A stretch of DNA of 64,000 nucleotides. Origin: Opitutaceae bacterium EW11 (GTDB lineage Bacteria; Verrucomicrobiota; Verrucomicrobiia; Opitutales; Opitutaceae). Positions 1-64,000 of the stretch are shown here, piece by piece (positions within the stretch are counted from its first letter, which is position 1; each line of letters starts with the position of its first letter). The position numbers were made by a program, and so were the translations under genes. The notes beneath the pieces are model-generated. The model was not told where the DNA came from and did no database searches. It saw only the letters and a list, made by a program, of their open reading frames with translations. The stretch covers positions 186,001 through 250,000 of the forward strand of contig QAYY01000015.1 in the NCBI GenBank assembly GCA_003054665.1, in the 5' to 3' direction.

Positions 1-372
1 TATTCCCTGCCCTTCGCCGTTCAGCCGTTCCAGAGCGCGCTGCGCTCCGTCCCCCAGGAGTTGCTCGACGCCAGCCGTGCCTGCGGCGCAACGCCATTCC
101 GGACGTTTCTGCGTGTTCACCTGCCGTTGGCGAAGCACGGTATAGCAGCGGGAATGACGCTGGGATTCGCCCACACGCTGGGCGAATTCGGGGTGGTCTT
201 GATGATTGGCGGGAGCATTCCCGGTCGGACGCGCGTGGCGAGCATCGCACTCTACGATGAAGTGCAGGCGCTCAACTATCCGCAGGCCCACGCTTTCGCA
301 GCCGTGCTCCTGGGGCTCTCTTTCGCGCTCCTCCTTGCGATCAGTTGGCTGCAGCGGCGGCGCGCCTCTTGA
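1..372 (+). CDS. modB: Molybdate ABC transporter permease ModB, C-terminal part (5' end outside window)
   Basis: Frame 1 is open from the first base and ends with TGA at 370-372, so this is the last 123 residues of a longer protein. It carries the cytoplasmic EAA-type loop of ABC importer permeases (DASRACGATPFRTFLRVHLP), which docks on the ATPase. The segment LGEFGVVLMIGGSIPGRT follows, as in the ModB family, and then a last membrane helix and a basic tail (QRRRAS). ModB is the inner-membrane channel of the ModABC molybdate importer; the partners would lie upstream, outside the window. The related tungstate or sulfate permeases are the alternative, but the match to ModB is closer. Confidence 0.85.
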   Translation, partial: YSLPFAVQPFQSALRSVPQELLDASRACGATPFRTFLRVHLPLAKHGIAAGMTLGFAHTLGEFGVVLMIGGSIPGRTRVASIALYDEVQALNYPQAHAFAAVLLGLSFALLLAISWLQRRRAS

Positions 373-398
373 TTTTCGCCCAGAGCCGCTAATATAGC
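369..398 (+). promoter_or_regulatory. Candidate sigma-70 promoter of htpG
   Basis: TTGATT (369-374), overlapping the modB stop codon, is followed after 18 bases by TATAGC (393-398), about 18 bases before the htpG ATG. TAATAT at 390-395 is an alternative -10 with a short 15-base spacer. No CIRCE inverted repeat is visible. This is pattern matching only. Confidence 0.3.
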
Positions 399-416
399 CG
401 GTTTCCAATCGCATCT

Positions 417-2264
417 ATGTCCACCACCCAAAGTCCGCAGAAGTACGAGTTCCAAGCCGAGATCAAGCAGGTGCTCGATATCGTCATCCACTCGCTCTAC
501 ACGGAAAAAGAGATTTTCGTCCGCGAGCTGGTGTCGAACGCCTCGGATGCCCTGGAAAAGCTCCGGCATCTCCAGCTGACGGAAAAGTCGATCTACGACG
601 ACAAACTCGATCTCGAGATCAACATCACCACCGACGATAAAGCGAAGACGGTCACGATTCAGGACTTCGGCGTCGGCATGACGCGGGACGAACTGGTCGA
701 GAATCTCGGCACGGTTGCCCACTCGGGCTCAAAAGCGTTTCTCAAGGCGTTGAGCGAGTCGGGCCAGAAGAACGCCAACCTGATCGGCCAGTTCGGCGTC
801 GGCTTCTACTCCGCCTTCATGGTGGCCAAGTCGGTCAAGGTCTACACCCACTCCTGGAAGAACGACCAGCCGGGGCAGATCTGGACAAGCGACGGCTCCG
901 GCAGCTACGAAATCGAAGAAGCCGATGGCCAGCGTCGCGGCGCCAAGATCGTCATCGAGCTGAAGGACGAGTGCGCCGAGTTCAGTCAGGACTGGCGGAT
1001 CAAGGAAACACTCGAGCGCTACAGCGCGTTCGTGTCGTTCCCCATCAACCTGAACGGCAAACGCATCAACACCGTCCAGGCGCTCTGGCTCCGCAATAAA
1101 AACGAGATCAAGGACGAGGAGTATACCGAGTTCTACAAGTTCCAGGCCCACGCCGGCGACGAGCCGCGCTATCGCCTCCATTTCAGCGCCGACGCTCCGC
1201 TCTCGATCAATGCGCTGCTCTTCGTTCCCAAGGAGAATCCGGAGAAGTTCGGCTTCGCGCGCTCGGAGCCGAGTGTGTCGCTCTACTGCCGCAAGGTGAT
1301 GATCGACGCAAAACCCAAGGACCTCCTGCCGGAATGGCTGCGTTTCCTCAAAGGCGTCGTCGATAGCGAGGATCTGCCGCTCAACATCTCGCGCGAGTCG
1401 ATGCAGGACAAGGCGCTGCTCGACAAGCTGGGCAAAGTCATCACGAAGCGTTTCCTAAAGTTCCTCGAAGAGGAGGCGAAGTCGCGCACGGATGGATACA
1501 ACGAATTCTTCTCGGAATTCGGCATTTACCTGAAGGAAGGCGCGGCCATCGACTTCGGCCACAAGGACCAAATCACGAAGCTTCTGCGCTACGAGTCGTC
1601 CCTCACCGAGAAGGGAAAGACCACCAGTCTCGCCGACTACGTCTCACGGATGCAGAGCGAGCAGAAGGAGATCTATTATCTGATCGGGTCGAATCGCGCC
1701 GCCATCGAAAGCGGCCCGTACCTCGAAGGTCTCAAGGCGCGGAATTTCGAGGTGCTGTTCTGCTACGAGTCGGTGGACGAGTACGTGATGAACAATGTCC
1801 GCGAGTTCGACGGCAAGAAGCTCGTCGCCGCCGACCATGCCGACGTGAAGCTGCCCGATGTCCCCCAGTCGAAAGAGGGAGCGCTCGGCGAAGCAGAAAC
1901 GAAAAGCCTGCTTGACTGGCTCAAGCAGACCCTGGGCGACCGGGTGGCTGAAGTGAAGGCCAGCGAACGCCTGGTCGACTCGCCGGCCGTGGCCCTCAAT
2001 GCCGACAAATTCATGTCTCCGCACATGCGCCGCATGATGAAGGCGATCAACAAGGAAGGCTCCGAAACGCCGCTGCGGGTCAACCTGGAGATCAATCCCC
2101 GCCATGCGGTCATCAAGCGTCTGGCCGCCGCGCAAACGTCGGCTCCCGACAAGGCCGCTCTCGTGGCCGAGCAGATCCTGGACAACGCGCTGATCGCCGC
2201 AGGGCTGCTCGAGGATCCGACCAAGATGGTCGCGCGAATCTACAAGCTGCTCGAGTCGGTCTGA
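417..2264 (+). CDS. htpG: Molecular chaperone HtpG (bacterial Hsp90)
   Basis: This is a full-length 615-residue cytosolic ATP-dependent chaperone that helps late folding of client proteins. The N-terminal GHKL ATPase motifs are intact: ELVSNASDALEKLR, then DFGVGMTRDELVENLGTVAHSG, and the lid motif GQFGVGFYSAFMV. The middle-domain signature LPLNISRE and a C-terminal dimerisation region follow. As expected for a bacterial form there is no MEEVD tail. The ATG at 417 lies 44 bases after modB. The leader has no Shine-Dalgarno sequence. Identification is secure. Confidence 0.97.
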   Translation: MSTTQSPQKYEFQAEIKQVLDIVIHSLYTEKEIFVRELVSNASDALEKLRHLQLTEKSIYDDKLDLEINITTDDKAKTVTIQDFGVGMTRDELVENLGTVAHSGSKAFLKALSESGQKNANLIGQFGVGFYSAFMVAKSVKVYTHSWKNDQPGQIWTSDGSGSYEIEEADGQRRGAKIVIELKDECAEFSQDWRIKETLERYSAFVSFPINLNGKRINTVQALWLRNKNEIKDEEYTEFYKFQAHAGDEPRYRLHFSADAPLSINALLFVPKENPEKFGFARSEPSVSLYCRKVMIDAKPKDLLPEWLRFLKGVVDSEDLPLNISRESMQDKALLDKLGKVITKRFLKFLEEEAKSRTDGYNEFFSEFGIYLKEGAAIDFGHKDQITKLLRYESSLTEKGKTTSLADYVSRMQSEQKEIYYLIGSNRAAIESGPYLEGLKARNFEVLFCYESVDEYVMNNVREFDGKKLVAADHADVKLPDVPQSKEGALGEAETKSLLDWLKQTLGDRVAEVKASERLVDSPAVALNADKFMSPHMRRMMKAINKEGSETPLRVNLEINPRHAVIKRLAAAQTSAPDKAALVAEQILDNALIAAGLLEDPTKMVARIYKLLESV

Positions 2265-2300
2265 GCGGCGCGGACAGCGGCTGCACCCTGGGAGCGCGGA

Positions 2301-2381
2301 CGCTTCGGCCGTAGTCGAAACGCTTCGGTCGGGCGGCCGCGCTTCCCGGGTTGCCGCCGTCAGCTTAGCGGCGTTCGCCGC
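2301..2381. repeat. Short direct repeats and a small palindrome upstream of the sigma-factor triad
   Basis: The 173 bases between htpG and the next gene hold two copies of CGCTTCGGYC, at 2301-2310 and 2321-2330, exactly 20 bases (two helical turns) apart. A GCGGCG-TT-CGCCGC palindrome lies at 2368-2381. The repeats could be an operator or promoter element for the triad, and the palindrome a weak htpG transcript end. No T-run follows it. Function is unproven. Confidence 0.25.
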
Positions 2382-2437
2382 CATGGCGCTCGCCAGAATT
2401 CGCGAGGGGTTTTATCCTGTGCGGCGTATCATTCTGC

Positions 2438-2767
2438 GTGAATCCTCGCGACTCCCTCTCCGACCTCCTTCGCTCCTGGCGCTATCAGCCGCCGGCGGAG
2501 CCGGAGTTCAACGCGCAGGTGTGGGCTCGCCTGCAGGAGGCCGAACGCGGCCCGGCCAAGCTGTCGTTTTTCCCTGCGTTTGCGCGCTGGTCTCTTCCGC
2601 TGGCCGCGAGCATCACCGTGATCATCTCAGCCGTCCTCGGATCGACTGCCGCGCTCGCCTACAACACGGCTGAGCGCGACGATCGGATGGCTTCGGCCTA
2701 CGCGCGATCGATCGACCCTCTGCAGCGAGCGCCCAGCGCGCCGATGCACCATCAGCACAGGCACTGA
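2438..2767 (+). CDS. Small single-pass membrane protein, probable anti-sigma factor (CnrY-like)
   Basis: A 109-residue protein starting at GTG 2438; no in-frame ATG is suitable. Residues 1-47 are a charged cytoplasmic region with aromatic residues (LLRSWRYQPPAEPEF), followed by one membrane helix at about 48-72 and a short extracytoplasmic tail ending in MHHQHRH. Size, topology and gene order (small membrane protein, periplasmic metal sensor, ECF sigma) match the CnrY-CnrX-CnrH arrangement of Cupriavidus. There CnrY holds the sigma factor at the membrane. Sequence similarity to CnrY itself is not obvious, so the role rests on context. The His-rich tail would lie on the metal-sensing side. The gene ends 1 base before the next start. 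Confidence 0.6.
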   Translation: MNPRDSLSDLLRSWRYQPPAEPEFNAQVWARLQEAERGPAKLSFFPAFARWSLPLAASITVIISAVLGSTAALAYNTAERDDRMASAYARSIDPLQRAPSAPMHHQHRH

Positions 2768-2768
2768 G

Positions 2769-3212
2769 ATGAAACGATACGCCGTCGTCCTGATTGTCGC
2801 CCTGGTGGCATGCGCGGCCAGTTTTGGGCTAACGCGGCGGCTCAGTCGCCCGGATACCGGAGACCAGATGGCATGGCTGCGGCATGAGTTTCACCTCAAC
2901 GATGAGCAGGCTGCGCAGATCACCCAGCTCAACGCCGCTTACGAGCCGATCTGCGCCAATCACTGCGAGCGGATCGCCGCCGCGCGCGACCGGCTGAGAA
3001 CTCTCGAAATCGAAGGCAAAAAGAACGGGCCGGAATATGAAGCAGCCACCGCTGACTGGAATGCGCTGCGTGCGGAGTGCTCCCGAGCGACGAGGCAGCA
3101 ACTGGAACGCGTCGCCGCCGTCATGTCGCCCGACGAAGGTCGACGCTACCTCGATATGATCGGGGCCAAACTCACGAAATTCGATCACAGCAAGCCATTC
3201 GGACTGCAATGA
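2769..3212 (+). CDS. Periplasmic metal sensor of the CnrX/ZraP/CpxP type
   Basis: A 147-residue protein with an N-terminal membrane anchor or signal segment (residues 3-21), then an all-helical domain typical of the heavy-metal-resistance/LTXXQ group. Possible metal ligands are H39 and H42 (WLRHEFHL), C62, H65 and C66 (CANHC) and C104. CnrX uses His, Met and Glu ligands, so a Cys/His set points to a different metal or to thiol chemistry. It lies between the probable anti-sigma and the sigma factor and overlaps the sigma start by four bases (ATGA), implying translational coupling. In the family model, metal binding makes the sensor release the anti-sigma grip. The metal is unknown. Confidence 0.7.
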   Translation: MKRYAVVLIVALVACAASFGLTRRLSRPDTGDQMAWLRHEFHLNDEQAAQITQLNAAYEPICANHCERIAAARDRLRTLEIEGKKNGPEYEAATADWNALRAECSRATRQQLERVAAVMSPDEGRRYLDMIGAKLTKFDHSKPFGLQ

Positions 3213-3763
3213 CGGTCGAGGCTGCCGAATCCGATGCAGCCGACATGGTGGCGCTCCAGCGCGGAGACGATCACGCGTTGGATCGTCTGATGAACCGTTG
3301 GCAGGCGCCGCTGCGCGCATTTTTGTATCGCTCGATCCAGGACGAAGCCACCTCTCTGGACCTCGCCCAGGAAACGTTCATCCGCGTCTATCGCAATGCC
3401 CGCCGCTTCCGTCCGGACTCGCGCTTCTCCACCTGGCTCTTCGCGATCGCGCTGAATCTCGTGCGCGACCGGGCCCGCCAGCTCCGCCGCCGACCGACGG
3501 AGCCGCTCGATCCGACTCGGGAAATCGCCGATCCGAATGCCCCCTCGATCAGCGCGGAGCGCGACGAACGCACTGCGGCGGTGCGCGCCGCAATCGCCGA
3601 ATTGCCGGAGGATCTCCGGACCGCCGTGGTGCTTTTTGAATACGACGAACTCTCACACGCGGAGATCGCCGAGATCGTGCACGCTTCGCCCAAAGCGGTT
3701 GAAACGCGCCTGTATCGCGCACGGCAGCTGCTCAAGAAAGCGCTCGGCAAGTATCTCGGTTGA
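3209..3763 (+). CDS. ECF-type RNA polymerase sigma factor (CnrH-like)
   Basis: A 184-residue sigma-70 family protein. Region 2 (residues about 20-90) contains the core-binding and -10 recognition helices (DLAQETFIRVYRNARRF, FSTWLFAIALNLVRDRAR). After an acidic linker, region 4 (about 120-180) has the -35 recognition helix-turn-helix (LSHAEIAEIVHASPKAVETRLYRARQ). The ATG at 3209 overlaps the preceding stop codon, which fixes the start despite an open frame extending upstream. It probably works with the two upstream proteins as a membrane-gated regulator. No efflux genes follow, so its targets lie elsewhere or are not metal pumps. Confidence 0.9.
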   Translation: MTVEAAESDAADMVALQRGDDHALDRLMNRWQAPLRAFLYRSIQDEATSLDLAQETFIRVYRNARRFRPDSRFSTWLFAIALNLVRDRARQLRRRPTEPLDPTREIADPNAPSISAERDERTAAVRAAIAELPEDLRTAVVLFEYDELSHAEIAEIVHASPKAVETRLYRARQLLKKALGKYLG

Positions 3764-3877
3764 ACGGATCTCCTTCCCGAGTCGTTCCGCGAGGAAACGA
3801 GCCAATCGGGCCAGCAGCCCTCCGCGCTGCGTTCGTTCGGAATTCTCCTTGGCCACCGCAGGCTTTCAGCGCAAGAA

Positions 3878-5272
3878 ATGCGCATGCCCCTCGTAACCGT
3901 TAATCCAGCAACGGGAGAAACCCTGCACCGGTTCACGGAGGCGGACGATGCGCGGATCGACCAAGCCGTGGCCCGATCCGAACGATCCTTTGTCGCCTGG
4001 CGCGAATTGGCGCCGACCGAACGCGCGCGACACCTCCAGCGGCTGGGAGCCGCCTTGCGCCGGGATTCCGACGCCCTTTCGGCGCTGATCACCTCCGAGA
4101 TGGGCAAGCCCATCAGCCAATCTCGGGCAGAGATCGAGAAATGCGCCTTGGCTTGCGACTATTACGCCCAGGAAGGGCCCGATCTGCTCGTGCCGACGCT
4201 TCCGCCTCGCGCTCCCGCACAAAGCGGGATCGCGTACGAGCCGCTGGGCCCCCTGCTCGCGATCATGCCCTGGAACTTTCCGATGTGGCAGGTATTCCGG
4301 GCGGCAATACCGGCTCTCCTGGCGGGGAACACCGTGCTGCTGAAACACGCCTCCAACGTTTCGGGTTGCGCGCTGGCGGCCGAAGAAGTCTTTCGACGCG
4401 CAGGGCTTCCCCGAGGCGTTTTCCAGACGCTGCTCGTCGGGTCCGGCCGCGTTCCGGCGTTGATCGGCGATCCGCGCATCCGAGCCGTCACGCTGACGGG
4501 AAGCGTCGAGGCCGGCCGGAAAGTGGGCGCCCTCGCCGGGAGAGCGCTGAAGCCCTGCGTCCTCGAACTGGGCGGAAGCGACCCGTACATCGTGCTGGAA
4601 GACGCGGATCTGGCGCTCGCCGCAGAAACCTGCGCCGCCGCCCGGCTGGTCAACTCGGGTCAGAGCTGCGTGGCGGGAAAACGCTTCATCGTCGTGGACC
4701 GCGTTAGGGCCGAGTTCGAGGAGCTCTTTGCCGAACGCGTGCGAGCCCGACGAGTCGGCGACCCCTTCGATCCCGCAACCGACGTCGGTCCCCTCGCCCG
4801 CGCAGACCTCCGCGAGACTCTGCAGAAGCAGATTCGCTCCACGCTGCGCCGAGGCGCCAAACGCCTCCTGGGCGGGGGCCCGAAAAAAGGCGCGGGCTTT
4901 TTCTTCGAGCCGACGGTTTTGACCGATGTCCGGAAAGGGATGCCGGCCTGCGACGACGAAGTCTTCGGGCCGGTGGCCGCCGTGATCCCCGTACGCGACG
5001 AGGCGGAGGCGCTTCGGGTGGCCAACGACACGCGTTTCGGACTCGGAGCAGCGGTTTTCACCCGCGATCTGGAGCGTGGGGAAGAGATCGCCCGCGAACG
5101 CCTTGCGGCCGGCATGTGTTTCGTGAACGCCTTCGTGCGTTCGGAGGTTTCCCTGCCTTTCGGCGGTGTGAAGGACTCCGGCTTCGGCCGCGAACTCGGA
5201 CCGTGGGGCGTGCATTCCTTTGTGAATACAAAGACGCTCTGGATCGAGGGTTCCTCCAGAACGGAGAAGTGA
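3878..5272 (+). CDS. NAD(P)-dependent aldehyde dehydrogenase, succinate-semialdehyde dehydrogenase type
   Basis: A 464-residue cytosolic enzyme oxidising an aldehyde to an acid with NAD(P). The N-terminal pattern VNPATGE, the cofactor region (MPWNFPMWQ, LLKHASN), the general-base Glu in ELGGSDPYIV (near residue 229) and the nucleophilic Cys in NSGQSCVAGKR (near 263) are all present. Length and the opening region resemble the shorter Sad/YneI succinate-semialdehyde dehydrogenases rather than GabD. ATG 3878 is preceded by a 114-base gap and stands apart from the sigma gene. A second ATG two codons later is equally possible. The natural aldehyde cannot be read from sequence. Confidence 0.88.
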   Translation: MRMPLVTVNPATGETLHRFTEADDARIDQAVARSERSFVAWRELAPTERARHLQRLGAALRRDSDALSALITSEMGKPISQSRAEIEKCALACDYYAQEGPDLLVPTLPPRAPAQSGIAYEPLGPLLAIMPWNFPMWQVFRAAIPALLAGNTVLLKHASNVSGCALAAEEVFRRAGLPRGVFQTLLVGSGRVPALIGDPRIRAVTLTGSVEAGRKVGALAGRALKPCVLELGGSDPYIVLEDADLALAAETCAAARLVNSGQSCVAGKRFIVVDRVRAEFEELFAERVRARRVGDPFDPATDVGPLARADLRETLQKQIRSTLRRGAKRLLGGGPKKGAGFFFEPTVLTDVRKGMPACDDEVFGPVAAVIPVRDEAEALRVANDTRFGLGAAVFTRDLERGEEIARERLAAGMCFVNAFVRSEVSLPFGGVKDSGFGRELGPWGVHSFVNTKTLWIEGSSRTEK

Positions 5273-5483
5273 CGGGCGTGCGTTTTGGGAAGGGCCGAGC
5301 GCGTCCGCCGGCCGTGGCGAAGACGCGGATCCGCCGCGGTCGACGGCTGTCTTCCAACGCGTTGATCGATCGGCTTTCCGAAGGGGTGCGGCGGTCGCTC
5401 CACGTTACATCCCGGTGACATTCGCAAATTGTGTCGTTTAGCTTCCTTGCGGACCTAGACTGACTCGCTCCTCTCTCCCGTTC

Positions 5484-7649
5484 ATGCCAAAGCGTCCACG
5501 CCGCACCTCCCGACGAAAGACCGCCGCTGACCGTGTGACCATTCCTTCAGGAACCGCGTCGCCGATCACGACGGCTGCCGGGCCCGTGAAGGCGGCGTAC
5601 TTCAACCGGGAGCTCAGCTGGCTGGCGTTCAACCGCCGGGTGCTGGAACAGGCGCTGAACGAGAGAAATCCCCTCCTCGAGCGCGTGAAATTCCTCGCGA
5701 TCGTCTGCTCGAATCTGGACGAATTCTTCGAAATCCGGGTGGCCGGTCTGATTCAGCAGGTCGAGTCCGGCGTGACGGAATCGAGCGTGGACGGGTTGCC
5801 TCCGCGCGAACAGCTGCGCCGTATCCACTCGGTGGTGGCATCGCTGGTGGAAGACCAGTACCACTGCTGGCAGAAGCAGCTGAAGCCCGCCCTTCGCGAG
5901 GAAGGCATCCATTTCAAAGTCGCAAAGGAGCTCAACGAGGACGAACTGCTCTGGGTCCGCGGCTACTTTCAGACCCAGGTCCAGCCGGTGCTCACGCCGC
6001 TGGCGCTCGACCAGGCCCATCCCTTTCCCCAGCTCGGAAACAAGACGCTGAACGTCATCGTCTCGCTCGATCTGCCGGACCAGCCGGAAATCGAGCGGAT
6101 GGTGGCGATCCTTCCCGTCCCGCGCATCCTGCCGCGGCTCGTGCACATCGTGCCCGGGGCCGAGGGCCCGCAGCGTTTCATTTTTCTCAGCGAGATCATC
6201 AAGCTCTGCGCGGGAGAACTGTTCCCAGGATACCGGATACGCGGGGCGCACGCCTTTCGCGTCACGCGCAACAGCGATCTCTACATCGACGAGGAAGAGG
6301 CGGAGAACCTGCTGAAGACCATCGAGGAGGAACTCCGCAATCTGCGGCGCGGGGCTGCCGTGCGCCTCGAGATTGAGGAAGGCGTGGAGGACGAAATCTT
6401 CGCCACGCTCTGCGATCATTTGAACCTTTCTCAGGAGTACGTCTTTCGCCTCTCGGGGCCGATCAACTTGCTCCGCCTGATGAGCCTCACGGATATCGAC
6501 CGGCCCGACCTGAAGTTTCCGCCCTTCACTCCGGCGGACTGTTCTCCCCTCAGCGACCCGGAACGCATTTTCGACCAGTTGCGCGAGCAGGACGTTCTTC
6601 TGCACCATCCGTACGACTCCTTTGCGCCGGTGGTGGATTTCGTCGAGCAGGCCGCACGCGACCCCCGGGTCTGCGCGATCAAGCAGACTCTGTATCGGAC
6701 CAGTGGCGACTCGCCCATCGTTCGCGCCCTCATCGACGCCTCGAAGAACGGGAAGCAGGTCACCGCGCTCGTGGAGCTGAAGGCGCGCTTCGACGAGGCC
6801 AACAACATCCAATGGGCGCGCCAGTTGGAGGACGCCGGCGTGCACGTCGTCTACGGCCTGGTCGGGCACAAGACGCACTGCAAAGTCAGTCTGGTGGTCC
6901 GCCGCGAGGGCGCCGTGATGCGCAGGTACGTTCATCTCGGCACCGGCAACTACAATCCCCGGACGGCGAAACTCTACACCGACCTGAGCTACTTCACCGC
7001 CCGCGACGAGATCACGGAAGACGCCGCCAACCTCTTCAATTCGCTCACGGGATTCAGCCGCTCCCCGGAGTTCGCCCAGCTGCTGGTCGCGCCGTTCACG
7101 CTCCACCGGCGTATCCAGATGCTCATACAGCGCGAGACGGACAACGCCGCCGCGGGAAAACCGGCCCGAATCCTGGCGAAGATGAACTCGCTCGTGGACA
7201 AGACGACGATCGACAATCTCTACGCTGCGTCGCGCGCCGGCGTGCAGATCGACCTGATCGTGCGGGGCATCTGCTGCCTTGTGCCGGGCGTCCCCGGTCT
7301 GAGCGAAAACATCCGCGTCCGCAGCATCGTCGGACGATATCTCGAGCATGCCCGGGCGTTCTACTTCGAAAACCACGACGGCGAGCCGCTCATCTATGCG
7401 GGCAGCGCCGACTGGATGCCGCGCAACTTCTTCCGACGGATCGAAGTGCTTTTCCCGATTGCGGACCCGACGCTGCGAAACTGGCTGCTGACCGAGCTCT
7501 TTCCGATCGAACTCGCCGACAACGAAAACGCCCGCGAGCTGCACGCCAACGGGGCTTATGCCCCGGTGCGGAGAGAGGCCACGTCCCCGACATTTTCCGC
7601 CCAAAACTACTTCATGGCCTCGGCGACGGAGCGGGCTCGGCCCAACTGA
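5484..7649 (+). CDS. ppk1: Polyphosphate kinase 1
   Basis: A 721-residue enzyme that polymerises the ATP gamma-phosphate into polyphosphate reversibly. After a basic, low-complexity N-terminal stretch of about 35 residues, the PPK N-domain starts at [16 protein letters not shown]. It is followed by the CHAD-like domain and two phospholipase-D-like C domains. The phosphorylated His lies in [11 protein letters not shown] and the second conserved His in [12 protein letters not shown]. Both are intact. The 211-base leader from 5273 contains no other gene. I could not define a convincing Pho box there. Confidence 0.95.
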
Positions 7650-7693
7650 GAACCGAGACTCTGCGCCTCAGGCCGGCAAGCGACCGGCGGCGC

Positions 7694-8092
7694 TCACGGT
7701 GCAACTGACAGGTCCGCCAGCTTCGTATTGTCCACGGGAGTAAACGTCTCGATCACCGGGCGAGCGTGTCCCCAGAAACCTTCGTAGTCCCTGCCGTGGA
7801 CGCTGACGTGGTAGTGACACCCGATCCGGAAGAGGAACCATTGTTCGCCGCGCGGGAGGTGATGCGTCAGCTTCTCGCTGACTCCGTAGGTTCCATGATC
7901 GGTGCGGACCAACAGCTCTTCCGGCTCGTCTTGCGGCATGGAGACGCTGAGGACCTTGACGGTCTCCTCGCGCTTGGATCCGCCCTCGCGACGGGATGCC
8001 ATCGCAGCGGTCGACACGAGCGCGCAGGCGGCGCAGGCCAAAGCCAGCGCAAAAGGGAATCGTTCCCTACGAAGGTCCGAACTCTTCGCCAT
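7694..8092 (-). CDS. Small secreted protein of unknown function
   Basis: A 132-residue protein starting at ATG 8092; a TTG six codons upstream is a weaker choice. Residues about 12-32 form a signal peptide rich in Ala and Cys, with likely cleavage near AMA. The mature part is polar, with a core that reads like a small beta domain (VKVLSVSMPQ, LLVRTDHGTYGV, WFLFRIGCHYHVSVHG). The C-terminal half is rich in His and aromatic residues. I do not recognise the family. It converges on ppk1 with a 44-base gap and is divergent from the glycan gene at 8458. Confidence 0.65.
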   Translation of the reverse strand: MAKSSDLRRERFPFALALACAACALVSTAAMASRREGGSKREETVKVLSVSMPQDEPEELLVRTDHGTYGVSEKLTHHLPRGEQWFLFRIGCHYHVSVHGRDYEGFWGHARPVIETFTPVDNTKLADLSVAP

Positions 8093-8457
8093 GCCCTGGT
8101 TGACGCGCAAGTTCCCGAAAAGTTACTGCCCTGATTGGCTGAAGAGGCACTTAAGCGGCGCCGGCGTCTCCGACGTCACAGATTTCCAGACTTACCGAGT
8201 TCCTAGATTGCGGTTCAATGGCCGCGGGGGCCGGAGGCCACCAACATCCCAACCTGGCGATTTGCGAGATGATACCGAAGCAGCAAACAATCCAAACGTA
8301 TCCAGATTCCTGTGATTGCGGTCACGGATCGGCACACGCGCATTGGACAATGCAAATCAACGCTCCGGTGTTTTCGCTCGCCCCTCTGAGACGCACCTTT
8401 GATGGTCTATTGGTGAGCCCATCGAAGAACCTTTCAGATCGTTCCCCAGGACAGTCT
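8093..8457. other. 365-base divergent intergenic region
   Basis: This lies between the start of the small secreted protein (minus) and that of the GT-C-like protein (plus). It is visibly more AT-rich than the surrounding genes and must hold both promoters. I found no convincing -35/-10 pair, hairpin or RNA gene. A frame continuing the downstream gene back to 8218 is open, but the encoded peptide has no membrane or domain character. Confidence 0.5.
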
Positions 8458-10857
8458 ATGAACAAGGGGTGGTATGCTGTATTGGCCGCGATGCTAATCC
8501 TCGCAATTGTCCTGCGCGTTATTCTCGTCAGCCGAGGCGGGCAATTTTTCTACCCCGACGAGTCGCGCTATGCCGTATCCAGGGATGCCGCCGACCTGAT
8601 CGTACATGGGAAATGGAAACAGGGTCTAGACCTCCCGTTGGCTGGCGGCGACCATGTGGGGTTCAAGTTCCTCGGGATCATACCCGCGTTGGTAGAGCAA
8701 GCCACACATCGCAATAGCCACATACCCGCCTTGTTTCTGGCGGCGTGTTCTCTCGGAACGATAATCCTACTAGGCACGGTAGCGCGGCGAATGGATGCAG
8801 GCCCTGCCGCGCACGCCTGGATCATCATCGCGGGAGCAGCGAGCACAGCGCTGTTCTACAACACACGACATCTGCTGCCATACGACCTTTCGATGTTTCT
8901 AGGGACCCTGGGTTGGGCCGTCGGCTTACGACGAGGTTCAAAGCGAGCGGCTTTGGCCGGCTTCATCATCGGCTGGGCGATCCTTTCATATTACGGCTAC
9001 TGGACGTTTGGTGCAGTCGTGCTGTCAGTGATTGTCCTCTGCCCTGCTACCGGCTGGATGGACGGACTGAAGCGCGCACTTTGTGTCGGCGCTGGCGTTC
9101 TCTCCGCAATTGCCCTCCCGATTGGCGTGGATGCTCTGTTCGGAAAAGGAACCCTGATCGCAGGCGCACGATTGCTCTCTGCATCGATCACCTCGGGAGA
9201 CTTCCGAGCACACATTGTTCCGTGGCTCTATCTCTGGAGTGCCGAGAAGTTCTGGTTTCTCCTCGCAATCGCAAGCGTGGGTCTTCTTGGATTCGGTATC
9301 GTCAGGCGGATACGAAACGGAGAGCGATCGGTATGGCATTCGCCTGAGTTCGTCGCAGTTGCTGCCGTTATCCTGCTCTGGGTCTTCTTTCTAGTCACAG
9401 CAAACGGTCTTCACAAATTCGTCGTCCACGGGCGACTGGTTCGCCAGATGGTGCCGTTTCTTGTTCTCGCGCTCGGGATCGGCATGAGCATGTGGCTGGA
9501 AAACAAACCACGCTGGGTTTCCTGGCTCGCGGGTACGATCCTGGCGCTCAATATGGTCTTCGCTTACTGGACTCCACTCTCGCTGCGGTTTCCTGCGGAA
9601 TTCCAGGCAGAGTGGGCCCCCTACCTGCAGCACTCATCCGAAACCGCATCGCCGGAAACGTACGAACGTTTCGTCAATGTAACCCACTACGTTTTTGAGC
9701 CTGAAGTGCTCCGACACGCCCCTCTCGAGACCATCGCGGCGTCCCCGCATCCTTTCGAATACGCGCCTTACCTGTACGAGGGTTTCACTCCAGAAGAACG
9801 TACTCGGCGTAGATCAGTGGACCACCGCATGCGGGTGGTGAGAATGCCCGTGCAGCCTGAAGCCAGAGTTCGTGGGGAACCTTACGGCGTAGTGACCGCG
9901 GAGGTACGCTTCGGAGAAAAGCGCGGCGGATTCATCGAGCCGCTGATCTCCGTCGGCCCACGAGGAGCGGGCGACGTCTTCTTTGTTCGCTACGTGACGG
10001 ACAACATCCTCCAGTTCGGGATGGAGTCCATCGGCAATGTCCTGGTTTTCAGTGATCAAATCACGGTCGACATGACGCGGACGCACAAAGTCGAGTGCTT
10101 CAGCGGGACGTTGCTCCCCGGTCCTGGCCAGCCGAATCCGCCCGGTATTTCCGAAGCCGCCCGTGCGGCAGGCGGGCGTCTGGTTTGGATGCGCGTCGAT
10201 GGAGAAGTCCTGCTCAACGAATACTCATCCTCTCACGTTGCCCGGCCAGAACAGGTCTTTGCAGGCGCCAATGTCGCAAATGCCGGTGCGGTGAGCAGCC
10301 AGTTCTCTGGAAGTTTTCTCTCCGTCCACCGCGGAGGTTTGCCTCCGTTGCCGGAACAGCTCGCGAATTCGGCTTACGGACCAATCCGGTTGGTTTGCGG
10401 CCCCGCCCGAGGAGAACTCGGCCGTCCCGAGCCGCTCCTCGTCGTAGGCGAGGCGGGTAAGGCAGTCCTCTGCTACATCATCCCGCTCGAAAACAATACG
10501 GCACGATTCGGAGTGGAAATTTGGGGCCGCGGCACTTGGCAAAGCGAACCGGTAGGGCTCAAACCGAATATCGCGAACGAGATCCTCTGTTCGTTTGGTT
10601 CTCTGTATCCCATCGTCGGGGCTGAAAAATGGGGGAAGACGTCGATGCCTGACCAGCGCCTGCTGAAACGGCGCGTCCAGATCCGCGTGAACGGCGCCAG
10701 CGTGCTGGAGTTTACCGCCGCAACGCCCGATTGGGCGGGCGCCGCTCCCGCGATCGCCGTGGGCACGAACCCGGCCGGCGGTTCGGTCGTCTTGCCGAAG
10801 TACCTCGGCGAAATCGGCACGTGGCAACAGGAACCGATCGAACGTGCGCTCCAGTGA
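8458..10857 (+). CDS. GT-C-like polytopic membrane protein with a duplicated soluble C-terminal domain
   Basis: A 799-residue protein. Residues 1-400 hold about ten membrane helices. The acidic pair just after the first helix (FFYPDESRYA) resembles the GT-C glycosyltransferase motif that binds polyprenyl-phosphate sugars. Residues about 474-630 and 637-790 are soluble and look like tandem copies of one beta-rich domain: each opens with a YG motif and a repeated LISVG/LLVVG strand, and closes with an R-(V/I)-x-V-(D/N)-G strand. This tail resembles jelly-roll lectin-like folds. ATG 8458 was chosen because the first helix begins there. Codon use is relaxed (CTA, ATA, AGG), unlike the flanking genes. 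A transferase role on surface glycans is inferred. Confidence 0.65.
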   Translation: MNKGWYAVLAAMLILAIVLRVILVSRGGQFFYPDESRYAVSRDAADLIVHGKWKQGLDLPLAGGDHVGFKFLGIIPALVEQATHRNSHIPALFLAACSLGTIILLGTVARRMDAGPAAHAWIIIAGAASTALFYNTRHLLPYDLSMFLGTLGWAVGLRRGSKRAALAGFIIGWAILSYYGYWTFGAVVLSVIVLCPATGWMDGLKRALCVGAGVLSAIALPIGVDALFGKGTLIAGARLLSASITSGDFRAHIVPWLYLWSAEKFWFLLAIASVGLLGFGIVRRIRNGERSVWHSPEFVAVAAVILLWVFFLVTANGLHKFVVHGRLVRQMVPFLVLALGIGMSMWLENKPRWVSWLAGTILALNMVFAYWTPLSLRFPAEFQAEWAPYLQHSSETASPETYERFVNVTHYVFEPEVLRHAPLETIAASPHPFEYAPYLYEGFTPEERTRRRSVDHRMRVVRMPVQPEARVRGEPYGVVTAEVRFGEKRGGFIEPLISVGPRGAGDVFFVRYVTDNILQFGMESIGNVLVFSDQITVDMTRTHKVECFSGTLLPGPGQPNPPGISEAARAAGGRLVWMRVDGEVLLNEYSSSHVARPEQVFAGANVANAGAVSSQFSGSFLSVHRGGLPPLPEQLANSAYGPIRLVCGPARGELGRPEPLLVVGEAGKAVLCYIIPLENNTARFGVEIWGRGTWQSEPVGLKPNIANEILCSFGSLYPIVGAEKWGKTSMPDQRLLKRRVQIRVNGASVLEFTAATPDWAGAAPAIAVGTNPAGGSVVLPKYLGEIGTWQQEPIERALQ

Positions 10858-10862
10858 GCACG

Positions 10863-10892
10863 CCCTAGAGGCTTACGGGACAGCCTCTAGGG
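10863..10892. terminator. Bidirectional hairpin between convergent genes
   Basis: CCCTAGAGGCT at 10863-10873 pairs perfectly with AGCCTCTAGGG at 10882-10892 around an 8-base loop. It sits 5 bases after the stop of the plus-strand gene and covers the stop codon of the minus-strand gene. No T-run follows on either strand, so it may act as an RNA 3'-end stabiliser or a non-canonical terminator. Confidence 0.55.
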
Positions 10893-13769
10893 AGTAGGAG
10901 CCACTTTTTCCCCCGAGCACCATCGACGCCAGGTGAAGCCGATGCCGATAGACGCGACTGCGGCGAAGCCGAGAATCGAAGTGACGTAAGATACGAGGAG
11001 CAGCCAGGGTGCGCGGTAGGTCAACCGGACCTCGCTCTCGCCTTTGGGAACCTCAAAAGCGACAAGACCCGCCGCGGATTTCTTCACGGGCGCCGATCGC
11101 CCATTCACCGTCGCAATGTATCCGCGCTGGAACAACCGGGGAGTCTCCAAGAGCCCTGCAGACTGCGTGTTCACGTGCGCTTCGTAAGGTATCCAATTCC
11201 TCACAAAGACCGGCAAAGCGGCCGGATCGTACTGAATAAGTCGATACGTAGCAAAGCGGTCAAAACTCTGTGACCCAACCGACGCGTCGGCGTAAAACGT
11301 GAGCGTCACGGTCTGACTCTCAGAGGATGTCGTGAAGAGCGACAGCAGATGTGTGGCCTCGGTCTGCGCCCCGAATGACTTCGGCTCGCCGTAGGTCGGC
11401 AAACCGTAGACCCGGTGGATATCCTTGCTTGCAATCACGAGCACGCCGGGAGCCGCGGGCGATAGGAAATGAACCTCCAAAACGTATTTCTTTCCCGGCA
11501 AGAGGTCTATTGATGGGGCCAGTTTCCAACCAAGCGTGCGCCCTTGGCGCGTTCCGGCAAACTCCCCCTCCCCAAGCACGCGTGCACCATTAGGAACCGG
11601 GCTCTGCTCAAGCGTCTGATAGTTTCCAGCGATCACCTGTCCGCCAGGTCCAACGATTCGCTGCTCCAGATCCGGATCCACTACCCCGTGTGAAAAATAG
11701 GGCGGGAGCTTGAACGATAGATAGGAGTAGCGGGTTAGGCATAGGTTCTCCAGGCTCAAAGGCGACGGGCGCTCCTCGGCTCCGTGCCGATTGACTTCCG
11801 TTCCCCAGAGAAAGCGGCGAGCTTCCACTCCGGACCAGAGGACTCCGAGCGCGAGGAAGAGCCGAACGCCCCATTTGCGGGGCGCGCCCGAACAGGCGAG
11901 AGCGAGGGCAAACACGGTGAACGCCGCACCGACCAGATAGAGCCGCCCCATGGCCCAATTCCCCGTGGGATTTCTGATCACTCCTGGCACATAGGTCCAA
12001 AGCGTCAGATTGACCTTCGGAATAGGGAGCATGAGCACCATCAAAAACGCCGCACAGATCCAAAGAGCCAAAAGCACCGCGCGCCGAAGGCAAACAGCAG
12101 CTACACCCGAGACGATCAGCCCCGCCCAAAGTGACCATCCGAGTTGAAGATCCGACAAGGGCGCGCGTCCATTTGGACTAACAGGCAGCAGAGATCCAGG
12201 GAACGCCTCTTTGACAAACGACGCGATGGTCACGGGATCTGCCACCGCGTAGCTCGTGTTATCTCCACTTTTCTCCGGCGTCACGACGAGCACCGAGATC
12301 AGCGGAAACGCGACCAATACGACAAAGAGGCCCGCTGCTACGGCAGCTGCCACCCAGGTCCGAAGATCGTGACGCTGTATCCAAAGCCTGACGACCTGTA
12401 TTAGCCCGAGCAGGAGAGTCGTCCACAATGCGATGGGCGAGTGCCCCCACCAGAGCAACCCAACCGCAGTGACGAGCAGCAGCAAAGGTCCGCGCCGTCC
12501 TGGAGACTCAAAACTCCGGATCGTCCCCAAGATTGCGAGCGGCAAAACGGGAACGGTCGTCCAGGTCATGTAGAGATCGCTGTTGTACAGGACCCCCAAC
12601 ACGCCCGGGCATGCAAGATACAGGCAGGACAAGCAGGCCGCAGCCCAATGGCTGCCCGGGATAACCCGCCGAATCGCCGCAAAGCAGGTTGCAGACGCTG
12701 CCATTCCAACTCCGATCAGCACGAGGTTCAGCAGAGCCGGCAGCGGCATGCTTTGCAGCGTGAGCATGTCTCCAACGTACGCCAAGTGATGGAGCAGCGG
12801 CGCAAAACGGACCGGGAAAATGCTCCCGGCAAATTGGTACGGGCTCTGACCAACGAAGACCGGAAACACACTCGCCCGGAATTGGCTCACGGCGTCCGCA
12901 ACGGTCGCGGCATACCAGGCCGAATCACCGGCCCCCAAGGGAAGTGGAAAGGCCAGGGGGTACAACAACCAGAATGCAAAGGCCGCCACCAAAAACCGAC
13001 TGAGCGCTTCACCTGCACTGCCAACACGCACAGCGCACGGCGCGCGGAAGAACGCCAGAGAGAATCCCGCAAGCAATGCGCATCCGAATCCCTCCTGAGC
13101 GCCCGTCCCTGACATCGCGCTCAAGCCTAGGCCGGCGGTTATCACCCAGACTCCAATACGAACCAAGAGGCGCGCGAAACGAACCTGAAAACGTTGGCCC
13201 TGCTCCCATCTGGCGAAAGGGATCCGGTCGACGGCAAACCAAATCGCGGCCAGGACCCATGGCGTCCAGCGGGTGAACTTCAAACTTGGATTGAGCCCGC
13301 CGCAGATGGCGCAGGCTCCTGCCAACCAGAGGCTACTCAGGAGGGCGGTGCAGCTTCCTGACACGTGTAGTCTCTCCGTCCATCGGCAAACGGTTGAGAC
13401 CACCGCAGGAATCCTCGACCAGAGCGGACCTGCAAGCCTGGCTGCCGCGGCAGCCGCTGGCCAAATCGCCAACCCCAGAAGCGCGCTCCATCCCTGCGAG
13501 AGGAAAAAGCGCCCCACTGCAGCCGCGACCATTGCCGCCCCAATCTGGAGGGGCAGTCGCTGCAGAATCCTGCGACCGACGCCCTCCGCTCGTGCGGAAG
13601 AATGCGGCACGAGCAGCACCACGACTGCCGCAACCACGGGGATCAACCAACTCGATGAAAACCCAAGAAGGCGCGCAGCCAGGGCTGCAACTGCCAGAGC
13701 TCCTAGATCAATCGCTTCCTCAATGAACCGTCTAAGCCAACTTGTTTCACGCTCGGGCGATGACTTCAT
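10887..13769 (-). CDS. Large polytopic membrane protein, YfhO-like C-terminus
   Basis: A 960-residue protein with some 14 hydrophobic helices in residues 20-650, a soluble extracytoplasmic region (about 660-920) and a final helix before a basic end. The soluble part ends with a pattern typical of YfhO-type proteins (RGYIATVNGRSAPV, GESEVRLTYRAPW). An early GAGDSAWYAA after a membrane helix could be the acidic GT-C motif. Its ATG (13769) lies 7 bases beyond the stop of the ketoisomerase fusion, so it is the last gene of a three-gene operon. It is probably a lipid-linked glycan transferase or polymerase; the substrate is unknown. Codon use is less GC-biased than in the two operon partners. Confidence 0.6.
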   Translation of the reverse strand: MKSSPERETSWLRRFIEEAIDLGALAVAALAARLLGFSSSWLIPVVAAVVVLLVPHSSARAEGVGRRILQRLPLQIGAAMVAAAVGRFFLSQGWSALLGLAIWPAAAAAARLAGPLWSRIPAVVSTVCRWTERLHVSGSCTALLSSLWLAGACAICGGLNPSLKFTRWTPWVLAAIWFAVDRIPFARWEQGQRFQVRFARLLVRIGVWVITAGLGLSAMSGTGAQEGFGCALLAGFSLAFFRAPCAVRVGSAGEALSRFLVAAFAFWLLYPLAFPLPLGAGDSAWYAATVADAVSQFRASVFPVFVGQSPYQFAGSIFPVRFAPLLHHLAYVGDMLTLQSMPLPALLNLVLIGVGMAASATCFAAIRRVIPGSHWAAACLSCLYLACPGVLGVLYNSDLYMTWTTVPVLPLAILGTIRSFESPGRRGPLLLLVTAVGLLWWGHSPIALWTTLLLGLIQVVRLWIQRHDLRTWVAAAVAAGLFVVLVAFPLISVLVVTPEKSGDNTSYAVADPVTIASFVKEAFPGSLLPVSPNGRAPLSDLQLGWSLWAGLIVSGVAAVCLRRAVLLALWICAAFLMVLMLPIPKVNLTLWTYVPGVIRNPTGNWAMGRLYLVGAAFTVFALALACSGAPRKWGVRLFLALGVLWSGVEARRFLWGTEVNRHGAEERPSPLSLENLCLTRYSYLSFKLPPYFSHGVVDPDLEQRIVGPGGQVIAGNYQTLEQSPVPNGARVLGEGEFAGTRQGRTLGWKLAPSIDLLPGKKYVLEVHFLSPAAPGVLVIASKDIHRVYGLPTYGEPKSFGAQTEATHLLSLFTTSSESQTVTLTFYADASVGSQSFDRFATYRLIQYDPAALPVFVRNWIPYEAHVNTQSAGLLETPRLFQRGYIATVNGRSAPVKKSAAGLVAFEVPKGESEVRLTYRAPWLLLVSYVTSILGFAAVASIGIGFTWRRWCSGEKVAPTP

Positions 13770-13776
13770 GCTTCCT

Positions 13777-14751
13777 TCAAATCCCGGCCCGCAACGAAAC
13801 GTTCCCTTGCCGCAACGCAATTCTCAGAAACTCGTCGTAGTCCCGGATGTAGTCCTTGGCGTCGTAGCTGTGCGAGGCGAGGACCAAGAGCACGGCGTCT
13901 TTCGAATAGCGGTACTGGACGCCCCAGGTCAGCGGCGGGAGATGAAGGCCGAGTTGGCGGTCGTTGAGCAGAAACTCCTCACGGACTTTTCCATCGTCCG
14001 CCACCACGCTGCAGGAGCCGTTGAGGCAGACGAGAAACTGATGGCAGCGGCGGTGGGCGTGCTGGCCGCGGACTTCAGGGCTCGGAACGTTGTAGACGAA
14101 AAAGTGGCGCTTCACGGCGAACGGTATCTCCTTCCCGTTCTCCGCCACGCCGAGTTCGCCCCGCATGTCGGCGTGGTGCGGAAGCCGGCGCAGCGTGACG
14201 CCTCGGACGCTCGTCGTCTGCACCGAACCTTCGGTCACGCGGAGTTTGCCGGCTGCGGTTCCGGAACGCAGTCGTCCAGCCGAGCCGACGTACCCAGAAA
14301 TGCGCGCCGGATTTCCCGTCACGATCGCGAACGGCGGCACGGATTGCGTGACGACGGCACCGGCTCCCACCATCGCGTTCCGACCGATCCGCACGCCCGG
14401 AAGAATCGTCGCGTTCGCTCCGATCGAACATCCATCCTCGAGCACCGTCTCGGGATAGCGGTCGAGGTGTTTCTTGCTCCGGGGAAAGGGATCGTTGGTA
14501 AACGTCGCGTTCGGCCCGATGAACACACCGTCGCCGATGCGGAGGCCCGACCACAGCTGCACGCCACATTTGACGGTGACATTGTCGCCGATGACGACGT
14601 CGCCCTCGACAAAGACGTGGTCGCAGAGGTTGCAGTTTTTCCCCACTCGCGCTCCGGACAGCACGTGAGCAAAGGCCCAGATGCGCGTGCCGGCGCCGAC
14701 CTGGTCGGATTCGTTCAGTCCGTGGGAATGGACAAAGAGCGGTTTAGGCAT
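13777..14751 (-). CDS. Fused hexapeptide acyltransferase / dTDP-sugar 3,4-ketoisomerase (WxcM/FdtD type)
   Basis: A 324-residue bifunctional protein. Residues 1-165 are a left-handed beta-helix acyltransferase: hexapeptide turns (VGAGTRIWAFAHV, IGDNVTVKCGV, IGANATILPGVRIG) closing with the NPAR motif. Residues about 190-324 are the QdtA/FdtA-type cupin that isomerises dTDP-4-keto-6-deoxyglucose; its conserved His cluster is RGQHAHRRCHQFLV. The same fusion occurs in Xanthomonas WxcM and Shewanella FdtD, which make N-acetylated 3-amino-deoxy sugars. The aminotransferase needed between the two steps is not in the window. ATG 14751 overlaps the upstream glycosyltransferase by 8 bases. Confidence 0.88.
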   Translation of the reverse strand: MPKPLFVHSHGLNESDQVGAGTRIWAFAHVLSGARVGKNCNLCDHVFVEGDVVIGDNVTVKCGVQLWSGLRIGDGVFIGPNATFTNDPFPRSKKHLDRYPETVLEDGCSIGANATILPGVRIGRNAMVGAGAVVTQSVPPFAIVTGNPARISGYVGSAGRLRSGTAAGKLRVTEGSVQTTSVRGVTLRRLPHHADMRGELGVAENGKEIPFAVKRHFFVYNVPSPEVRGQHAHRRCHQFLVCLNGSCSVVADDGKVREEFLLNDRQLGLHLPPLTWGVQYRYSKDAVLLVLASHSYDAKDYIRDYDEFLRIALRQGNVSLRAGI

Positions 14752-15724
14752 GGGGAGATTCGATAACGCGTTCGACGACGAACTGGGGGCGCGATCTCGC
14801 GGCGTCCAGGGTCCGCCAGAGATACTCACCGAGGATGCCGAGCATCATCATCTGGATACCGGAGGTGAGCGCGATCAGCGTCACGATCGTGGTGAAACCC
14901 TGCACGGGGGTGCCGTGCGACATGCGGAGATACACCTGGAAGGCGCCGTAGATCACTGCCAGCAGAGCCAGCAAGAATCCCGCGGCCGAGACGGCGCGGA
15001 TCGGGGCGAACGAAAACGCCACGAACGAGTCGGCAAACAGCTTCAGTTTCTTCGCCAGAGTCCAGCGCGAGCGCCCCTTCTTTCGCGCTCGGCGGGTGTA
15101 GCTGAGCCACACCGACGGATAGCCGAGCCAGAAAATGAGGTTCATCAGGTGGGCGTTTTTCTCGTTGATCCGCACCAGCTCGTCCACGACCTGGCGGTCG
15201 ATCAGGCAAAAATCGAAGCCACCCGCCGGGTATCCAGGAAGCGCGTACCGGCGCAGGAGGCTGTAGTAGAGGTTCGCGAAACGCGTTTTCAGAAAACCCT
15301 CCTCCCGGTCGGCGCGCACGGCAAACGCGCATTTCGCGCCTTCACGGAGCTTGGCAGCCATGTCGACGAACAGCTCCGGAGGGTCCTGAAGGTCCGCGGA
15401 GATCATGCCCACCATCTGTCCGCGGGAAGCCGCAAGTCCGGCCTGAATCGCCGCCATGGAGCCGAAATTTCGCGTCAACTTCACGATCCTCACCCGGTGC
15501 TGGGGCGCGGCCTGAAGCGAAAGAAGGACTTCGTACGAACGATCGCGCGAGCCGTCGTCCACGAAAATCAGCTCGAAACTCTCCCCGGCGATGCCCCGCG
15601 CCATGGCTGCCAAGGTAGGAACCGTCTCGGGCAGGCTCTCCTCGTTGTAATACACCGGAACCACAATGCTGAGGGCCGGCCGGGGTGCGCCTGACTCTCC
15701 AGGCAAGGAAGAGGAAACCGTCAT
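14744..15724 (-). CDS. Family 2 glycosyltransferase, polyprenyl-phosphate sugar synthase (GtrB/DPM1-like)
   Basis: A 326-residue protein. A GT-A domain in residues 15-230 has the opening strand LSIVVPVYYNEESLP, the nucleotide-binding FVDDGSRD and the metal-binding ADLQDPPE. Two C-terminal membrane helices follow (about 235-258 and 272-300), as in GtrB and ArnC. Such enzymes move a sugar from a nucleotide to undecaprenyl phosphate on the cytoplasmic face. ATG 15724 was preferred because the upstream open frame is Arg/Pro-rich and non-homologous. It is the first gene of the operon running to 10887 and would supply lipid-linked sugar for the membrane proteins in this block. Confidence 0.85.
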   Translation of the reverse strand: MTVSSSLPGESGAPRPALSIVVPVYYNEESLPETVPTLAAMARGIAGESFELIFVDDGSRDRSYEVLLSLQAAPQHRVRIVKLTRNFGSMAAIQAGLAASRGQMVGMISADLQDPPELFVDMAAKLREGAKCAFAVRADREEGFLKTRFANLYYSLLRRYALPGYPAGGFDFCLIDRQVVDELVRINEKNAHLMNLIFWLGYPSVWLSYTRRARKKGRSRWTLAKKLKLFADSFVAFSFAPIRAVSAAGFLLALLAVIYGAFQVYLRMSHGTPVQGFTTIVTLIALTSGIQMMMLGILGEYLWRTLDAARSRPQFVVERVIESPHA

Positions 15725-16010
15725 GGATCGAGCGACGTTGGCGGGAGGCGCGGGAGTCTTCAAGTCAGCATCGGGCCGGCGCCGCGCGGGAACGCGCAGC
15801 CTGCGAGCGACACGCCGCGCCGGCCCCTTCGCGAAGCGGACCATCCTGGTTTCTCCGGAGAGTCGACTGCCGCCGGGATGCGCGGCAGCCCAAGCTGCGG
15901 AAGGGGATCCCAGGGACACAGCGGGAGATCTTCCGATGCATCTCGCCAGCACTTACGCACTGAGCTCGTGTCGGATTCGGACCCGCGGCCAAGAGGTCGC
16001 TTTCCTCAGA

Positions 16011-17438
16011 ATGGCCGCTCCGTATTCCCTCACCTCCATCGTTTTCCTCTTCGCCACAATCGGGCTCGCCCACGCGCAACAAGGCAACGGGCGAAGCGCA
16101 CCCGCTCTTTTTCAGGACCGCTGCGCCGGCTGCCATGGCCAGAATCTCGAGGGCGGCAAGGCCAGCAGTCTCCTCGACCAGAAGTGGGCCCACGGCGGCG
16201 ACGACGCCAGTTTGGAGAACACGATTCGCAACGGTCTGCCGGTTTCGGGAATGCCCGCGTTTGGCACGGTGCTGAGCGATGCCGAGATTCGGGCGCTGAT
16301 TGTATTCATCCGTGAGTCGGCGACGCGCGTGGGGAATCCCGAAATGCGCGGCTCACATCCGCTGCCGGATGGGCCGCAGTCGAGCGAAGCCGCGACCTAC
16401 CGAATGGAACTCGTCTCGAGCGGCTTCGATGTCCCCTGGTCGATCGCCTTTCTTCCCGACGGTCGGATGCTGGTCACCGAGAGACCTGGACGGCTGCGCG
16501 TCGTGAAAGACGGCGCCGTGGCCCCCGAGCCTGTATCCGGCATCCCCGATGTCTGGGCCCACGACGAGGGCGGACTCTTCACGGTTCTCCTCCACCCCGA
16601 CTACGCGAAGAACGGCTGGGTCTATCTGTCCTTCGCCGATCCGGGCGAAAAAAACACCTCGATGACGAAGATCATCCGCGGGCGGCTGCGCGGAAACGCC
16701 TTCGTGGATCAAGAAACCATCTTCAACATGCCCCGGGAATCCTATCGGGAAAGCGGCATGAGTTTCGGAGGGCGGCTCGTCTTCGACGGGCGATACCTTT
16801 TCTTCAGCGTCGGCGAGCGCGGGAAGGTCGGCGATGCACAGCAACTCGACAACCCCTACGGCAAGATCCATCGGCTTCACGACGACGGCCGCGTGCCGGA
16901 CGACAACCCGTTCGTGCACACTCCCGGCGCCATGCCGTCGATCTGGAGTTTCGGTCATCGGAACCCCCAAGGCCTCGCGGTCGTGCCCGAGACAGGCGAG
17001 CTCTGGGAAACCGAGCACGGCCCTCGCGGGGGCGACGAACTCAACTTCATCCGCCGCGGAGCCAACTATGGGTGGCCCGTGATCACACACGGAATGAATT
17101 ACGACGGCACGCCTGTCTCGTCCCTCACGGCCAAAGTGGGAATGGAACAACCCGTGCGCCATTGGACGCCCTCGATCGCGACTTGTCCGATTCTCTTCTA
17201 CACCGGCGACGCTTTCCCGGGATGGAAGAATCAGCTCTTCCTGGGCTCCCTGGCGCAACAGGAGTTCCTGCGGTTCACCCTCGACGGGGGCAAGATCTCG
17301 CACGAAGAACGCGTATTCAAGAACCGCGGACGCGTCCGGGACATTCAGCAGGGACCCGACGGCTGCATTTACCTGGCTCTGGAGATCCCGGGCGGCGGCG
17401 GCCTCGTCGCGCGCATCGTCCCGGATAGGAAGCCGTAG
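16011..17438 (+). CDS. Cytochrome c / PQQ-dependent sugar (aldose) dehydrogenase fusion
   Basis: A 475-residue exported protein. A signal peptide (residues 1-22, ending AHA) leads into a c-type cytochrome with the haem motif C38-A-G-C41-H42 and a likely axial Met81 (SGMPAFG). Residues about 130-470 form the six-bladed propeller of the soluble glucose/sorbosone dehydrogenase family (VPWSIAFLPDGRMLVTERPG, SFGHRNPQGLA, EHGPRGGDELN, GANYGWP). The fusion would let PQQ pass electrons to its own haem and on to the respiratory chain. The start was set by the signal peptide. The 286-base gap to the divergent glycosyltransferase is non-coding. The substrate is unknown. Confidence 0.88.
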   Translation: MAAPYSLTSIVFLFATIGLAHAQQGNGRSAPALFQDRCAGCHGQNLEGGKASSLLDQKWAHGGDDASLENTIRNGLPVSGMPAFGTVLSDAEIRALIVFIRESATRVGNPEMRGSHPLPDGPQSSEAATYRMELVSSGFDVPWSIAFLPDGRMLVTERPGRLRVVKDGAVAPEPVSGIPDVWAHDEGGLFTVLLHPDYAKNGWVYLSFADPGEKNTSMTKIIRGRLRGNAFVDQETIFNMPRESYRESGMSFGGRLVFDGRYLFFSVGERGKVGDAQQLDNPYGKIHRLHDDGRVPDDNPFVHTPGAMPSIWSFGHRNPQGLAVVPETGELWETEHGPRGGDELNFIRRGANYGWPVITHGMNYDGTPVSSLTAKVGMEQPVRHWTPSIATCPILFYTGDAFPGWKNQLFLGSLAQQEFLRFTLDGGKISHEERVFKNRGRVRDIQQGPDGCIYLALEIPGGGGLVARIVPDRKP

Positions 17439-17555
17439 GCACCGCGATTCGCCGCCGGACTCGAGGGCGCCTGCGCCGCGCGCCAAGCAGCCGCCGGCGG
17501 AAGCCGCGAACGCGACGCCACTTCGTCGATACGATGCCTTGCGCTCCGCGGGCGC

Positions 17556-19250
17556 ATGGCGAGAATGAGCCCGCCAGTCACATTCGTTTTCTCCGTGTCC
17601 ACCCCCGAACCAGGTCCACCCGAGAGACCGTCCTCGTCTCCGTTTCCGATCGGCGCCACGACGCCGCCGTTCCCCGCTCCCACGGTCGAGCGCCTGCTTT
17701 TCGAGCGGCTGATGGAGAGCCTGCCGGACACCGTCTATTTCAAGGATCGGGAAGGCCGGTTCATCTGCGTGAACAACGCCCACGCCCAACACGTGGGAAT
17801 GAAGTCTCCCTCCCAGGTCATCGGGAAGACCGACTACGACTTTTTCGCCCACGATCTCGCGAAGGACAAAGATCACGATGAGCGCGAAATCGTGCGGTCG
17901 GGGATCGGCATCGAAAAGAAGGAGGAGAGTTCGAAGAGCATCAGCGGCTCCGACCAGTGGGTGCTCACGACCAAACTGCCCCTCTACGGTCCGGGCGGCG
18001 AAATCATCGGCACGTTCGGCATCTCGCGCGACATCACCGAGGCCACCCGTTCCCGGCGCTCGCTCGAGGAACAGCACGAACTGCTGCGCACTTTGATCGA
18101 GATCCTCCCCGCCCGAGTCTCCATCAAAGACCGGGAAGGCCGGTTCCGGCTGGTAAACGAGGCCTACCGTGAATCCTACGGCCTGCCGGTCGTCGAGGAG
18201 ATCAAGGGCAAGCTGCTGAGCGAGCTGGTCACGGATTCTCGCATCTCGCAGATCGCCGCCGACGATCGCAAGGTCCTCGAGGAAGGCGCCAGTTTCCTCA
18301 ACCGCGAGGAGCTCGAAATCTCCGCCAACGGCGGCAAGCGGTGGATTTTGCTTTCAAAAGTGCCGCTCCGCGGCGCCGACGGCACTGTCCAGGGGATCGT
18401 GGCGGTCGGCACAGACATCACTGCGCAAAAGGACGCCGAGGTGCGTGCGCTCGAGGCGCAGCACGCCCTGGAGGAGAAGAACCGGCAAATGGAGGCCGAG
18501 CTCGCGCTCGCGTGCGAGCTGCAGACCGAGCTGATGACGTCGAGCCTGCAGTCCGTCGCTGCGCAGCTGACGACCACCGCTCCGTTCTCGCCGCATTTCG
18601 CCTCGCTGTACGAGCCCTCCGCGCACCTGGCGGGCGACTTCTTCCACCTCACGCCGATGTCGCCCACGACTTTCGGGCTCATGCTCTGCGACGTGATGGG
18701 GCACGGACTCAAGGCCGCGCTCGTCACCACGCTGATCCGCGGTCTGCTGACCGACATGAAGGCCGACGCACTGGAGCCCGCGACCGCGCTCGAGCTGATG
18801 AACGAGCGGCTCTGCCCGCTGCTCGACCGTCCGGCTCTCCCGCGCTTCGTCACCGCACTTTTCGCCAAGGTGGACACGCAGTCCGGGAAAGTGGAGGTCT
18901 CGAGCGCCGGGCATCCATGGCCGCTCCACAAGACCGGTCCGGGGACCGCCGCGCAGATCTCTCTCGGACAGTGCGGCCCGGCTCTGGGGCTGATCCGCGG
19001 CGCGAACTACGGAAAGGTGGAGTTCACCGTGTCCAAGGGCAGCCAGCTTCTCTGTTTCACCGACGGTCTGATCGAGGAGACGAACCCGGCCGGCGAAGAG
19101 TATGGGATCCAGCGGCTCACCCAGTCCCTGGCCAAGTGCACCGAATCCGCGCCGTCGCGCGCGATCGCCCACCTCGCACTCGGTATCCGGGACTTCACGA
19201 CGAAATCCGCGCACAACGACGATCACTGCGCGTTGATGCTCGCGTTTTAG
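17556..19250 (+). CDS. PAS-PAS-SpoIIE (PP2C) serine phosphatase
   Basis: A 564-residue cytosolic protein without membrane helices. After a Pro-rich N-terminus, two PAS domains follow (about 48-170 and 178-300), each opening with an LPDTVYFKDREGRF-type strand and closing with an FGISRDIT/VAVGTDIT motif. A coiled coil (about 300-330) leads to an RsbU/SpoIIE PP2C domain (about 340-564). The domain has GDFFHLTP, LCDVMGHGLKAAL, CFTDGLIEE and the terminal HNDDHCAL, so the metal-binding Asp set is intact. It would dephosphorylate a STAS protein in response to an unknown signal. No partner gene is adjacent; the nearest STAS/RsbW genes are at 45950-49216. Confidence 0.88.
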   Translation: MARMSPPVTFVFSVSTPEPGPPERPSSSPFPIGATTPPFPAPTVERLLFERLMESLPDTVYFKDREGRFICVNNAHAQHVGMKSPSQVIGKTDYDFFAHDLAKDKDHDEREIVRSGIGIEKKEESSKSISGSDQWVLTTKLPLYGPGGEIIGTFGISRDITEATRSRRSLEEQHELLRTLIEILPARVSIKDREGRFRLVNEAYRESYGLPVVEEIKGKLLSELVTDSRISQIAADDRKVLEEGASFLNREELEISANGGKRWILLSKVPLRGADGTVQGIVAVGTDITAQKDAEVRALEAQHALEEKNRQMEAELALACELQTELMTSSLQSVAAQLTTTAPFSPHFASLYEPSAHLAGDFFHLTPMSPTTFGLMLCDVMGHGLKAALVTTLIRGLLTDMKADALEPATALELMNERLCPLLDRPALPRFVTALFAKVDTQSGKVEVSSAGHPWPLHKTGPGTAAQISLGQCGPALGLIRGANYGKVEFTVSKGSQLLCFTDGLIEETNPAGEEYGIQRLTQSLAKCTESAPSRAIAHLALGIRDFTTKSAHNDDHCALMLAF

Positions 19251-19257
19251 CAACCCG

Positions 19258-19289
19258 CCTCGGCCGGTTCGACCGCCGCCGGCCTGAGG
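19258..19289. terminator. Hairpin between convergent genes
   Basis: CCTCGGCCGG (19258-19267) pairs with CCGGCC-T-GAGG (19279-19289) with one bulged base and an 11-base loop. It fills the gap between the phosphatase stop (plus) and the permease stop (minus). There is no T-run, so its terminator role is tentative. Confidence 0.4.
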
Positions 19290-19290
19290 T

Positions 19291-20490
19291 TCACGTTTCC
19301 CGGAGGGCGGTGGCGATGGGCGTCCGGGCGGCGTGGATCGCGGGGAAAAGGCCGCCGAGAAGCCCGATGATCGAGGCCCAGACGATCGCCTGGATCATGA
19401 GCGACGGGGTGACGCGGAAGGCGAAGGCCACCTGGCTGAACGTCTGCCAGTTCATCGTCGTGGCCTGGTAGCCGTTGAACGCCAGATAGGCGATCACCGC
19501 TCCGGATGCACCGCCGATGATCGCGACGACCAGCGACTCGAGCAGCACCGAGACGATCACCGCAAACGTGCCGAAGCCCAGCGCACGCAACGTCGCAATC
19601 TCCCGCACGCGTGCGGCGACCGCTCCGTACATCGTGTTGAGCGCGGCGAAAAACGCGCCGAGCGCCATCATGAAGGCGATGAAGAACCCGATGCCGCGGA
19701 TGAAATTCGTCAGGAACGTCGACTGCTCCGCGAAAAACTCGCTCTGCCGAAGCACCTTCACGCTCAGCCGCGGATTCGAGGTCAGCGCATCCTTGAACGC
19801 CTGGAACGATCCCGTGGAGCTCAGCCGCGCGAGCACCGATTGGTAGGTGTCGCCGCGGTGATACGCCGGCTGGAGCACGGCGGCGTCCGTCCAGATTTCC
19901 GACTCCGCCGCTCCCCCGCCCGCCGAGAACACGCCAACGACGAGCCATTCGTGCGTGCCCAGCTTGATCGTGTGACCGACGTCCGTGCCGGCGAAGGCAC
20001 GCGCGGCGCCCGCGCCGACCACCACTTCGTTGCGCCCCGGCTCAAACCACCTGCCCTGCTCCAGTTTCACATTGGCCCGGACCGCCCGCGCGGACGGCCC
20101 GACGCCCCGCATCGGCACGTTGGCGTCGGTTCCCGTCGAGCGCTTCGGGAGATTGATGATCACAAAGAGCTCCGGCGACGCCAGGGCGCCGTTGTCGTCC
20201 CGCGCCAGCCCCGGCGCATCCGCGATGACGCGCGTTTCCTCGCGCTGGAGTCCGCTCGTCATCTCCGTGTCGGCACCCGTGCGCAAGACGAGCGCCACAT
20301 CGTCGGCGCCAGTCGCGCGCATCGCGTGACGAAAACCCTCGGCGATCGAGAGGACGCCGATGAGCACCAGCACGACGCCGGCGATGCCGACGGCGGCGGT
20401 GAGCGCAGAACCCTTCCGCTCGGTGACCGTGCGGAGGTTCACGAGCGTGATCGACGCAACCTGAGAGAACCAGTTGGCGATGGAAATCAT
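19291..20490 (-). CDS. ABC transporter permease, MacB/FtsX type (second permease of operon)
   Basis: A 399-residue inner-membrane protein with the MacB topology: one N-terminal helix (about 26-48), a large periplasmic domain (about 50-265), then three helices around 275-300, 325-350 and 360-385. The FtsX core motif is clear (VREIATLRALGFGTFAVIVSVLLESL). It is the last gene of the efflux operon 23591-19291, separated from the first permease by 37 bases. With two different permeases the channel is probably a heterodimer. The substrate could be a lipopeptide, lipid or antimicrobial peptide. Confidence 0.85.
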   Translation of the reverse strand: MISIANWFSQVASITLVNLRTVTERKGSALTAAVGIAGVVLVLIGVLSIAEGFRHAMRATGADDVALVLRTGADTEMTSGLQREETRVIADAPGLARDDNGALASPELFVIINLPKRSTGTDANVPMRGVGPSARAVRANVKLEQGRWFEPGRNEVVVGAGAARAFAGTDVGHTIKLGTHEWLVVGVFSAGGGAAESEIWTDAAVLQPAYHRGDTYQSVLARLSSTGSFQAFKDALTSNPRLSVKVLRQSEFFAEQSTFLTNFIRGIGFFIAFMMALGAFFAALNTMYGAVAARVREIATLRALGFGTFAVIVSVLLESLVVAIIGGASGAVIAYLAFNGYQATTMNWQTFSQVAFAFRVTPSLMIQAIVWASIIGLLGGLFPAIHAARTPIATALRET

Positions 20491-20527
20491 GGCGTGTCCA
20501 GAGGTGTCGTTTTGTTTTTCTCGACCG

Positions 20528-21685
20528 TCAGGCCTGCCGGCGGAGCGCCTCCGCGATCCGCAGTCTCATCGCCTGGGAGGCGGGGAAAATACCCGCCAGG
20601 AATCCGAGCACCAGGACCAGGATGAAGCCCACCACGAGATCGTGGTTCGGAATGTAGAAGACCGGCAGCATGCTCGGGACCGGATTCCAGACGGACACCA
20701 GGGCCCAGACGAAACCGAGGCCGACGAAGCCGCCGAGGCCGGCGATGCTGAACGATTCGGCCAGCACCACGCCGAGCACCAGGCGGTTGCTGAAGCCCAT
20801 CGCCTTCAGAACGCCGATCTCCTCGGTGCGCTCGCGGACGGACTGCGCCATCGTGTTGCCCGCAACGAGGAGGATCGTGAAAAAGACGGCGGTCAGGATC
20901 GACGTCGTGATCTTGCCCATGTCGCCGATCTGCTGCGCCCAGCCCTGGGCGAAGGCGCCCTCGGGCTCGGTCTTCGTCTCGTAGGGAGAGTTTTCGAACT
21001 CGGCGTCGATCGCCTTGGCCACCTCCGCCGCTCGATCGGGATTCTGAATACGGACGACGTACCAGCCGACCATGCCTTTCGCATAGGCGCGGCCCTCGTC
21101 GAAGTAGTCGTAGCGGAAGAAAAAGCCCGACGTGTCTGAGCCCTTCTTCAGCGCGTCGTAGACACCGACGAGGTCGAACTGCCAGGTATCGTCGTTGTTG
21201 GGGTGCTGCCAGATCGGCGACTTGAGCGAGATCCGGTCCCCGACTTTCCAGCCGAACCGGTCCAGGGTCGCGCGGCCGACGATCGCGCCGGTACGGTTGG
21301 CCAGCCACGCCTTCCGCTGCGCCTCGGGCAGGGTGAACTCGTTGTAGATGCTGAGGAACCGCTCGGGCTCCACCGGCATGCTGGCGAAAAAGTTCTTCGG
21401 GTCCTGGTAGATGCCGCCGAACCAGCTCTGGTGGGAAGACAGAGTCACTCCGGGAATGCGCTCGATCCGCTGCTGGTACGTGATGGGCAGCATCTGGATG
21501 ATGGATACCTTGTGCCGCACCACGAGGCGGTCCGCGCCCGCCACCGAAACGCCGCCGCTCAGCGCCTCGCGGATCGCGCCCATGAAGCCGTAGAGCACGA
21601 ACGCGACGAGGATCGAGAGGATGGTGAGCGTCGTCCTCAGCTTCCTGCGCGTCAGATTGCGCCAGACGAGGTAGAGGAATTTCAT
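20528..21685 (-). CDS. ABC transporter permease, MacB/FtsX type (first permease of operon)
   Basis: A 385-residue permease starting MKFLYLVWRNLTRRKLRT, with the first helix at about 18-40, a periplasmic domain and three C-terminal helices (about 260-285, 310-335, 345-368). The FtsX motif is RTEEIGVLKAMGFSNRLVLG. ATG 21685 overlaps the ATPase stop codon (ATGA), which fixes the start and implies coupled translation. It is diverged from its partner at 19291. Confidence 0.87.
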   Translation of the reverse strand: MKFLYLVWRNLTRRKLRTTLTILSILVAFVLYGFMGAIREALSGGVSVAGADRLVVRHKVSIIQMLPITYQQRIERIPGVTLSSHQSWFGGIYQDPKNFFASMPVEPERFLSIYNEFTLPEAQRKAWLANRTGAIVGRATLDRFGWKVGDRISLKSPIWQHPNNDDTWQFDLVGVYDALKKGSDTSGFFFRYDYFDEGRAYAKGMVGWYVVRIQNPDRAAEVAKAIDAEFENSPYETKTEPEGAFAQGWAQQIGDMGKITTSILTAVFFTILLVAGNTMAQSVRERTEEIGVLKAMGFSNRLVLGVVLAESFSIAGLGGFVGLGFVWALVSVWNPVPSMLPVFYIPNHDLVVGFILVLVLGFLAGIFPASQAMRLRIAEALRRQA

Positions 21686-22380
21686 CCTGGGTTCTCCGAG
21701 AAGAGCTGGCCCTTGTTCAGATACACCGTCCGGGACGCCCGCGCCGACGCGTGCGGGTCGTGCGTCACCATGACGATCGTTTTGCCATGGTCGCGGCTGA
21801 GCGCCTGGAGCAGCGCGAGAATCTCGTCGCCAGATTTGCGGTCGAGATCGCCCGTCGGCTCGTCGCACAGGAGGATGGTCGGATCCGTGACGATCGCCCG
21901 AGCGATGCCGACGCGCTGCTGTTCGCCGCCGGACATCTGCCGCGGATAGTGCCGGGTGCGGTGCGAAAGACCGACCATGCCCAGCGCCACCTCGACGTGC
22001 TTGCGGCGCTCCGCCTTCGACAAGTGCGTCAGCAGAAGCGGCAGCTCGACGTTGCGCTCCGCCGTGAGGACCGGAAGCAGGTTGTAGAACTGGAAGACCA
22101 GGCCGATGTGGCGCGCCCGCCAGCCGGACAACGCGTGGTCCGACATCTGATCGACGCGATCGCCGCCGATTTCGACGGTGCCCCGCGTGGCCCGATCCAG
22201 GCCGCCGATCAGGTTCAACAGGGTGGACTTGCCGGAACCGGAAGGTCCCATCAGGGCGAGAAACTCGCCGGCCTTCACCTCCAGGTTCAGCCCGGTGAGG
22301 ACATGGATCTCCTCGGATCCACGGCGGAACACCTTATCCACTTCTTTGACGCGAACGAGAACTCCGTCGGTCGTGCTCAT
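21682..22380 (-). CDS. ABC transporter ATPase, MacB/LolD type
   Basis: A 232-residue cytoplasmic ATPase with Walker A GPSGSGKST (about 44-52), a Q-loop (FQFYNLLPVLTAERNVELP), the signature [13 protein letters not shown], Walker B ILLCDEPTGDLD and the switch His in TMVMVTHD-like IVMVTHDPHA. Size and the GLDRATRG spacing fit the LolD/MacB group that powers FtsX-type permeases. It overlaps both the upstream fusion protein (22377-22380) and the downstream permease (21682-21685) by ATGA. Confidence 0.93.
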   Translation of the reverse strand: MSTTDGVLVRVKEVDKVFRRGSEEIHVLTGLNLEVKAGEFLALMGPSGSGKSTLLNLIGGLDRATRGTVEIGGDRVDQMSDHALSGWRARHIGLVFQFYNLLPVLTAERNVELPLLLTHLSKAERRKHVEVALGMVGLSHRTRHYPRQMSGGEQQRVGIARAIVTDPTILLCDEPTGDLDRKSGDEILALLQALSRDHGKTIVMVTHDPHASARASRTVYLNKGQLFSENPG

Positions 22381-23591
22381 GGTTGTTTTTCGATTACGCG
22401 GGCTCCTTCGCCCAAATTCTCGGGACCTTCCAGGATCACCTTCTCCCCGACTTCGAGCCCGCCGGTCACGGTGGTCTCGTCGCCTTGCGTTCCTTCCACG
22501 GCGATCGCGCGCCGCTCCACGCGGCCGTCGCGCACCACCCACACGGCGTCGCGCCCGTCCAGCTTCCGCAGCGCCGTTTTGGGGATCACGAAACTCCGCT
22601 TCTGAGCGGCTGCGCCCTCGGCGCTCTGGAACGCGACCTTGAGTCCCATATCGGGGAGGATCCGCGGATCCAGGGCGTCGAAGCCCACGCGAACTCGGAC
22701 CGTCGCCTTCTGCCGATCGGCCGACGGGATGATCGCGATGACCTTCGACGGGATGTGCCAGTCGGGATAAGAATCGAGCGTCACCACGACCGGCTGACCG
22801 GCGGCGACGCGGTTGATGTAGCTCTCATTGACGTCCACCTCCACCTCGAGCGAGGCCATGTCGACGATGGTGCAGATGCCGGTGCGGGTGAAACTGCCGC
22901 CGGCGGACATCGGGGAAATCATCTCGCCGGGTTGGGCGTTCTTCGCCGTGACGACTCCGGCAAACGGTGCGCGCACGATCGTGTCGTCGAGCTGCTGTTT
23001 CCAAACCTCCACGCTTCGCTCCGCCACGCCGACCTCGGCCTTCTGGCGTTCGAGCCTGGCCTCGAGCGTGGCGAATTCCGCGCGGGCCGTATCCAGTTCG
23101 GCATCACTTGTCACGCGGCTTTCGGAAAGTTGGGTCGTGCGGCGCAGGGTGCGCTGCGCCTGGTCGAGAGCCGCCTGGGTCTCCCCGATGGCTTTTTTCG
23201 AGGCCTCCAACTGAGCCTCGGCCAGCCGGAGGTTTGTCTCGACGTTGGTCGCGTCGATTCGCGCGAGCATCTGGCCTTCGGTGACCCGCATGCCTTCTTC
23301 GATGAACACCTCGACCACTCGGCCGGTGACCTTGGAGGAGACGGTCGCGGCGCGTCTCGCCGTGACGTAGCCGGAGGCATTGAGCAGCGTCGAACCGCCG
23401 CCGCTCGAACTCTGCTGCACGACCGCCGTGCGCACCGGCAACGCCCGTGGGCGCTGGAAAAACCACCAGGCGGCTCCGCCTGCAGCCAGGAGCAGGAACG
23501 CCACGACGATCAAAGGCGCGCGCGAACGGCGACCGTCCGTCGAAGGACGATGAATTTTCAACTCATTCAGGGAGTGGGGCCCAGTGGTCAT
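22377..23591 (-). CDS. Periplasmic membrane-fusion protein (HlyD/RND-MFP family)
   Basis: A 404-residue adaptor. A cytoplasmic N-terminus leads to a membrane anchor (about 29-48), then the barrel-sandwich hybrid half-motif (NASGYVTARRAATVSSKVTGRV), a long alpha-hairpin (about 105-190) and the second half-motif (APFAGVVTAKNAQPGEM). The beta-barrel and membrane-proximal domains complete it. It would link the MacB-type pump to an outer-membrane channel, which is not encoded here. ATG 23591 is first in the operon; an upstream TTG at 23606 is less likely. Confidence 0.9.
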   Translation of the reverse strand: MTTGPHSLNELKIHRPSTDGRRSRAPLIVVAFLLLAAGGAAWWFFQRPRALPVRTAVVQQSSSGGGSTLLNASGYVTARRAATVSSKVTGRVVEVFIEEGMRVTEGQMLARIDATNVETNLRLAEAQLEASKKAIGETQAALDQAQRTLRRTTQLSESRVTSDAELDTARAEFATLEARLERQKAEVGVAERSVEVWKQQLDDTIVRAPFAGVVTAKNAQPGEMISPMSAGGSFTRTGICTIVDMASLEVEVDVNESYINRVAAGQPVVVTLDSYPDWHIPSKVIAIIPSADRQKATVRVRVGFDALDPRILPDMGLKVAFQSAEGAAAQKRSFVIPKTALRKLDGRDAVWVVRDGRVERRAIAVEGTQGDETTVTGGLEVGEKVILEGPENLGEGARVIEKQP

Positions 23592-23923
23592 GAGCGGAAG
23601 GGGCAACGCGATCCAGCCAGTTCACGCCTCGGAAAGCACAGCCCGCCGAGAGGAAACGACCAACATCGCAGGGTGATGCTCGGCCAAGCTGGCGGCACGA
23701 ATCGGCACAGACAAGACAAAGCTCGCCACAAACGGCCGGCGGAACGTCTCCAAACTGTACCGCGTCCGACCGCCGGCACTACGCGACGAAGCACCGTCGC
23801 TGCGACGTCCGCCTCCGACGAGCCAGCCGTCTCGCGCCGGGATCGGTCGCGAGAGCGCGCCAAACGTCCGGAGATCAGCCGGCGTTTGCGTTCCCCTGGG
23901 CAAGTGAGTCTGATGCGCCGCGC
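23592..23923. other. 332-base divergent intergenic region
   Basis: This lies between the efflux operon (minus) and the sugar symporter (plus) and must hold both promoters. Short frames here have Arg-rich composition without domain character. I see no clear hairpin, operator or RNA gene. Confidence 0.5.
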
Positions 23924-25270
23924 ATGGACCCCACCCCGCTCCCTGTCCGCGAGAAGATCGGCTACGGACTCGGCGACGCCGCCAGCCATATCGTTTTCGA
24001 CAACGTCATGTTCTACATGATGTTTTTCTACACCGACGTGTTTGGGCTCCCCGCCGCTTTCGTCGGAGGCATGTTCCTCCTCGCGCGGGCCCTGGACGCG
24101 GTGAGCGATCCGATCATGGGCTGGCTCGCCGACCGGACACACAGCCGGTGGGGCAAATTCCGTCCGTATCTTTTGTGGGGGAGCCTTCCCTTCGGCATCA
24201 GTTGCGTGCTCGCATACAGCACCCCGGATCTCAGCTCGACGGGGAAACACCTCTTCGCCGCGGCAACCTACACCCTGCTGACGCTGATGTATACGGTGGT
24301 GAACATTCCGTACTGCGCGCTGGGCGGCGTCGTCACCGGCGACGACCGGCAGAGGATCTCCCTTCAATCCTACCGATTCGTGCTCGCGACCGCGGGTGGC
24401 ATGCTGAGCACGGTGCTGATGGTGCCGCTGGCCACCGCGATCGGCGGCGCGAACAAAGCCGTGGGGTACCGCGGCGCGATCGCGCTCCTCGCCGCGGCCG
24501 CCGTGGCGATGCTCTTGCTCTGTTTCGCCACGACGCGCGAACGTCTCGCGCCGAAACAGGAAACCGCGGGGTCGTTCTGGGCCGACCTCCGCGCCATCGC
24601 GGGCAACGATCAGTGGCGGATCGTCGGGGTGCTCACGGTGCTCAACATCCTCGCGGTGGCGACGCGCGGCGGGGCGATGATGTATTACGTCACCTACCTG
24701 CTCGGCGACGCCGGCCTGTTCACCGCGTTCCTCGCGACCTACTCGGTCGGCAACATCCTCGGCTGCCTCCTGACGAAGCCTCTCACCGACCGTTACTGCA
24801 AGGTGAGCGTCTTCGCCTGGATCAACCTCGCGCTCGCCGCGCTGAGCGCGCTGATGATGCTGGTTCCCGCCGGCCAGGCGGCGTGGATGTTCTCGTTGGT
24901 CTTCGCCATCGGCGTGCTGCACCAGCTCATCACGCCGATCCAATGGGTGATGATGTCCGACACCGTGGACTACGGCGAATGGAAGTCCGGCAAACGCCTC
25001 ACCGGGGTGAGCTTCGCCGGAACGCTTTTCGTCCTGAAACTCGGCCTCGCGCTGAGCGGCGCCCTGATCGGATGGACTCTCTCGGGAGTCGGCTACGCCT
25101 CGGGAGCGGCCCGGCAATCCCCGCTGGCGCTCAAGGGCATCGTCGCGCTGTTCACCCTCGTGCCGTCGGCCTGTTACCTGGCCAGCGTGCTGGTTTCTCG
25201 GGCGTATCGACTCCGTCGCGACAGAATGCAGGTCATCGCGGCCGCCCTGGCGGCACCTTCACCCAAATGA
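23924..25270 (+). CDS. GPH-family sugar:cation symporter (MelB/XynB-like)
   Basis: A 448-residue inner-membrane transporter of the glycoside-pentoside-hexuronide branch of the major facilitator superfamily, with 12 predicted helices. Diagnostic motifs are KIGYGLGDAASHIVF at the N-terminus, RALDAVSDPIMGWLADRT, and the R-W-G-KFRPY loop. The later motif TVDYGEWKSGKRLTGVSFAG is typical of the family. It probably imports an oligosaccharide or glycoside with Na+ or H+. The GH3 glycosidase at 25411 follows after 140 bases and may process what is taken up or released outside. Confidence 0.9.
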   Translation: MDPTPLPVREKIGYGLGDAASHIVFDNVMFYMMFFYTDVFGLPAAFVGGMFLLARALDAVSDPIMGWLADRTHSRWGKFRPYLLWGSLPFGISCVLAYSTPDLSSTGKHLFAAATYTLLTLMYTVVNIPYCALGGVVTGDDRQRISLQSYRFVLATAGGMLSTVLMVPLATAIGGANKAVGYRGAIALLAAAAVAMLLLCFATTRERLAPKQETAGSFWADLRAIAGNDQWRIVGVLTVLNILAVATRGGAMMYYVTYLLGDAGLFTAFLATYSVGNILGCLLTKPLTDRYCKVSVFAWINLALAALSALMMLVPAGQAAWMFSLVFAIGVLHQLITPIQWVMMSDTVDYGEWKSGKRLTGVSFAGTLFVLKLGLALSGALIGWTLSGVGYASGAARQSPLALKGIVALFTLVPSACYLASVLVSRAYRLRRDRMQVIAAALAAPSPK

Positions 25271-25410
25271 GAGACTGCGAACGCCGTGGAGTCTGCGCCT
25301 CCCCTTCGCGCAGGATGCCGCACACGGCAGAAGCCGGCGTCGATGCCCCGTCGCGCGAACGACGGCCACGGCGGAGTCGTTCGGCGTTCTCCGACCCGTG
25401 TTTTCCTTTC

Positions 25411-27594
25411 ATGCAACGCAACCTGTTTTTCCTTCTTTGCACTGCGGCGATGAGCTTCGTCGCGGCGCGTGCCGACAAGCCCATGCCCTTCCAGGACCCG
25501 GATCTCCCCGCGGAGGAGCGCATCACCGATCTGATCTCCCGGATGACGCTCGAAGAAAAAGTCGACTGCCTCGCCATGCGCGCCGCCGTGCCGCGCCTGG
25601 GGGTGAAAGGCTCGCCCCACATCGAGGGATACCATGGCGTGGCGCAGGGCGGCCCGAGCAACTGGGGTGCGCGCAATCCCACCGCCACGACGCAGTTTCC
25701 CCAGGCCTACGGGCTGGGCTCGACGTGGGACCCGGAACTCGTTCGCAAGGTCGCCGAGCAGGAGGCGCAGGAGGCCCGGTATTTGTACCAGAGCCGCAAA
25801 TACGATCGCTCCGGTCTGATCGTCCGAGCGCCCAACGCCGATCTGGCGCGCGATCCGCGCTGGGGCAGGACCGAGGAGGTCTACAGCGAGGATCCGTACC
25901 TCGCAGGCACGCTCGCCACCGCCTTCGTGCGGGGGCTCCAGGGCGACGATCCACGGTACTGGAAGACCGCGGCGCTGCTGAAACATTTCCTCGCCAACAG
26001 CAACGAGGAGGGCCGTGAACACTCGTCGTCGAATTTCGACGACCGGCTCTGGCGCGAGTATTACGCGATGCCGTTCGAGATGGCGGTCAAGAACGGCGGC
26101 GCGCGCTGCCTGATGGCCGCCTACAACGCCGTCAACGGCACGCCGGCCCACGTGCATCCCATGCTTCGCCAGATCGTTCGGGGCGAATGGGGCGTCGACG
26201 GCATCGTCTGCACCGACGGCGGCGGCCTGCGGCTTCTGGTCAGCGCGCACAAGGCGTTTCCCGACCTCCCCACGGCGGCCGCGGCCTGCCTGAGGGCCGG
26301 GATCGATCATTTTCTCGACCGCCACAAGGAGGCGGTGAACGAAGCCCTGAAACGCGGCCTGATCACGGAGGCGGACCTCGACCAGGCGCTTCGCGGGCAC
26401 TTCCGCGTTTCCTTAAAGCTCGGCCTGCTCGATCCGGCCGAACGCGTGCCGTATTCGAACATCGGATCCGCCGACGATCCAGAACCGTGGTCGCAGCCTC
26501 AGACGAAAGCCCTGGTCCGGCTCGTCACGCAGAAGTCGATCGTTCTGCTGAAGAACTCCGCCGGCCTCCTTCCGCTCGATCGCAATCGGCTGAAGTCGAT
26601 CGCGATCGTCGGCCCATACGTGAACACCGTGCTGGCCGACTGGTACTCCGGGACGCCGCCGTACGCCGTCTCGCCCCGCCAGGGCATCGAACGACAGGTG
26701 GCCTCCGCCAACGGCCAGGATTCGCTCACGGTGAACTGGGTCGCGACCTACAGCAAAGCCGCGCTCGATCTCGTCCGGAAGCAGGACGTCGCCGTCGTCT
26801 GTGTCGGCAACGACCCGATCGGAAGCGCGGGCTGGGGCATCGTATCCGACGACGCCGAGGGCAAGGAAGCCGTCGACCGGCAGGACATCGCTCTGCCTCC
26901 CGAACAAGAGGAATTTGTCCGGCAGGCGTACGAGGCCAATCCACGGACGATCGTCGTGCTGATCTCGAATTTCCCGTACGCGATGCCGTGGGTGGCGAAA
27001 AACGCGGCCACCGTGCTCCATCTCACCCACGCCAGCCAGGAGCTCGGAAACGCGCTGGCCGACGTCCTGTTCGGCGCCGCCAATCCCGGAGGAAAACTCG
27101 TCCAGACCTGGCCGGCCTCGCTCAACCAGCTCCCTCCGATGATGGACTACGATATCCGCCACGGACGGACCTACCAATACTTCCAGGGCGAGCCGCAATA
27201 TCCGTTCGGCTACGGCCTCAGCTACACGACCTTCGCGCTTTCGCGTCTGCGCCTGAGCTCAGGGACCCTGTCATCGGCCCAGAGCGTGGTCGTGGCCGCC
27301 GAACTGAAAAACACCGGCAGCCGGGAAGGCGACGAAGTCGTGCAGCTCTATGTCAGCCACCGCGGGTCCAAAGTGGCGCGTGCCCTGAAGGAGCTGCGCG
27401 GCTTCAAGCGCGTGACGCTCGCGCCCGGGGCTGCGGCGACCGTCTCGTTCACGCTCATGGCCTCGGACTTGGAGTATTGGGACGCTGCGCGCCATGCCTG
27501 GACCTTGGAGGAGGACCAGGTCGAGATTCAGGTCGGAACGTCGTCGGCCGACCGCGACCTGCCGCTGAGGGCGACGCTCGCCGTTCATCCCTGA
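25411..27594 (+). CDS. Glycoside hydrolase family 3 beta-glucosidase/xylosidase
   Basis: A 727-residue exported enzyme. It has a signal peptide (residues 1-20, ending ARA), the GH3 TIM-barrel (about 30-350) and an alpha/beta sandwich (about 370-580). A fibronectin-III-like C-terminal domain follows (about 610-725: FGYGLSYTTFALS, GDEVVQLYVSH). The retaining nucleophile is the Asp of IVCTDGGGLRLL; in many GH3 enzymes this motif is SDW, so the TDG variant is slightly atypical. Substrate loops such as KHFLANSNEE and RDPRWGRTEE are present. It likely hydrolyses beta-1,4-linked glucosides or xylosides. The start was set by the signal peptide, not by the long open frame upstream. Confidence 0.92.
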   Translation: MQRNLFFLLCTAAMSFVAARADKPMPFQDPDLPAEERITDLISRMTLEEKVDCLAMRAAVPRLGVKGSPHIEGYHGVAQGGPSNWGARNPTATTQFPQAYGLGSTWDPELVRKVAEQEAQEARYLYQSRKYDRSGLIVRAPNADLARDPRWGRTEEVYSEDPYLAGTLATAFVRGLQGDDPRYWKTAALLKHFLANSNEEGREHSSSNFDDRLWREYYAMPFEMAVKNGGARCLMAAYNAVNGTPAHVHPMLRQIVRGEWGVDGIVCTDGGGLRLLVSAHKAFPDLPTAAAACLRAGIDHFLDRHKEAVNEALKRGLITEADLDQALRGHFRVSLKLGLLDPAERVPYSNIGSADDPEPWSQPQTKALVRLVTQKSIVLLKNSAGLLPLDRNRLKSIAIVGPYVNTVLADWYSGTPPYAVSPRQGIERQVASANGQDSLTVNWVATYSKAALDLVRKQDVAVVCVGNDPIGSAGWGIVSDDAEGKEAVDRQDIALPPEQEEFVRQAYEANPRTIVVLISNFPYAMPWVAKNAATVLHLTHASQELGNALADVLFGAANPGGKLVQTWPASLNQLPPMMDYDIRHGRTYQYFQGEPQYPFGYGLSYTTFALSRLRLSSGTLSSAQSVVVAAELKNTGSREGDEVVQLYVSHRGSKVARALKELRGFKRVTLAPGAAATVSFTLMASDLEYWDAARHAWTLEEDQVEIQVGTSSADRDLPLRATLAVHP

Positions 27595-27595
27595 C

Positions 27596-28525
27596 TCAGG
27601 TTTTCGCAGATACCGGCGCAGTCCCGAAATGCCGGAGTTCCTCCGCGCAGAGCGAGCAGAAGCTCGTTTCCGCCAGGGTCTGGGCGCGCGTTCGCAGCCA
27701 CATCATCGCCCAACGCCGCACGAGCGGCGGCCCGAACGACAAGCCGGCCAACGTTCCGCGCTCGATCTCATCCTGCGCTATCCACGGAGCCACTACGCCG
27801 ACCCCGAGATTCAGCCGGACCATTTCCTTGATTGCGTCCATGCTGCCGACCTCCGTCGCCGCCTCCGGCAGCGATGCGCCGGACGAGGCCAAGTGCCGTT
27901 CGAGCAGTTGCGTCGTAGCGGACGACCGTGAGTAGAGGATGACCTTGTACGCGCCAAACTCCGCCGTCGGCACCGTGTTCAGTTTCGCCCACGGGTGCTG
28001 CGGAGAAACGATCACCTGAAGCTCATCCTCGAAGAGCGCCTGCACCGCAATCTCCGGGAAACGCTCCGGCTCGATGCCGATCGCCAGTTCCGCTCGGTTG
28101 TCGAGGAGCATGGAGAGGGCATCCGGTGTATCCACCGTAAGCAGTTCCAGCCGGCATTTCGGGAACTTGTCCTGGAAGTCCCGCAATACCGCCGGCAAAA
28201 ACCGCCCGCAGGCGCTCGCCGGAGCAGCCAGCCGCACACGACCGCGCCCCCACTCGCTCAGCGCCCGCAGTTCGGCGCGCCCGTCCTCCATCTCGCGCAA
28301 AGCGTTTTGCGCCCGGCGCAGCAGCGTCTCGCCGGCTTGCGTGAACGCGACCTTCCGCCCCACCCGTTCGAGAAGGCGGCACCCCGCTTCGCGCTCCAGC
28401 GCGCGCAAGGCGTGGCTGATTGCAGAGGGCGTCAGATGGAGAAGCCTCGCCGTTTCCGTGACGCTCTGGGTTTCAGCGAGAGTCGCGAGCGCCGCCAGGT
28501 GGTGAGTGTCGAACGGCCGGGTCAT
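27596..28525 (-). CDS. LysR-family transcriptional regulator
   Basis: A 309-residue regulator with an N-terminal winged helix-turn-helix (residues 8-65, TETARLLHLTPSAISHALRALE) and an effector-binding domain (about 95-300). The effector domain resembles the MetR subgroup. It is divergent from the ABC operon starting at 28698 and probably regulates it. Its start codon lies one base from a dyad (28527-28541) that fits autoregulation. It converges on the GH3 gene with only one base between stop codons. Confidence 0.9.
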   Translation of the reverse strand: MTRPFDTHHLAALATLAETQSVTETARLLHLTPSAISHALRALEREAGCRLLERVGRKVAFTQAGETLLRRAQNALREMEDGRAELRALSEWGRGRVRLAAPASACGRFLPAVLRDFQDKFPKCRLELLTVDTPDALSMLLDNRAELAIGIEPERFPEIAVQALFEDELQVIVSPQHPWAKLNTVPTAEFGAYKVILYSRSSATTQLLERHLASSGASLPEAATEVGSMDAIKEMVRLNLGVGVVAPWIAQDEIERGTLAGLSFGPPLVRRWAMMWLRTRAQTLAETSFCSLCAEELRHFGTAPVSAKT

Positions 28526-28526
28526 G

Positions 28527-28541
28527 TTGAATTTCTTTCAA
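28527..28541. promoter_or_regulatory. Candidate LysR operator
   Basis: A perfect dyad TTGAA-N5-TTCAA contains the T-N11-A core (T28528 to A28540) typical of LysR-family sites. It lies directly upstream of the lysR start and 156 bases before the transporter start. The position suits autorepression and divergent control. Confidence 0.5.
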
Positions 28542-28697
28542 GAATACGCGGAAAATTCTGAGAGCAGGACACAGGCCAAAAAACGCGGATTGGCACGGGC
28601 TTCGCTAAAGCCGCGGCATGCCTCCCCTAACTGAGTCGAAATCTGCCCCTTCATCCAGGTCCGTGCTGCAGCCTTCGGGCCATTTCACCCGCCTGCC

Positions 28698-30032
28698 ATG
28701 AGGTTCTCATCTCTTCTCGCCCGCGCCGCCTCGAGTTTGTCCGTTGTGCTCTTCGCCGGTTTTGCCTGTGCAGCCGGCGCGCCGGAGAAGGACACACTCA
28801 AGTTCGGCTTCATCAAGCTCACTGATTGCGCGCCGCTCGTCGTGGCGAAGGAGAAAGGTTTCTTCGAGGACGAGGGGCTGTACGTCACGCTCGAGGCGCA
28901 GGCCAACTGGAAAATCCTTCTCGACCGTGTGATCACGGGCGAACTCGACGGCGCGCACATGCTGGCCGGCCAACCGCTCGCCGCCACGATCGGCTACGGC
29001 ACAAAGGCGCACGTCGTCACGGCGTTCTCGATGGACCTCAACGGCAACGCCGTCACGGTCGCGAAATCCGTCTGGGATGAGATGATCAAAGCCGACCCGT
29101 CGCTCGCGGCGAAACCGACGCCGCGGCCGGTGAAAGCCAGCGCCCTCAAGCCCGTGGTGGCGCGCTTCAAGGCGGACGGCTCGCCCCTCAAGCTGGGCAT
29201 GGTTTTCCCCGTATCCACCCATAATTACGAATTGCGATACTGGCTCGCGGCCGGAGGCATCCATCCCGGCTACTACACGCCGGACGACACCACGGGCACG
29301 GCGGAGGCCGACGTCCTCATCTCCGTCACCCCCCCGCCCCAGATGCCGGCCACGCTCGCGCAGGGCACGATCCAGGGTTTCTGCGTCGGCGAGCCCTGGA
29401 ACCAGCAGGCCGTCGTGCGCGGCATCGGCGTGTCGGTCGTGACGGACGGAGAGATCTGGCGAAACAATCCGGAGAAGGTCTTCGGCGTCACCGCCGACTG
29501 GGCCGCGAAAAACCCCCAGACCCACGTCGCCGTCGTCAAGGCGCTGATCCGCGCCGCCGAGTGGCTCGACGCCTCCCCGGCCAATCGCGCCGAGGCCTGC
29601 CGTCTCCTCGCGATGCCCGAATACGTCGGTGCCGACGTGCAGGTCATCGCCAACAGCATGACCGGCACCTGGGAATACTTCCCGGGCGACAAGCGCCCGC
29701 TTCCGGATTTCAACGTCTTCTTCCGGTATTTCGCCACTTATCCGTATTACAGCGACGCAGTGTGGTATCTCACCCAAATGCGGCGTTGGGGCCAGATCTC
29801 GGAGGCGAAGCCCGACGCCTGGTACGACGAGGCGGCCAAATCCGTCTACAAACCCGAGGTCTACCGCGAGGCGGCGAAGCAGCTGGTCGCCGAGGGGAAA
29901 CTGAAGGCCTCGGATCTACCGGAGACGGACGGCTACAAGCCGCCGACCCGAGAATTCATCGACGGAATCACCTACGACGGCCGGACTCCCAACGCCTATC
30001 TGCGGCAGTTCGCGATCGGCCGGAAAGACTGA
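28698..30032 (+). CDS. ABC transporter substrate-binding protein, NrtA/CmpA type
   Basis: A 444-residue exported binding protein. The signal peptide covers residues 1-26. The mature start [25 protein letters not shown] and the segment [13 protein letters not shown] are characteristic of the nitrate/bicarbonate/sulfonate-binding NMT1-like group. [17 protein letters not shown] is another NrtA/CmpA hallmark. It begins an operon with a permease and two ATPases. Nitrate or nitrite is the likeliest ligand by family, but no assimilatory reductase is nearby, so taurine, cyanate or bicarbonate cannot be excluded. Confidence 0.88.
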
Positions 30033-30052
30033 ACGCACGAACCCGTTTCCTC

Positions 30053-31027
30053 ATGAACGAAGCCTCGAACGCCCTTCCGTCGCTCCGCAGCCGTCTCGAC
30101 GCGCTCGCGGTGGCAGGCGTGCGCAATCTCGGCATCCCCCTCGTGGCGATCGCCATCTTCGTCGGCGCCTGGTCACTCGCGGCGCGCACGATTCAGGTCA
30201 GCTTCGGCTCCCTTCCCGGCCCGGCGGCGGTGGCGACGGAGATCGGCCACCTCTGGCAGGACCACCAGGCCGAACGCGCCCGCGAACAAGCCTTCTACGA
30301 ACGTCAGGCGGAGCGGAAAAAAGCGTTCCTCGAAAAAAATCCGGCCGGGGAATGGAAAGAACGAAAGTACGCCGGAAGGCCGACGTTCTTCGACCAGATC
30401 GGCACAAGTCTCAAAACTGTCTTCACCGGATTTGTCATCGCCTCGTTGATCGCCGTGCCGCTCGGCGTGCTCTGCGGCCTGAGCAAGACGTTCAACCTGG
30501 CGGTGAATCCGTTCGTGCAACTCTTCAAGCCGGTGTCGCCGCTCGCCTGGCTGCCGATCGTGATGATCCTCGTCAGCGCGCTCTACAATCCGGCCCATCC
30601 GCTCTTCGAAAAGGCGTTCCTCAGCTCCGCGATCACGGTCGCGCTCTGCTCGCTCTGGCCGACCTTGATCAACACCGCGCTCGGCGTCTCCTCGATCGAC
30701 CAGGACTACCTCAACGTCGCGCGCGTTCTCCGCCTCGGATGGTTCGCCAAGGTCTGGAAAATCGTCCTGCCCGCGTCGCTGCCTCTCATTTTTACCGGGC
30801 TGCGGCTCTCGCTCGGCGTCGGATGGATGGTGCTGATCGCCGCCGAAATGCTGGCCCAGAACCCCGGGCTCGGGAAATTCGTCTGGGACATGTTCCAGAA
30901 CGGCAGCAGCCAGACGCTCGCCCAGATCGAGGTGGCGGTGCTCGTCATCGGATTGATCGGCTTCGCCCTCGACCGCGCCATGCTCGCCCTCCAGCGCGCG
31001 GTCAGCTTCGGCTCCCAGGCACGTTGA
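30053..31027 (+). CDS. ABC transporter permease, NrtB type
   Basis: A 324-residue inner-membrane permease with about six helices. The EAA loop is [25 protein letters not shown]-like, where the ATPases dock, followed by the conserved [17 protein letters not shown]. Between helices 1 and 2 lies a highly charged insert (about residues 62-112, rich in Arg/Lys/Glu) that would project as an amphipathic or coiled segment. ATG 30053 is 20 bases after the binding-protein gene, with a C/T-rich leader. Confidence 0.88.
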
Positions 31028-31029
31028 TC

Positions 31030-32004
31030 ATGGAAGACTTATCGTCACGCAGCAGCGTTGCGCTGGCCGAGCCCGCCGCCGAAATCCCGGCTCGCCCCGC
31101 GACTCTGATCGAACTCCGGGGCGCCGCGAAGGGCTTCGGCCCCGCCAGTGCCCGCAGCGAGGTGCTCGCGGGGCTGGATCTGCAGGTGCAGGAAGGCGAA
31201 TTTCTCGCGATCGTCGGTTTCTCCGGCAGCGGAAAAACGACGCTGATCAACCTGCTCGCAGGTCTCCATCGTCCTGATACGGGCGAAGCGCTTTTTGACG
31301 GGCGCTCCATGCCCGAGGCCGGCCCGGACCGCGCCCTGGTGTTTCAGAACTACTCGCTCCTTCCCTGGCTCACCGTCTTCGGAAACGTCGCGCTCGCGGT
31401 CGACCGCGTGTTTCCGGACTGGCCGGCGGAACGCCGCCAGGCGCACGTCGAGCGCCACATCGCGATGGTGAATCTCTCGGCGGCGCGCGACAAACGGCCG
31501 CGCCAGCTCTCGGGCGGCATGCGCCAGCGCGTCGCCGTCGCCCGCGCGCTGTCGATGGATCCTCGCGTGCTCCTCCTCGACGAGCCGCTTGGTGCGCTCG
31601 ACGCCCTCACCCGCGCCACGCTCCAGGACGAGATTTCGCGCATCTGGCAGGAGAATCGGAAGACGGTCGTGCTGATCACGAACGATCCCGACGAGGCGAT
31701 CCTGCTGGCCGACCGCGTCATTCCGCTGAGCGCCGGCCCGCGCGCCACCCTCGGTCCCTCGTTCGCCGTCGACCTGCCGCGCCCGCGCAACCGCAAAACG
31801 CTCAACCACGACGCGAGCTTCAAGCGGCTCCGGAAGGAGATCCTCGATTGGCTTCTCGCCTCCGCCGGCGCCCGCTCCAGCGGCCCGCAACGCACGTTCG
31901 AGCTACCCTCGGTTCGGCCGGAAAACCTCGAGAACGTCCGTTGGCTCGACCGGCTTTTCCGCCGCGGCACACGCGCTGGCGGAAGCGTAATCCGCCGCCA
32001 CTAA
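31030..32004 (+). CDS. ABC transporter ATPase, NrtC/NrtD-like with C-terminal extension
   Basis: A 324-residue ATPase. Walker A is GFSGSGKTT, the Q-loop [16 protein letters not shown], the signature [15 protein letters not shown] and Walker [13 protein letters not shown]. The switch region reads LITNDPDEA, with Asn in place of the usual catalytic His. Residues beyond about 265 form an extension with no recognisable domain and no NrtA-like domain as in cyanobacterial NrtC. The start is 2 bases after the permease stop. The lost switch His suggests a degenerate ATP site in a heterodimer with the next gene. Confidence 0.87.
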
Positions 32005-32020
32005 CCTCGCCCCTTCCCGC

Positions 32021-32848
32021 ATGTCCGCCTTTCTCGACATCTCCTACATCACGAAAACCTATGGGGCGAAAAGCGGCCCGGTCACCGTCGTCCGCGAGTT
32101 CAATCTCCGCGTGAACCGGGGAGAGTTCATCGCCCTCATCGGACACTCGGGTTGCGGGAAGTCCACGGTGCTCTCGATGGTCGCGGGTCTCCAGGCTCCC
32201 ACTACAGGCGCGATCATCCTGGACGGGAAGGAAGTCACCGACGCCGGACCCGACCGCGGAGTCGTCTTCCAATCCCCGTGCCTCCTGCCGTGGCGCACGG
32301 CGTACGAGAACGTCGCTCTCGGCGTCGACCAGGTGTTCTTCACGTCCTCGAGGGCGGACCGCCGCGCCATCGTGGAGTATTATCTCTCCGTGGTCGGGCT
32401 CGCCGACTCGATGCACAAGCGTCCCGCCGAACTCTCGCAAGGCATGCGCCAGCGCGTCGGAATCGCCCGGGCGTTCGCTCTTTCGCCGAAGATGCTCCTG
32501 CTCGACGAGCCGTTCGGAATGCTCGATTCGCTCACGCGCTTCGAACTCCAAGGTGTGCTGCTCGACCTGTGGCAGCGCGACCGCACGACCGCGCTGATGG
32601 TGACGCACGACGTTGACGAGGCGCTCTTCCTGGCCGACCGCGTCGTGATGATGACCAATGGTCCGGAGGCCGGAGTCGGCGAGATCCTGGAAGTGGATTT
32701 CCCGCGCCCGCGCGACCGGGGAACGCTTCTGGAGGATCCGCATTTCTACGAACTGCGGGAGAACCTCATCGGCTTCCTCAACGAACGTTCGCACCGCAAG
32801 CCAGTCGCCGGTCCGCCGCCGTCTCTCGTCGCAGCCGGTTACGCGTAA
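32021..32848 (+). CDS. ABC transporter ATPase, NrtD-like
   Basis: A 275-residue ATPase with Walker [11 protein letters not shown]-loop [19 protein letters not shown], Walker [13 protein letters not shown] and an intact switch His (MVTHDVDEA). Its signature reads [15 protein letters not shown]. It follows the first ATPase by 16 bases and closes the operon. The two ATPases are likely to form an asymmetric pair with one fully competent site. Confidence 0.88.
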
Positions 32849-32960
32849 GGCGTCCAAACCCACCGATCTCGCCGCCGTGGCGTCACGCAGACGCACTGCG
32901 CCGCTCCGACCTCTGCGCTCCGCGCCCCGCAGAACCGCATCACCCGCGCGGCGCTCTCGA

Positions 32961-33839
32961 TCATTCCAATCGCTCGAGGAACTGATGCATCGCCGGAGAG
33001 GGTTTTCCCGCCCGCCGGGCGAAGACGTGCACGATCTTCGGAGTCCGGCGCAGCGGCAATGCGACGACGGCGTTGCCCATCACCCGCGCGAGCGATTCGG
33101 GCAGCAGCGCCACACCCGATCCCGCAGCCACCATCACGGCCACCGCCTGGGCGCGCGGCGATTCCAGGACGATGCGCGGACGATAGCCCGCCTCCCGGCA
33201 GAGCCCGCGAACGTACGCGGCAAACGCGGGTGCCGCCTCGCCGGATACGGCCACGAACGGCTCGTCCGCCAGATCCGCGACGTCGATGCGCGGCCTGGCC
33301 GCGAGCGGATGCCCGGCCGGCACAAAACACGCCAGCGGCTCGCTTCTCCAGGGGTGGAAATGAATACCCGGCGCGGGATCGAGCGGTTTCAGCCCGACAA
33401 AACCTCCGTCCAGCGTTCCCGCGCCGAGCAGGGACAACTGCTCTGCCGGCGATGCGTCGTGGAGCATCAATTGAACCGCTGGATGCTGCTGCCGGAACCG
33501 CCGCAGCGTTTCGACCAATTCCGGGCTCAGAACGGCGCTGACGAAGCCGAGCCGAAGCCGTGAGGTTTCCCCCATCTGCGAGCGTTTCGCCGCCTCGCCC
33601 GCGCGCACGAGCTGCGGCAGCACGCCCTGCGATTCCTCGTAGAACCGACGGCCCGCGGCAGTGAGGGCGACGCGCCGCCGCGTCCGCTCGAAAAGCCTCA
33701 CGCCGAGTTTTTCCTCGAGCGCCCGGATGTGCCGCGAGAGCGGCGGCTGGGCGAGATGGAGCCGCAGCGCCGCGCGGGTGAACGACAATTCCTCCGCGAC
33801 GGCGGCAAAGCACTCCAGCTCTCGGAGGGAATAATCCAT
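32961..33839 (-). CDS. LysR-family transcriptional regulator
   Basis: A 292-residue regulator starting [21 protein letters not shown], with the helix-turn-helix in residues 1-60 ([26 protein letters not shown]) and a BenM/AlsR-like effector domain. Divergent from ilvD across 186 bases, it probably controls that gene, perhaps in response to a pathway intermediate. The 112-base gap to the convergent transporter operon shows nothing clear. Confidence 0.9.
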
Positions 33840-33852
33840 ACCGAAGCAGTAT
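33838..33852. promoter_or_regulatory. Candidate LysR operator
   Basis: ATAC-N7-GTAT is a 15-base dyad with a T-N11-A core, overlapping the lysR start codon. Further along, GACA-N13-TGTC (near 33861-33881) may be a second half of the control region before ilvD. Confidence 0.4.
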
Positions 33853-34025
33853 CAGATCCCGACAAAATTGGTAGTTCTGTCATAAAAGCGGATGCGGTAG
33901 GATCGACCGCCCGTTTCTGCGTCCGGCCCAACATCGGCCCATCGCGCGAAGCGTGCCGCCGCCCATCTCCCGGAACCGTCTTCCATCGACCACTTCAATT
34001 CCGCGCCTCCGCGCGGCTCTCCACT

Positions 34026-35714
34026 ATGGCTACCAGCGACATGATCAAAAAAGGGTTTCTTCGCGCGCCGCACCGCAGTCTGCTGCGGGCCACGGGCGCG
34101 ATCCAGTCCGAGAGCGACTGGGAGAAACCGTTCATCGCGATCGCGAATTCGTTCGTGCAGATCATCCCCGGCCACGCGCATCTCGACGTGGTGGGACGCA
34201 AGGTCCGCGAGGCGGTCCGCGCCGCCGGCGGAGTGCCGTTCGAGTTCAACACCATCGGCGTCGACGACGGCATCGCGATGGGGCACACGGGCATGAAATA
34301 CTCGCTCGCCTCGCGTGAACTGATCGCCGACTGCGTCGAGACGATGCTGCGCGCCCACTGTTTCGACGGCGTGGTCTGCATCCCCAATTGCGACAAGATC
34401 GTCCCCGGGATGCTGATGGCCGTGGCTCGGGTGAACGTCCCCGCGGTGTTCGTATCCGGCGGACCGATGCTCGCGGGCAAAGACCCCAAGACCGGCAAGG
34501 CGCTCGACCTCAATTCGGTTTTCGAGGGAGTCGGCAAATTGGCGGACAAGAAGATCACCGAGGCCGAGCTGAGCGAGATCGAGCGGAGTGCCTGCCCGAC
34601 GTGCGGGTCCTGCTCGGGCATGTTCACCGCCAACTCGATGAATTGCCTCTGTGAGGCGCTCGGCATCGCGCTGCCCGGCAACGGCTCGATCCCCGCAACC
34701 GATCCGCGCCGCGACGAACTCTTCACGCTCGCCGGGAAAACCATCGTCGAGCTGGTGAAGAAGAACGTTCGCCCGTCGGATATCCTGACGAGTGCCGCCT
34801 TCGAAAACGCCCTGGCCCTCGACATGGCGATGGGCGGCTCGTCCAACACCATCCTGCACACCCTCGCGATCGCGAAGGAAGCCGGCGTGAACCTTTCGCT
34901 CAAGGAAGTCAGCGCGGTCTCCGAACGCGTCCCGCACATCTGCAAAGTGGCGCCGTCGGGCATCTATCACATGGAGGACGTGGACCGCGCCGGCGGCATC
35001 TCCGCCATCCTGAAAAACGCGAGCCGGAAGCCCGGCACGCTCCACCTCGACGCTCTCACCGTCACAGGCAAAACGCTCGGCGAGACCATCGCCGCGGCGG
35101 AGGTGAAGGACGCGGAGGTGATCCACACGGTCGAGAACGCCTACTCTCCTCGGGGCGGTCTCGCGGTGCTCTACGGCAATCTCGCTCCGGGAGGCTGCGT
35201 GGTGAAGGCCGCGGGCGTCTCTCCGTCGATGATGCAGTTCACCGGGAACGCCGTGATCTTCGAATCCCAGGAGGACGCCAACACGGGCATCCTCGTCGGC
35301 AAGGTGAAGGCCGGCGACGTCGTGGTGATTCGCTATGAAGGCCCGCGCGGCGGACCGGGCATGCAGGAGATGCTCGCCCCCACCTCGGCCATCGCGGGTC
35401 GCGGGCTCGGAGATTCCGTTGCGCTGATCACCGACGGACGATTCTCCGGCGCCACGCGCGGCGGCTCGATCGGTCACGTTTCGCCCGAAGCCGCGGCGGG
35501 TGGTCCCATCGCGCTGGTCGAGCCCGGCGACCGGATCGAGATCGATATCCCGAACCGTAAAATCAGCCTGCTCGTGGACGACCTCACGCTCGCGAAGCGG
35601 CGCGCCGCCTGGAAACGTCCGGCGCCCAAGATCAACTACGGCTACCTGGCCCGCTACGCCTCGATGGTGACGAGCGCCGACACCGGCGCCGTGCTCGCCA
35701 CGCCGAAACTGTGA
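34026..35714 (+). CDS. ilvD: Dihydroxy-acid dehydratase
   Basis: A 562-residue cytosolic enzyme converting 2,3-dihydroxy-isovalerate and its methyl-pentanoate homologue to 2-oxo acids in branched-chain amino acid synthesis. The iron-sulfur cysteines are present: Cys in [12 protein letters not shown] and Cys in [19 protein letters not shown]. The C-terminal [20 protein letters not shown] is the family signature. Length fits true IlvD rather than the longer Edd. ATG 34026 was chosen because [15 protein letters not shown] begins family similarity just after it. Related sugar-acid dehydratases are a less likely alternative. Confidence 0.92.
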
Positions 35715-35749
35715 TTCCATGCGCGTAGTGCCTGTCGCACTACCGTACG

Positions 35750-35780
35750 CGCCGCACCTCCTCCGGGGTGCGGCGTTTTT
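35750..35780 (+). terminator. Intrinsic terminator of ilvD
   Basis: CGCCGCACC (35750-35758) and GGTGCGGCG (35767-35775) form a perfect 9-base-pair stem with an 8-base loop, followed at once by TTTTT (35776-35780). It starts 36 bases after the ilvD stop. Confidence 0.88.
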
Positions 35781-35898
35781 GTGTCCGGTGAACGCGCTGG
35801 CTCGCGACCAAATCGGCCGCCGCGACCACAAACGGATGGCGCTCAAACGTATTCAAGCCGTCAGCCATACTCGTCCGCCGCAATGCGGCCGATAAGAC

Positions 35899-35910
35899 AT
35901 TCTGCAGAAT
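35899..35910. promoter_or_regulatory. 12-base palindrome, candidate operator
   Basis: ATTCTGCAGAAT is a perfect palindrome about 150 bases upstream of the first gene of the ten-gene block, in an AT-rich stretch. Its position suits an operator. No regulator gene lies inside the block. Confidence 0.4.
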
Positions 35911-36060
35911 CAGAATCGTGCGCCTAATTACTGTTCTTAGGCAGAAATCGGCGTTTATGAAAAGAACGAGCGGTCGAATAATCGCTGTGGCACCGACACT
36001 TGCGCAGGACACACGGCGAATAGTCGTTGCATCGCAAGCCTGTCGGCCCCGACCCAACCG

Positions 36061-36888
36061 ATGAAAAAGAAGATCCTGACGGTGCTTTCTGAATACGGCT
36101 ATTGGGGCGAAGAACTCATTGGCCCGCTCGAGACGTTGGAAGCCGCCGGATACACGGTGGACTTCGTTACTGCAAAAGGCCGGCGCGCGCATGCACTGCC
36201 GCCCAGCATGGATCCCGCCTATGTCGATCCCCCGCTCGGCAAGCCGGTCACCTCGGCCGAGATGGCGGCGAAGGTGAAGGCGATCGAGGCATCCACAAAG
36301 CTCGACCATCCGCAGTCGCTCGCCGCGCTGCTTCCGGAGCGCCCGTATCCAAGTTCCCCTACTTTCATCCGCGACTTCGAGAAGTACAACGACGCCCTGG
36401 ACGCCGCCGCGGCCAAACTGACGAAGACGTACGCCGCGCTGCTCCTGGTGGGCGGTTCCGGCCCAATCGTCGACATGGTGAACAACCAGCGCGTCCACGA
36501 CCTGATCCTTTCTTTCTACAACGCCGGCATGCCGATCGCCGCCGAATGTTACGGCGTGGCGTGCCTTGCCTTCGCCCGCGACTATCATCTCCGGAAGAGC
36601 ATTCTCTGGGGAAAACACGTCACCGGACATCCGATCGAATACGACTATCACGACGGGACTGGATTCCTCGGCACGGACCTGAACATGGGGCCGCCGCCGT
36701 ACACGCTAGAATATATACTCCGCGACGCCACCGGCCCGGAGGGCGGCTTCCACGGCAACGTGGGTCGCAATGTCTCCGCCCTGGTCGACTACCCGTTCAT
36801 CACGGGACGCTCGACCGCAGATTCCTACAAGACCGGCGAACTCCTCGTCGGCGTCCTCGAGAAAAATCTCCGGCGCTACGGCTGGTGA
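36061..36888 (+). CDS. DJ-1/PfpI-family protein (class I glutamine amidotransferase-like)
   Basis: A 275-residue cytosolic protein of the DJ-1/Hsp31 superfamily. It opens with KKILTVLSEYGYWGEELIGP, carrying the conserved acidic residue, and has the nucleophile elbow AAECYGVAC with Cys163. The length and a mid-protein insert (about 40-110) resemble longer Hsp31-like members rather than the 190-residue form. Family activities include glyoxalase, deglycase, chaperone and isonitrile hydratase. It is the first gene of a co-directional block reaching 45927, and a second DJ-1 gene lies at 43009. The reaction is unknown. Confidence 0.8.
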   Translation: MKKKILTVLSEYGYWGEELIGPLETLEAAGYTVDFVTAKGRRAHALPPSMDPAYVDPPLGKPVTSAEMAAKVKAIEASTKLDHPQSLAALLPERPYPSSPTFIRDFEKYNDALDAAAAKLTKTYAALLLVGGSGPIVDMVNNQRVHDLILSFYNAGMPIAAECYGVACLAFARDYHLRKSILWGKHVTGHPIEYDYHDGTGFLGTDLNMGPPPYTLEYILRDATGPEGGFHGNVGRNVSALVDYPFITGRSTADSYKTGELLVGVLEKNLRRYGW

Positions 36889-36989
36889 TACCCTGACAGC
36901 GGCGGCGGGACTTCCTCGCCGCTCCGCCCCCACCCTCGCCGGCGTGCGTGCCGCCGTGCGATTACCCTCTTCCATGCACGTTGCAGGCC

Positions 36990-38135
36990 ATGAAATACAA
37001 GCTTCTCGGCAGAAGCGGGCTTCGCGTTTCCGAGCTGTGCCTCGGTTGCTCCACGTTCGGCGTCAACTGGGGTCCGATCGGTTCGGATCTCGCTGAAAGC
37101 CGGCGCGTGTTCGACACGTTTGCCTCCGCCGGCGGCAACTTCCTCGACACCTCCAACAAATATCAGGAGGGCCAGTCGGAGGAATTCGTCGGCGAATTCA
37201 TCCAGGGAAACCGCGACTACTGGGTCGTCGGCACAAAGTTCTCGCTCGTCGACGGCATGAAGGACGGCGCCGACCCGAACGCGTGCGGCAACCACCGCAA
37301 GAATCTGGTCCGGTCCGTCGAGGGATCCCTCAAGCGACTGAAGACCGACTACATCGATCTCCTCTGGTTGCACATGTGGGACTACACCACGCCGATCGAG
37401 GAGATCATCTGCTCCCTCACCGACCTCGTCCGCAGCGGCAAGGTGCGGTACATCGGCGCCTCGAATTTTCCCGCGTGGTGGATCGTGAAGGCCAACGCTT
37501 TTTCCCAGCACCACGCGCTCTCGCCGTTTGTCGCCACCCAAGTCGAATACGCGCTCACCGAGCGCTCCCTCGAGCCGGAGTTTCTGCCGATGTGCCACGA
37601 GGAGGACGTCGCGCTCTGCGCCTGGTCTCCCCTCGGCGGCGGCATGTGCACCGGCAAATACAACCGTCCCGGTGGAAACAACCCGGCCTACCGGCTCGCG
37701 GAGCACGTCGATCCCGCCCGGAAGGCATTCTGGCACGCCGCGACGGCCCGCAACCTCGCGATCATGGACCGGGTAAACCCCATCGCCGACGCGATCGGGC
37801 GCCCGACCGTGCAAGTGGCGTTGCGCTGGATGATCCAGCAGGTCGTGACGACGATTCCGATCTTCGCCGCGCACAACGCGGCCCAGTGCAAGGAGATCGT
37901 CGGCGCTTCGGATTTCCACCTCACCGCTGAGCAGTGGGATCAGGTCGAGGCGGCCACCCGGCCCGCCGTCGCCTCCGTCTGGCCGGAGGTCGGTCCCTAC
38001 CCGTATCCGATGCTTGAGTACGGAAGCCCCGCTCTTCCGGGCTTCTACTCGCGCGGCCTCTTGTACGGCCGGAGCGAGTACGTGATCGAGAACCATCGCC
38101 GCCCCTTCCGAATGCTTCACCGCCCCAACGGCTGA
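36990..38135 (+). CDS. Aldo/keto reductase
   Basis: A 381-residue NAD(P)H-dependent TIM-barrel oxidoreductase. The catalytic tetrad is visible: Asp in NFLDTSNKY, Tyr in the same motif, Lys in VVGTKFSL and His in LLWLHMWDY. It opens with MKYKLLGRSGLRVSELCLG, as in the YajO/AKR12 group. A C-terminal tail of about 45 residues beyond the barrel is longer than usual. ATG 36990 was chosen at this conserved opening. It follows the DJ-1 gene by 101 bases and precedes the GMC oxidoreductase by 6. Substrate unknown; probably a sugar-derived aldehyde or ketone. Confidence 0.88.
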   Translation: MKYKLLGRSGLRVSELCLGCSTFGVNWGPIGSDLAESRRVFDTFASAGGNFLDTSNKYQEGQSEEFVGEFIQGNRDYWVVGTKFSLVDGMKDGADPNACGNHRKNLVRSVEGSLKRLKTDYIDLLWLHMWDYTTPIEEIICSLTDLVRSGKVRYIGASNFPAWWIVKANAFSQHHALSPFVATQVEYALTERSLEPEFLPMCHEEDVALCAWSPLGGGMCTGKYNRPGGNNPAYRLAEHVDPARKAFWHAATARNLAIMDRVNPIADAIGRPTVQVALRWMIQQVVTTIPIFAAHNAAQCKEIVGASDFHLTAEQWDQVEAATRPAVASVWPEVGPYPYPMLEYGSPALPGFYSRGLLYGRSEYVIENHRRPFRMLHRPNG

Positions 38136-38141
38136 TCCGCC

Positions 38142-39662
38142 ATGAGCAATCCCACCTACGACTACATCATCGTCGGCGCCGGCGCGGCCGGTTGCGTCCT
38201 CGCCCATCGTCTTTCCGCCGATCCATCCAAGCGCGTCCTCCTGATCGAGGCAGGCGGCTCCGACGACCGTTCGATCTTCAACGTTCCCCGCGAGCTGATC
38301 GGCACTTGGGCGCCCGAATACGATTTCGGTTACGCCACCGTGCCTCAGGCCGGGCTGAAAGGCCGCAGCATCCCGATCGCCCGCGGCAAGGTCCTCGGCG
38401 GCAGCACCAGCGTCCATGCGCTGATGCACGTGCGGGGCAACGCCCGCGATTTCGACGGCTGGAATTTCCTCGGCGCCGATGGCTGGGGTTACGCCGACGT
38501 GCTTCCCTACTTCAAAAAGAACGAGGACTGGGAAGGCGGCGCGAGCGTCTACCGCGGCGCGGGCGGACCGCTCAGCGTGCGTTTCAATCCGAACCCCACT
38601 CCCGTCGCCCGGGCCTTCGTCGAAGGCGCCGGCCAGGCCGGCTTCGCCACGATCGGGCACGACTACAACGCCGCCAGCCAGGAGGGCGCCAGCCTCTACC
38701 AGCTCGTGCTCACTAAGGACGGCAAACGCGCCAGCGCCTCCCAGGCTTTTCTGCGGCCCGCGCTTTCGCGACCGAACCTCACCCTGCGCACCAAGACTCT
38801 CGTGACGGGGGTCGTGATCGAGAACGGCCGCGCGTGCGGCGTGCGTTGCGCTTCGGGCGGAGCCGAGGAAGTCTTCCGGTCCGAGGGCGAAGTAATCCTC
38901 GCCGGCGGGACGTTCGACACGCCCAAGCTGCTCATGCTTTCGGGCGTGGGTCCGGCCGACGCCCTGCGTGCACGAGGGATCGCGGTGAAAAGCGAACTCC
39001 CCGGCGTCGGTCAGAATTTGATCGATCACATGCTGCTGCCGTTCCTGCAGCGCTCGAAGCAGCCGCTCCCGTATCCGGAATTCCTGGGCGAGGCCGGTCT
39101 GTTCGCCAAGACGCGTGCGGGCCTCGGCGCCGCGTCGCCCGATCTCCAGGTCAACATCAGCGCCGGCGTTCCGCCTCTCGCCCCGCCGAACCTCGGCGAC
39201 TTTTTCGGCTACGTCATCGTCGTCGTGCAGCCGAAGAGCAAAGGCTGGCTTGCGCTGCGCTCGGCCAATCCCGCCGACAAACTCGACCTGCAGCCCAATT
39301 ACCTGCAGTGCCAGGCCGACGTCGATACGCTGGCCGCGGGCATCCGGCTCTGCCGCGAGATCTCCGCGACACCGGCGATGGCTCCGTACGCAGGCGGCCC
39401 GATTCACCTGCCCAACAGCGCCACGACGAGCGAGACCGAGGACTACATCCGCTCCTGGGCCAGCACCATCTGGCACCCGGTGGGAACCTGCCGCATGGGC
39501 CTCGACGCCCTCGCGGTCGTCGATCCCCAGCTGCGCGTCCGCGGTGTGGAGGACCTCCGCGTCGCCGACGCCTCCGTCATGCCGACCATCACCGCCGGCA
39601 ACCCCGCCGCCGCTTGCATGATGATCGGCGAAAAAGCTTCCGACCTGATCCTGGCGGGCTGA
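38142..39662 (+). CDS. GMC-family FAD-dependent oxidoreductase
   Basis: A 506-residue flavoenzyme. The FAD dinucleotide fold is DYIIVGAGAAGCVLAHRL (about 6-23), with the GMC signature ARGKVLGGSTSVHALMHVRG. The C-terminal active-site pair is the His of WHPVGTCRMG and the Asn of ITAGNPAAACMMIG. Choline dehydrogenase is the nearest well-known relative, but many GMC enzymes oxidise sugar, alcohol or aromatic side-chain hydroxyls. No signal peptide is seen. It lies between the aldo/keto reductase and an outer-membrane protein. The alcohol substrate is unknown. Confidence 0.9.
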   Translation: MSNPTYDYIIVGAGAAGCVLAHRLSADPSKRVLLIEAGGSDDRSIFNVPRELIGTWAPEYDFGYATVPQAGLKGRSIPIARGKVLGGSTSVHALMHVRGNARDFDGWNFLGADGWGYADVLPYFKKNEDWEGGASVYRGAGGPLSVRFNPNPTPVARAFVEGAGQAGFATIGHDYNAASQEGASLYQLVLTKDGKRASASQAFLRPALSRPNLTLRTKTLVTGVVIENGRACGVRCASGGAEEVFRSEGEVILAGGTFDTPKLLMLSGVGPADALRARGIAVKSELPGVGQNLIDHMLLPFLQRSKQPLPYPEFLGEAGLFAKTRAGLGAASPDLQVNISAGVPPLAPPNLGDFFGYVIVVVQPKSKGWLALRSANPADKLDLQPNYLQCQADVDTLAAGIRLCREISATPAMAPYAGGPIHLPNSATTSETEDYIRSWASTIWHPVGTCRMGLDALAVVDPQLRVRGVEDLRVADASVMPTITAGNPAAACMMIGEKASDLILAG

Positions 39663-39690
39663 ACCCGCCTTCAACGTCTCCTCAAAACCC

Positions 39691-40365
39691 ATGACACTCA
39701 CTCGAGCGTTCACCCTGCTCACCGCACTGAGCGGTGCAGTTCTCCTCGGAAGCGAGGCCCGTGCGGCCGAGGCTTCCGATTTCTACTTCTCCGCCTCCAC
39801 CGGACCGATGTGGAGGGCGCGTGCGACGGACTCCGCCGGATCCACGACCTTCAAAACCGGCTTCACCGCGTCCGGAGCCCTCGGTTACCGCTTCGGGGCC
39901 CAGCGCCTCGAGGCCGAATACACCTACTTCGCCAACGACTGCGACACCACCGATCCCGCGGGCCCCGCCATCGGCGTGGAGCCGTCGTCCGGAGACGCCG
40001 ACGGCAGCGTATTCATGGCGAACTACTACTACGACTTCGCCCCGATTGCCGGACGTTTCCAGCCCTTCGTCGGCGGCGGACTCGGAAGCTATCGCGTATC
40101 CATCAACGGTCTCACCACGCCCTCGCTCCGCACGCTTCCGGCCGAATGGGGCGGTCCGGTGATCGTCTACGCGAAAAGCTCCTGGACTCTCGCCTACCAA
40201 GTCCGCTGCGGCGTGAAATACCGGCTCACCGAGCGCGCCGACGTCCTCCTCGGATACCGTTACCTCAAGGGATCCGACATGGATATCAACCTGGTCGACG
40301 GGAGCACGATTCATCCCAACGCCAAGCTCCACGGGGTCGATGTGGCCCTGCACATCTCGTTCTGA
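39691..40365 (+). CDS. Outer-membrane beta-barrel protein
   Basis: A 224-residue exported protein with a signal peptide (residues 1-25, ending ARA). Alternating strands follow: YFSASTGPMW, ALGYRFGAQRLEAEYTYF, FMANYYYDF, PFVGGGLGSYRVS, VRCGVKYRLTERADVLLGYRYL and a final VDVALHISF. The terminal Phe is the usual Bam recognition residue. It resembles the OmpA-like/OMP_b-brl eight-stranded class. Within a catabolic block it may help uptake of the substrate or simply be structural. Confidence 0.82.
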   Translation: MTLTRAFTLLTALSGAVLLGSEARAAEASDFYFSASTGPMWRARATDSAGSTTFKTGFTASGALGYRFGAQRLEAEYTYFANDCDTTDPAGPAIGVEPSSGDADGSVFMANYYYDFAPIAGRFQPFVGGGLGSYRVSINGLTTPSLRTLPAEWGGPVIVYAKSSWTLAYQVRCGVKYRLTERADVLLGYRYLKGSDMDINLVDGSTIHPNAKLHGVDVALHISF

Positions 40366-40428
40366 TTTCCCGCGGGCGGACCTGCGCCGCCCGCACCCTT
40401 CCAGCGTTCGCCCAGCTTTCGTTTCGCC

Positions 40429-42138
40429 ATGTGCGCCAGTCTGACCGGCCGGCAGGCCATCCTCGAACAGTTCGTCGCGGACGGCATGACCGTGATGTTC
40501 GGCAATCCCGGAACGGTTGAACAGGGGTTCCTCGACACCCTCCGGGAGTACCCGAAGATCAAATACATCCTGACCCTGCAGGAATCCGTCGCCGTACTCG
40601 CGGCCGACGCGTTCGCCCGCGCCGCCCGGCGGCCCACGCTGGTCCAACTCCACAGTACCCCCGGCGTCGGCAACGCCATCGGCGCGCTTTACCAGGCCAA
40701 ACGCGGCCACTCCCCGCTCGTCGTGATCGGCGGAGACGCGGGAATCAGATACGCCGGAATGGACGCCCAAATGGCGGGCGACCTCGTCGCGATGTGCGAA
40801 CCGGTCTGCAAATGGTCCGCCGTCGTGCAGGATCCTCAGTCGCTCCTCCGCATGCTACGGCGCGCGATCAAGATCGCCGGCACGCCGCCGATGGGCCCGG
40901 TCTATCTCTGCCTGCCGCAGGACGTCCTCGATCAAACGACGTCCGAGGAGGTTCGCCCGACCTCGTTCCCCTCCACTCGCGTTCTTCCGGCCCCGCAGAC
41001 GATCGCCGCCGCAGCCGATGCCCTCGTGGGCGCCGAGCATCCGATGATTTTTATGGGCGATGGCGTGGCGTACTCCGGCGCGCAGGGAGAACTCGCCGCC
41101 GTCGCCGAACTGCTGGGAGCGGAAGTCTGGGGCGTCGACTCGGGCGAGTTGAACATCGCCTACGATCATCCGCTGTACCGCGGGCAGACGGGCCACATGT
41201 TCGGCGCGGCGAGCAAGCCGATCCTGCAGCGGGGAGACGGCATTCTGGTGGTCGGCACCTACATCGTTCCCGAGGTCTTCCCCGAACTCGGCGAGGTTTT
41301 TTCTCCGCACGCCAAGGTCGTCCACATCGACCTGAACGCCTACGAGATCGCCAAAAACCATCGGGTCGACGTCGGCGTGGTGAGCGATCCGAAGCTTTCC
41401 CTCGCCGCGCTCGCCGAGGCGTTGAAGGAGCGCCTCACGCCGCCACTGCGGGAAAAAGCCGCCCAGCGCGGGAGGGCCCTGGCGGAGCAGAAACGCGCGG
41501 CCGACGAAAAAGCGCGCGCCGCGGATGCCGCGGGATTCCAGCGCACGCCGATGACGTCGGCGCTGTTCATGAGCGAACTCGCGAAGCAGGCTCCCGCGGA
41601 TACGGTCGTCTTCGACGAGGCGTTGACCAACTCGCCGGCGCTTACGCGCTACCTTCCGCCTCGAAAGCCGGGATCGTTTTTTCAGACCCGAGGCGGTTCG
41701 CTCGGAGTCGGTTTCCCGGGCGCGATCGGTCTCCAGCTTCTCAATCCCGGACGGACCGTGATCGGCTTCAGCGGCGATGGCGGCGCGATGTACACGATCC
41801 AGGCCCTCTGGACCGCAGCGCGGCACGAGCTGCCCGCGAAGTTCGTCGTCTGCAACAACGCCTCCTATAAATTGCTCCAGCTGAATATCCAGCAGTGGTG
41901 GCAGGAGGCCGGCGTCCCGCGCCACGACTATCCGCTCTGCTTCGATCTCTCCCAACCGCCGCTCGGTTTCGTCGAGATGGCCCGCGGCATGGGCGTCGCG
42001 GCCAAGCGCGTGGAAAAACCGCACGAAGTGGCTCCGGCCATCCGGGAGATGCTCGGCCATCCCGGACCGTACCTGATCGACCTCGCGCTCGAGGCCGACG
42101 TTCACCCCGAGCACGTGGCCCCGCTGTGCGGCCAATAG
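40429..42138 (+). CDS. Thiamine-diphosphate enzyme, benzoylformate-decarboxylase-like
   Basis: A 569-residue protein with the three-domain fold of the pyruvate-decarboxylase/acetolactate-synthase superfamily. The activating Glu is in LTLQESVAV and the ThDP/Mg2+ motif is GDGGAMYTIQALW...NN. The opening MFGNPGTVEQGF and QLHSTPGVGNAIGAL align with benzoylformate decarboxylase (GNPGS-type loop and active-site His70). The second active-site His of that enzyme (His281 region) is replaced here by YIVPEVFPELGE. It is therefore probably a 2-oxoacid decarboxylase or carboligase with a different substrate. Two small NTF2-like genes follow directly. Confidence 0.82.
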   Translation: MCASLTGRQAILEQFVADGMTVMFGNPGTVEQGFLDTLREYPKIKYILTLQESVAVLAADAFARAARRPTLVQLHSTPGVGNAIGALYQAKRGHSPLVVIGGDAGIRYAGMDAQMAGDLVAMCEPVCKWSAVVQDPQSLLRMLRRAIKIAGTPPMGPVYLCLPQDVLDQTTSEEVRPTSFPSTRVLPAPQTIAAAADALVGAEHPMIFMGDGVAYSGAQGELAAVAELLGAEVWGVDSGELNIAYDHPLYRGQTGHMFGAASKPILQRGDGILVVGTYIVPEVFPELGEVFSPHAKVVHIDLNAYEIAKNHRVDVGVVSDPKLSLAALAEALKERLTPPLREKAAQRGRALAEQKRAADEKARAADAAGFQRTPMTSALFMSELAKQAPADTVVFDEALTNSPALTRYLPPRKPGSFFQTRGGSLGVGFPGAIGLQLLNPGRTVIGFSGDGGAMYTIQALWTAARHELPAKFVVCNNASYKLLQLNIQQWWQEAGVPRHDYPLCFDLSQPPLGFVEMARGMGVAAKRVEKPHEVAPAIREMLGHPGPYLIDLALEADVHPEHVAPLCGQ

Positions 42139-42154
42139 TCCCTGCCTTTCCTTC

Positions 42155-42589
42155 ATGAAACCCGCGATCACCGAATCCGCTGTCAAAGCTCTCGCGGCGA
42201 AATGGTACCGCCTCCTCGACGTTCACGCGCCGATGGTCGACGTCCTTCCGCTGCTCTCGGACGCGCCCGAGATGGTTTTCCCCGAAGTCACGCTCACGAC
42301 CCTCGCCGGCTTCGAGGGCTGGTTCCAGCGCGTCATCCGCATCTTCTTCGACGAGGTCCACACCCTGAAAGTGTGCGACGTCACGCTCGCCGGAGACGAA
42401 GCCCGCGTGAAGGTCGTCGTCGAGTGGCAGGCCAGCATGTGGTCGCCGCCGGACGCGAAGAGCAAACGCATCGTCTGCGACGCCGACCAGGACTGGATCG
42501 TCCGCGTGTCCCCCCGCACGGGCGAACTCGTGATCGGCAAATACGTGGTCAACGGCCTCAAGTACCACCCCGGCTCGGCGACCCTTTAA
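42155..42589 (+). CDS. NTF2-like (SnoaL-type) protein
   Basis: A 144-residue protein with a helix-rich N-terminus and a curved sheet (VHTLKVCDVTLAGDEARVKVVVEWQ split over strands), the layout of SnoaL-like folds. Such proteins act as isomerases, dehydratases, cyclases or ligand binders. It starts 16 bases after the ThDP enzyme and ends 17 bases before another NTF2-like gene. The pair share little sequence, so they may form a heteromer or do separate steps. Confidence 0.65.
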   Translation: MKPAITESAVKALAAKWYRLLDVHAPMVDVLPLLSDAPEMVFPEVTLTTLAGFEGWFQRVIRIFFDEVHTLKVCDVTLAGDEARVKVVVEWQASMWSPPDAKSKRIVCDADQDWIVRVSPRTGELVIGKYVVNGLKYHPGSATL

Positions 42590-42606
42590 CCCCAATTCCC
42601 GCAGCC

Positions 42607-42993
42607 ATGGAAAACGTTCCCGACACGAAACTCGGCAAGCTCTACCGCGAGCACATCGGCTTCATCCTCAAGAAGGACGTGAAGTCGTTGCTCGACCAAT
42701 ACACGGACGACTGCCTGCTGATCAGCAGCTTCATGAAAAAGCCGCTCTATTACCGCGGCAAGAAGCAGCTCAACGAGCACATGCAGGGCATCCTCGGCAT
42801 CGAGGGGCTCGAGACGAAAGTCCGTTTCTGGGCCGAGACGGAAAACACCCTGATGGTGACGGAGGACATCACGCTGAAGGCCGGAGGCCAGACGGCGAAA
42901 ATGATCTTCGCCGACAGCTGGGTGCTCCGCGACGGAAAGATCGCCATTCACTTCGCCGGCATGGTCCAGCACGCCGACGGCTCCCTCGCCTGA
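42607..42993 (+). CDS. NTF2-like (SnoaL-type) protein
   Basis: A 128-residue NTF2-fold protein: the helical part HIGFILKKDVKSLLDQYTDD is followed by strands with CLLISSF, KVRFWAETENTLMVTEDI and FADSWVLRDGKIAIHFAG. This is the usual pattern of the SnoaL-like domain with a polar cavity. It starts at ATG 42607, preceded by CCCGCAGCC. The function follows that of the block and is not known. Confidence 0.68.
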   Translation: MENVPDTKLGKLYREHIGFILKKDVKSLLDQYTDDCLLISSFMKKPLYYRGKKQLNEHMQGILGIEGLETKVRFWAETENTLMVTEDITLKAGGQTAKMIFADSWVLRDGKIAIHFAGMVQHADGSLA

Positions 42994-43008
42994 CCTCCCC
43001 TTTCCCGC

Positions 43009-43584
43009 ATGAAACTCCAGGGGAAAAAGATCGGGATCCTGATCGAGAGCGACTACTACGAGCCCGAGATCTGGTACTACAAACTCCGCTTCGCCGAAGA
43101 GGGCGCGGAGGTCGTGTTCCTGAGCAAACTCTGGGGCCAGCCCGGACTGGAGTTCAAAGGCCACGAGTTCCGCGCGCCGTTCTATTGCGACCATTCGTTC
43201 GAGGGCATGACCGACGAGCAGCTCGCCTCGTTCTCCGCCCTCATCGTCCCCGCCGGCATGGTGTCCGACCGCCTGCGCTGGACACCCGACGTCGCGGTCC
43301 TGCCCGACGCGGTAAAGCTCCTCCAGCGCGCGTTCACCAACAAGAGGATCCTCAAGGGCATCATCTGCCACGGCCTCTGGCTCGTGTCGCCCGCCCCCGA
43401 GTTGGTCCGCGGGCGCCGGCTTACCACGCACAACAATCTCCACGGCGACGCCGTCAACATGGGCGCCGTTTACGTCAACGAGGACGTCGTCGTCGACGGC
43501 GACCTCGTCACCGCGCGCACCGGAGGCCACTGCCACCTCTTCGCGCGGCGCATCGTCGAGCTGCTCTCCGGGCAGCCGGCCTGA
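43009..43584 (+). CDS. DJ-1/PfpI-family protein (PfpI protease/YhbO-like)
   Basis: A 191-residue protein of the short DJ-1 class. It opens with KKIGILIESDYYEPEIWYY, carrying the conserved Glu (E18). The nucleophile elbow is KGIICHGLW with Cys120-His121, as in PfpI and YhbO. It is clearly distinct from the 275-residue DJ-1 protein at 36061. A role in handling reactive dicarbonyls, or as a specific hydratase in the pathway, is possible. Confidence 0.83.
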   Translation: MKLQGKKIGILIESDYYEPEIWYYKLRFAEEGAEVVFLSKLWGQPGLEFKGHEFRAPFYCDHSFEGMTDEQLASFSALIVPAGMVSDRLRWTPDVAVLPDAVKLLQRAFTNKRILKGIICHGLWLVSPAPELVRGRRLTTHNNLHGDAVNMGAVYVNEDVVVDGDLVTARTGGHCHLFARRIVELLSGQPA

Positions 43585-43627
43585 CCTGGAAATCCGTAAC
43601 CAAACTTCGCCTACCTCCGACTTCGCC

Positions 43628-44056
43628 ATGGCCCTTTTTTCCCACACCGGCCTGACCTGCCGCGATCTCGCGGCCACCGAACGTTTCTACACACGCCATT
43701 TCGGCTTCCGGCGGGCCCGGGTCGTCGATCTCGGCGGCGGCAAGCAGATCGTCTTTCTCAAGAACGAGAACACCTACCTCGAACTTTTCCAGGGTGAAGG
43801 CGCCGATCCGGCCGGACCTCCGAAAAACGACGGCCACGGTTTCCCCGGCTTTCGCCACCTCGCCTTCGAGGTTCCGGACGTGGAGGCGTTTTCGCGCCGG
43901 CTCGGTTCGGATCTCAAGGTGAACCTCGGCCCGCTGCGCTTCGATTCCTTCATCCCCGGCTGGGCCGCCGTCTGGGTCCGCGATCCCGACGATCGCGTGA
44001 TCGAGATCTGCCAGGGATATCGCGACGACCCCAACCCGCCGGCCTTCGCCGGCTGA
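43628..44056 (+). CDS. Glyoxalase/VOC superfamily protein
   Basis: A 142-residue protein with two beta-alpha-beta-beta-beta units. Likely metal ligands are H6 (LFSHTGLTCRDL), Glu in NTYLELFQGE, His in FRHLAFEV and Glu in RVIEICQGY, a full VOC set. Members include glyoxalase I, ring-cleavage dioxygenases, epimerases and resistance proteins. It follows the DJ-1 gene by 43 bases and precedes the AGE-family gene by 35. Confidence 0.8.
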   Translation: MALFSHTGLTCRDLAATERFYTRHFGFRRARVVDLGGGKQIVFLKNENTYLELFQGEGADPAGPPKNDGHGFPGFRHLAFEVPDVEAFSRRLGSDLKVNLGPLRFDSFIPGWAAVWVRDPDDRVIEICQGYRDDPNPPAFAG

Positions 44057-44091
44057 TTTTTCACCCCTCAACGCAGTTCATTCATCCCGTC

Positions 44092-45927
44092 ATGGCTTCC
44101 GCACCCAATCGTCTGGTATTCACGTTTTCCGACCTGATCGCCGGTTACGTCGTCACGCCGATCAACGATCAGGAGATGTTCACCCTTCGCACGAGCGACG
44201 GCCGGCTCTTTAACGTCAAGCTCGGCGCCAACCTCTACGCCCAGATGACCCGAAACCTGGGCGAGCCCTGGCAGGACTGCACTGGGCTGATCCGCTCCAT
44301 GGTCGTCGAGGGCCGGTTTCTCTACGTTTACGGCGTCTTCTACCCGGAGGACGACGGCACCAAGTTCGAGGCGAAAGAGCTGAAATTCGTGGGCCGCACT
44401 CCCAACGATTTCGTCTTCGAAAAACCCTCCTGGTGGGTCCATCAGATCAACGAACTGGGCGATTTCTACATTAAGGCGCAGTTCGGCGGGAAGGATACGA
44501 TCGACTACCGGAACTACCGCACCGTATTGACCCTGGGCGGCGCCAAGACGGTCGACCACCGGCAGGAGACGGATACGATTTCGCGTCTCGTCTACGGTTT
44601 CGCCAGCGCGTTCCACCTCACGGGCAAGGAGGAGTTTCTCGAGGGCGCGGAGAAGGGCACCGCCTACCTCCGCGAACACATGCGGTTCTATGACCGGGAC
44701 GAAAACATCGTCTATTGGTATCACGGCATCGACCTGAAGGGAGGGGAGGAACACAAAGTCTTCGCCTCCGAGTTCGGCGACGACTACTACGCCGTACCCG
44801 CCTACGAGCAGATCTACGCCCTGGCGGGTCCGGTGCAGACGTATCGGATGACCGGCGACAAGGCGATTCTCCGGGACGCCGAGATGACGATCGACCTGTT
44901 CAAGCGGTTCTTCCGCGACGACAAGCTCGGCGGCTACTTTTCTCACATCGATCCCGTCACGCTCGACCCGCGAGCCGAGAGCCTTGGCCGCAACCGCGCG
45001 AAAAAGAACTGGAACTCCGTCGGCGACCACGCCCCGGCCTACCTGATCAATCTGGTGCTCGCGACCGGTCGGAAGGATTTCGCCGATTTCCTCGTCGAGA
45101 CCGGAGACACGATCGCAGAGCGCTTCCCCGACTACCAGAACAGCCCGTTCGTGCAGGAGAAATTTTTCGAGGACTGGAGCAAGGACCAGAGCTGGGGGTG
45201 GCAGCAGAACCGCGCCGTGGTCGGCCATAACCTGAAGATCGCCTGGAATCTGATGCGCATCAACGCCCTCCAGCCGAAGGGCCGCTACGTCGAACTCGCC
45301 CGCAAGATCGCCGACATCATGCCGTTCTGCGGCGCGGATCGCCAGCGCGGCGGCTGGTACGACGTGGTGGAGCGCCTCCTCGGCCCAGGAGAGAAGTTCC
45401 ACCGCTTCGCCTGGCATGACCGCAAGGCGTGGTGGCAACAGGAGCAGGCGATCCTCGCCTACCTCATTCTTCACGGCTGCGTGGGCGAGGCTGAGTACCT
45501 CCGTCAGGCCCGTGAAGCCTCGGCCTTCTACAACTCCTACTTCCTCGACCACCAGGACGGCGCGGTGTATTTCAACGTCCTCGCCAACGGCATCCCGTTC
45601 CTCATGGGCACGGAGCGCCTGAAGGGCAGCCACTCCATGAGCGGGTATCACTCCTTCGAGTTGGCCTTCCTCGCCGCCACCTACTCGAACCTCCTCATCC
45701 GGAAGGTGCCGATGGATTTCTACTACATGCCGTATCCCGGCCACCTGCCGGACAACAAACTTCGGGTCGCGCCGGATCTCCTGCCGAAAGGCTCGATTCG
45801 GATCTCCGAAGTAACCGCAAACGGCAAGAATTGGACCGCGTACGATCCCGACGAACTCACGGTGGATGTTCCCGCCGACGGCGAACGGATGAAGTTCAAA
45901 GTCACCATCGAGCCCGTCCGGACCTGA
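44092..45927 (+). CDS. AGE-superfamily protein (N-acylglucosamine 2-epimerase / cellobiose 2-epimerase fold)
   Basis: A 611-residue protein, longer than the usual 400. Residues 1-130 form a beta-rich N-domain. Residues about 140-540 form the (alpha/alpha)6 barrel with AGE landmarks: NAVVGHNLKIAWNLMRI-like VVGHNLKIAW, AWHDRKAWWQQEQAI and GYHSFELAFLA. The His residues match those that carry proton transfer in cellobiose 2-epimerase. Residues 545-611 form another beta segment. No signal peptide is seen. It probably isomerises or epimerises a sugar derivative in the pathway. It is the last gene of the block; the STAS gene follows after 22 bases. Confidence 0.75.
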   Translation: MASAPNRLVFTFSDLIAGYVVTPINDQEMFTLRTSDGRLFNVKLGANLYAQMTRNLGEPWQDCTGLIRSMVVEGRFLYVYGVFYPEDDGTKFEAKELKFVGRTPNDFVFEKPSWWVHQINELGDFYIKAQFGGKDTIDYRNYRTVLTLGGAKTVDHRQETDTISRLVYGFASAFHLTGKEEFLEGAEKGTAYLREHMRFYDRDENIVYWYHGIDLKGGEEHKVFASEFGDDYYAVPAYEQIYALAGPVQTYRMTGDKAILRDAEMTIDLFKRFFRDDKLGGYFSHIDPVTLDPRAESLGRNRAKKNWNSVGDHAPAYLINLVLATGRKDFADFLVETGDTIAERFPDYQNSPFVQEKFFEDWSKDQSWGWQQNRAVVGHNLKIAWNLMRINALQPKGRYVELARKIADIMPFCGADRQRGGWYDVVERLLGPGEKFHRFAWHDRKAWWQQEQAILAYLILHGCVGEAEYLRQAREASAFYNSYFLDHQDGAVYFNVLANGIPFLMGTERLKGSHSMSGYHSFELAFLAATYSNLLIRKVPMDFYYMPYPGHLPDNKLRVAPDLLPKGSIRISEVTANGKNWTAYDPDELTVDVPADGERMKFKVTIEPVRT

Positions 45928-45949
45928 TTCCCGCAGCCAACGGAGCAGC

Positions 45950-46273
45950 ATGAAGACCGAGATCTCACGCCAGCCCACGCACGTGCTCGTCGCGTGCGAG
46001 GGCCACATCGACGGCAAAACCGCGCCTGAACTCCAGGCGACGCTTGCGCCTCTTTTCGGAGAGGCGTCCGCCATCGTGCTCGACCTGTCGAAGGTCGACT
46101 ACATGTCGAGCGCCGGCCTGCGCGTGCTGCTCCTCGTCCACCGCCAGCTGGTCGCGAAAAAAGGCCGCACGGTGCTCGTGGGGCTGAGCGAAAGCCTGAC
46201 CGAGACGATGCGCATCACGGGTTTTCTGCAGTTCTTCGAAACCCAGCCCACGCTCGCCGCGGTGAAATTCTAG
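45950..46273 (+). CDS. STAS-domain anti-sigma factor antagonist (RsbV/SpoIIAA-like)
   Basis: A 107-residue single STAS domain. The phospho-acceptor loop is DYMSSAGLRVLL, with Ser54 as the likely site for an RsbW-type kinase. Unphosphorylated, it would bind the kinase and release its target. This is one of the few genes here with a Shine-Dalgarno-like GGAG (45942-45945), only 4 bases before ATG. It is 22 bases downstream of the AGE gene and 6 bases upstream of glgX. Confidence 0.87.
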   Translation: MKTEISRQPTHVLVACEGHIDGKTAPELQATLAPLFGEASAIVLDLSKVDYMSSAGLRVLLLVHRQLVAKKGRTVLVGLSESLTETMRITGFLQFFETQPTLAAVKF

Positions 46274-46279
46274 CGCGTC

Positions 46280-48400
46280 ATGGATACACGCATCGACGTC
46301 TACCCCACCCACGAGATCGCCGGCTACCCAGTCCGCGCCGGGCGCCCCCTGCCCTTCGGCGCGACGCTGGTGCCGGGCGGCGTGAATTTCTCGATCTTCT
46401 CGCGCCACGCGACGGCGTGTTCGCTCGTGTTGTTCGAGAAGGGCGCGACGGAGCCGCTCGCCGAGCTGCCGTTTCCCGCCGAATTCCGGATCGGCGACGT
46501 CTTCTGCATGATCGTGTTCGGGCTCGACGTGGAGGAGATCGAATACGGTTACCGCATGGACGGTCCGTTCGACCCGGCGCGAGGCCACCGTTTCGACAAG
46601 ACGAAGATCCTCTCCGACCCGCACGCCCGACTCCTCGCCGGGCGCAACGTCTGGGGCGCCGAGCCGGATTGGTCCGCGCCGTATCCGCATCGCGCCCGCA
46701 TCGCGTTCGACGACTTCGACTGGCAGGGCGACCGCTCTCCGGGCATTCCGCTCGAGGATCTCGTCATCTACGAACTGCACGTCCGCAGCTTCACCCAGCA
46801 TCCTTCGTCGGAGGTGAAGAACCGCGGCACCTACGCCGGCCTCGCGGAGAAGATTCCCTACCTGAAGGAACTCGGGGTGAACTGCGTGGAGTTGATGCCC
46901 ATCTTCGAGTTCGACGAGTTCGAGAACAGTCGCGTCAACCAGGAGACCGGCGAACGCCTCCTCAACTACTGGGGCTACAGCACGGTGGGTTTCTTCGCGC
47001 CGAAGGCCGGTTTCGCCGCGACCGGGCGCCTCGGGATGCAAATGGACGAACTCAAGACGCTCGTCCGCCAACTGCACGAGGCGGGCATCGAGGTGATGCT
47101 CGACGTCGTGTTCAACCACACTGCCGAGGGCAACGAAAACGGCCCGTACATCTCTTTCCGCGGCCTGGACAACCAGGCGTACTACATCCTCACGCCCGAG
47201 GGATATTACTACAATTTCAGCGGCTGCGGAAACACCCTCAACTGCAACAACCCGGTCGTCCGCGCCTTCGTCCTCGACTGCCTGCGGTACTGGGCGGCTG
47301 AATACCACATCGACGGCTTCCGCTTCGATCTCGCGTCCATCCTTGGCCGCGATCTTCAGGGCGCGCCGCTCGCCAACCCGCCTCTGCTGGAGAGCCTCGC
47401 CTACGATCCGATCCTTTCGAAGTGCAAGCTCGTCGCCGAGGCGTGGGACGCGGGCGGCCTCTACCAGGTGGGGTCGTTTCCGGCGTACGGGCGTTGGGCC
47501 GAGTGGAACGGACGGTTCCGGGACGACATCCGGAAATTCCTGAAGGGAGACACCGGACTCGCCGGCGCAGTGGCGACGCGCGTGCTCGGTTCGGCCGACC
47601 TCTACGGTTGGAACCAGCGGGGCCCGACCGCCTCGATCAATTTCGTCACCTGCCACGACGGCTTCACGCTTCACGATCTCGTCGCGTACAACGGCAAGCA
47701 CAACGAGGCGAACGGCGAGCAGAACCGCGACGGTTCCAACGACAACGAGAGCTGGAACTGCGGCTGGGAAGGAGAGAGCTCCGACGAGGGCGTGCTGACG
47801 CTGCGCCGCCGCCAGATGAAAAACGCGATCGCCATGCTCCTCGTTTCCAACGGTGTGCCGATGCTGTTGGCCGGCGACGAATTCGCCCGGACTCAGTACG
47901 GCAACAACAACAACTATTGCCACGACACGGAGCTCTCGTGGATCGACTGGAACCGGCAGAAGGCTTTCCCGGACTTGCACCGTTTTGTGCAGAAGATGAT
48001 CGCCTTCCGGCGCGCGCATCCGGTGCTGCGGCCGACCCGGCATCTGACAGGCGAGGTGTCCTCGGCCAGCGGGCTTCCCCAGGTATCGTTCCACGGCACC
48101 CGCGCGTGGCAGGCCGACTTCTCGCCCCAAAGCCGCGTGCTCGCTTACCTGCTTGACGGCGCCCAGGCGAAAGGCGGCACGGTACCGGACGCGACGCTCT
48201 ACATCGCGTTCAACATGTACTGGGAACCGCTCACGTTCGAACTGCCGTTTCCGCCGGCCACGACGCGCTGGCATGTGTTCGCCAACACCGGCTGCCCTTC
48301 GCCGGACGACATCTTCGCTCCCGGCGAAGAGCCGGAGCTTCCGCAGCAGGATGCCATTCTCGTCGGCGGTCGCTCGGTGCTCATCCTCGTGGCCCGCTGA
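46280..48400 (+). CDS. glgX: Glycogen debranching enzyme GlgX (isoamylase type)
   Basis: A 706-residue enzyme hydrolysing alpha-1,6 branches. Residues about 10-130 form the CBM48-like N-domain. The GH13 barrel has region I DVVFNHTAEG, region II GFRFDLASI (nucleophile Asp near 350), region III VAEAWDAGG (Glu near 387) and region IV TCHDGFTLHDL (Asp near 459). The remaining C-domain is intact. It lies between two STAS genes and reads in the same direction, so glycogen breakdown may be co-expressed with the signalling proteins. No other glycogen gene is in the window. Confidence 0.93.
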   Translation: MDTRIDVYPTHEIAGYPVRAGRPLPFGATLVPGGVNFSIFSRHATACSLVLFEKGATEPLAELPFPAEFRIGDVFCMIVFGLDVEEIEYGYRMDGPFDPARGHRFDKTKILSDPHARLLAGRNVWGAEPDWSAPYPHRARIAFDDFDWQGDRSPGIPLEDLVIYELHVRSFTQHPSSEVKNRGTYAGLAEKIPYLKELGVNCVELMPIFEFDEFENSRVNQETGERLLNYWGYSTVGFFAPKAGFAATGRLGMQMDELKTLVRQLHEAGIEVMLDVVFNHTAEGNENGPYISFRGLDNQAYYILTPEGYYYNFSGCGNTLNCNNPVVRAFVLDCLRYWAAEYHIDGFRFDLASILGRDLQGAPLANPPLLESLAYDPILSKCKLVAEAWDAGGLYQVGSFPAYGRWAEWNGRFRDDIRKFLKGDTGLAGAVATRVLGSADLYGWNQRGPTASINFVTCHDGFTLHDLVAYNGKHNEANGEQNRDGSNDNESWNCGWEGESSDEGVLTLRRRQMKNAIAMLLVSNGVPMLLAGDEFARTQYGNNNNYCHDTELSWIDWNRQKAFPDLHRFVQKMIAFRRAHPVLRPTRHLTGEVSSASGLPQVSFHGTRAWQADFSPQSRVLAYLLDGAQAKGGTVPDATLYIAFNMYWEPLTFELPFPPATTRWHVFANTGCPSPDDIFAPGEEPELPQQDAILVGGRSVLILVAR

Positions 48401-48440
48401 ACCTCTCATATCCACCCCTCAACCCTCGAATCCCCGCTCC

Positions 48441-48776
48441 ATGGCTCTCACCAGTTCACTCGAAATCGGCAACAACGTTGCCAAGATCACCCTCGCCGGC
48501 CGGCTCGACGCCTCGACCGCCCAGCAGTTCCGTGACCTCGTCGACCAAGCTGCGGCGAAAAAGGTCAAAGCCGTCGCCCTCCTGCTCACGAACCTCGAAT
48601 ACATGGCCTCCGCAGGACTCCGCGTCATCGTCTTCGCCCGCCAAAAGATGGGCGCAGCGGTAAAGCTCTACGTCGTCGGCTCCCAGCCCGTCGTCCAGGA
48701 GACGATCGAGGTCAGCGGTTTCAGCCAGGCCGTGACGCTGATGCCGGCCTACGACGCGGCCACCATCGAAAAGTAG
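48441..48776 (+). CDS. STAS-domain anti-sigma factor antagonist (second copy)
   Basis: A 111-residue STAS domain with acceptor loop EYMASAGLRVIV and likely phosphosite Ser57. It is distinct from the copy at 45950: its start MALTSSLEIGNNVAKITLAG fits the RsbV family better. It lies 8 bases before the RsbW-type kinase gene, so it is the natural primary partner. Two antagonists and one kinase imply two inputs or branch points. Confidence 0.88.
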   Translation: MALTSSLEIGNNVAKITLAGRLDASTAQQFRDLVDQAAAKKVKAVALLLTNLEYMASAGLRVIVFARQKMGAAVKLYVVGSQPVVQETIEVSGFSQAVTLMPAYDAATIEK

Positions 48777-48784
48777 CCGCTGTC

Positions 48785-49216
48785 ATGGGCCCCGACCCGC
48801 TGGCCTTGCCCGGCACGCTCGACGCGCTCGATCCGCTCGCCGATTTCGTCCATGCCGCCGCCGCTGCCGCCGGCCTCGACAAGAAGGCCGCCGGCCGGCT
48901 CCACCTCGCCGTCGACGAGGTGGCGACCAACACCGTGACCCACGCGTACGGCGAACGCGGTCTCACGGGGCAACTCTACCTCAGCGCGGAAATCGCCCCG
49001 GACGTCCTCCGTATCCATCTGGAGGACACCGGACCGGCCTACGATCCGACCGCGACGCCTCCGCCCGCCGATCTGGACAAGCCCCTCGAGGAGCGGGGCG
49101 TCGGCGGCCTCGGCATCTTCCTCGCGCGGCGCAACGTCGACGCGTTCCTCTATGAACGCCGGGGCGACCGCAATCGCGTCACGTTCGTGGTCCGCCGGCC
49201 GGGCCGCCCGGGTTGA
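48785..49216 (+). CDS. Anti-sigma-factor-type serine kinase (RsbW/SpoIIAB-like HATPase)
   Basis: A 143-residue GHKL kinase. The N box is LHLAVDEVATNTVTHAYGE, the G1 box LEDTGPAYDP and the G2 box RGVGGLGIFLARR. It would phosphorylate the STAS protein(s) and otherwise bind a target. No sigma factor gene adjoins it, so the target may be distant or not a sigma factor. Its stop codon overlaps a possible TTG start of the next gene. Confidence 0.9.
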   Translation: MGPDPLALPGTLDALDPLADFVHAAAAAAGLDKKAAGRLHLAVDEVATNTVTHAYGERGLTGQLYLSAEIAPDVLRIHLEDTGPAYDPTATPPPADLDKPLEERGVGGLGIFLARRNVDAFLYERRGDRNRVTFVVRRPGRPG

Positions 49217-49233
49217 TTCGCGCCCCCGCATCG

Positions 49234-51204
49234 ATGGACAAGTCCGGCTCCCCTTGCCCCGCCCCCGCGCTGCGACGCGCCGAGTGGTGGGAGCGCGCCG
49301 ATCTCGGCTATGATTCCGACGGCCAGCTCAGATTCGCCGGCCGCCGGGTGCTCGACATGGCCGCGCACACCGGCACGCCGGCCTACGTCTACTCCGGCGA
49401 ACGGATCTCGGCCAACGTCGCACGCCTGCGGAGCGCCCTCGCCACGCTGAGCGATCCCGCGCCGCGGCTTCTCTACGCGATGAAGTCCAACCGCTTCGCG
49501 CCGGTGCTCGGCCACCTTCGCGGACTCGGAGTGGGTCTCGACGTCTGCTCCCCCGGAGAAGTGCGGCACGCGCTGGGCTGCGGTTTCCTCGAAACAGAAC
49601 TATCCTTTACCGCCGGCTCGCTCAGCGGGGCCGACTACGCCGCGCTAGCGGGCTGGCCGGGCGTCTGGGTCAACGCCGACTCGCTCTCCGCTCTGCGCCG
49701 CCTGGCGATCGTTTCGCCGGGGCGGCGCATCGGGCTTCGCATCAACCCCGCCGCCGGGCTCGGTTACGCCGCCAATCCGCTGGTCCGCTATTCGGGCGCG
49801 AAACCGACCAAATTCGGAGTTTATCTGGATCGCTTCGCCGAAGCCCTCGAACTCGCCGCCTCCCTCGGACTGAGGATCGAGGCGCTGCACTGCCACACGG
49901 GCTGCGGGTTCCTCACGCCGCAGCTGACCGCGCTCGACGAGGTTTTTTCGCGCGTCGAGGAATTCCTCCGACTCGCGCCTGGCGTCCGCCGACTCAACCT
50001 TGGCGGCGGACTCGGCATCCCGCTCACTTCCGCCGACGCTCCGCTCGATCTCGCCGCCTGGGCCGATCTTGTCCGCCGCCATTTCGCTTCCCGCGGCCTC
50101 TCGCTGGAATTCGAGCCGGGCGACTATCTGGTGAAAGATGCGGGCCTGCTGTTGACCGAAGTCACGCAGGTGGAGACCAAGGGCGGTCGCGTGTTCGTCG
50201 GGTTGAATGCCGGTTTCAACGTGCATCCCGAGCCCGCCTTCTACCGGCTGCCCCTCGCGCCCGCGCCGGCACAACTCCGCGAGGGTCCTGAGACCACGGT
50301 CACGCTGGCAGGCAATATCAACGAGGCGCTGGACCTCTGGGCCGAAGACATCCCGCTTCCGCCCGTGCAGGAAGGAGACGTGCTCTGCCTCCTCAATGCC
50401 GGCGGCTATGGCGCAGCGATGTCCAGCAGCCACTGCCTGCGCTCCGAGTTTTCCGAGCATTTCCTCACCGTGACTCCTCCCTTCGGCTCGATGCCGCCTT
50501 TGCCCGTGCCCAACAGCATCCTGCTCGACCAGGCCAATCAGCGTGCCTGGGACGAGCTCTACCGGTCCACGACCGAATACGTCTGGGGGCTCGCGCCGCT
50601 CCCGTTTGTGGCCGACTTCATGGAGGAGTTTCGCCGCGCCCTGCGTCCGCCCTCGCGGCTGCTCGACGCCGGCGCGGGCGAGGGCCGCAATCTCGGCGTT
50701 CTCCTTTCCTGCGGCGCCAGCGAGGTGCACGCCCTGGATTCGTCGCTGCACGCGCTGAACAAGATCCCGGCGGCCATCCGGGCCCAGGTGCAATGCCGGC
50801 ACGCCGACATGAGCGCGACGGGGTTTCCCGACGCGTTTTTCGACGGCGTCACGGTGCTCGACGCGATCGAGACCCTGCCCAACAGCACCGCCGTCCTCGC
50901 GGAGCTGCTGCGCATCCTCAAGCCGGGCGGCCTGCTGCTCTGCAATATCCCGGGCCCCGACGACGGTATCGCCGGGACGGATATGCAGGCGATCGGACCC
51001 AACGCCTTTCTCTACCGCCAGTCGTACTACTTCCGTTTCGTCGATCAGCACGAAGCCGAAGCCCTGCTCGTCCGCGCCGGATTCGAGGTCGTGCGCTCGT
51101 GCCGCTGCAACTGGCACGAGCAGGCCCACCCGGGCTTTCGCCGCGAACAACACGTCCACGCCAGCCAGATATTCCTCGTCCGGCGCCCCGCCAGCCCCAG
51201 CTGA
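49234..51204 (+). CDS. Fusion: PLP-dependent fold-III decarboxylase + SAM-dependent methyltransferase
   Basis: A 656-residue protein. Residues about 35-430 match the diaminopimelate/carboxynorspermidine decarboxylase family: PLP Lys84 (LLYAMKSNRF), HCHTGCG (219-225), GGGLGIP (257-263), EPGDYLV (294-300) and GGYGAAMSS. Two positions differ from the norm: EPGR has become EPGD, and the catalytic Cys-Glu-Ser motif has become NINEAL (361-366) with no Cys. Residues about 435-656 are a class I methyltransferase (LLDAGAGEGRNLG, then ADMSATGFPDAFFDGVTVLDAIE). I infer an amino-acid-like substrate that may be decarboxylated or racemised, with methyl transfer. ATG 49234 is preferred; TTG 49213 is also possible. 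Confidence 0.82.
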   Translation: MDKSGSPCPAPALRRAEWWERADLGYDSDGQLRFAGRRVLDMAAHTGTPAYVYSGERISANVARLRSALATLSDPAPRLLYAMKSNRFAPVLGHLRGLGVGLDVCSPGEVRHALGCGFLETELSFTAGSLSGADYAALAGWPGVWVNADSLSALRRLAIVSPGRRIGLRINPAAGLGYAANPLVRYSGAKPTKFGVYLDRFAEALELAASLGLRIEALHCHTGCGFLTPQLTALDEVFSRVEEFLRLAPGVRRLNLGGGLGIPLTSADAPLDLAAWADLVRRHFASRGLSLEFEPGDYLVKDAGLLLTEVTQVETKGGRVFVGLNAGFNVHPEPAFYRLPLAPAPAQLREGPETTVTLAGNINEALDLWAEDIPLPPVQEGDVLCLLNAGGYGAAMSSSHCLRSEFSEHFLTVTPPFGSMPPLPVPNSILLDQANQRAWDELYRSTTEYVWGLAPLPFVADFMEEFRRALRPPSRLLDAGAGEGRNLGVLLSCGASEVHALDSSLHALNKIPAAIRAQVQCRHADMSATGFPDAFFDGVTVLDAIETLPNSTAVLAELLRILKPGGLLLCNIPGPDDGIAGTDMQAIGPNAFLYRQSYYFRFVDQHEAEALLVRAGFEVVRSCRCNWHEQAHPGFRREQHVHASQIFLVRRPASPS

Positions 51205-51225
51205 CCCGGGCTTCTCCGCTCCCGA

Positions 51226-54200
51226 ATGACCGCCCGACTCCAGGCCCTCTTCCGCATTCTCCCCGACGAGGGCGGAAAACTCCTGTACCTCTCCGTCTTC
51301 GCCGGCCTGCTGCAGGCGGGAGTCGCGGTGGGCATGACGGCGGCCGACTCGCTTTTCCTGACGCACCTCGGGCCCGGCAAGCTGCCCGTCATCTATCTCT
51401 TCATGCCGGTGGTGACCGTGCTCTACGCCCCGGTCTATTCGTTCCTGCTGGCGCGCTTCGGCATGGATCGCCTCGTCTACCTGACGCTGGCGACCCTCGT
51501 CGCCGGCGGACTGGCTTTCGGAGCGATGGCCGGGCCGACACCGCCGGCCTGGCTGCTGTATTCGATGAAGTTCTACGTCGGGCTCTGGTTCATCGCGCTC
51601 TACACGCTCTTTTGGAACTTCGCCGACGACTACTTCAGCATTCTCGACAGCAAGCGCCTCTACGGGCTCATCGCCGCGGGCAGCGCCGCCGGCGCCTCCG
51701 CGGGCGCGGGCCTCGTCACCGCGATTTCCCACATCGTCGAGCCCGGCAGGTTGTTCCTCGTCTGGGCCGGTCTGGCCCTGGTGGCGGCGCCGGTTTTCGC
51801 CCGGCTGCGTGTCCGCTATCCGCGGGTCGAATCCGACACGCCTTCCGAGAGCGAGCCGCCCGCGCGGCAGCTCGGCTTCGCTCTCCAGACCTTTCGCAGC
51901 TCGCGTTTCGCCCTCGGACTTTCCGCGGCCTGTTTCTGCTCCGTCGCCCTCGCCGCCGGACTCGAGTACCTCTCGATGAGCGTTTTCTCCGAGGGAAAAT
52001 CGCCCGCCGATCTGGCGGCGCTCCTGGGCCGGCTTTTCGCCGCGGCCAACATTCTCACCCTGATCGCAAACCTTTTCGTCTACAACCGGCTCGTCTCGCG
52101 TATCGGTGTCGGCAATACCGCTCTCGTGCTTCCGCTGGCGTTCCTCGCCGCGTTCGCCGCCTTCTATCTCCAGCAGGGGTTCGTCGCCGCGTTCCTGGCC
52201 TTCTACGCGTATCAAAGCCTGCTGGCCTCGATCGAATACAACAACGTCAACGTCCTGTTCAACGCCCTGCCTTCTGCCGCCAAGCGGCCGCTGCGGACTT
52301 TCATCGAGGCGTTGAGCGAACCGCTCGCCACCGCCGCGGCCGGCGGCTTCCTCTTGCTCTGGGCCGGATCGCTCGGCGTGCCGCACCTGGCGCTCGCCGG
52401 CATTCTCTTCGCCACCGGTGCGCTCGCCGTGGCGCTGATCCTGAGGCACGACTACGCGGGAGCGCTGGCCGAAAACCTTCGCCGCGACTGGCTCGATTTC
52501 GCCGCTCCGATCGAGGAATGGCGCAACCAGTTGACGGAGCAGGACCGGGAGCTGCTTCGGGAAAAGGCCGTTCACAGCTCCGACCGCGGCGAGCGGATCG
52601 CCGCCGCCGATCTCCTCGTTTTCTCAGGCGATCCGTCCGCCAGCGACGCCGTGACGCGGCTCCTCGAGACGGCGCGCTCGGTGGAGGCGGAGCGACTCCG
52701 CCCCACGCTCAACCGGATTCTCCGCAGTTCGGATGCCGCGACTGTCGCCGCCCTTCTCCTCTGGCTCGAAAGCGACGCCAGCCCGGAGGATCCCGAGCTG
52801 CTCGACGAGTTTGCCGCCGCCGGCGCTCTGCCCGTGCGCCAGATCCTCGCGTGGTCGCGCTCGCAGCACCCCGCCCGTATCGCCATGTCGGCCACGGCCC
52901 GCTGGCACGGCCCGCGCCTGGACGAGGCCGAAAGCGCGTTGCACGACGTGCGCCTGCTCCTGGCCGGTGACCGGTCTAGCCGGCGCTGGGGCGTGCGCGC
53001 CATCGGCGGCCTCCGCCAGCCGCAGCACGCCCGCGAGCTTCTGCGGTTCCTCGACGAACCCGACGCCGAACTCCGGCTCGAGGCGCTCCGCGCGCTGCAC
53101 AAGCTGGCCAGCCCCGAGATCGAAGCCGTGACCGGACGCATCGTGCCGATGCTGGCGGACGCCAGCCCCGATGAGCGGCAGCTGATCCTGGGCACCCTCG
53201 AGGCGATCGGCGCCGTCGGTGCCGTGCCGGATCTCCTCCGCGCGGCGGGAGGCTTTTCCTCCGCCGAGAATCGGCGGCTGGAAAGCCTGCTCTTCGCCTT
53301 GGGGCCGCGTGCGACGGCCACCATCATCCACGCCCTTCGCGATCCGGGAACGTCCTGCCGGGCCCGCATCGTCGCCGCCCGCGCCCTTCGGCGCATCGCC
53401 CCCGCCCAGCTCGAGCTGATCGCCCAGGATCTCATGACGACGCAGCTCCGCCGGTCGTGGGATGCCGCCGGCGCGGCCCGGGGGCTCGGTGACGGAGCCG
53501 CCGCGGACATGACGGACGGCGTCGCCGTGCTCGTGCGGCTCTATCGCGACACCGCCGCGGAGGGTATCGACTTCGCCGTGCAGCTGCTCGGCCTCACCGG
53601 ACGCCTGCCCGACGTCGACTTGATCCAGGCGTCGCTTGCCTTCGCGCACACCAAAGACCGGGCGAACGCGATCGAAACCGTCGAACAGAGCTGCCCTCAC
53701 GGTCTCTTCGGGCAAATCCAGCCGCTGCTCGAACTCGACGGCGAATCCGGAGCGACCGTCTTTCCCGTCCTTTCGCGCGAAACGATCCTTCGCCGCGCGT
53801 CGAGCAGCGAGGACTCCCTCGAATGCGCGGCGGCGCTGCTCGCTCTCGGCGAACTCAAGGCGCCGCAGGCGCGCGATCTCACGCTGCGTCGGATCGACCG
53901 CACCGAACCCGCGAAGGTGACCGCCTCCCTCGCCGCACTTCTGCCCTATTTCGAACCCAAGCTGGCAAGTGACGAAACGCGCCGGCTCCATCCGGTTCAG
54001 CGCGTGGCCGCGCTCGTCCGCGCCGGATATTTTGCCGACGCCCGCATCACCGCCCTCGAATACCTCGCCACCCGCGGCGAGGAGATCCACGCGCCGCCCG
54101 GCGCGACGCTGTATTCGCCCGACCTTCCAACGGGAAATCTCCTGATCGTGGCCGAGGGCACCGTCGACTTGATTCGCGGCGGCGCAACGCGGACGCTCAC

Positions 54201-54378
54201 GCGCGGCGCCACCTGCAACGAGCGGGCGCTGATGGGCACGCTCGTGCGCGACGAGCGGGTGGTTTCCCGCGGCGCCGTGGTGCTCGCCATCCCGAGCGCG
54301 ATCGTGACGCGTGCGATCGAGATTTTCCCGGCGCTGGGGATCAGCCTCTACAAGACGAAGATAGTCTCTTCCGGATGA
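51226..54378 (+). CDS. Nucleotide-transporter-like (Npt/NTT) membrane domain + HEAT repeats + cyclic-nucleotide-binding fold
   Basis: A 1050-residue protein. Residues 1-405 have 10-12 membrane helices resembling ATP/ADP translocase-type (NTT) proteins of intracellular bacteria and their free-living relatives. Residues about 420-900 are helical HEAT-like repeats (RRWGVRAIGGLRQPQHARELL, LRLEALRALHKLASPEI). Residues about 925-1050 resemble a Crp/cNMP-binding barrel (PPGATLYSPDLPTGNLLIVAEGTVDLI) without the Arg of a true cAMP site. Its stop overlaps the next start (ATGA). Whether it transports nucleotides is unknown; it could be a membrane-anchored sensor. Confidence 0.75.
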   Translation: MTARLQALFRILPDEGGKLLYLSVFAGLLQAGVAVGMTAADSLFLTHLGPGKLPVIYLFMPVVTVLYAPVYSFLLARFGMDRLVYLTLATLVAGGLAFGAMAGPTPPAWLLYSMKFYVGLWFIALYTLFWNFADDYFSILDSKRLYGLIAAGSAAGASAGAGLVTAISHIVEPGRLFLVWAGLALVAAPVFARLRVRYPRVESDTPSESEPPARQLGFALQTFRSSRFALGLSAACFCSVALAAGLEYLSMSVFSEGKSPADLAALLGRLFAAANILTLIANLFVYNRLVSRIGVGNTALVLPLAFLAAFAAFYLQQGFVAAFLAFYAYQSLLASIEYNNVNVLFNALPSAAKRPLRTFIEALSEPLATAAAGGFLLLWAGSLGVPHLALAGILFATGALAVALILRHDYAGALAENLRRDWLDFAAPIEEWRNQLTEQDRELLREKAVHSSDRGERIAAADLLVFSGDPSASDAVTRLLETARSVEAERLRPTLNRILRSSDAATVAALLLWLESDASPEDPELLDEFAAAGALPVRQILAWSRSQHPARIAMSATARWHGPRLDEAESALHDVRLLLAGDRSSRRWGVRAIGGLRQPQHARELLRFLDEPDAELRLEALRALHKLASPEIEAVTGRIVPMLADASPDERQLILGTLEAIGAVGAVPDLLRAAGGFSSAENRRLESLLFALGPRATATIIHALRDPGTSCRARIVAARALRRIAPAQLELIAQDLMTTQLRRSWDAAGAARGLGDGAAADMTDGVAVLVRLYRDTAAEGIDFAVQLLGLTGRLPDVDLIQASLAFAHTKDRANAIETVEQSCPHGLFGQIQPLLELDGESGATVFPVLSRETILRRASSSEDSLECAAALLALGELKAPQARDLTLRRIDRTEPAKVTASLAALLPYFEPKLASDETRRLHPVQRVAALVRAGYFADARITALEYLATRGEEIHAPPGATLYSPDLPTGNLLIVAEGTVDLIRGGATRTLTRGATCNERALMGTLVRDERVVSRGAVVLAIPSAIVTRAIEIFPALGISLYKTKIVSSG

Positions 54379-55721
54379 AACCGCGCTTTACGTTCCAGAC
54401 GCTGATTCTCGCGGCGCTCGCGCCCGTGCTGGTCGCGTTCGCCGCGTTCTGGGCGTGGCACATCTACCGCTCGACGCACCGGATCATCCTCGACGGATTC
54501 GACCGCAAGCTGCTCGCCGTCGCCGGGGGTGCGGCGGCGCTGATCGACGGCGACGAACATGCGCGTTACCAGCGGGGGGCGCAGCCCCCGGGCACGGAGC
54601 CGGCGCCCGGCGCGACTCCGTCGGTGGAATCGTTCAATCTCGACGATCCGTTCTACCGGGCCAACCGCGCCGCATTCTCCCGGATCCAGTCGGAAACGGG
54701 CCTCAGTTACCTCTACACCCAGGTCTACGTCGGAGACCGCAAGATCTACTACGTCCTGGATGGCACCGTGTCGGACCGGTATTCGGTTCCCGGATCGGTC
54801 GACGAACTTCCCGTGCAGTCCGTCGACGCAGCCGAGCGGGTGCAGGGAATCGGACGGAGTTCGATCACCCCGATCATCCAGTGGCAGGTCTGGGGACTGA
54901 TCAAATCGGGCTTCACCCCGATCAGAGACTCCAAGGGTCGGGTCGTTGCGATCGCCGGAGCCGACGTCGACATCGGCATCATCCGCCAGAAGACCCGCTG
55001 GGCGTTGTTCGCGTCCATCCTCATCGGCGTCGGCTCCCTCCTCGCCGCCGGCTATCTCTCCTATCGGGTAACGCGCTCGCTCACCCGTCCCCTGCGCCAG
55101 CTCAAGGATTCGGCCCTTTGGATCGCCGCCGGCTACTACGGAGCGCGTATTCAACTCGCCGGCACACGCGAGGTTGTCGCCCTCGCCGGCACGCTCGACG
55201 CCCTCCGCGACCGGCTCGACCGCGAGGAAACGCGTTCGAGAACCTGGCAGGAACAGCTCCGGGGCCAGAGGCAGGGTTCGACGCTGGCCAAGGCGCTGGG
55301 CGAAGTCGCGTTGCGCCACGGCGCCGCGGAAAACGCCGAGGGCGCCGAGGGCGTCTGCCGGTGCACGGATGCCTCGGTGTGGTGGTTTGGCCAATCCGGC
55401 GAGAAAGCGCTGCCTGCCGCCTGCCAGCGGGCGCGGCTCACCGTTCTCGTGCGTTCGACGCTGAACGTCGGCGCGCCGCCGGAGCATCTGCTCGCCGTCC
55501 TTTTGTCGGCGCATCCCGGGTTGAGCGGTTGTGCCTGCTGGCACCGCGCGTCGCGGACGCTCCACTACCGTCTTCAGGCTCCGCGGATCCTTCGCGTCGG
55601 CGTGGCCACACACCGGCTTTCCGGCGCCGGCGCGCTTTCGATTCCGAACCCTGACAATCTCCGTTGGGCGGAAGCTCCGGCCGGGGCCGAGCCTCATGAA
55701 ACCGGGAGGACCGCGTCATGA
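54375..55721 (+). CDS. Membrane sensor with HAMP and degenerate SpoIIE domain (pseudophosphatase)
   Basis: A 448-residue protein. TM1 is at about 9-30, the extracytoplasmic sensor domain at about 31-205 (ETGLSYLYTQVYV, VAIAGADVDIGI), TM2 at about 209-230 and HAMP at about 231-290. The cytoplasmic C-part (about 300-448) parallels the phosphatase at 57477: WWFGQSGEKALPAACQRARLT aligns with FCIGDVSDKGMPAALFMAAAL. The Asp of GDVSDKG has become Gln, and the GGDFYD and terminal DD motifs are absent. It is thus probably catalytically dead. ATG 54375 overlaps the previous stop by ATGA. Confidence 0.75.
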   Translation: MKPRFTFQTLILAALAPVLVAFAAFWAWHIYRSTHRIILDGFDRKLLAVAGGAAALIDGDEHARYQRGAQPPGTEPAPGATPSVESFNLDDPFYRANRAAFSRIQSETGLSYLYTQVYVGDRKIYYVLDGTVSDRYSVPGSVDELPVQSVDAAERVQGIGRSSITPIIQWQVWGLIKSGFTPIRDSKGRVVAIAGADVDIGIIRQKTRWALFASILIGVGSLLAAGYLSYRVTRSLTRPLRQLKDSALWIAAGYYGARIQLAGTREVVALAGTLDALRDRLDREETRSRTWQEQLRGQRQGSTLAKALGEVALRHGAAENAEGAEGVCRCTDASVWWFGQSGEKALPAACQRARLTVLVRSTLNVGAPPEHLLAVLLSAHPGLSGCACWHRASRTLHYRLQAPRILRVGVATHRLSGAGALSIPNPDNLRWAEAPAGAEPHETGRTAS

Positions 55722-56128
55722 CTCTGGCCGAAAAAATCTTCGCGCTTCGCGCCGTCTTTCCGTTTTCGCAGCTGCGTCCGGAGGAGCTGCTCATCGTGGC
55801 GACGGGCGCGATGCTCCGCGAGCTTCCTCCCGGGCGGGTCCTGGTGAGAAAAGGCAGTCCGCTCAATCACCTCTACATCCGTGTCGCGGGCGATCTCGTC
55901 ACGGAATCCGGAACGGCCGTGCACCCGGTGCTCGGCACGACGGTTCTTCTCACCGGATGCGAGGCGCCGTACACCGTCACAGCCGGACCTTCGGGCTACC
56001 GAGGCCTCTGTCTGCCGCGAGGCAAGTTCCTCACCGTGGTGAACGAGTGCCCCGCGTTGCTCGTGGGCTTCTTCCAGATGCCGATCATCAACCCCGCCGA
56101 GCCGCCGAAGCCGGTCTCCGCGCCATGA
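55718..56128 (+). CDS. Small cyclic-nucleotide-binding-fold protein
   Basis: A 136-residue soluble protein of the Crp/cNMP-binding barrel type. A helix FPFSQLRPEELLIVATGAM leads to the barrel PPGRVLVRKGSPLNHLYIRVAGDLV. The phosphate-binding cassette is not conserved (APYTVTAG where RSATVTA is usual), so cAMP or cGMP binding is doubtful. It lacks a DNA-binding domain. Its start and stop both overlap the adjacent sensor genes by ATGA, which argues for a fixed ratio with them. It may be an adaptor or ligand domain for the sensors. Confidence 0.72.
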   Translation: MTLAEKIFALRAVFPFSQLRPEELLIVATGAMLRELPPGRVLVRKGSPLNHLYIRVAGDLVTESGTAVHPVLGTTVLLTGCEAPYTVTAGPSGYRGLCLPRGKFLTVVNECPALLVGFFQMPIINPAEPPKPVSAP

Positions 56129-57480
56129 CCTTCCGGCTCCGCTTCCATCTGGCGATCCTGCCCCTTTTCCTCGGCTTCACCGCGGCCGCCCTCGGGCTGC
56201 ATTACGCGCTGCATCGGCGAGAGCTCGACTGGGGCCTCGCCCAGCAGAGCGAAGGTCGCGCCGTCACCCTGGCGTCGTTTCTCGCCCAGTCTCCCGGAAA
56301 CGGCCTCCCGCCCGGCCCGGAATCGTGGACGGCTCAGGCAAACCGGCTGGCCCGGTCCGCCGGCGGCCTCGCCGTCACCTGGTTCGAACGCGAGGGCTCC
56401 GGCTGGCGCACGCGCCAGGTCGTAACGGATCCGTCACTACATTCACCCGCGTTGCCCGATGCCGGCATCCTCGCCCAGCTGGAAACGGGCGCACCGGCGT
56501 GGCGCCACGTCCCGTTGCCAAACGGCGAATTCGACGAATCCCAGGCCTACGCCCTGGTCCTCGACACCGATCGCAGCGCGCGAGCCGTGCTCGGGGTGAC
56601 GGAACGGGATCGCGTCACCCGGGCGGAACTGCACTGGGTCCTCCGCACAGGCGCCTGGGCGCTGGCTGCCGCCTTCGTCGCGAGCCTGATCGTCGCCGAA
56701 CTGCTCACCGCCATCGCGCGTCGCGACCTCGCCGCGATTTCGGAAGGCGCCCGGGCCCTCGCCCGCGGCGCGGCCGGACACAGTTGGAAACCGAGCGTGG
56801 TCTCGGAGTTCGCCGACCTTTCCCGCACGCTGCAGTCGATCGACCGGATTCTGCTCGAGGGAGGCCAGCAGACCCTCCGGCGTTTTTTCCGCGCGGAGCA
56901 GCTTCCCAGCGAAGACGAAACCGCAGTCGCCTTCGAGGAAGCCTGCGCGGCCGCGCCCCTCACTGCCGCGGATGCGCCAGCGTGTGTTGTCCGCCGACTC
57001 GGCCACGGCCACGACGACTTCAGTTTGGTTCAAAAAACCGCGGCCGGTTGGGCGCTGGGAACCGCAAGGCTCCAGCCGCCGCCGGACACCGAGAGCGCCC
57101 TTGATCGAAGCGTTCGCGCCGCTGCGGCGCGCGACCTCCTGTCCGGCCTGCTGGCGTCGCACTCTCCCGAGGAAGCGTGGCAACGGCTAGCGGCGGTGTA
57201 TCCCCTGGCTCGCGGCTGCCTCGTGATCCTAACCCCAACCGGTGAGGCTCCCGTTTGTCACACCTTCGGTCCCGACGGCGCCGGTGTCGTGCAACCCCAG
57301 CCGGGCGCGCAGTACGGCATCGTCTCCACCCTCGCCCCGGCATCGCTCCAGACCGCACGGGAGTTCGCCCAATACTCGTTCAACTGGCCGCTCGACCGCG
57401 CCGCGGACGAACTGGTGGCGCTCCTCGCCGAGCGCGACCGCGGACTGCTCTTGCTCTTTCACCCCTTCAAAGCGCCATGA
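56125..57480 (+). CDS. Membrane sensor with HAMP and highly degenerate SpoIIE-like domain
   Basis: A 451-residue protein: TM1 at about 8-28, extracytoplasmic domain at about 29-172, TM2 at about 174-197, HAMP at about 198-245. The C-part (about 260-451) follows the order of the phosphatase at 57477: RAAAARDLLSGLLASHSPEE parallels its AAALTTLRARATADLRDTPEE. It ends RGLLLLFHPF where the active form has DDITMLAVRF. None of the metal-binding Asp residues remains. Sensor region and catalytic region are both more diverged than in the protein at 54375. ATG 56125 overlaps the preceding stop. Confidence 0.68.
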   Translation: MTFRLRFHLAILPLFLGFTAAALGLHYALHRRELDWGLAQQSEGRAVTLASFLAQSPGNGLPPGPESWTAQANRLARSAGGLAVTWFEREGSGWRTRQVVTDPSLHSPALPDAGILAQLETGAPAWRHVPLPNGEFDESQAYALVLDTDRSARAVLGVTERDRVTRAELHWVLRTGAWALAAAFVASLIVAELLTAIARRDLAAISEGARALARGAAGHSWKPSVVSEFADLSRTLQSIDRILLEGGQQTLRRFFRAEQLPSEDETAVAFEEACAAAPLTAADAPACVVRRLGHGHDDFSLVQKTAAGWALGTARLQPPPDTESALDRSVRAAAARDLLSGLLASHSPEEAWQRLAAVYPLARGCLVILTPTGEAPVCHTFGPDGAGVVQPQPGAQYGIVSTLAPASLQTAREFAQYSFNWPLDRAADELVALLAERDRGLLLLFHPFKAP

Positions 57481-59111
57481 AAACCGCCGCCGACACCCCT
57501 GCCCCATCCCCGACGCCCCGCGTCCGCTACGGCCTGCGTTTCAAGGTCCTGCTTGGACTCACCGCGTTCAACATCGCCGCGACGCTGCTGTTCTCCGTCA
57601 AACACTACCTGACCGAACGCGAGCAGATCATGGGCACGTTGCGGGACAACCTGGCCGACTTCGCCGCCGGGTTCGCGGATCTGCTTCCGCCCGATTACCT
57701 CGACCGGGCCACCAAGCAGGGGTCGATCTCCCCCGAAGAGTATCAGAAAGTCTGCGACAAACTCACCGCCTACTGCTCCAAGGTCGGTCTGCGTTTCCTC
57801 TATAGCTACGCCCTGGAACCCGAAGGCTTTCACTGCACCGCGACCAACCAGCCCCCCAACGAGCGCTATGTGCCGTACTGGGACTTCTATGGCTCCGCGC
57901 CGCTGGAGATCTTCCAGGCTTCCGCCACGGGCAAGCCGGTCACCGCGATCGTGCACGACGAGTGGGGCCGAACCTTCACCTTGTTCGCGCCGATGAAGAC
58001 GCCGGGCGGCGTCAAGTACATCGCCGGGGCCGACCTTCCCATCGCCTACGTCGACGCGATCCTGAGGAAGTCGTTTCTCCAGTCGCTCTACGTGGGCGTC
58101 GGCAGCTTTGTCCTGTTTTTCGTCATCAGCGCCTACGCCAGCACGCGGTTCTCCCGCAGGATCACGCACCTCGCCGCCTACACCCACGAACTCGCCGCCT
58201 CCAACTTCAAACCGGATGCCGAGTCGCCCCTTCGGCGCGAGGTCGCCGCGATTCCCGAGAAGACCAAGGACGAGGTCGGCGAGCTGGCGCGAAGTTTCCT
58301 CCTGATGGAAGACCGGCTGGGCACGTACATCCGGCAGCTGAAGGAGGAAACCGCGGCCAAGGAACGCGCGCAAAACGAGCTGCGGATCGCCGGCGAGATC
58401 CAGGTCAGCATGCTTCCCCACGGTTTTCCCGAGACGCGGGGCGTCGATCTCCACGCCGCGATGAAGCCCGCGAAGGAGGCCGGCGGCGATTTCTACGATT
58501 ATTTCTTCCTCGATCCCGATCATCTCTGTTTCTGCATCGGCGACGTTTCCGACAAGGGCATGCCCGCCGCCCTTTTCATGGCCGCCGCGCTGACCACCCT
58601 GCGGGCCCGCGCGACCGCCGATCTGCGCGACACGCCGGAGGAGATTCTCCGCCAGACCAACGAGCTGCTGATTCCTCAAAACCAGTCCTGCCAGTTCGTC
58701 ACGCTCTTCCTCGCCGTCCTCAACGTGAAGACAGGCCTCCTCACGTATTCGGATGGCGGACACAATCGCCCGTACCATCGCGCCCGGTCCGGCAACGCCA
58801 AGATGCTCGTGATCCCGCCGCGGGAAGGCATCGCGCTGGGAGTGATGCCCGGCGCCGTCTTCAAACGCCACACCCTCCAGCTCGAACCGGGCGAAACGTT
58901 TTTCCTCTACACCGACGGGGTCACCGAAGCCGTGGCGGCGGACGAATCGTTCTATCGCGAACCGCGCCTGGAAAAGACGCTCAACGGGCTCTCGCCAGAC
59001 CTCGCGGTCTCCGGCTGGGTCGAGGCGGTGATGAAGGACGTCTTCGCCTTCTCGGAAGGCCACGTCCAAGCCGACGATATCACCATGCTCGCGGTCCGTT
59101 TCACCTCCTGA
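57477..59111 (+). CDS. Membrane sensor with HAMP and active SpoIIE/RsbU PP2C phosphatase
   Basis: A 544-residue protein: TM1 at about 21-42, sensor domain at 43-200 (VGLRFLYSYALE, KYIAGADLPIAYV), TM2 at 203-222, HAMP at about 222-285, coiled linker and phosphatase at about 300-544. The metal-binding Asp set is complete: D338 (AGGDFYDY), D356 (GDVSDKGMPAALFM), D480 (LYTDGVTE) and D533-D534 (DDITMLAV). It would dephosphorylate one of the STAS proteins in response to a ligand outside the cytoplasm. It is the last of the four ATGA-linked genes. The methyltransferase starts 3 bases after its stop. Confidence 0.92.
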   Translation: MKTAADTPAPSPTPRVRYGLRFKVLLGLTAFNIAATLLFSVKHYLTEREQIMGTLRDNLADFAAGFADLLPPDYLDRATKQGSISPEEYQKVCDKLTAYCSKVGLRFLYSYALEPEGFHCTATNQPPNERYVPYWDFYGSAPLEIFQASATGKPVTAIVHDEWGRTFTLFAPMKTPGGVKYIAGADLPIAYVDAILRKSFLQSLYVGVGSFVLFFVISAYASTRFSRRITHLAAYTHELAASNFKPDAESPLRREVAAIPEKTKDEVGELARSFLLMEDRLGTYIRQLKEETAAKERAQNELRIAGEIQVSMLPHGFPETRGVDLHAAMKPAKEAGGDFYDYFFLDPDHLCFCIGDVSDKGMPAALFMAAALTTLRARATADLRDTPEEILRQTNELLIPQNQSCQFVTLFLAVLNVKTGLLTYSDGGHNRPYHRARSGNAKMLVIPPREGIALGVMPGAVFKRHTLQLEPGETFFLYTDGVTEAVAADESFYREPRLEKTLNGLSPDLAVSGWVEAVMKDVFAFSEGHVQADDITMLAVRFTS

Positions 59112-59114
59112 TCC

Positions 59115-59885
59115 ATGTCCGACTCCACGACGCCCCTGCCGATTTCCGCCTCGGAGGACGAACTGCTCGTCGCCGCCGCTCAGGGAGACGAGCGATTGCT
59201 CGAACGGCTCCGGTCGCGCGTCCGCTCCGGGGAGCCCGCGCCGTACGTCGCCGGTTTCATCGAGTTTCGCGGCCGCAGGTTCCACATCGATCCACGCGCC
59301 TACATCACCGACCCTGAAGTCACGCACCTGATCGACGTCGTCGGCGAGGAGGGCGACGCGCTCGAACGCGAGTTCGGCCGATCCCTGCGGGTCCTCGAAT
59401 TCGGAACCGGCGCGGCCACCCTCGCTGTTTCGCTCAAGCTGGAGCACCCGCGCTGGACCGTGGCGGGCTTGGACGTCGACCGGGACGCCCTTGCGCTCGC
59501 GTCGGAAAACGTCAGCGCGCACAGCGCCATGGTGGAGCTCATCGAGAGCGATTTCTTCTCCTCCTGGCCCGCCGACCGCCCCCAGCCCGACCTGATCTTC
59601 GGCGACCCGCCGTGGGGTTCCGCGGAGGACCTCTACAACCCGTCGCGCGATGCCGAATACTACCGCCAAATGCCGCCGAGGTCGGCGTTCCCCTCCGGCG
59701 GCCGCACGGGCATGCACGACGCCGTGGTGCGGCACATCCAGGAACGAGGATGGACGTCCCTGTTGGTCTTCAACTATGGAGTGCTCCCCCGCGGTCTTGT
59801 CGAGGCATCGGCCTCGCGGCTGAAGCGCTGGCAGATCCGCTCTCCCGGGCCGCAGGTCTCCATCGTCGTCGGTCGGGCTTGTTAG
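59115..59885 (+). CDS. PrmC/HemK-like SAM-dependent methyltransferase with altered catalytic motif
   Basis: A 256-residue protein. The N-terminal GEPAPYVAGFIEFRGRRFHI follows PrmC, but the usual IPRPETE reads ITDPEVT. The SAM motif is VLEFGTGAATLAVSLK. The catalytic NPPY of glutamine and N6-adenine methyltransferases is GDPPWG here, so an adenine- or other amino-methyl substrate is possible. It is not the housekeeping PrmC, as prfA is absent. The start is 3 bases after the phosphatase stop. It may modify a protein or a product made by the cluster. Confidence 0.72.
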   Translation: MSDSTTPLPISASEDELLVAAAQGDERLLERLRSRVRSGEPAPYVAGFIEFRGRRFHIDPRAYITDPEVTHLIDVVGEEGDALEREFGRSLRVLEFGTGAATLAVSLKLEHPRWTVAGLDVDRDALALASENVSAHSAMVELIESDFFSSWPADRPQPDLIFGDPPWGSAEDLYNPSRDAEYYRQMPPRSAFPSGGRTGMHDAVVRHIQERGWTSLLVFNYGVLPRGLVEASASRLKRWQIRSPGPQVSIVVGRAC

Positions 59886-59923
59886 CTCCCGTCGAGAAAC
59901 GGAATCAAGCCGGCGTCCGGCGC

Positions 59924-59941
59924 GCCCCTTCCCGAAGGGGC
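59924..59941 (+). terminator. Short hairpin after the methyltransferase
   Basis: GCCCCTT-CCCG-AAGGGGC forms a 7-base-pair stem with a 4-base loop, 39 bases after the stop. No T-run follows, so it is a weak terminator candidate for the signalling operon. Confidence 0.4.
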
Positions 59942-60070
59942 AACCGGCAATCGCCGTCTCCCCGGACAATCGCGTTTTCCATCGCGACCGGCGGCGGGAC
60001 TCCGACAAGCCGATCGGAGATTGCGTTTTGGTGCGCTTGCGACTTCTTGCGGCAGTCGCTCCCCGCTCGC

Positions 60071-60481
60071 ATGCCGTTCAAAGTCACCCGAGGCCAGATC
60101 GTCGCCCGAGGCTTGTCCAATCGCTGCCCCAATTGCGGCAATCGGACCTTGTTCAAGAAAGGCACGCTCTTCGAACTGAACCGAGAGTGCCCGGCTTGCG
60201 GGCTCAAGTTGGAGAAAGACGAGGGCTTTTTCCTTGGATCGATGTCGCTGAACTACGGCATCACCGTCCTGTTTTTCCTCGTGCCGGTTCTGCTGCTTTA
60301 CCTGTTCTCCCTCATCTCCGGGCTGGTCGCATCGATCCTCGCCGGCGTTGGCGCGATCGTCGTGCCGGTCCTCCTCTACCGCTCGTCGCGAAGCTGGTGG
60401 CTGATGAACTACTATGTGTTTCTTCCCCAGCACCTGCCGGCAAATCGCGCGACGGCGCCGGGGGAGGACGAAAACATCTAG
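60071..60481 (+). CDS. DUF983-family zinc-ribbon membrane protein
   Basis: A 136-residue protein with two Cys pairs (CPNCGNRTLF and CPACGLKLE) forming a likely zinc ribbon at residues 15-45. Two membrane helices follow (about 58-80 and 82-103). This fits the uncharacterised DUF983 family. ATG 60071 was chosen because the zinc ribbon lies just downstream. The 185-base gap before it is non-coding apart from the hairpin. Confidence 0.82.
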   Translation: MPFKVTRGQIVARGLSNRCPNCGNRTLFKKGTLFELNRECPACGLKLEKDEGFFLGSMSLNYGITVLFFLVPVLLLYLFSLISGLVASILAGVGAIVVPVLLYRSSRSWWLMNYYVFLPQHLPANRATAPGEDENI

Positions 60482-60497
60482 CCCGGCGGCGCGCGGC

Positions 60498-61169
60498 TCA
60501 CGAGCCGGCTTCGTTTGCGTCCAGCCATTGCTCGACGGACGCAATGTGCAGGCGCATGCGTTCCTCGATATCCAGTGGCTCGGGCGCGCCCTGCTCCGTG
60601 CAGTACTGCGCCACGGCGCGGTCGAGATCCATCAGCTCCGGAAAACCGGCGTCGTCCTCCGGGCCCTCTCCGTCCAGCTCGTTGGGCGACCCCCACCAGA
60701 CGCGATTGAGCCGGCTTAGCAGCGCCAGATAGCGGTCCGCCGCCGCGACGAACCGCTCGATATTCTGCGATGCCAGGTAGCCGGTGACGGTGCCCTCGCG
60801 TCCGAAGACGCCTTCCGAATGGGAATGCGGTTCAAGACGGGAGAAGTTCACCTCGCCGGATGCGAGCACGTGCCGGCCCAGCGGATACAAACGGCAGACC
60901 AGCGGACGGTCCGCATGGACCGTGCAGCCCTCGTCGCCGAGGAAGACGCAGGCTCCGTCGTCACGGCGCCTCAAATACACGGAGCCTTCCAGAAAATCGC
61001 GGAGAAACGCCGTGGTGGAGATTCCCCGATTCCGTGCGAGGCGCGCAGCCTCGTACGGGTTCACCTGGATCAGCTTGTCGTGACAGCAACGGCGGCACCG
61101 TGCGCAGCGGTAGGAAAACGGCGTCTCCGCGGAAAACCGCGAACGCGGATCTGCCGCTTCGTCTGCCAC
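60498..61169 (-). CDS. YkgJ-family cysteine-cluster protein
   Basis: A 223-residue cytosolic protein with the CxxCxxCC cluster (RCARCRRCCHDK, residues 22-29) and further Cys in ACVFLGDEGCTVHADRPLVCRLYP. These are the landmarks of the YkgJ family, predicted to bind zinc or an iron-sulfur cluster and implicated in protein oxidation-repair or metal handling. I set the start at GTG 61169, 8 bases after the upstream gene's stop; no Shine-Dalgarno is seen, and no in-frame ATG lies before the cluster. It converges on the DUF983 gene with a 16-base gap. Confidence 0.75.
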   Translation of the reverse strand: MADEAADPRSRFSAETPFSYRCARCRRCCHDKLIQVNPYEAARLARNRGISTTAFLRDFLEGSVYLRRRDDGACVFLGDEGCTVHADRPLVCRLYPLGRHVLASGEVNFSRLEPHSHSEGVFGREGTVTGYLASQNIERFVAAADRYLALLSRLNRVWWGSPNELDGEGPEDDAGFPELMDLDRAVAQYCTEQGAPEPLDIEERMRLHIASVEQWLDANEAGS

Positions 61170-61177
61170 GGGAGCGA

Positions 61178-61672
61178 TCAGCGCGTCGGAGCCGAGAGCT
61201 TGATCTGATCGGCCGAGAGTTTTTCCCGGCTCGCGTTCAGCTTCAGCTGATCGGCTTCGAGCTTCTGTTGCTCCACGGCGACTTGCTGGCGCAGGGCTTG
61301 GAGCTTCTGCTGATCGGCGGCGACGCCGCCTTTGCTCGCCTGAATCTTGAGCTGCAAGGCTTCGAGTTTTTGCTGATCGGCCTGGAGCTTCAGTTGATCG
61401 ACGGTCAGCTTTCGTTGGTCGGCTTTGACGCGGTCGATGTCCGACTGGAGCAGCTTCACCTGATTCGTGGTGAGTTTGTTCTGATTGACGAAGAGCTTCA
61501 GCTGCTCGGCGCTCATCACCTCGCCGTTCTGCTGAAGCGGCGACGTGTTCGATCCCGATGAGCCCGCAGCCAGAAGCGGCGAGAGATTCACTCCGAGGGA
61601 GCAGCCTAGCGTGACCAGGGCAAGGGTCCGCGCAGGCGAACGCAGCGACAAAGGACCAGGGGTGTTGGCCAT
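61178..61672 (-). CDS. Secreted heptad-repeat protein
   Basis: A 164-residue protein with a signal peptide (residues 1-37, ending LAAG), a short linker, and a long polar coiled segment. From residue 85 to 161 eleven heptads run without a break, most matching DQxKLxA (DQRKLTV, DQLKLQA, DQQKLEA, LQLKIQA, DQQKLQA). Looser copies extend back to about residue 55. The pattern suggests an extended coiled coil or fibre outside the cytoplasm. I do not recognise a family. ATG 61672 is followed directly by the signal peptide; the YkgJ gene is 8 bases downstream. Confidence 0.7.
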   Translation of the reverse strand: MANTPGPLSLRSPARTLALVTLGCSLGVNLSPLLAAGSSGSNTSPLQQNGEVMSAEQLKLFVNQNKLTTNQVKLLQSDIDRVKADQRKLTVDQLKLQADQQKLEALQLKIQASKGGVAADQQKLQALRQQVAVEQQKLEADQLKLNASREKLSADQIKLSAPTR

Positions 61673-61863
61673 GTGTGAGCGGGGTGCGGCCCGAGACTGC
61701 AAACAACGGCTGTGGGTGTCAACGAACAGGGAGCACTGGGTCTGCCACCTCGTCAGTCGCCGGCACCGCCCGGTCGACCGAAGGGCACGACAGAAGCCAA
61801 GTCCCGCCCGTCGCCAGCGATCAAAGACGCGGCATGGCAGGCACGTTGCTCCGCGAACGCGCC

Positions 61864-64000
61864 CTACGCTGCCGCCGGAGGACCGCCGACAAGATCGGCC
61901 GCTAGCGCGTGGCTCGGATCCCGCTCGAGAACTTTCCGGAGGAGGCGGCGGGCTGCCGCCTTTTCGCCCAGTCCGAGTCGCGCCTGTGCCTCCATGAAAA
62001 GCGCGTTCGTTTCCTGCCGGGCCTGGAGATCGTCATCGAAGAGCAGCATGGTCGGCAGCGAGGTGGCGAAATAATCGATCTTCGCCGGCTGGCGAGCCAG
62101 CTCCCGGGCATGCGCGACCAGTTGCTTGAACAACCGCCGGGCCTCGCCCGCCCGGCCCAGTCGGCAAAGCGCCAGGCCCGAGAAGTACGTCATCTCGCTG
62201 AAACTGCGGACCTGCATCTCCTGGAAGTCGCCTTTGAACTCGGCCGCTGCCGACCAGTGCGCACGCGCATCGTCCACGCGCCCCGCCGCGGCCAGCGCTT
62301 CTCCCAGCCAGAAGTGAATGTCGCTCTGATTGGCGAGCAGATGCTTCGCCTCGCCCAGATTCTCGGGCGCCCCCGCGGCCGCGGTGAAATGCTCAATCGC
62401 CGCCTGAGCATCGCCTCGCGACAACGCACTGCGACCAAGCCCCAGGTGGGTGCGAACATGCTGTCCGAGCGCCTGGCCTTCCCCGCCTTCCCACGGCTGA
62501 AAACGGCGCGTGGTGAGGAGCGCGAGCGCTTTTCCCGGCCGCCCCGTCTGGTTGTAGAGCGCGCAAATCTCGACGGTGAGATCGTCGCGTTGCGCCACCA
62601 GCTTCGGATGCCGTTCCAGGGCCGAAAGCCGCTCACCCGCGGAAACGCCCATCCGTTTCCAGAGTTGATCGCGCTCATAGAGCAAGCGCGCGTCCTTCGG
62701 GTTCGCCCGGACCGCGCGCTCGTAGGCGGAGGATGCGCGGGCCGGATCGCGGTTGACGTTGAAGTACCCGATGCCGAGGCAGCGCCATGCAACGGCGTTG
62801 TCTTCATCGCGCCGGGCGGCCTGTTCCCATTGGGCGATCGCCTCCCCGTGGCGGCGGCGATGATACAGCCAATGTCCGAGATAAAGCGCCGCTCGCGAGT
62901 CCTGCGGGACCAGCGCGAGGGCGTTGGAAAACACCAAGCCTTCCTCCAGGCGGGCTGGAAAACAGTAATCGGGCGACGCTTTTCGCGCGCCGGCGAGGCG
63001 GCGTTGAGCCGCGGCGCCGTCGCCCGCGAGAGCGCAGCACCAGGCTGCCGTGTAGGCCAGCAGCGGCGCGGTTCCGAGGTCGGCGGGCGACTTCGACGAC
63101 TGCGGCACGGTATCCAGAATCTTGAGCGCGTCGTCGAACAGGCCGGCGCGGATGCAATCGTGCGCCAGATCGAGCCTCACCTGGTTGTCGCAGGCGAGTT
63201 TCTCTCCGAGGAGGCAGCGCGCCCACCAATCGAGCGGATCCAGCGCGAGCACCTGGCGGAGACACTCCGTCGCCTCGGCCGAGCGGCTCAGGTTGCGCAG
63301 CACCACGGCCCGGAGGTCGCGGGCCCGGAGATTGTCGGAGCCGAATCTCAGCGAGCGGTCGAGGTGGTCGAGGGCCGTTGTCCAGTCTCCACGAGAGCAA
63401 TCGATCTCCGCCAGGGCGTGGTACGCGGCGCCCGCCCAGGCCTGATTCCAAGTCGATTTGTAGAGCGCCGCATAGGCGTCGGCGAATCGGCGCTCAACCG
63501 CCCTCGCAGCCCGCCCCTGCTCCATCCAGCCGAGATACCGCAGCGTCAGCCCGAGGTGATAATGCGCCTCGCCATCGGCGGGATTCGGATTTCGAAGGGT
63601 CAGCCGCGCGATCGCCGAGCGAAAATGCGCCTCGGCGTCGGCAAACTCGCCCCGCCGCAGATGCCATTTTCCCAACGCGGTGTGGCAGCGGCTGTCTCCG
63701 GGGTCCCGACGCAACGCTTCGCGCCAGTAGTCCGTGGGACAGCGCGTCGCGTGGCGGTACTGCTCCAGATGGAGTCCGGTGACGTAGAGTTCGTCCGTGC
63801 TCGCGATTTTCCCCGGCGCCGCGGGCTCCGACGCAGCCTGCCTGGCCAACTCGGCAGCGTCGGGCGCGTCCGCCGGTGGCGGTGGCGAATACGCGATGAT
63901 CTCGCGGCCGCCGTCGTCCAGAACGCGCAACGTCAGGTCGCTCGGACGCGTTTCGCCGGGCAAGCGGAAGGAGGCAACGACCGGGGTGCCCGGTTTCAGG
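61864..64000 (-). CDS. TPR-repeat protein of the DUF5107 type (5' end outside window)
   Basis: The frame is open to the right edge, so the N-terminus is missing; at least 711 residues are here. The first visible 90 residues are beta-like and Pro-rich (VVASFRLPGETRPSDL, REIIAYSPPP). About fifteen TPR-like helix pairs follow, such as DSRCHTALGKWHLRRGEF, LGHWLYHRRRHGEAIAQWEQA and AWRCLGIGYFNVNRD. The arrangement fits DUF5107 proteins, where a carbohydrate-binding-like domain precedes TPR repeats. It is probably exported and may act in polysaccharide binding or complex assembly. It is separated from the heptad-repeat gene by 191 non-coding bases. Confidence 0.78.
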   Translation of the reverse strand, partial: LKPGTPVVASFRLPGETRPSDLTLRVLDDGGREIIAYSPPPPADAPDAAELARQAASEPAAPGKIASTDELYVTGLHLEQYRHATRCPTDYWREALRRDPGDSRCHTALGKWHLRRGEFADAEAHFRSAIARLTLRNPNPADGEAHYHLGLTLRYLGWMEQGRAARAVERRFADAYAALYKSTWNQAWAGAAYHALAEIDCSRGDWTTALDHLDRSLRFGSDNLRARDLRAVVLRNLSRSAEATECLRQVLALDPLDWWARCLLGEKLACDNQVRLDLAHDCIRAGLFDDALKILDTVPQSSKSPADLGTAPLLAYTAAWCCALAGDGAAAQRRLAGARKASPDYCFPARLEEGLVFSNALALVPQDSRAALYLGHWLYHRRRHGEAIAQWEQAARRDEDNAVAWRCLGIGYFNVNRDPARASSAYERAVRANPKDARLLYERDQLWKRMGVSAGERLSALERHPKLVAQRDDLTVEICALYNQTGRPGKALALLTTRRFQPWEGGEGQALGQHVRTHLGLGRSALSRGDAQAAIEHFTAAAGAPENLGEAKHLLANQSDIHFWLGEALAAAGRVDDARAHWSAAAEFKGDFQEMQVRSFSEMTYFSGLALCRLGRAGEARRLFKQLVAHARELARQPAKIDYFATSLPTMLLFDDDLQARQETNALFMEAQARLGLGEKAAARRLLRKVLERDPSHALAADLVGGPPAAA

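Follow-up and report, generated by a model that had tools for sequence, protein, structure and literature searches.

Organization of the gene run

We analyzed a stretch of 64,000 nucleotides from Opitutaceae bacterium EW11 (GCA_003054665.1, contig QAYY01000015.1, positions 186,001 to 250,000), referred to here as the window. Genes in the order STAS-HATPase-decarboxylase/methyltransferase-NTT-A-cNMP-B-C-MT2 form a single run from 48441 to 59885, with spacings of -4 to +21 bp (Table 1). The NTT/A, A/cNMP, cNMP/B, and B/C junctions are 4-bp overlaps, and the frames of A, B, and C are all open. PADLOC returned nothing for the window beyond two weak methyltransferase matches to mad2.

Table 1. Genes of the run, with positions counted from the first nucleotide of the window
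Feature	Coordinates	Strand	Length and layout, or evidence
STAS anti-anti-sigma-like protein	48441-48776	+	TIGR00377 E 1.7e-21, above cut-off; alignment to 1th8_B
RsbW/SpoIIAB-like HATPase, putative STAS kinase	48785-49216	+	PF13581 E 4.4e-23
Diaminopimelate-decarboxylase-like PLP enzyme fused to SAM methyltransferase	49213-51204	+	PF02784, PF00278, PF08241; accompanies NTT (synteny)
NTT/MFS-like membrane protein with HEAT repeats and degenerate cNBD (NTT)	51226-54378	+	Sub-cut-off Pfam matches; synteny
A	54375-55721	+	448 aa: TM, single-Cache/PAS-type sensor, TM, HAMP, degenerate C-domain (~320-434), probably truncated pseudo-PP2C
cNMP, degenerate cyclic-nucleotide-binding-domain protein	55718-56128	+	136 aa
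B	56125-57480	+	451 aa: TM, sensor, TM, HAMP-like helices, predicted pseudo-PP2C domain (~281-449)
C	57477-59111	+	544 aa: TM, sensor, TM, HAMP, SpoIIE/PP2C phosphatase
SAM methyltransferase MT2	59115-59885	+	PF05175; recurs in neighborhood (synteny)

A preliminary description of this DNA had placed A, B, and C at exactly these coordinates and presented them as three tandem sensors under ATGA coupling, sharing a TM-sensor-TM-HAMP-C-domain layout. A, B, and C do lie close together, but they are not strictly tandem, since the cNMP gene sits between A and B, and they form part of the longer run given above; the cNMP gene and the link to a transporter-like protein had been overlooked. Each of the three proteins has two hydrophobic TM segments (A, 9-27 and 210-228; B, 5-23 and 172-190; C, 23-41 and 199-217) and a cytoplasmic C-domain. 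The HAMP element was above the Pfam cut-off of 25 bits only in A (27.2); it was slightly below in C (23.7) and found no match in window B, and it was present in 4 of 11 B-family members scanned.

The NTT protein matched PF07690, PF13646, PF00027, and PF03219, each below its cut-off (TLC, 16 versus 21; HEAT_2, 24.3 versus 27.7; cNMP, 19.3 versus 27.5), so that NTT, HEAT, and cNBD are all present at sub-cut-off level. The cNMP protein likewise scored 17.3 bits against PF00027, below the cut-off of 27.5, and its assignment is supported by the family alignment. The STAS, HATPase, and SpoIIE genes share the one run and make up a partner-switching gene set. In an alignment to 1th8_B, Ser57 of the STAS protein falls on the first Ser to follow the Asp in SpoIIAA, the residue that is phosphorylated in SpoIIAA.

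Phosphatase-like domains of A, B, and C

C carries a SpoIIE domain (PF07228, E 2e-43, 149 bits versus a cut-off of 25) in which the metal residues D338, D356, D480, D533, and D534 are all present; these are exactly the residues listed in the preliminary description, and C is the only one of the three proteins that has the set.

For the C-domain of B, the prediction is a PP2C fold, and the metal residues are lost, which makes it a pseudophosphatase by predicted fold, as had been proposed. In an AlphaFold2 model of B (mean pLDDT, 80.6), VIA matched this domain to SiaA-PP2C (6k4e; Z 13.9, 192 aligned, 3.7 A), Rv1364c RsbU (Z 13.3), RssB (Z 12.2), and SpoIIE (Z 10.5), and Foldseek matched it to 3ke6_B (E 1.5e-3). 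The modeled sensor (34-164) resembles CitA (Z 10.2). A 17-row whole-family profile aligned with PP2C in hhalign at 39.9 over 102 columns; profiles built from one subfamily each reached 13.0, 18.1, and 25.9, versus 34.9 for the family. Because the profile match depends on the whole family, we draw the fold of B mainly from the model. No SpoIIE match was obtained for window B (Pfam, NCBIfam) or in 11 B members (Pfam, E <= 1), and blastp found no similarity of B to A or to C. When 28 C-domains were compared singly with a local SpoIIE profile by hmmsearch, most scored at shuffle level; the B domains of L045 and L051 scored higher than every one of 200 shuffles, the latter belonging to a protein that has no blastp match and was assigned by position, overlap, layout, and alignment. 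No metal motif was in register among 14 + 3 B C-domains: none of 14 has Asp at the D356 column, all 14 have a gap at D480, and D or E is kept at the D338 column in 4 of 14, including the window.

The preliminary description had also called A a pseudophosphatase and related to C. The kinship was borne out by blastp (E 3e-10 in a single comparison; A residues 164 to 373), in an alignment that runs on through the GDVSDKG region of C, which reads GQSGEKA in A as had been written. Metal motifs are absent from A as well, none of four motif expressions being found in 14 + 3 A C-domains. The C-domain of A is probably a truncated pseudo-PP2C, to judge from its element order and the blastp alignment with C; the corresponding domains of G763 and G789 are longer. 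Its predicted strand-strand-helix(21)-helix(11)-strands order is that of B, with equal helix lengths.

An alternative is that the A C-domain is some other small alpha/beta output or adaptor domain and that B is the sole pseudophosphatase. Consistent with this, no SpoIIE match was found for window A (Pfam, NCBIfam) or in 11 of 11 A members (Pfam, E <= 1). A fold search with the A model returned rows filled by its sensor domain, which resembles those of DctB and CitA (3e4o, Z 13.2, 2.5 A; 1p0z, Z 13.0, 2.6 A), so we give no weight to the absence of PP2C rows there. The NCBIfam SiaA model matched the TM2-HAMP region of A, far below cut-off (3.8e-7). In hhalign, A against SpoIIE gave weak, unstable scores of 9.7 to 29.0, and the fold of A is not based on them because both score and aligned region shift with the rows used. 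A 14-row A profile, however, scored 23.4 versus at most 15.3 in column shuffles, exceeding 150 of 150. This result, the extension of the A-C alignment across the GDVSDKG region, and the element order and helix lengths shared with B make a non-PP2C origin of the A domain rather unlikely.

Distribution and conservation of the gene set

Each of the 18 distinct systems, which come from Verrucomicrobiota, Lysobacterales, and Alphaproteobacteria, contains A, cNMP, and B side by side as a group. In this count G023 (identical to L054) and G109 (identical to L053) enter once each, L050 is excluded because its contig ends within the NTT gene, and stretches in G019 and G113 are excluded as partial matches. 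NTT lies immediately upstream of A in 17 of the 17 systems whose contig extends that far, ten systems having been found by an NTT query and G026, G038, G083, G253, G763, and G789 by A or B. The parts of the set are not lost in step, because cNMP is retained in L051, L053, and G253, where the NTT match stops short of the C-terminal cNBD. In 10 of 10 named loci, both A/cNMP and cNMP/B offer a start that shares 4 bp with the preceding stop. STAS or HATPase genes lie near just 4 of the 18 systems in the flanks examined (the window, L046 with STAS only, L051, and L052).

Across 372 genomes of the order, the B profile matched 64, mostly around TM2-HAMP and in some cases also across the sensor; near-full-profile matches occurred in four (G000, G026, G083, and G109), and G038 and G253 were recognized through synteny. 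Of 387 genomes from the phylum, 37 matched the A profile, over long stretches in G000, G026, G038, G083, G763, and G789. Both scans score few candidates per genome and undercount, since G023 and G106 hold the set yet match in neither, and we derive no frequency from them.

A live C adjoins A, cNMP, and B in 10 of the 18 systems; 8 of the 10 have it downstream of B and on the strand of B. The other 8 have no C next to A and B in the sequence examined. Six such genomes (G023, G026, G038, G083, G106, which is just 72% complete, and G109) were searched whole at E <= 1e-10; no match to C extends into its sensor, and the hits are only to PP2C domains of other SpoIIE proteins.

The preliminary description had held that homologues keeping the Asp set would indicate local decay. 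On that reading, A and B would be copies of C that are degenerating in this genome. The C-domains are weakly conserved, that of A is short in the window, and dN/dS of the A C-domain is 0.91 in L044/L046, all of which would fit such decay. No homologue examined retains the full Asp set, however: all 17 A and all 17 B C-domains, from two phyla, show the same loss, which contradicts a local origin. Frames are open, 4-bp overlaps are retained, and, as judged by dN/dS in the closest pair (L048 versus G026; 0.28 for A and 0.28 for B), the C-domains of A and B are constrained there. We therefore regard decay in this genome as extremely improbable; the phosphatase-like domains of A and B seem to have become inactive very long ago.

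Possible roles of the inactive domains

Two natural fusions, each in one genome, point to a docking role for the dead domains. In G253, cNMP stands in place of the dead domain of A (blastp 1e-15), and in the isolate Niveispirillum irakense DSM 11586 a single protein joins B to an RsbW-like HATPase, with a STAS gene following. A and B are kept beside the transporter-like protein even where there is no live C, so they are probably docking parts rather than enzymes.

We propose, at about even confidence, that a transporter-linked sensor complex uses the dead domains as docking modules and, in systems that have C, gates a SpoIIE partner switch. A, cNMP, and B would be constant subunits of this membrane complex, which would be centered on the NTT/HEAT/cNBD protein. 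A and B would be receptors laid out like C whose PP2C catalysis was lost long ago and whose domains now serve as docking surfaces, with the cNMP protein as the partner of A and the kinase or STAS side of the partner switch as that of B. Where present, C would be the sole phosphatase, removing phosphate from the STAS protein of the same run (at Ser57) and opposing the HATPase kinase. Shared HAMP/linker coiled coils may be the route by which A, B, and the transporter-like protein, according to their state, set C activity. In favor of this reading are the constancy of A, cNMP, and B with NTT upstream, the 4-bp overlaps, the predicted fold of B, the constraint on both C-domains in the closest pair, and the two fusions. 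Against it stand the shifting profile scores and low identity of the A C-domain, which is the weakest point, the dependence of the B profile match on the whole family, the small number of systems with STAS or HATPase genes nearby, the occurrence of each fusion in one genome only, and the uneven loss of parts.

The model of the preliminary description was that A and B act mainly on C, as HAMP/PP2C heterodimers that inhibit or activate the live phosphatase. A and C are indeed paralogues, and C adjoins the set in over half of the systems, mostly downstream of B on the same strand. The B of G253, a 170-aa piece matching only the first TM and the TM2-HAMP-linker of B, immediately precedes C. PMC12143880 describes RsbU activation as linker-driven dimerization of its phosphatase (PPM) domains and predicts the same for a HAMP-PPM protein, a known switch that would suit this model. 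Both this switch and the shortened B of G253 speak for the docking reading as well. The proposal that the purpose of A and B is to pair with the live phosphatase, or to inhibit or activate it, was not supported as a general rule, because A, cNMP, and B persist in the 8 systems without an adjoining C and the six genomes searched whole gave no match to the C sensor. With C adjoining in just 10 of 18, its regulation is not the sole job of A and B, and we consider it unlikely to be the main one.

It is more improbable still that A, B, or both are substrate traps, dead PP2C domains that hold phosphorylated STAS protein and shield or sequester it without hydrolysis. B keeps a predicted PP2C fold without the metal set, as a trap might, and the Niveispirillum fusion places it at a partner switch. 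A trap predicts a conserved STAS interface, however, and the C-domain of A is its least conserved part (16 to 25% identical to homologues, with the window as reference), while that of B (13 to 29% identity to the window) is on the whole slightly less conserved than the rest of the protein. A STAS gene is also absent from the examined flanks in most systems.

SiaABCD of Pseudomonas aeruginosa consists of one PP2C sensor with a kinase, a STAS protein, and a diguanylate cyclase. The membrane sensor-HAMP-PP2C layout of SiaA is that of C, and SiaA-PP2C is the best structural match of the B C-domain; the NCBIfam SiaA model matches C at 1.7e-14 with 53.3 bits, far below its equivalog cut-off of 700. 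We know of no dead paralogues, NTT/HEAT protein, or cNBD protein in SiaABCD. As in RsbU/SpoIIE-RsbW-RsbV switching, STAS, HATPase, and SpoIIE genes occur together in the window, and the Niveispirillum B-HATPase fusion is comparable to Rv1364c (3ke6), which has RsbU and RsbW domains in one protein. Unlike in those systems, the kinase-adjacent PP2C domain here lacks metal residues, and the live receptor has two dead ones alongside it.

To our knowledge, PP2C pseudophosphatases are known mainly from eukaryotes. PHLPP2 is an animal protein from an unrelated context and is without a membrane receptor layout. According to PMC12002173, it is a metazoan PP2C pseudophosphatase whose activity was lost anciently, as we propose for A and B. 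The available text of a bacterial PP2C survey (PMC12088040) contains none of the words "pseudophosphatase," "inactive," "lacking," "degenerate," and "metal-binding." Among the matches listed in searches of open-licence PMC papers, there was neither a report on this gene set nor a pseudo-PP2C from a bacterial partner switch. For the transporter-like protein, the available part of Major et al. 2017 (PMC5381601) describes NTT-HEAT proteins fused to a cNBD, the domain chain suggested for the window NTT protein by its sub-cut-off matches, or followed by a separate cNBD gene. That part makes no mention of A- or B-type receptors or of a SpoIIE neighbor, whereas the order here is NTT-A-cNMP-B-(C).

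Tentatively, the set may represent a new, horizontally moving membrane signaling complex. Two phosphatase receptors, dead since ancient times, and a degenerate cyclic-nucleotide-binding protein would read the NTT/HEAT transporter-like protein. The pseudoenzyme domains of the complex would be exchangeable docking platforms, and its live output (a SpoIIE phosphatase, a class III cyclase, or none) would be an optional part, open to replacement or loss. Two PP2C pseudophosphatases, that of A being probable, are retained in bacterial receptors of Verrucomicrobiota and Proteobacteria as a fixed set with a transporter-like protein. The lineages without a live phosphatase and the domain-swapping fusions make the purpose of a dead phosphatase domain directly testable, and uncharacterized NTT-HEAT-cNBD proteins gain candidate partners.

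Gene content and spread of the set

The preliminary description placed three tandem membrane sensor genes, A, B, and C, in the window, with C as the one active SpoIIE/PP2C phosphatase and A and B as candidate pseudophosphatases; on re-reading, its coordinates and residues were exact. A fourth gene, cNMP, lies between A and B, and intergenic spacings along the run from STAS to MT2 are +8, -4, +21, -4, -4, -4, -4, and +3. The cNMP protein matches the cyclic-nucleotide-binding domain weakly (17.3 bits versus a cut-off of 27.5). By eye, the phosphate-binding cassette typical of such domains is missing from the alignment of its family. With Ser57 in STAS and a HATPase in the window, the partner switch is complete in gene content. 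Five PF07228 matches were found in the source genome.

Genes of the run and other features of the window
Feature	Position	Strand	Remark
STAS	48441-48776	+	first gene of run
HATPase	48785-49216	+	
PLP-decarboxylase/methyltransferase (DapMT)	49213-51204	+	
NTT/HEAT/cNBD (NTT)	51226-54378	+	upstream of A
A, cNMP, B, C	54375-59111	+	consecutive, after NTT; cNMP (136 aa) at 55718-56128
Methyltransferase (MT2)	59115-59885	+	last gene of run
Second STAS-like protein	45950-46273		107 aa; assigned by eye; carries MSSAGL motif; outside A-B-C run
Glycogen-debranching-like gene	46280-48400		by eye; directly after second STAS-like gene
Further SpoIIE domain	18666-19244		147.7 bits; open frame 17439-19247

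Named genomes were scanned once with the NTT alignment, giving 11 loci, 10 of which extend as far as A: three from Lysobacterales, five from Verrucomicrobiota (four titled Opitutaceae or Opitutae), one from Niveispirillum irakense, and one from a Rhizorhabdus MAG. These loci, the window, and seven added genomes (G026, G038, G083, G106, G253, G763, and G789) make 18 systems, and A, cNMP, and B are present in all 18, with exceptions in form: G253 has an A-cNMP fusion and a truncated B, A is cut by a contig end in G106, and A is split over two contigs in G026. NTT-HEAT-cNBD proteins, as well as NTT-HEAT proteins followed by a separate cNBD gene, have already been described (PMC5381601). Among the matches listed from the open-access literature, none dealt with the receptor set or with pseudo-PP2C receptors of bacteria.

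The NTT of the window is nearest to Lysobacterales proteins (L044, L045, and L046; 48 to 50% identity), closer than to its Opitutaceae relatives (about 35 to 37%), which suggests that it has moved horizontally. Near the gene set, four loci carry NRPS/PKS-type genes (L047, 17111-23114; L048, 18441-23080; L049, 6251-7865; L053, 16181-22251), namely, condensation, AMP-binding, KR, ketoacyl synthase, carrier protein, phosphopantetheinyl transferase, and class-III aminotransferase genes; along with the PLP decarboxylase and the methyltransferases that recur in the neighborhood, these hint at a natural product.

C-domains of A and B

AlphaFold2 models of A and B were built from 11-row alignments (mean pLDDT of 82.1 and 80.6, respectively). 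The C-domain of B (about 281-449) was matched by 47 of the 50 structure matches listed; it aligned with SiaA-PP2C (Z of 13.9, 192 aligned, 3.7 Å), Rv1364c (Z of 13.3, 173 aligned, 3.2 Å), RssB (Z of 12.2), RsbX (Z of 11.0), and SpoIIE (Z of 10.5). In hhalign, B-family C-domains (14 rows) scored 34.9 over 103 columns against 37 SpoIIE domains, in the expected register; a 17-row profile raised the score to 39.9 (102 columns). Column shuffling gave a top score of 18.4 (n = 150). Three of 22 control segments from the neighboring families NTT, DapMT, MT2, A, and C contain parts of the PP2C domain of C; the remaining 19 reached at most 21.4 (14 columns). Since B subfamily profiles alone scored 13.0, 18.1, and 25.9, the model bears most of the weight for the PP2C fold. 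By blastp, B was similar to neither A nor C.

The A sensor is a Cache/PAS domain (DctB 3e4o, Z of 13.2 at 2.5 Å; CitA, Z of 13.0; DctB 3by9, Z of 13.7 but at 10.1 Å). Its modeled C-domain (strands 326-329 and 333-338, helices 345-365 and 369-379, strands 385-431) repeats the element order of B (strands 298-316, helices 325-345 and 348-358, strands 361-401), minus the last two helices and strand of B, and a blastp alignment of A with C (E of 3e-10) passes through this region. Because profile comparison was weak and unstable (9.7 to 29.0, depending on the rows chosen), we regard the A C-domain as a probable pseudo-PP2C. Eight A homologues (L044 to L048, L053, L054, and L039) have an extra repeat region of roughly 200 to 250 residues between TM1 and Cache, with DUF6923 in 5/11 members and SdiA-regulated in 2/11; A of the window is without it.

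Four PP2C motif expressions matched none of 14 A domains; among 14 B domains, the loosest expression alone gave three matches, all out of register (L047, L049, and L051). Three further A and three further B domains matched none, and C proteins match most of the four. Since the expressions are strict, matching only 22, 24, 36, and 15 of 37 SpoIIE domains, aligned columns were read as well. SpoIIE domains have Asp at D338, D356, and D480 in 37/37 and at D533 and D534 in 36/37. B has no Asp at D356 (0/14), a gap at D480 (14/14), D or E at D338 in 4/14 (D in the window), and scattered single Asp residues at D533/D534. In A, where alignment is uncertain, Asp occurs at D338 in 0/14, D356 in 1/14 (L046), and D480 in 3/14.

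Between L048 and G026, dN/dS was 0.28 for both C-domains (identity of 0.78 for A and 0.77 for B); between L044 and L046, it was 0.42 for B and 0.91 for A (dS of 0.82). Compared with the window, A of the ten loci shows 16 to 25% identity in the C-domain and 29 to 48% in the sensor; B shows 13 to 29% and 19 to 38%. Both C-domains are retained yet fast-evolving, and that of A is under loose constraint in Lysobacterales.

Occurrence of C, possible pairing, and fusions

C adjoins A/cNMP/B in 10 of the 18 systems (the window, L044, L045, L046, L049, L051, L052, G253, G763, and G789), counting L049, where a contig end cuts it, and L051 and L052, where it is divergent and upstream of NTT. The remaining eight (L047, L048, L053, L054, G026, G038, G083, and G106) have no adjacent C. 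After B, L054 has a 7TM class III adenylate/guanylate cyclase (16975-18408) and G038 a PotD-like gene (by eye); G026 holds frame-broken class III cyclase pieces (L040 from about 2700, by eye). An apparent broken piece of such a cyclase was also seen by eye in L048 (about 17063-17200). In eight genomes searched whole (E ≤ 1e-10), full-length matches to C were found only in G000 and G253. Because C-lacking rows of the NTT tree (14 proteins) form one Opitutaceae clade (5 rows, support of 89/94) plus the weakly placed G038, and C is present in three other branches (also in G763 and G789, outside the tree), C looks ancestral and subsequently lost.

RsbU is switched on as a linker coiled coil brings its phosphatase domains together as a dimer; for a HAMP-PPM protein, AlphaFold2 models in the same paper suggest an equivalent mechanism (PMC12143880). 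As HAMP and linker helices are kept in the A and B models, the two could pair with one another or with C. Given that A and B are maintained in the absence of C, we prefer a docking role for them in a transporter-linked complex, of which C would be a losable output.

The B protein of Niveispirillum irakense DSM 11586 (1/11 B members) runs on into an RsbW-like HATPase (PF13581, 2.4e-20), followed by a STAS gene; the N, G1, and G2 boxes of the HATPase look intact by eye. In G253, the A sensor-TM-HAMP part (1-316, 40% to window A) is joined directly to the cNMP protein (324-432, E of 1e-15), B has 170 residues matching window B at 1-33 and 178-259 only, and C follows with a 17-bp overlap if it starts at ATG rc 9248. 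By the usual logic of fusions, with one case each, A would hold cNMP and B would hold the kinase. The cNMP protein of G038 (L039, 12167-13069; 300 aa in all) has an extra N-terminal GAF-like part, named by eye.
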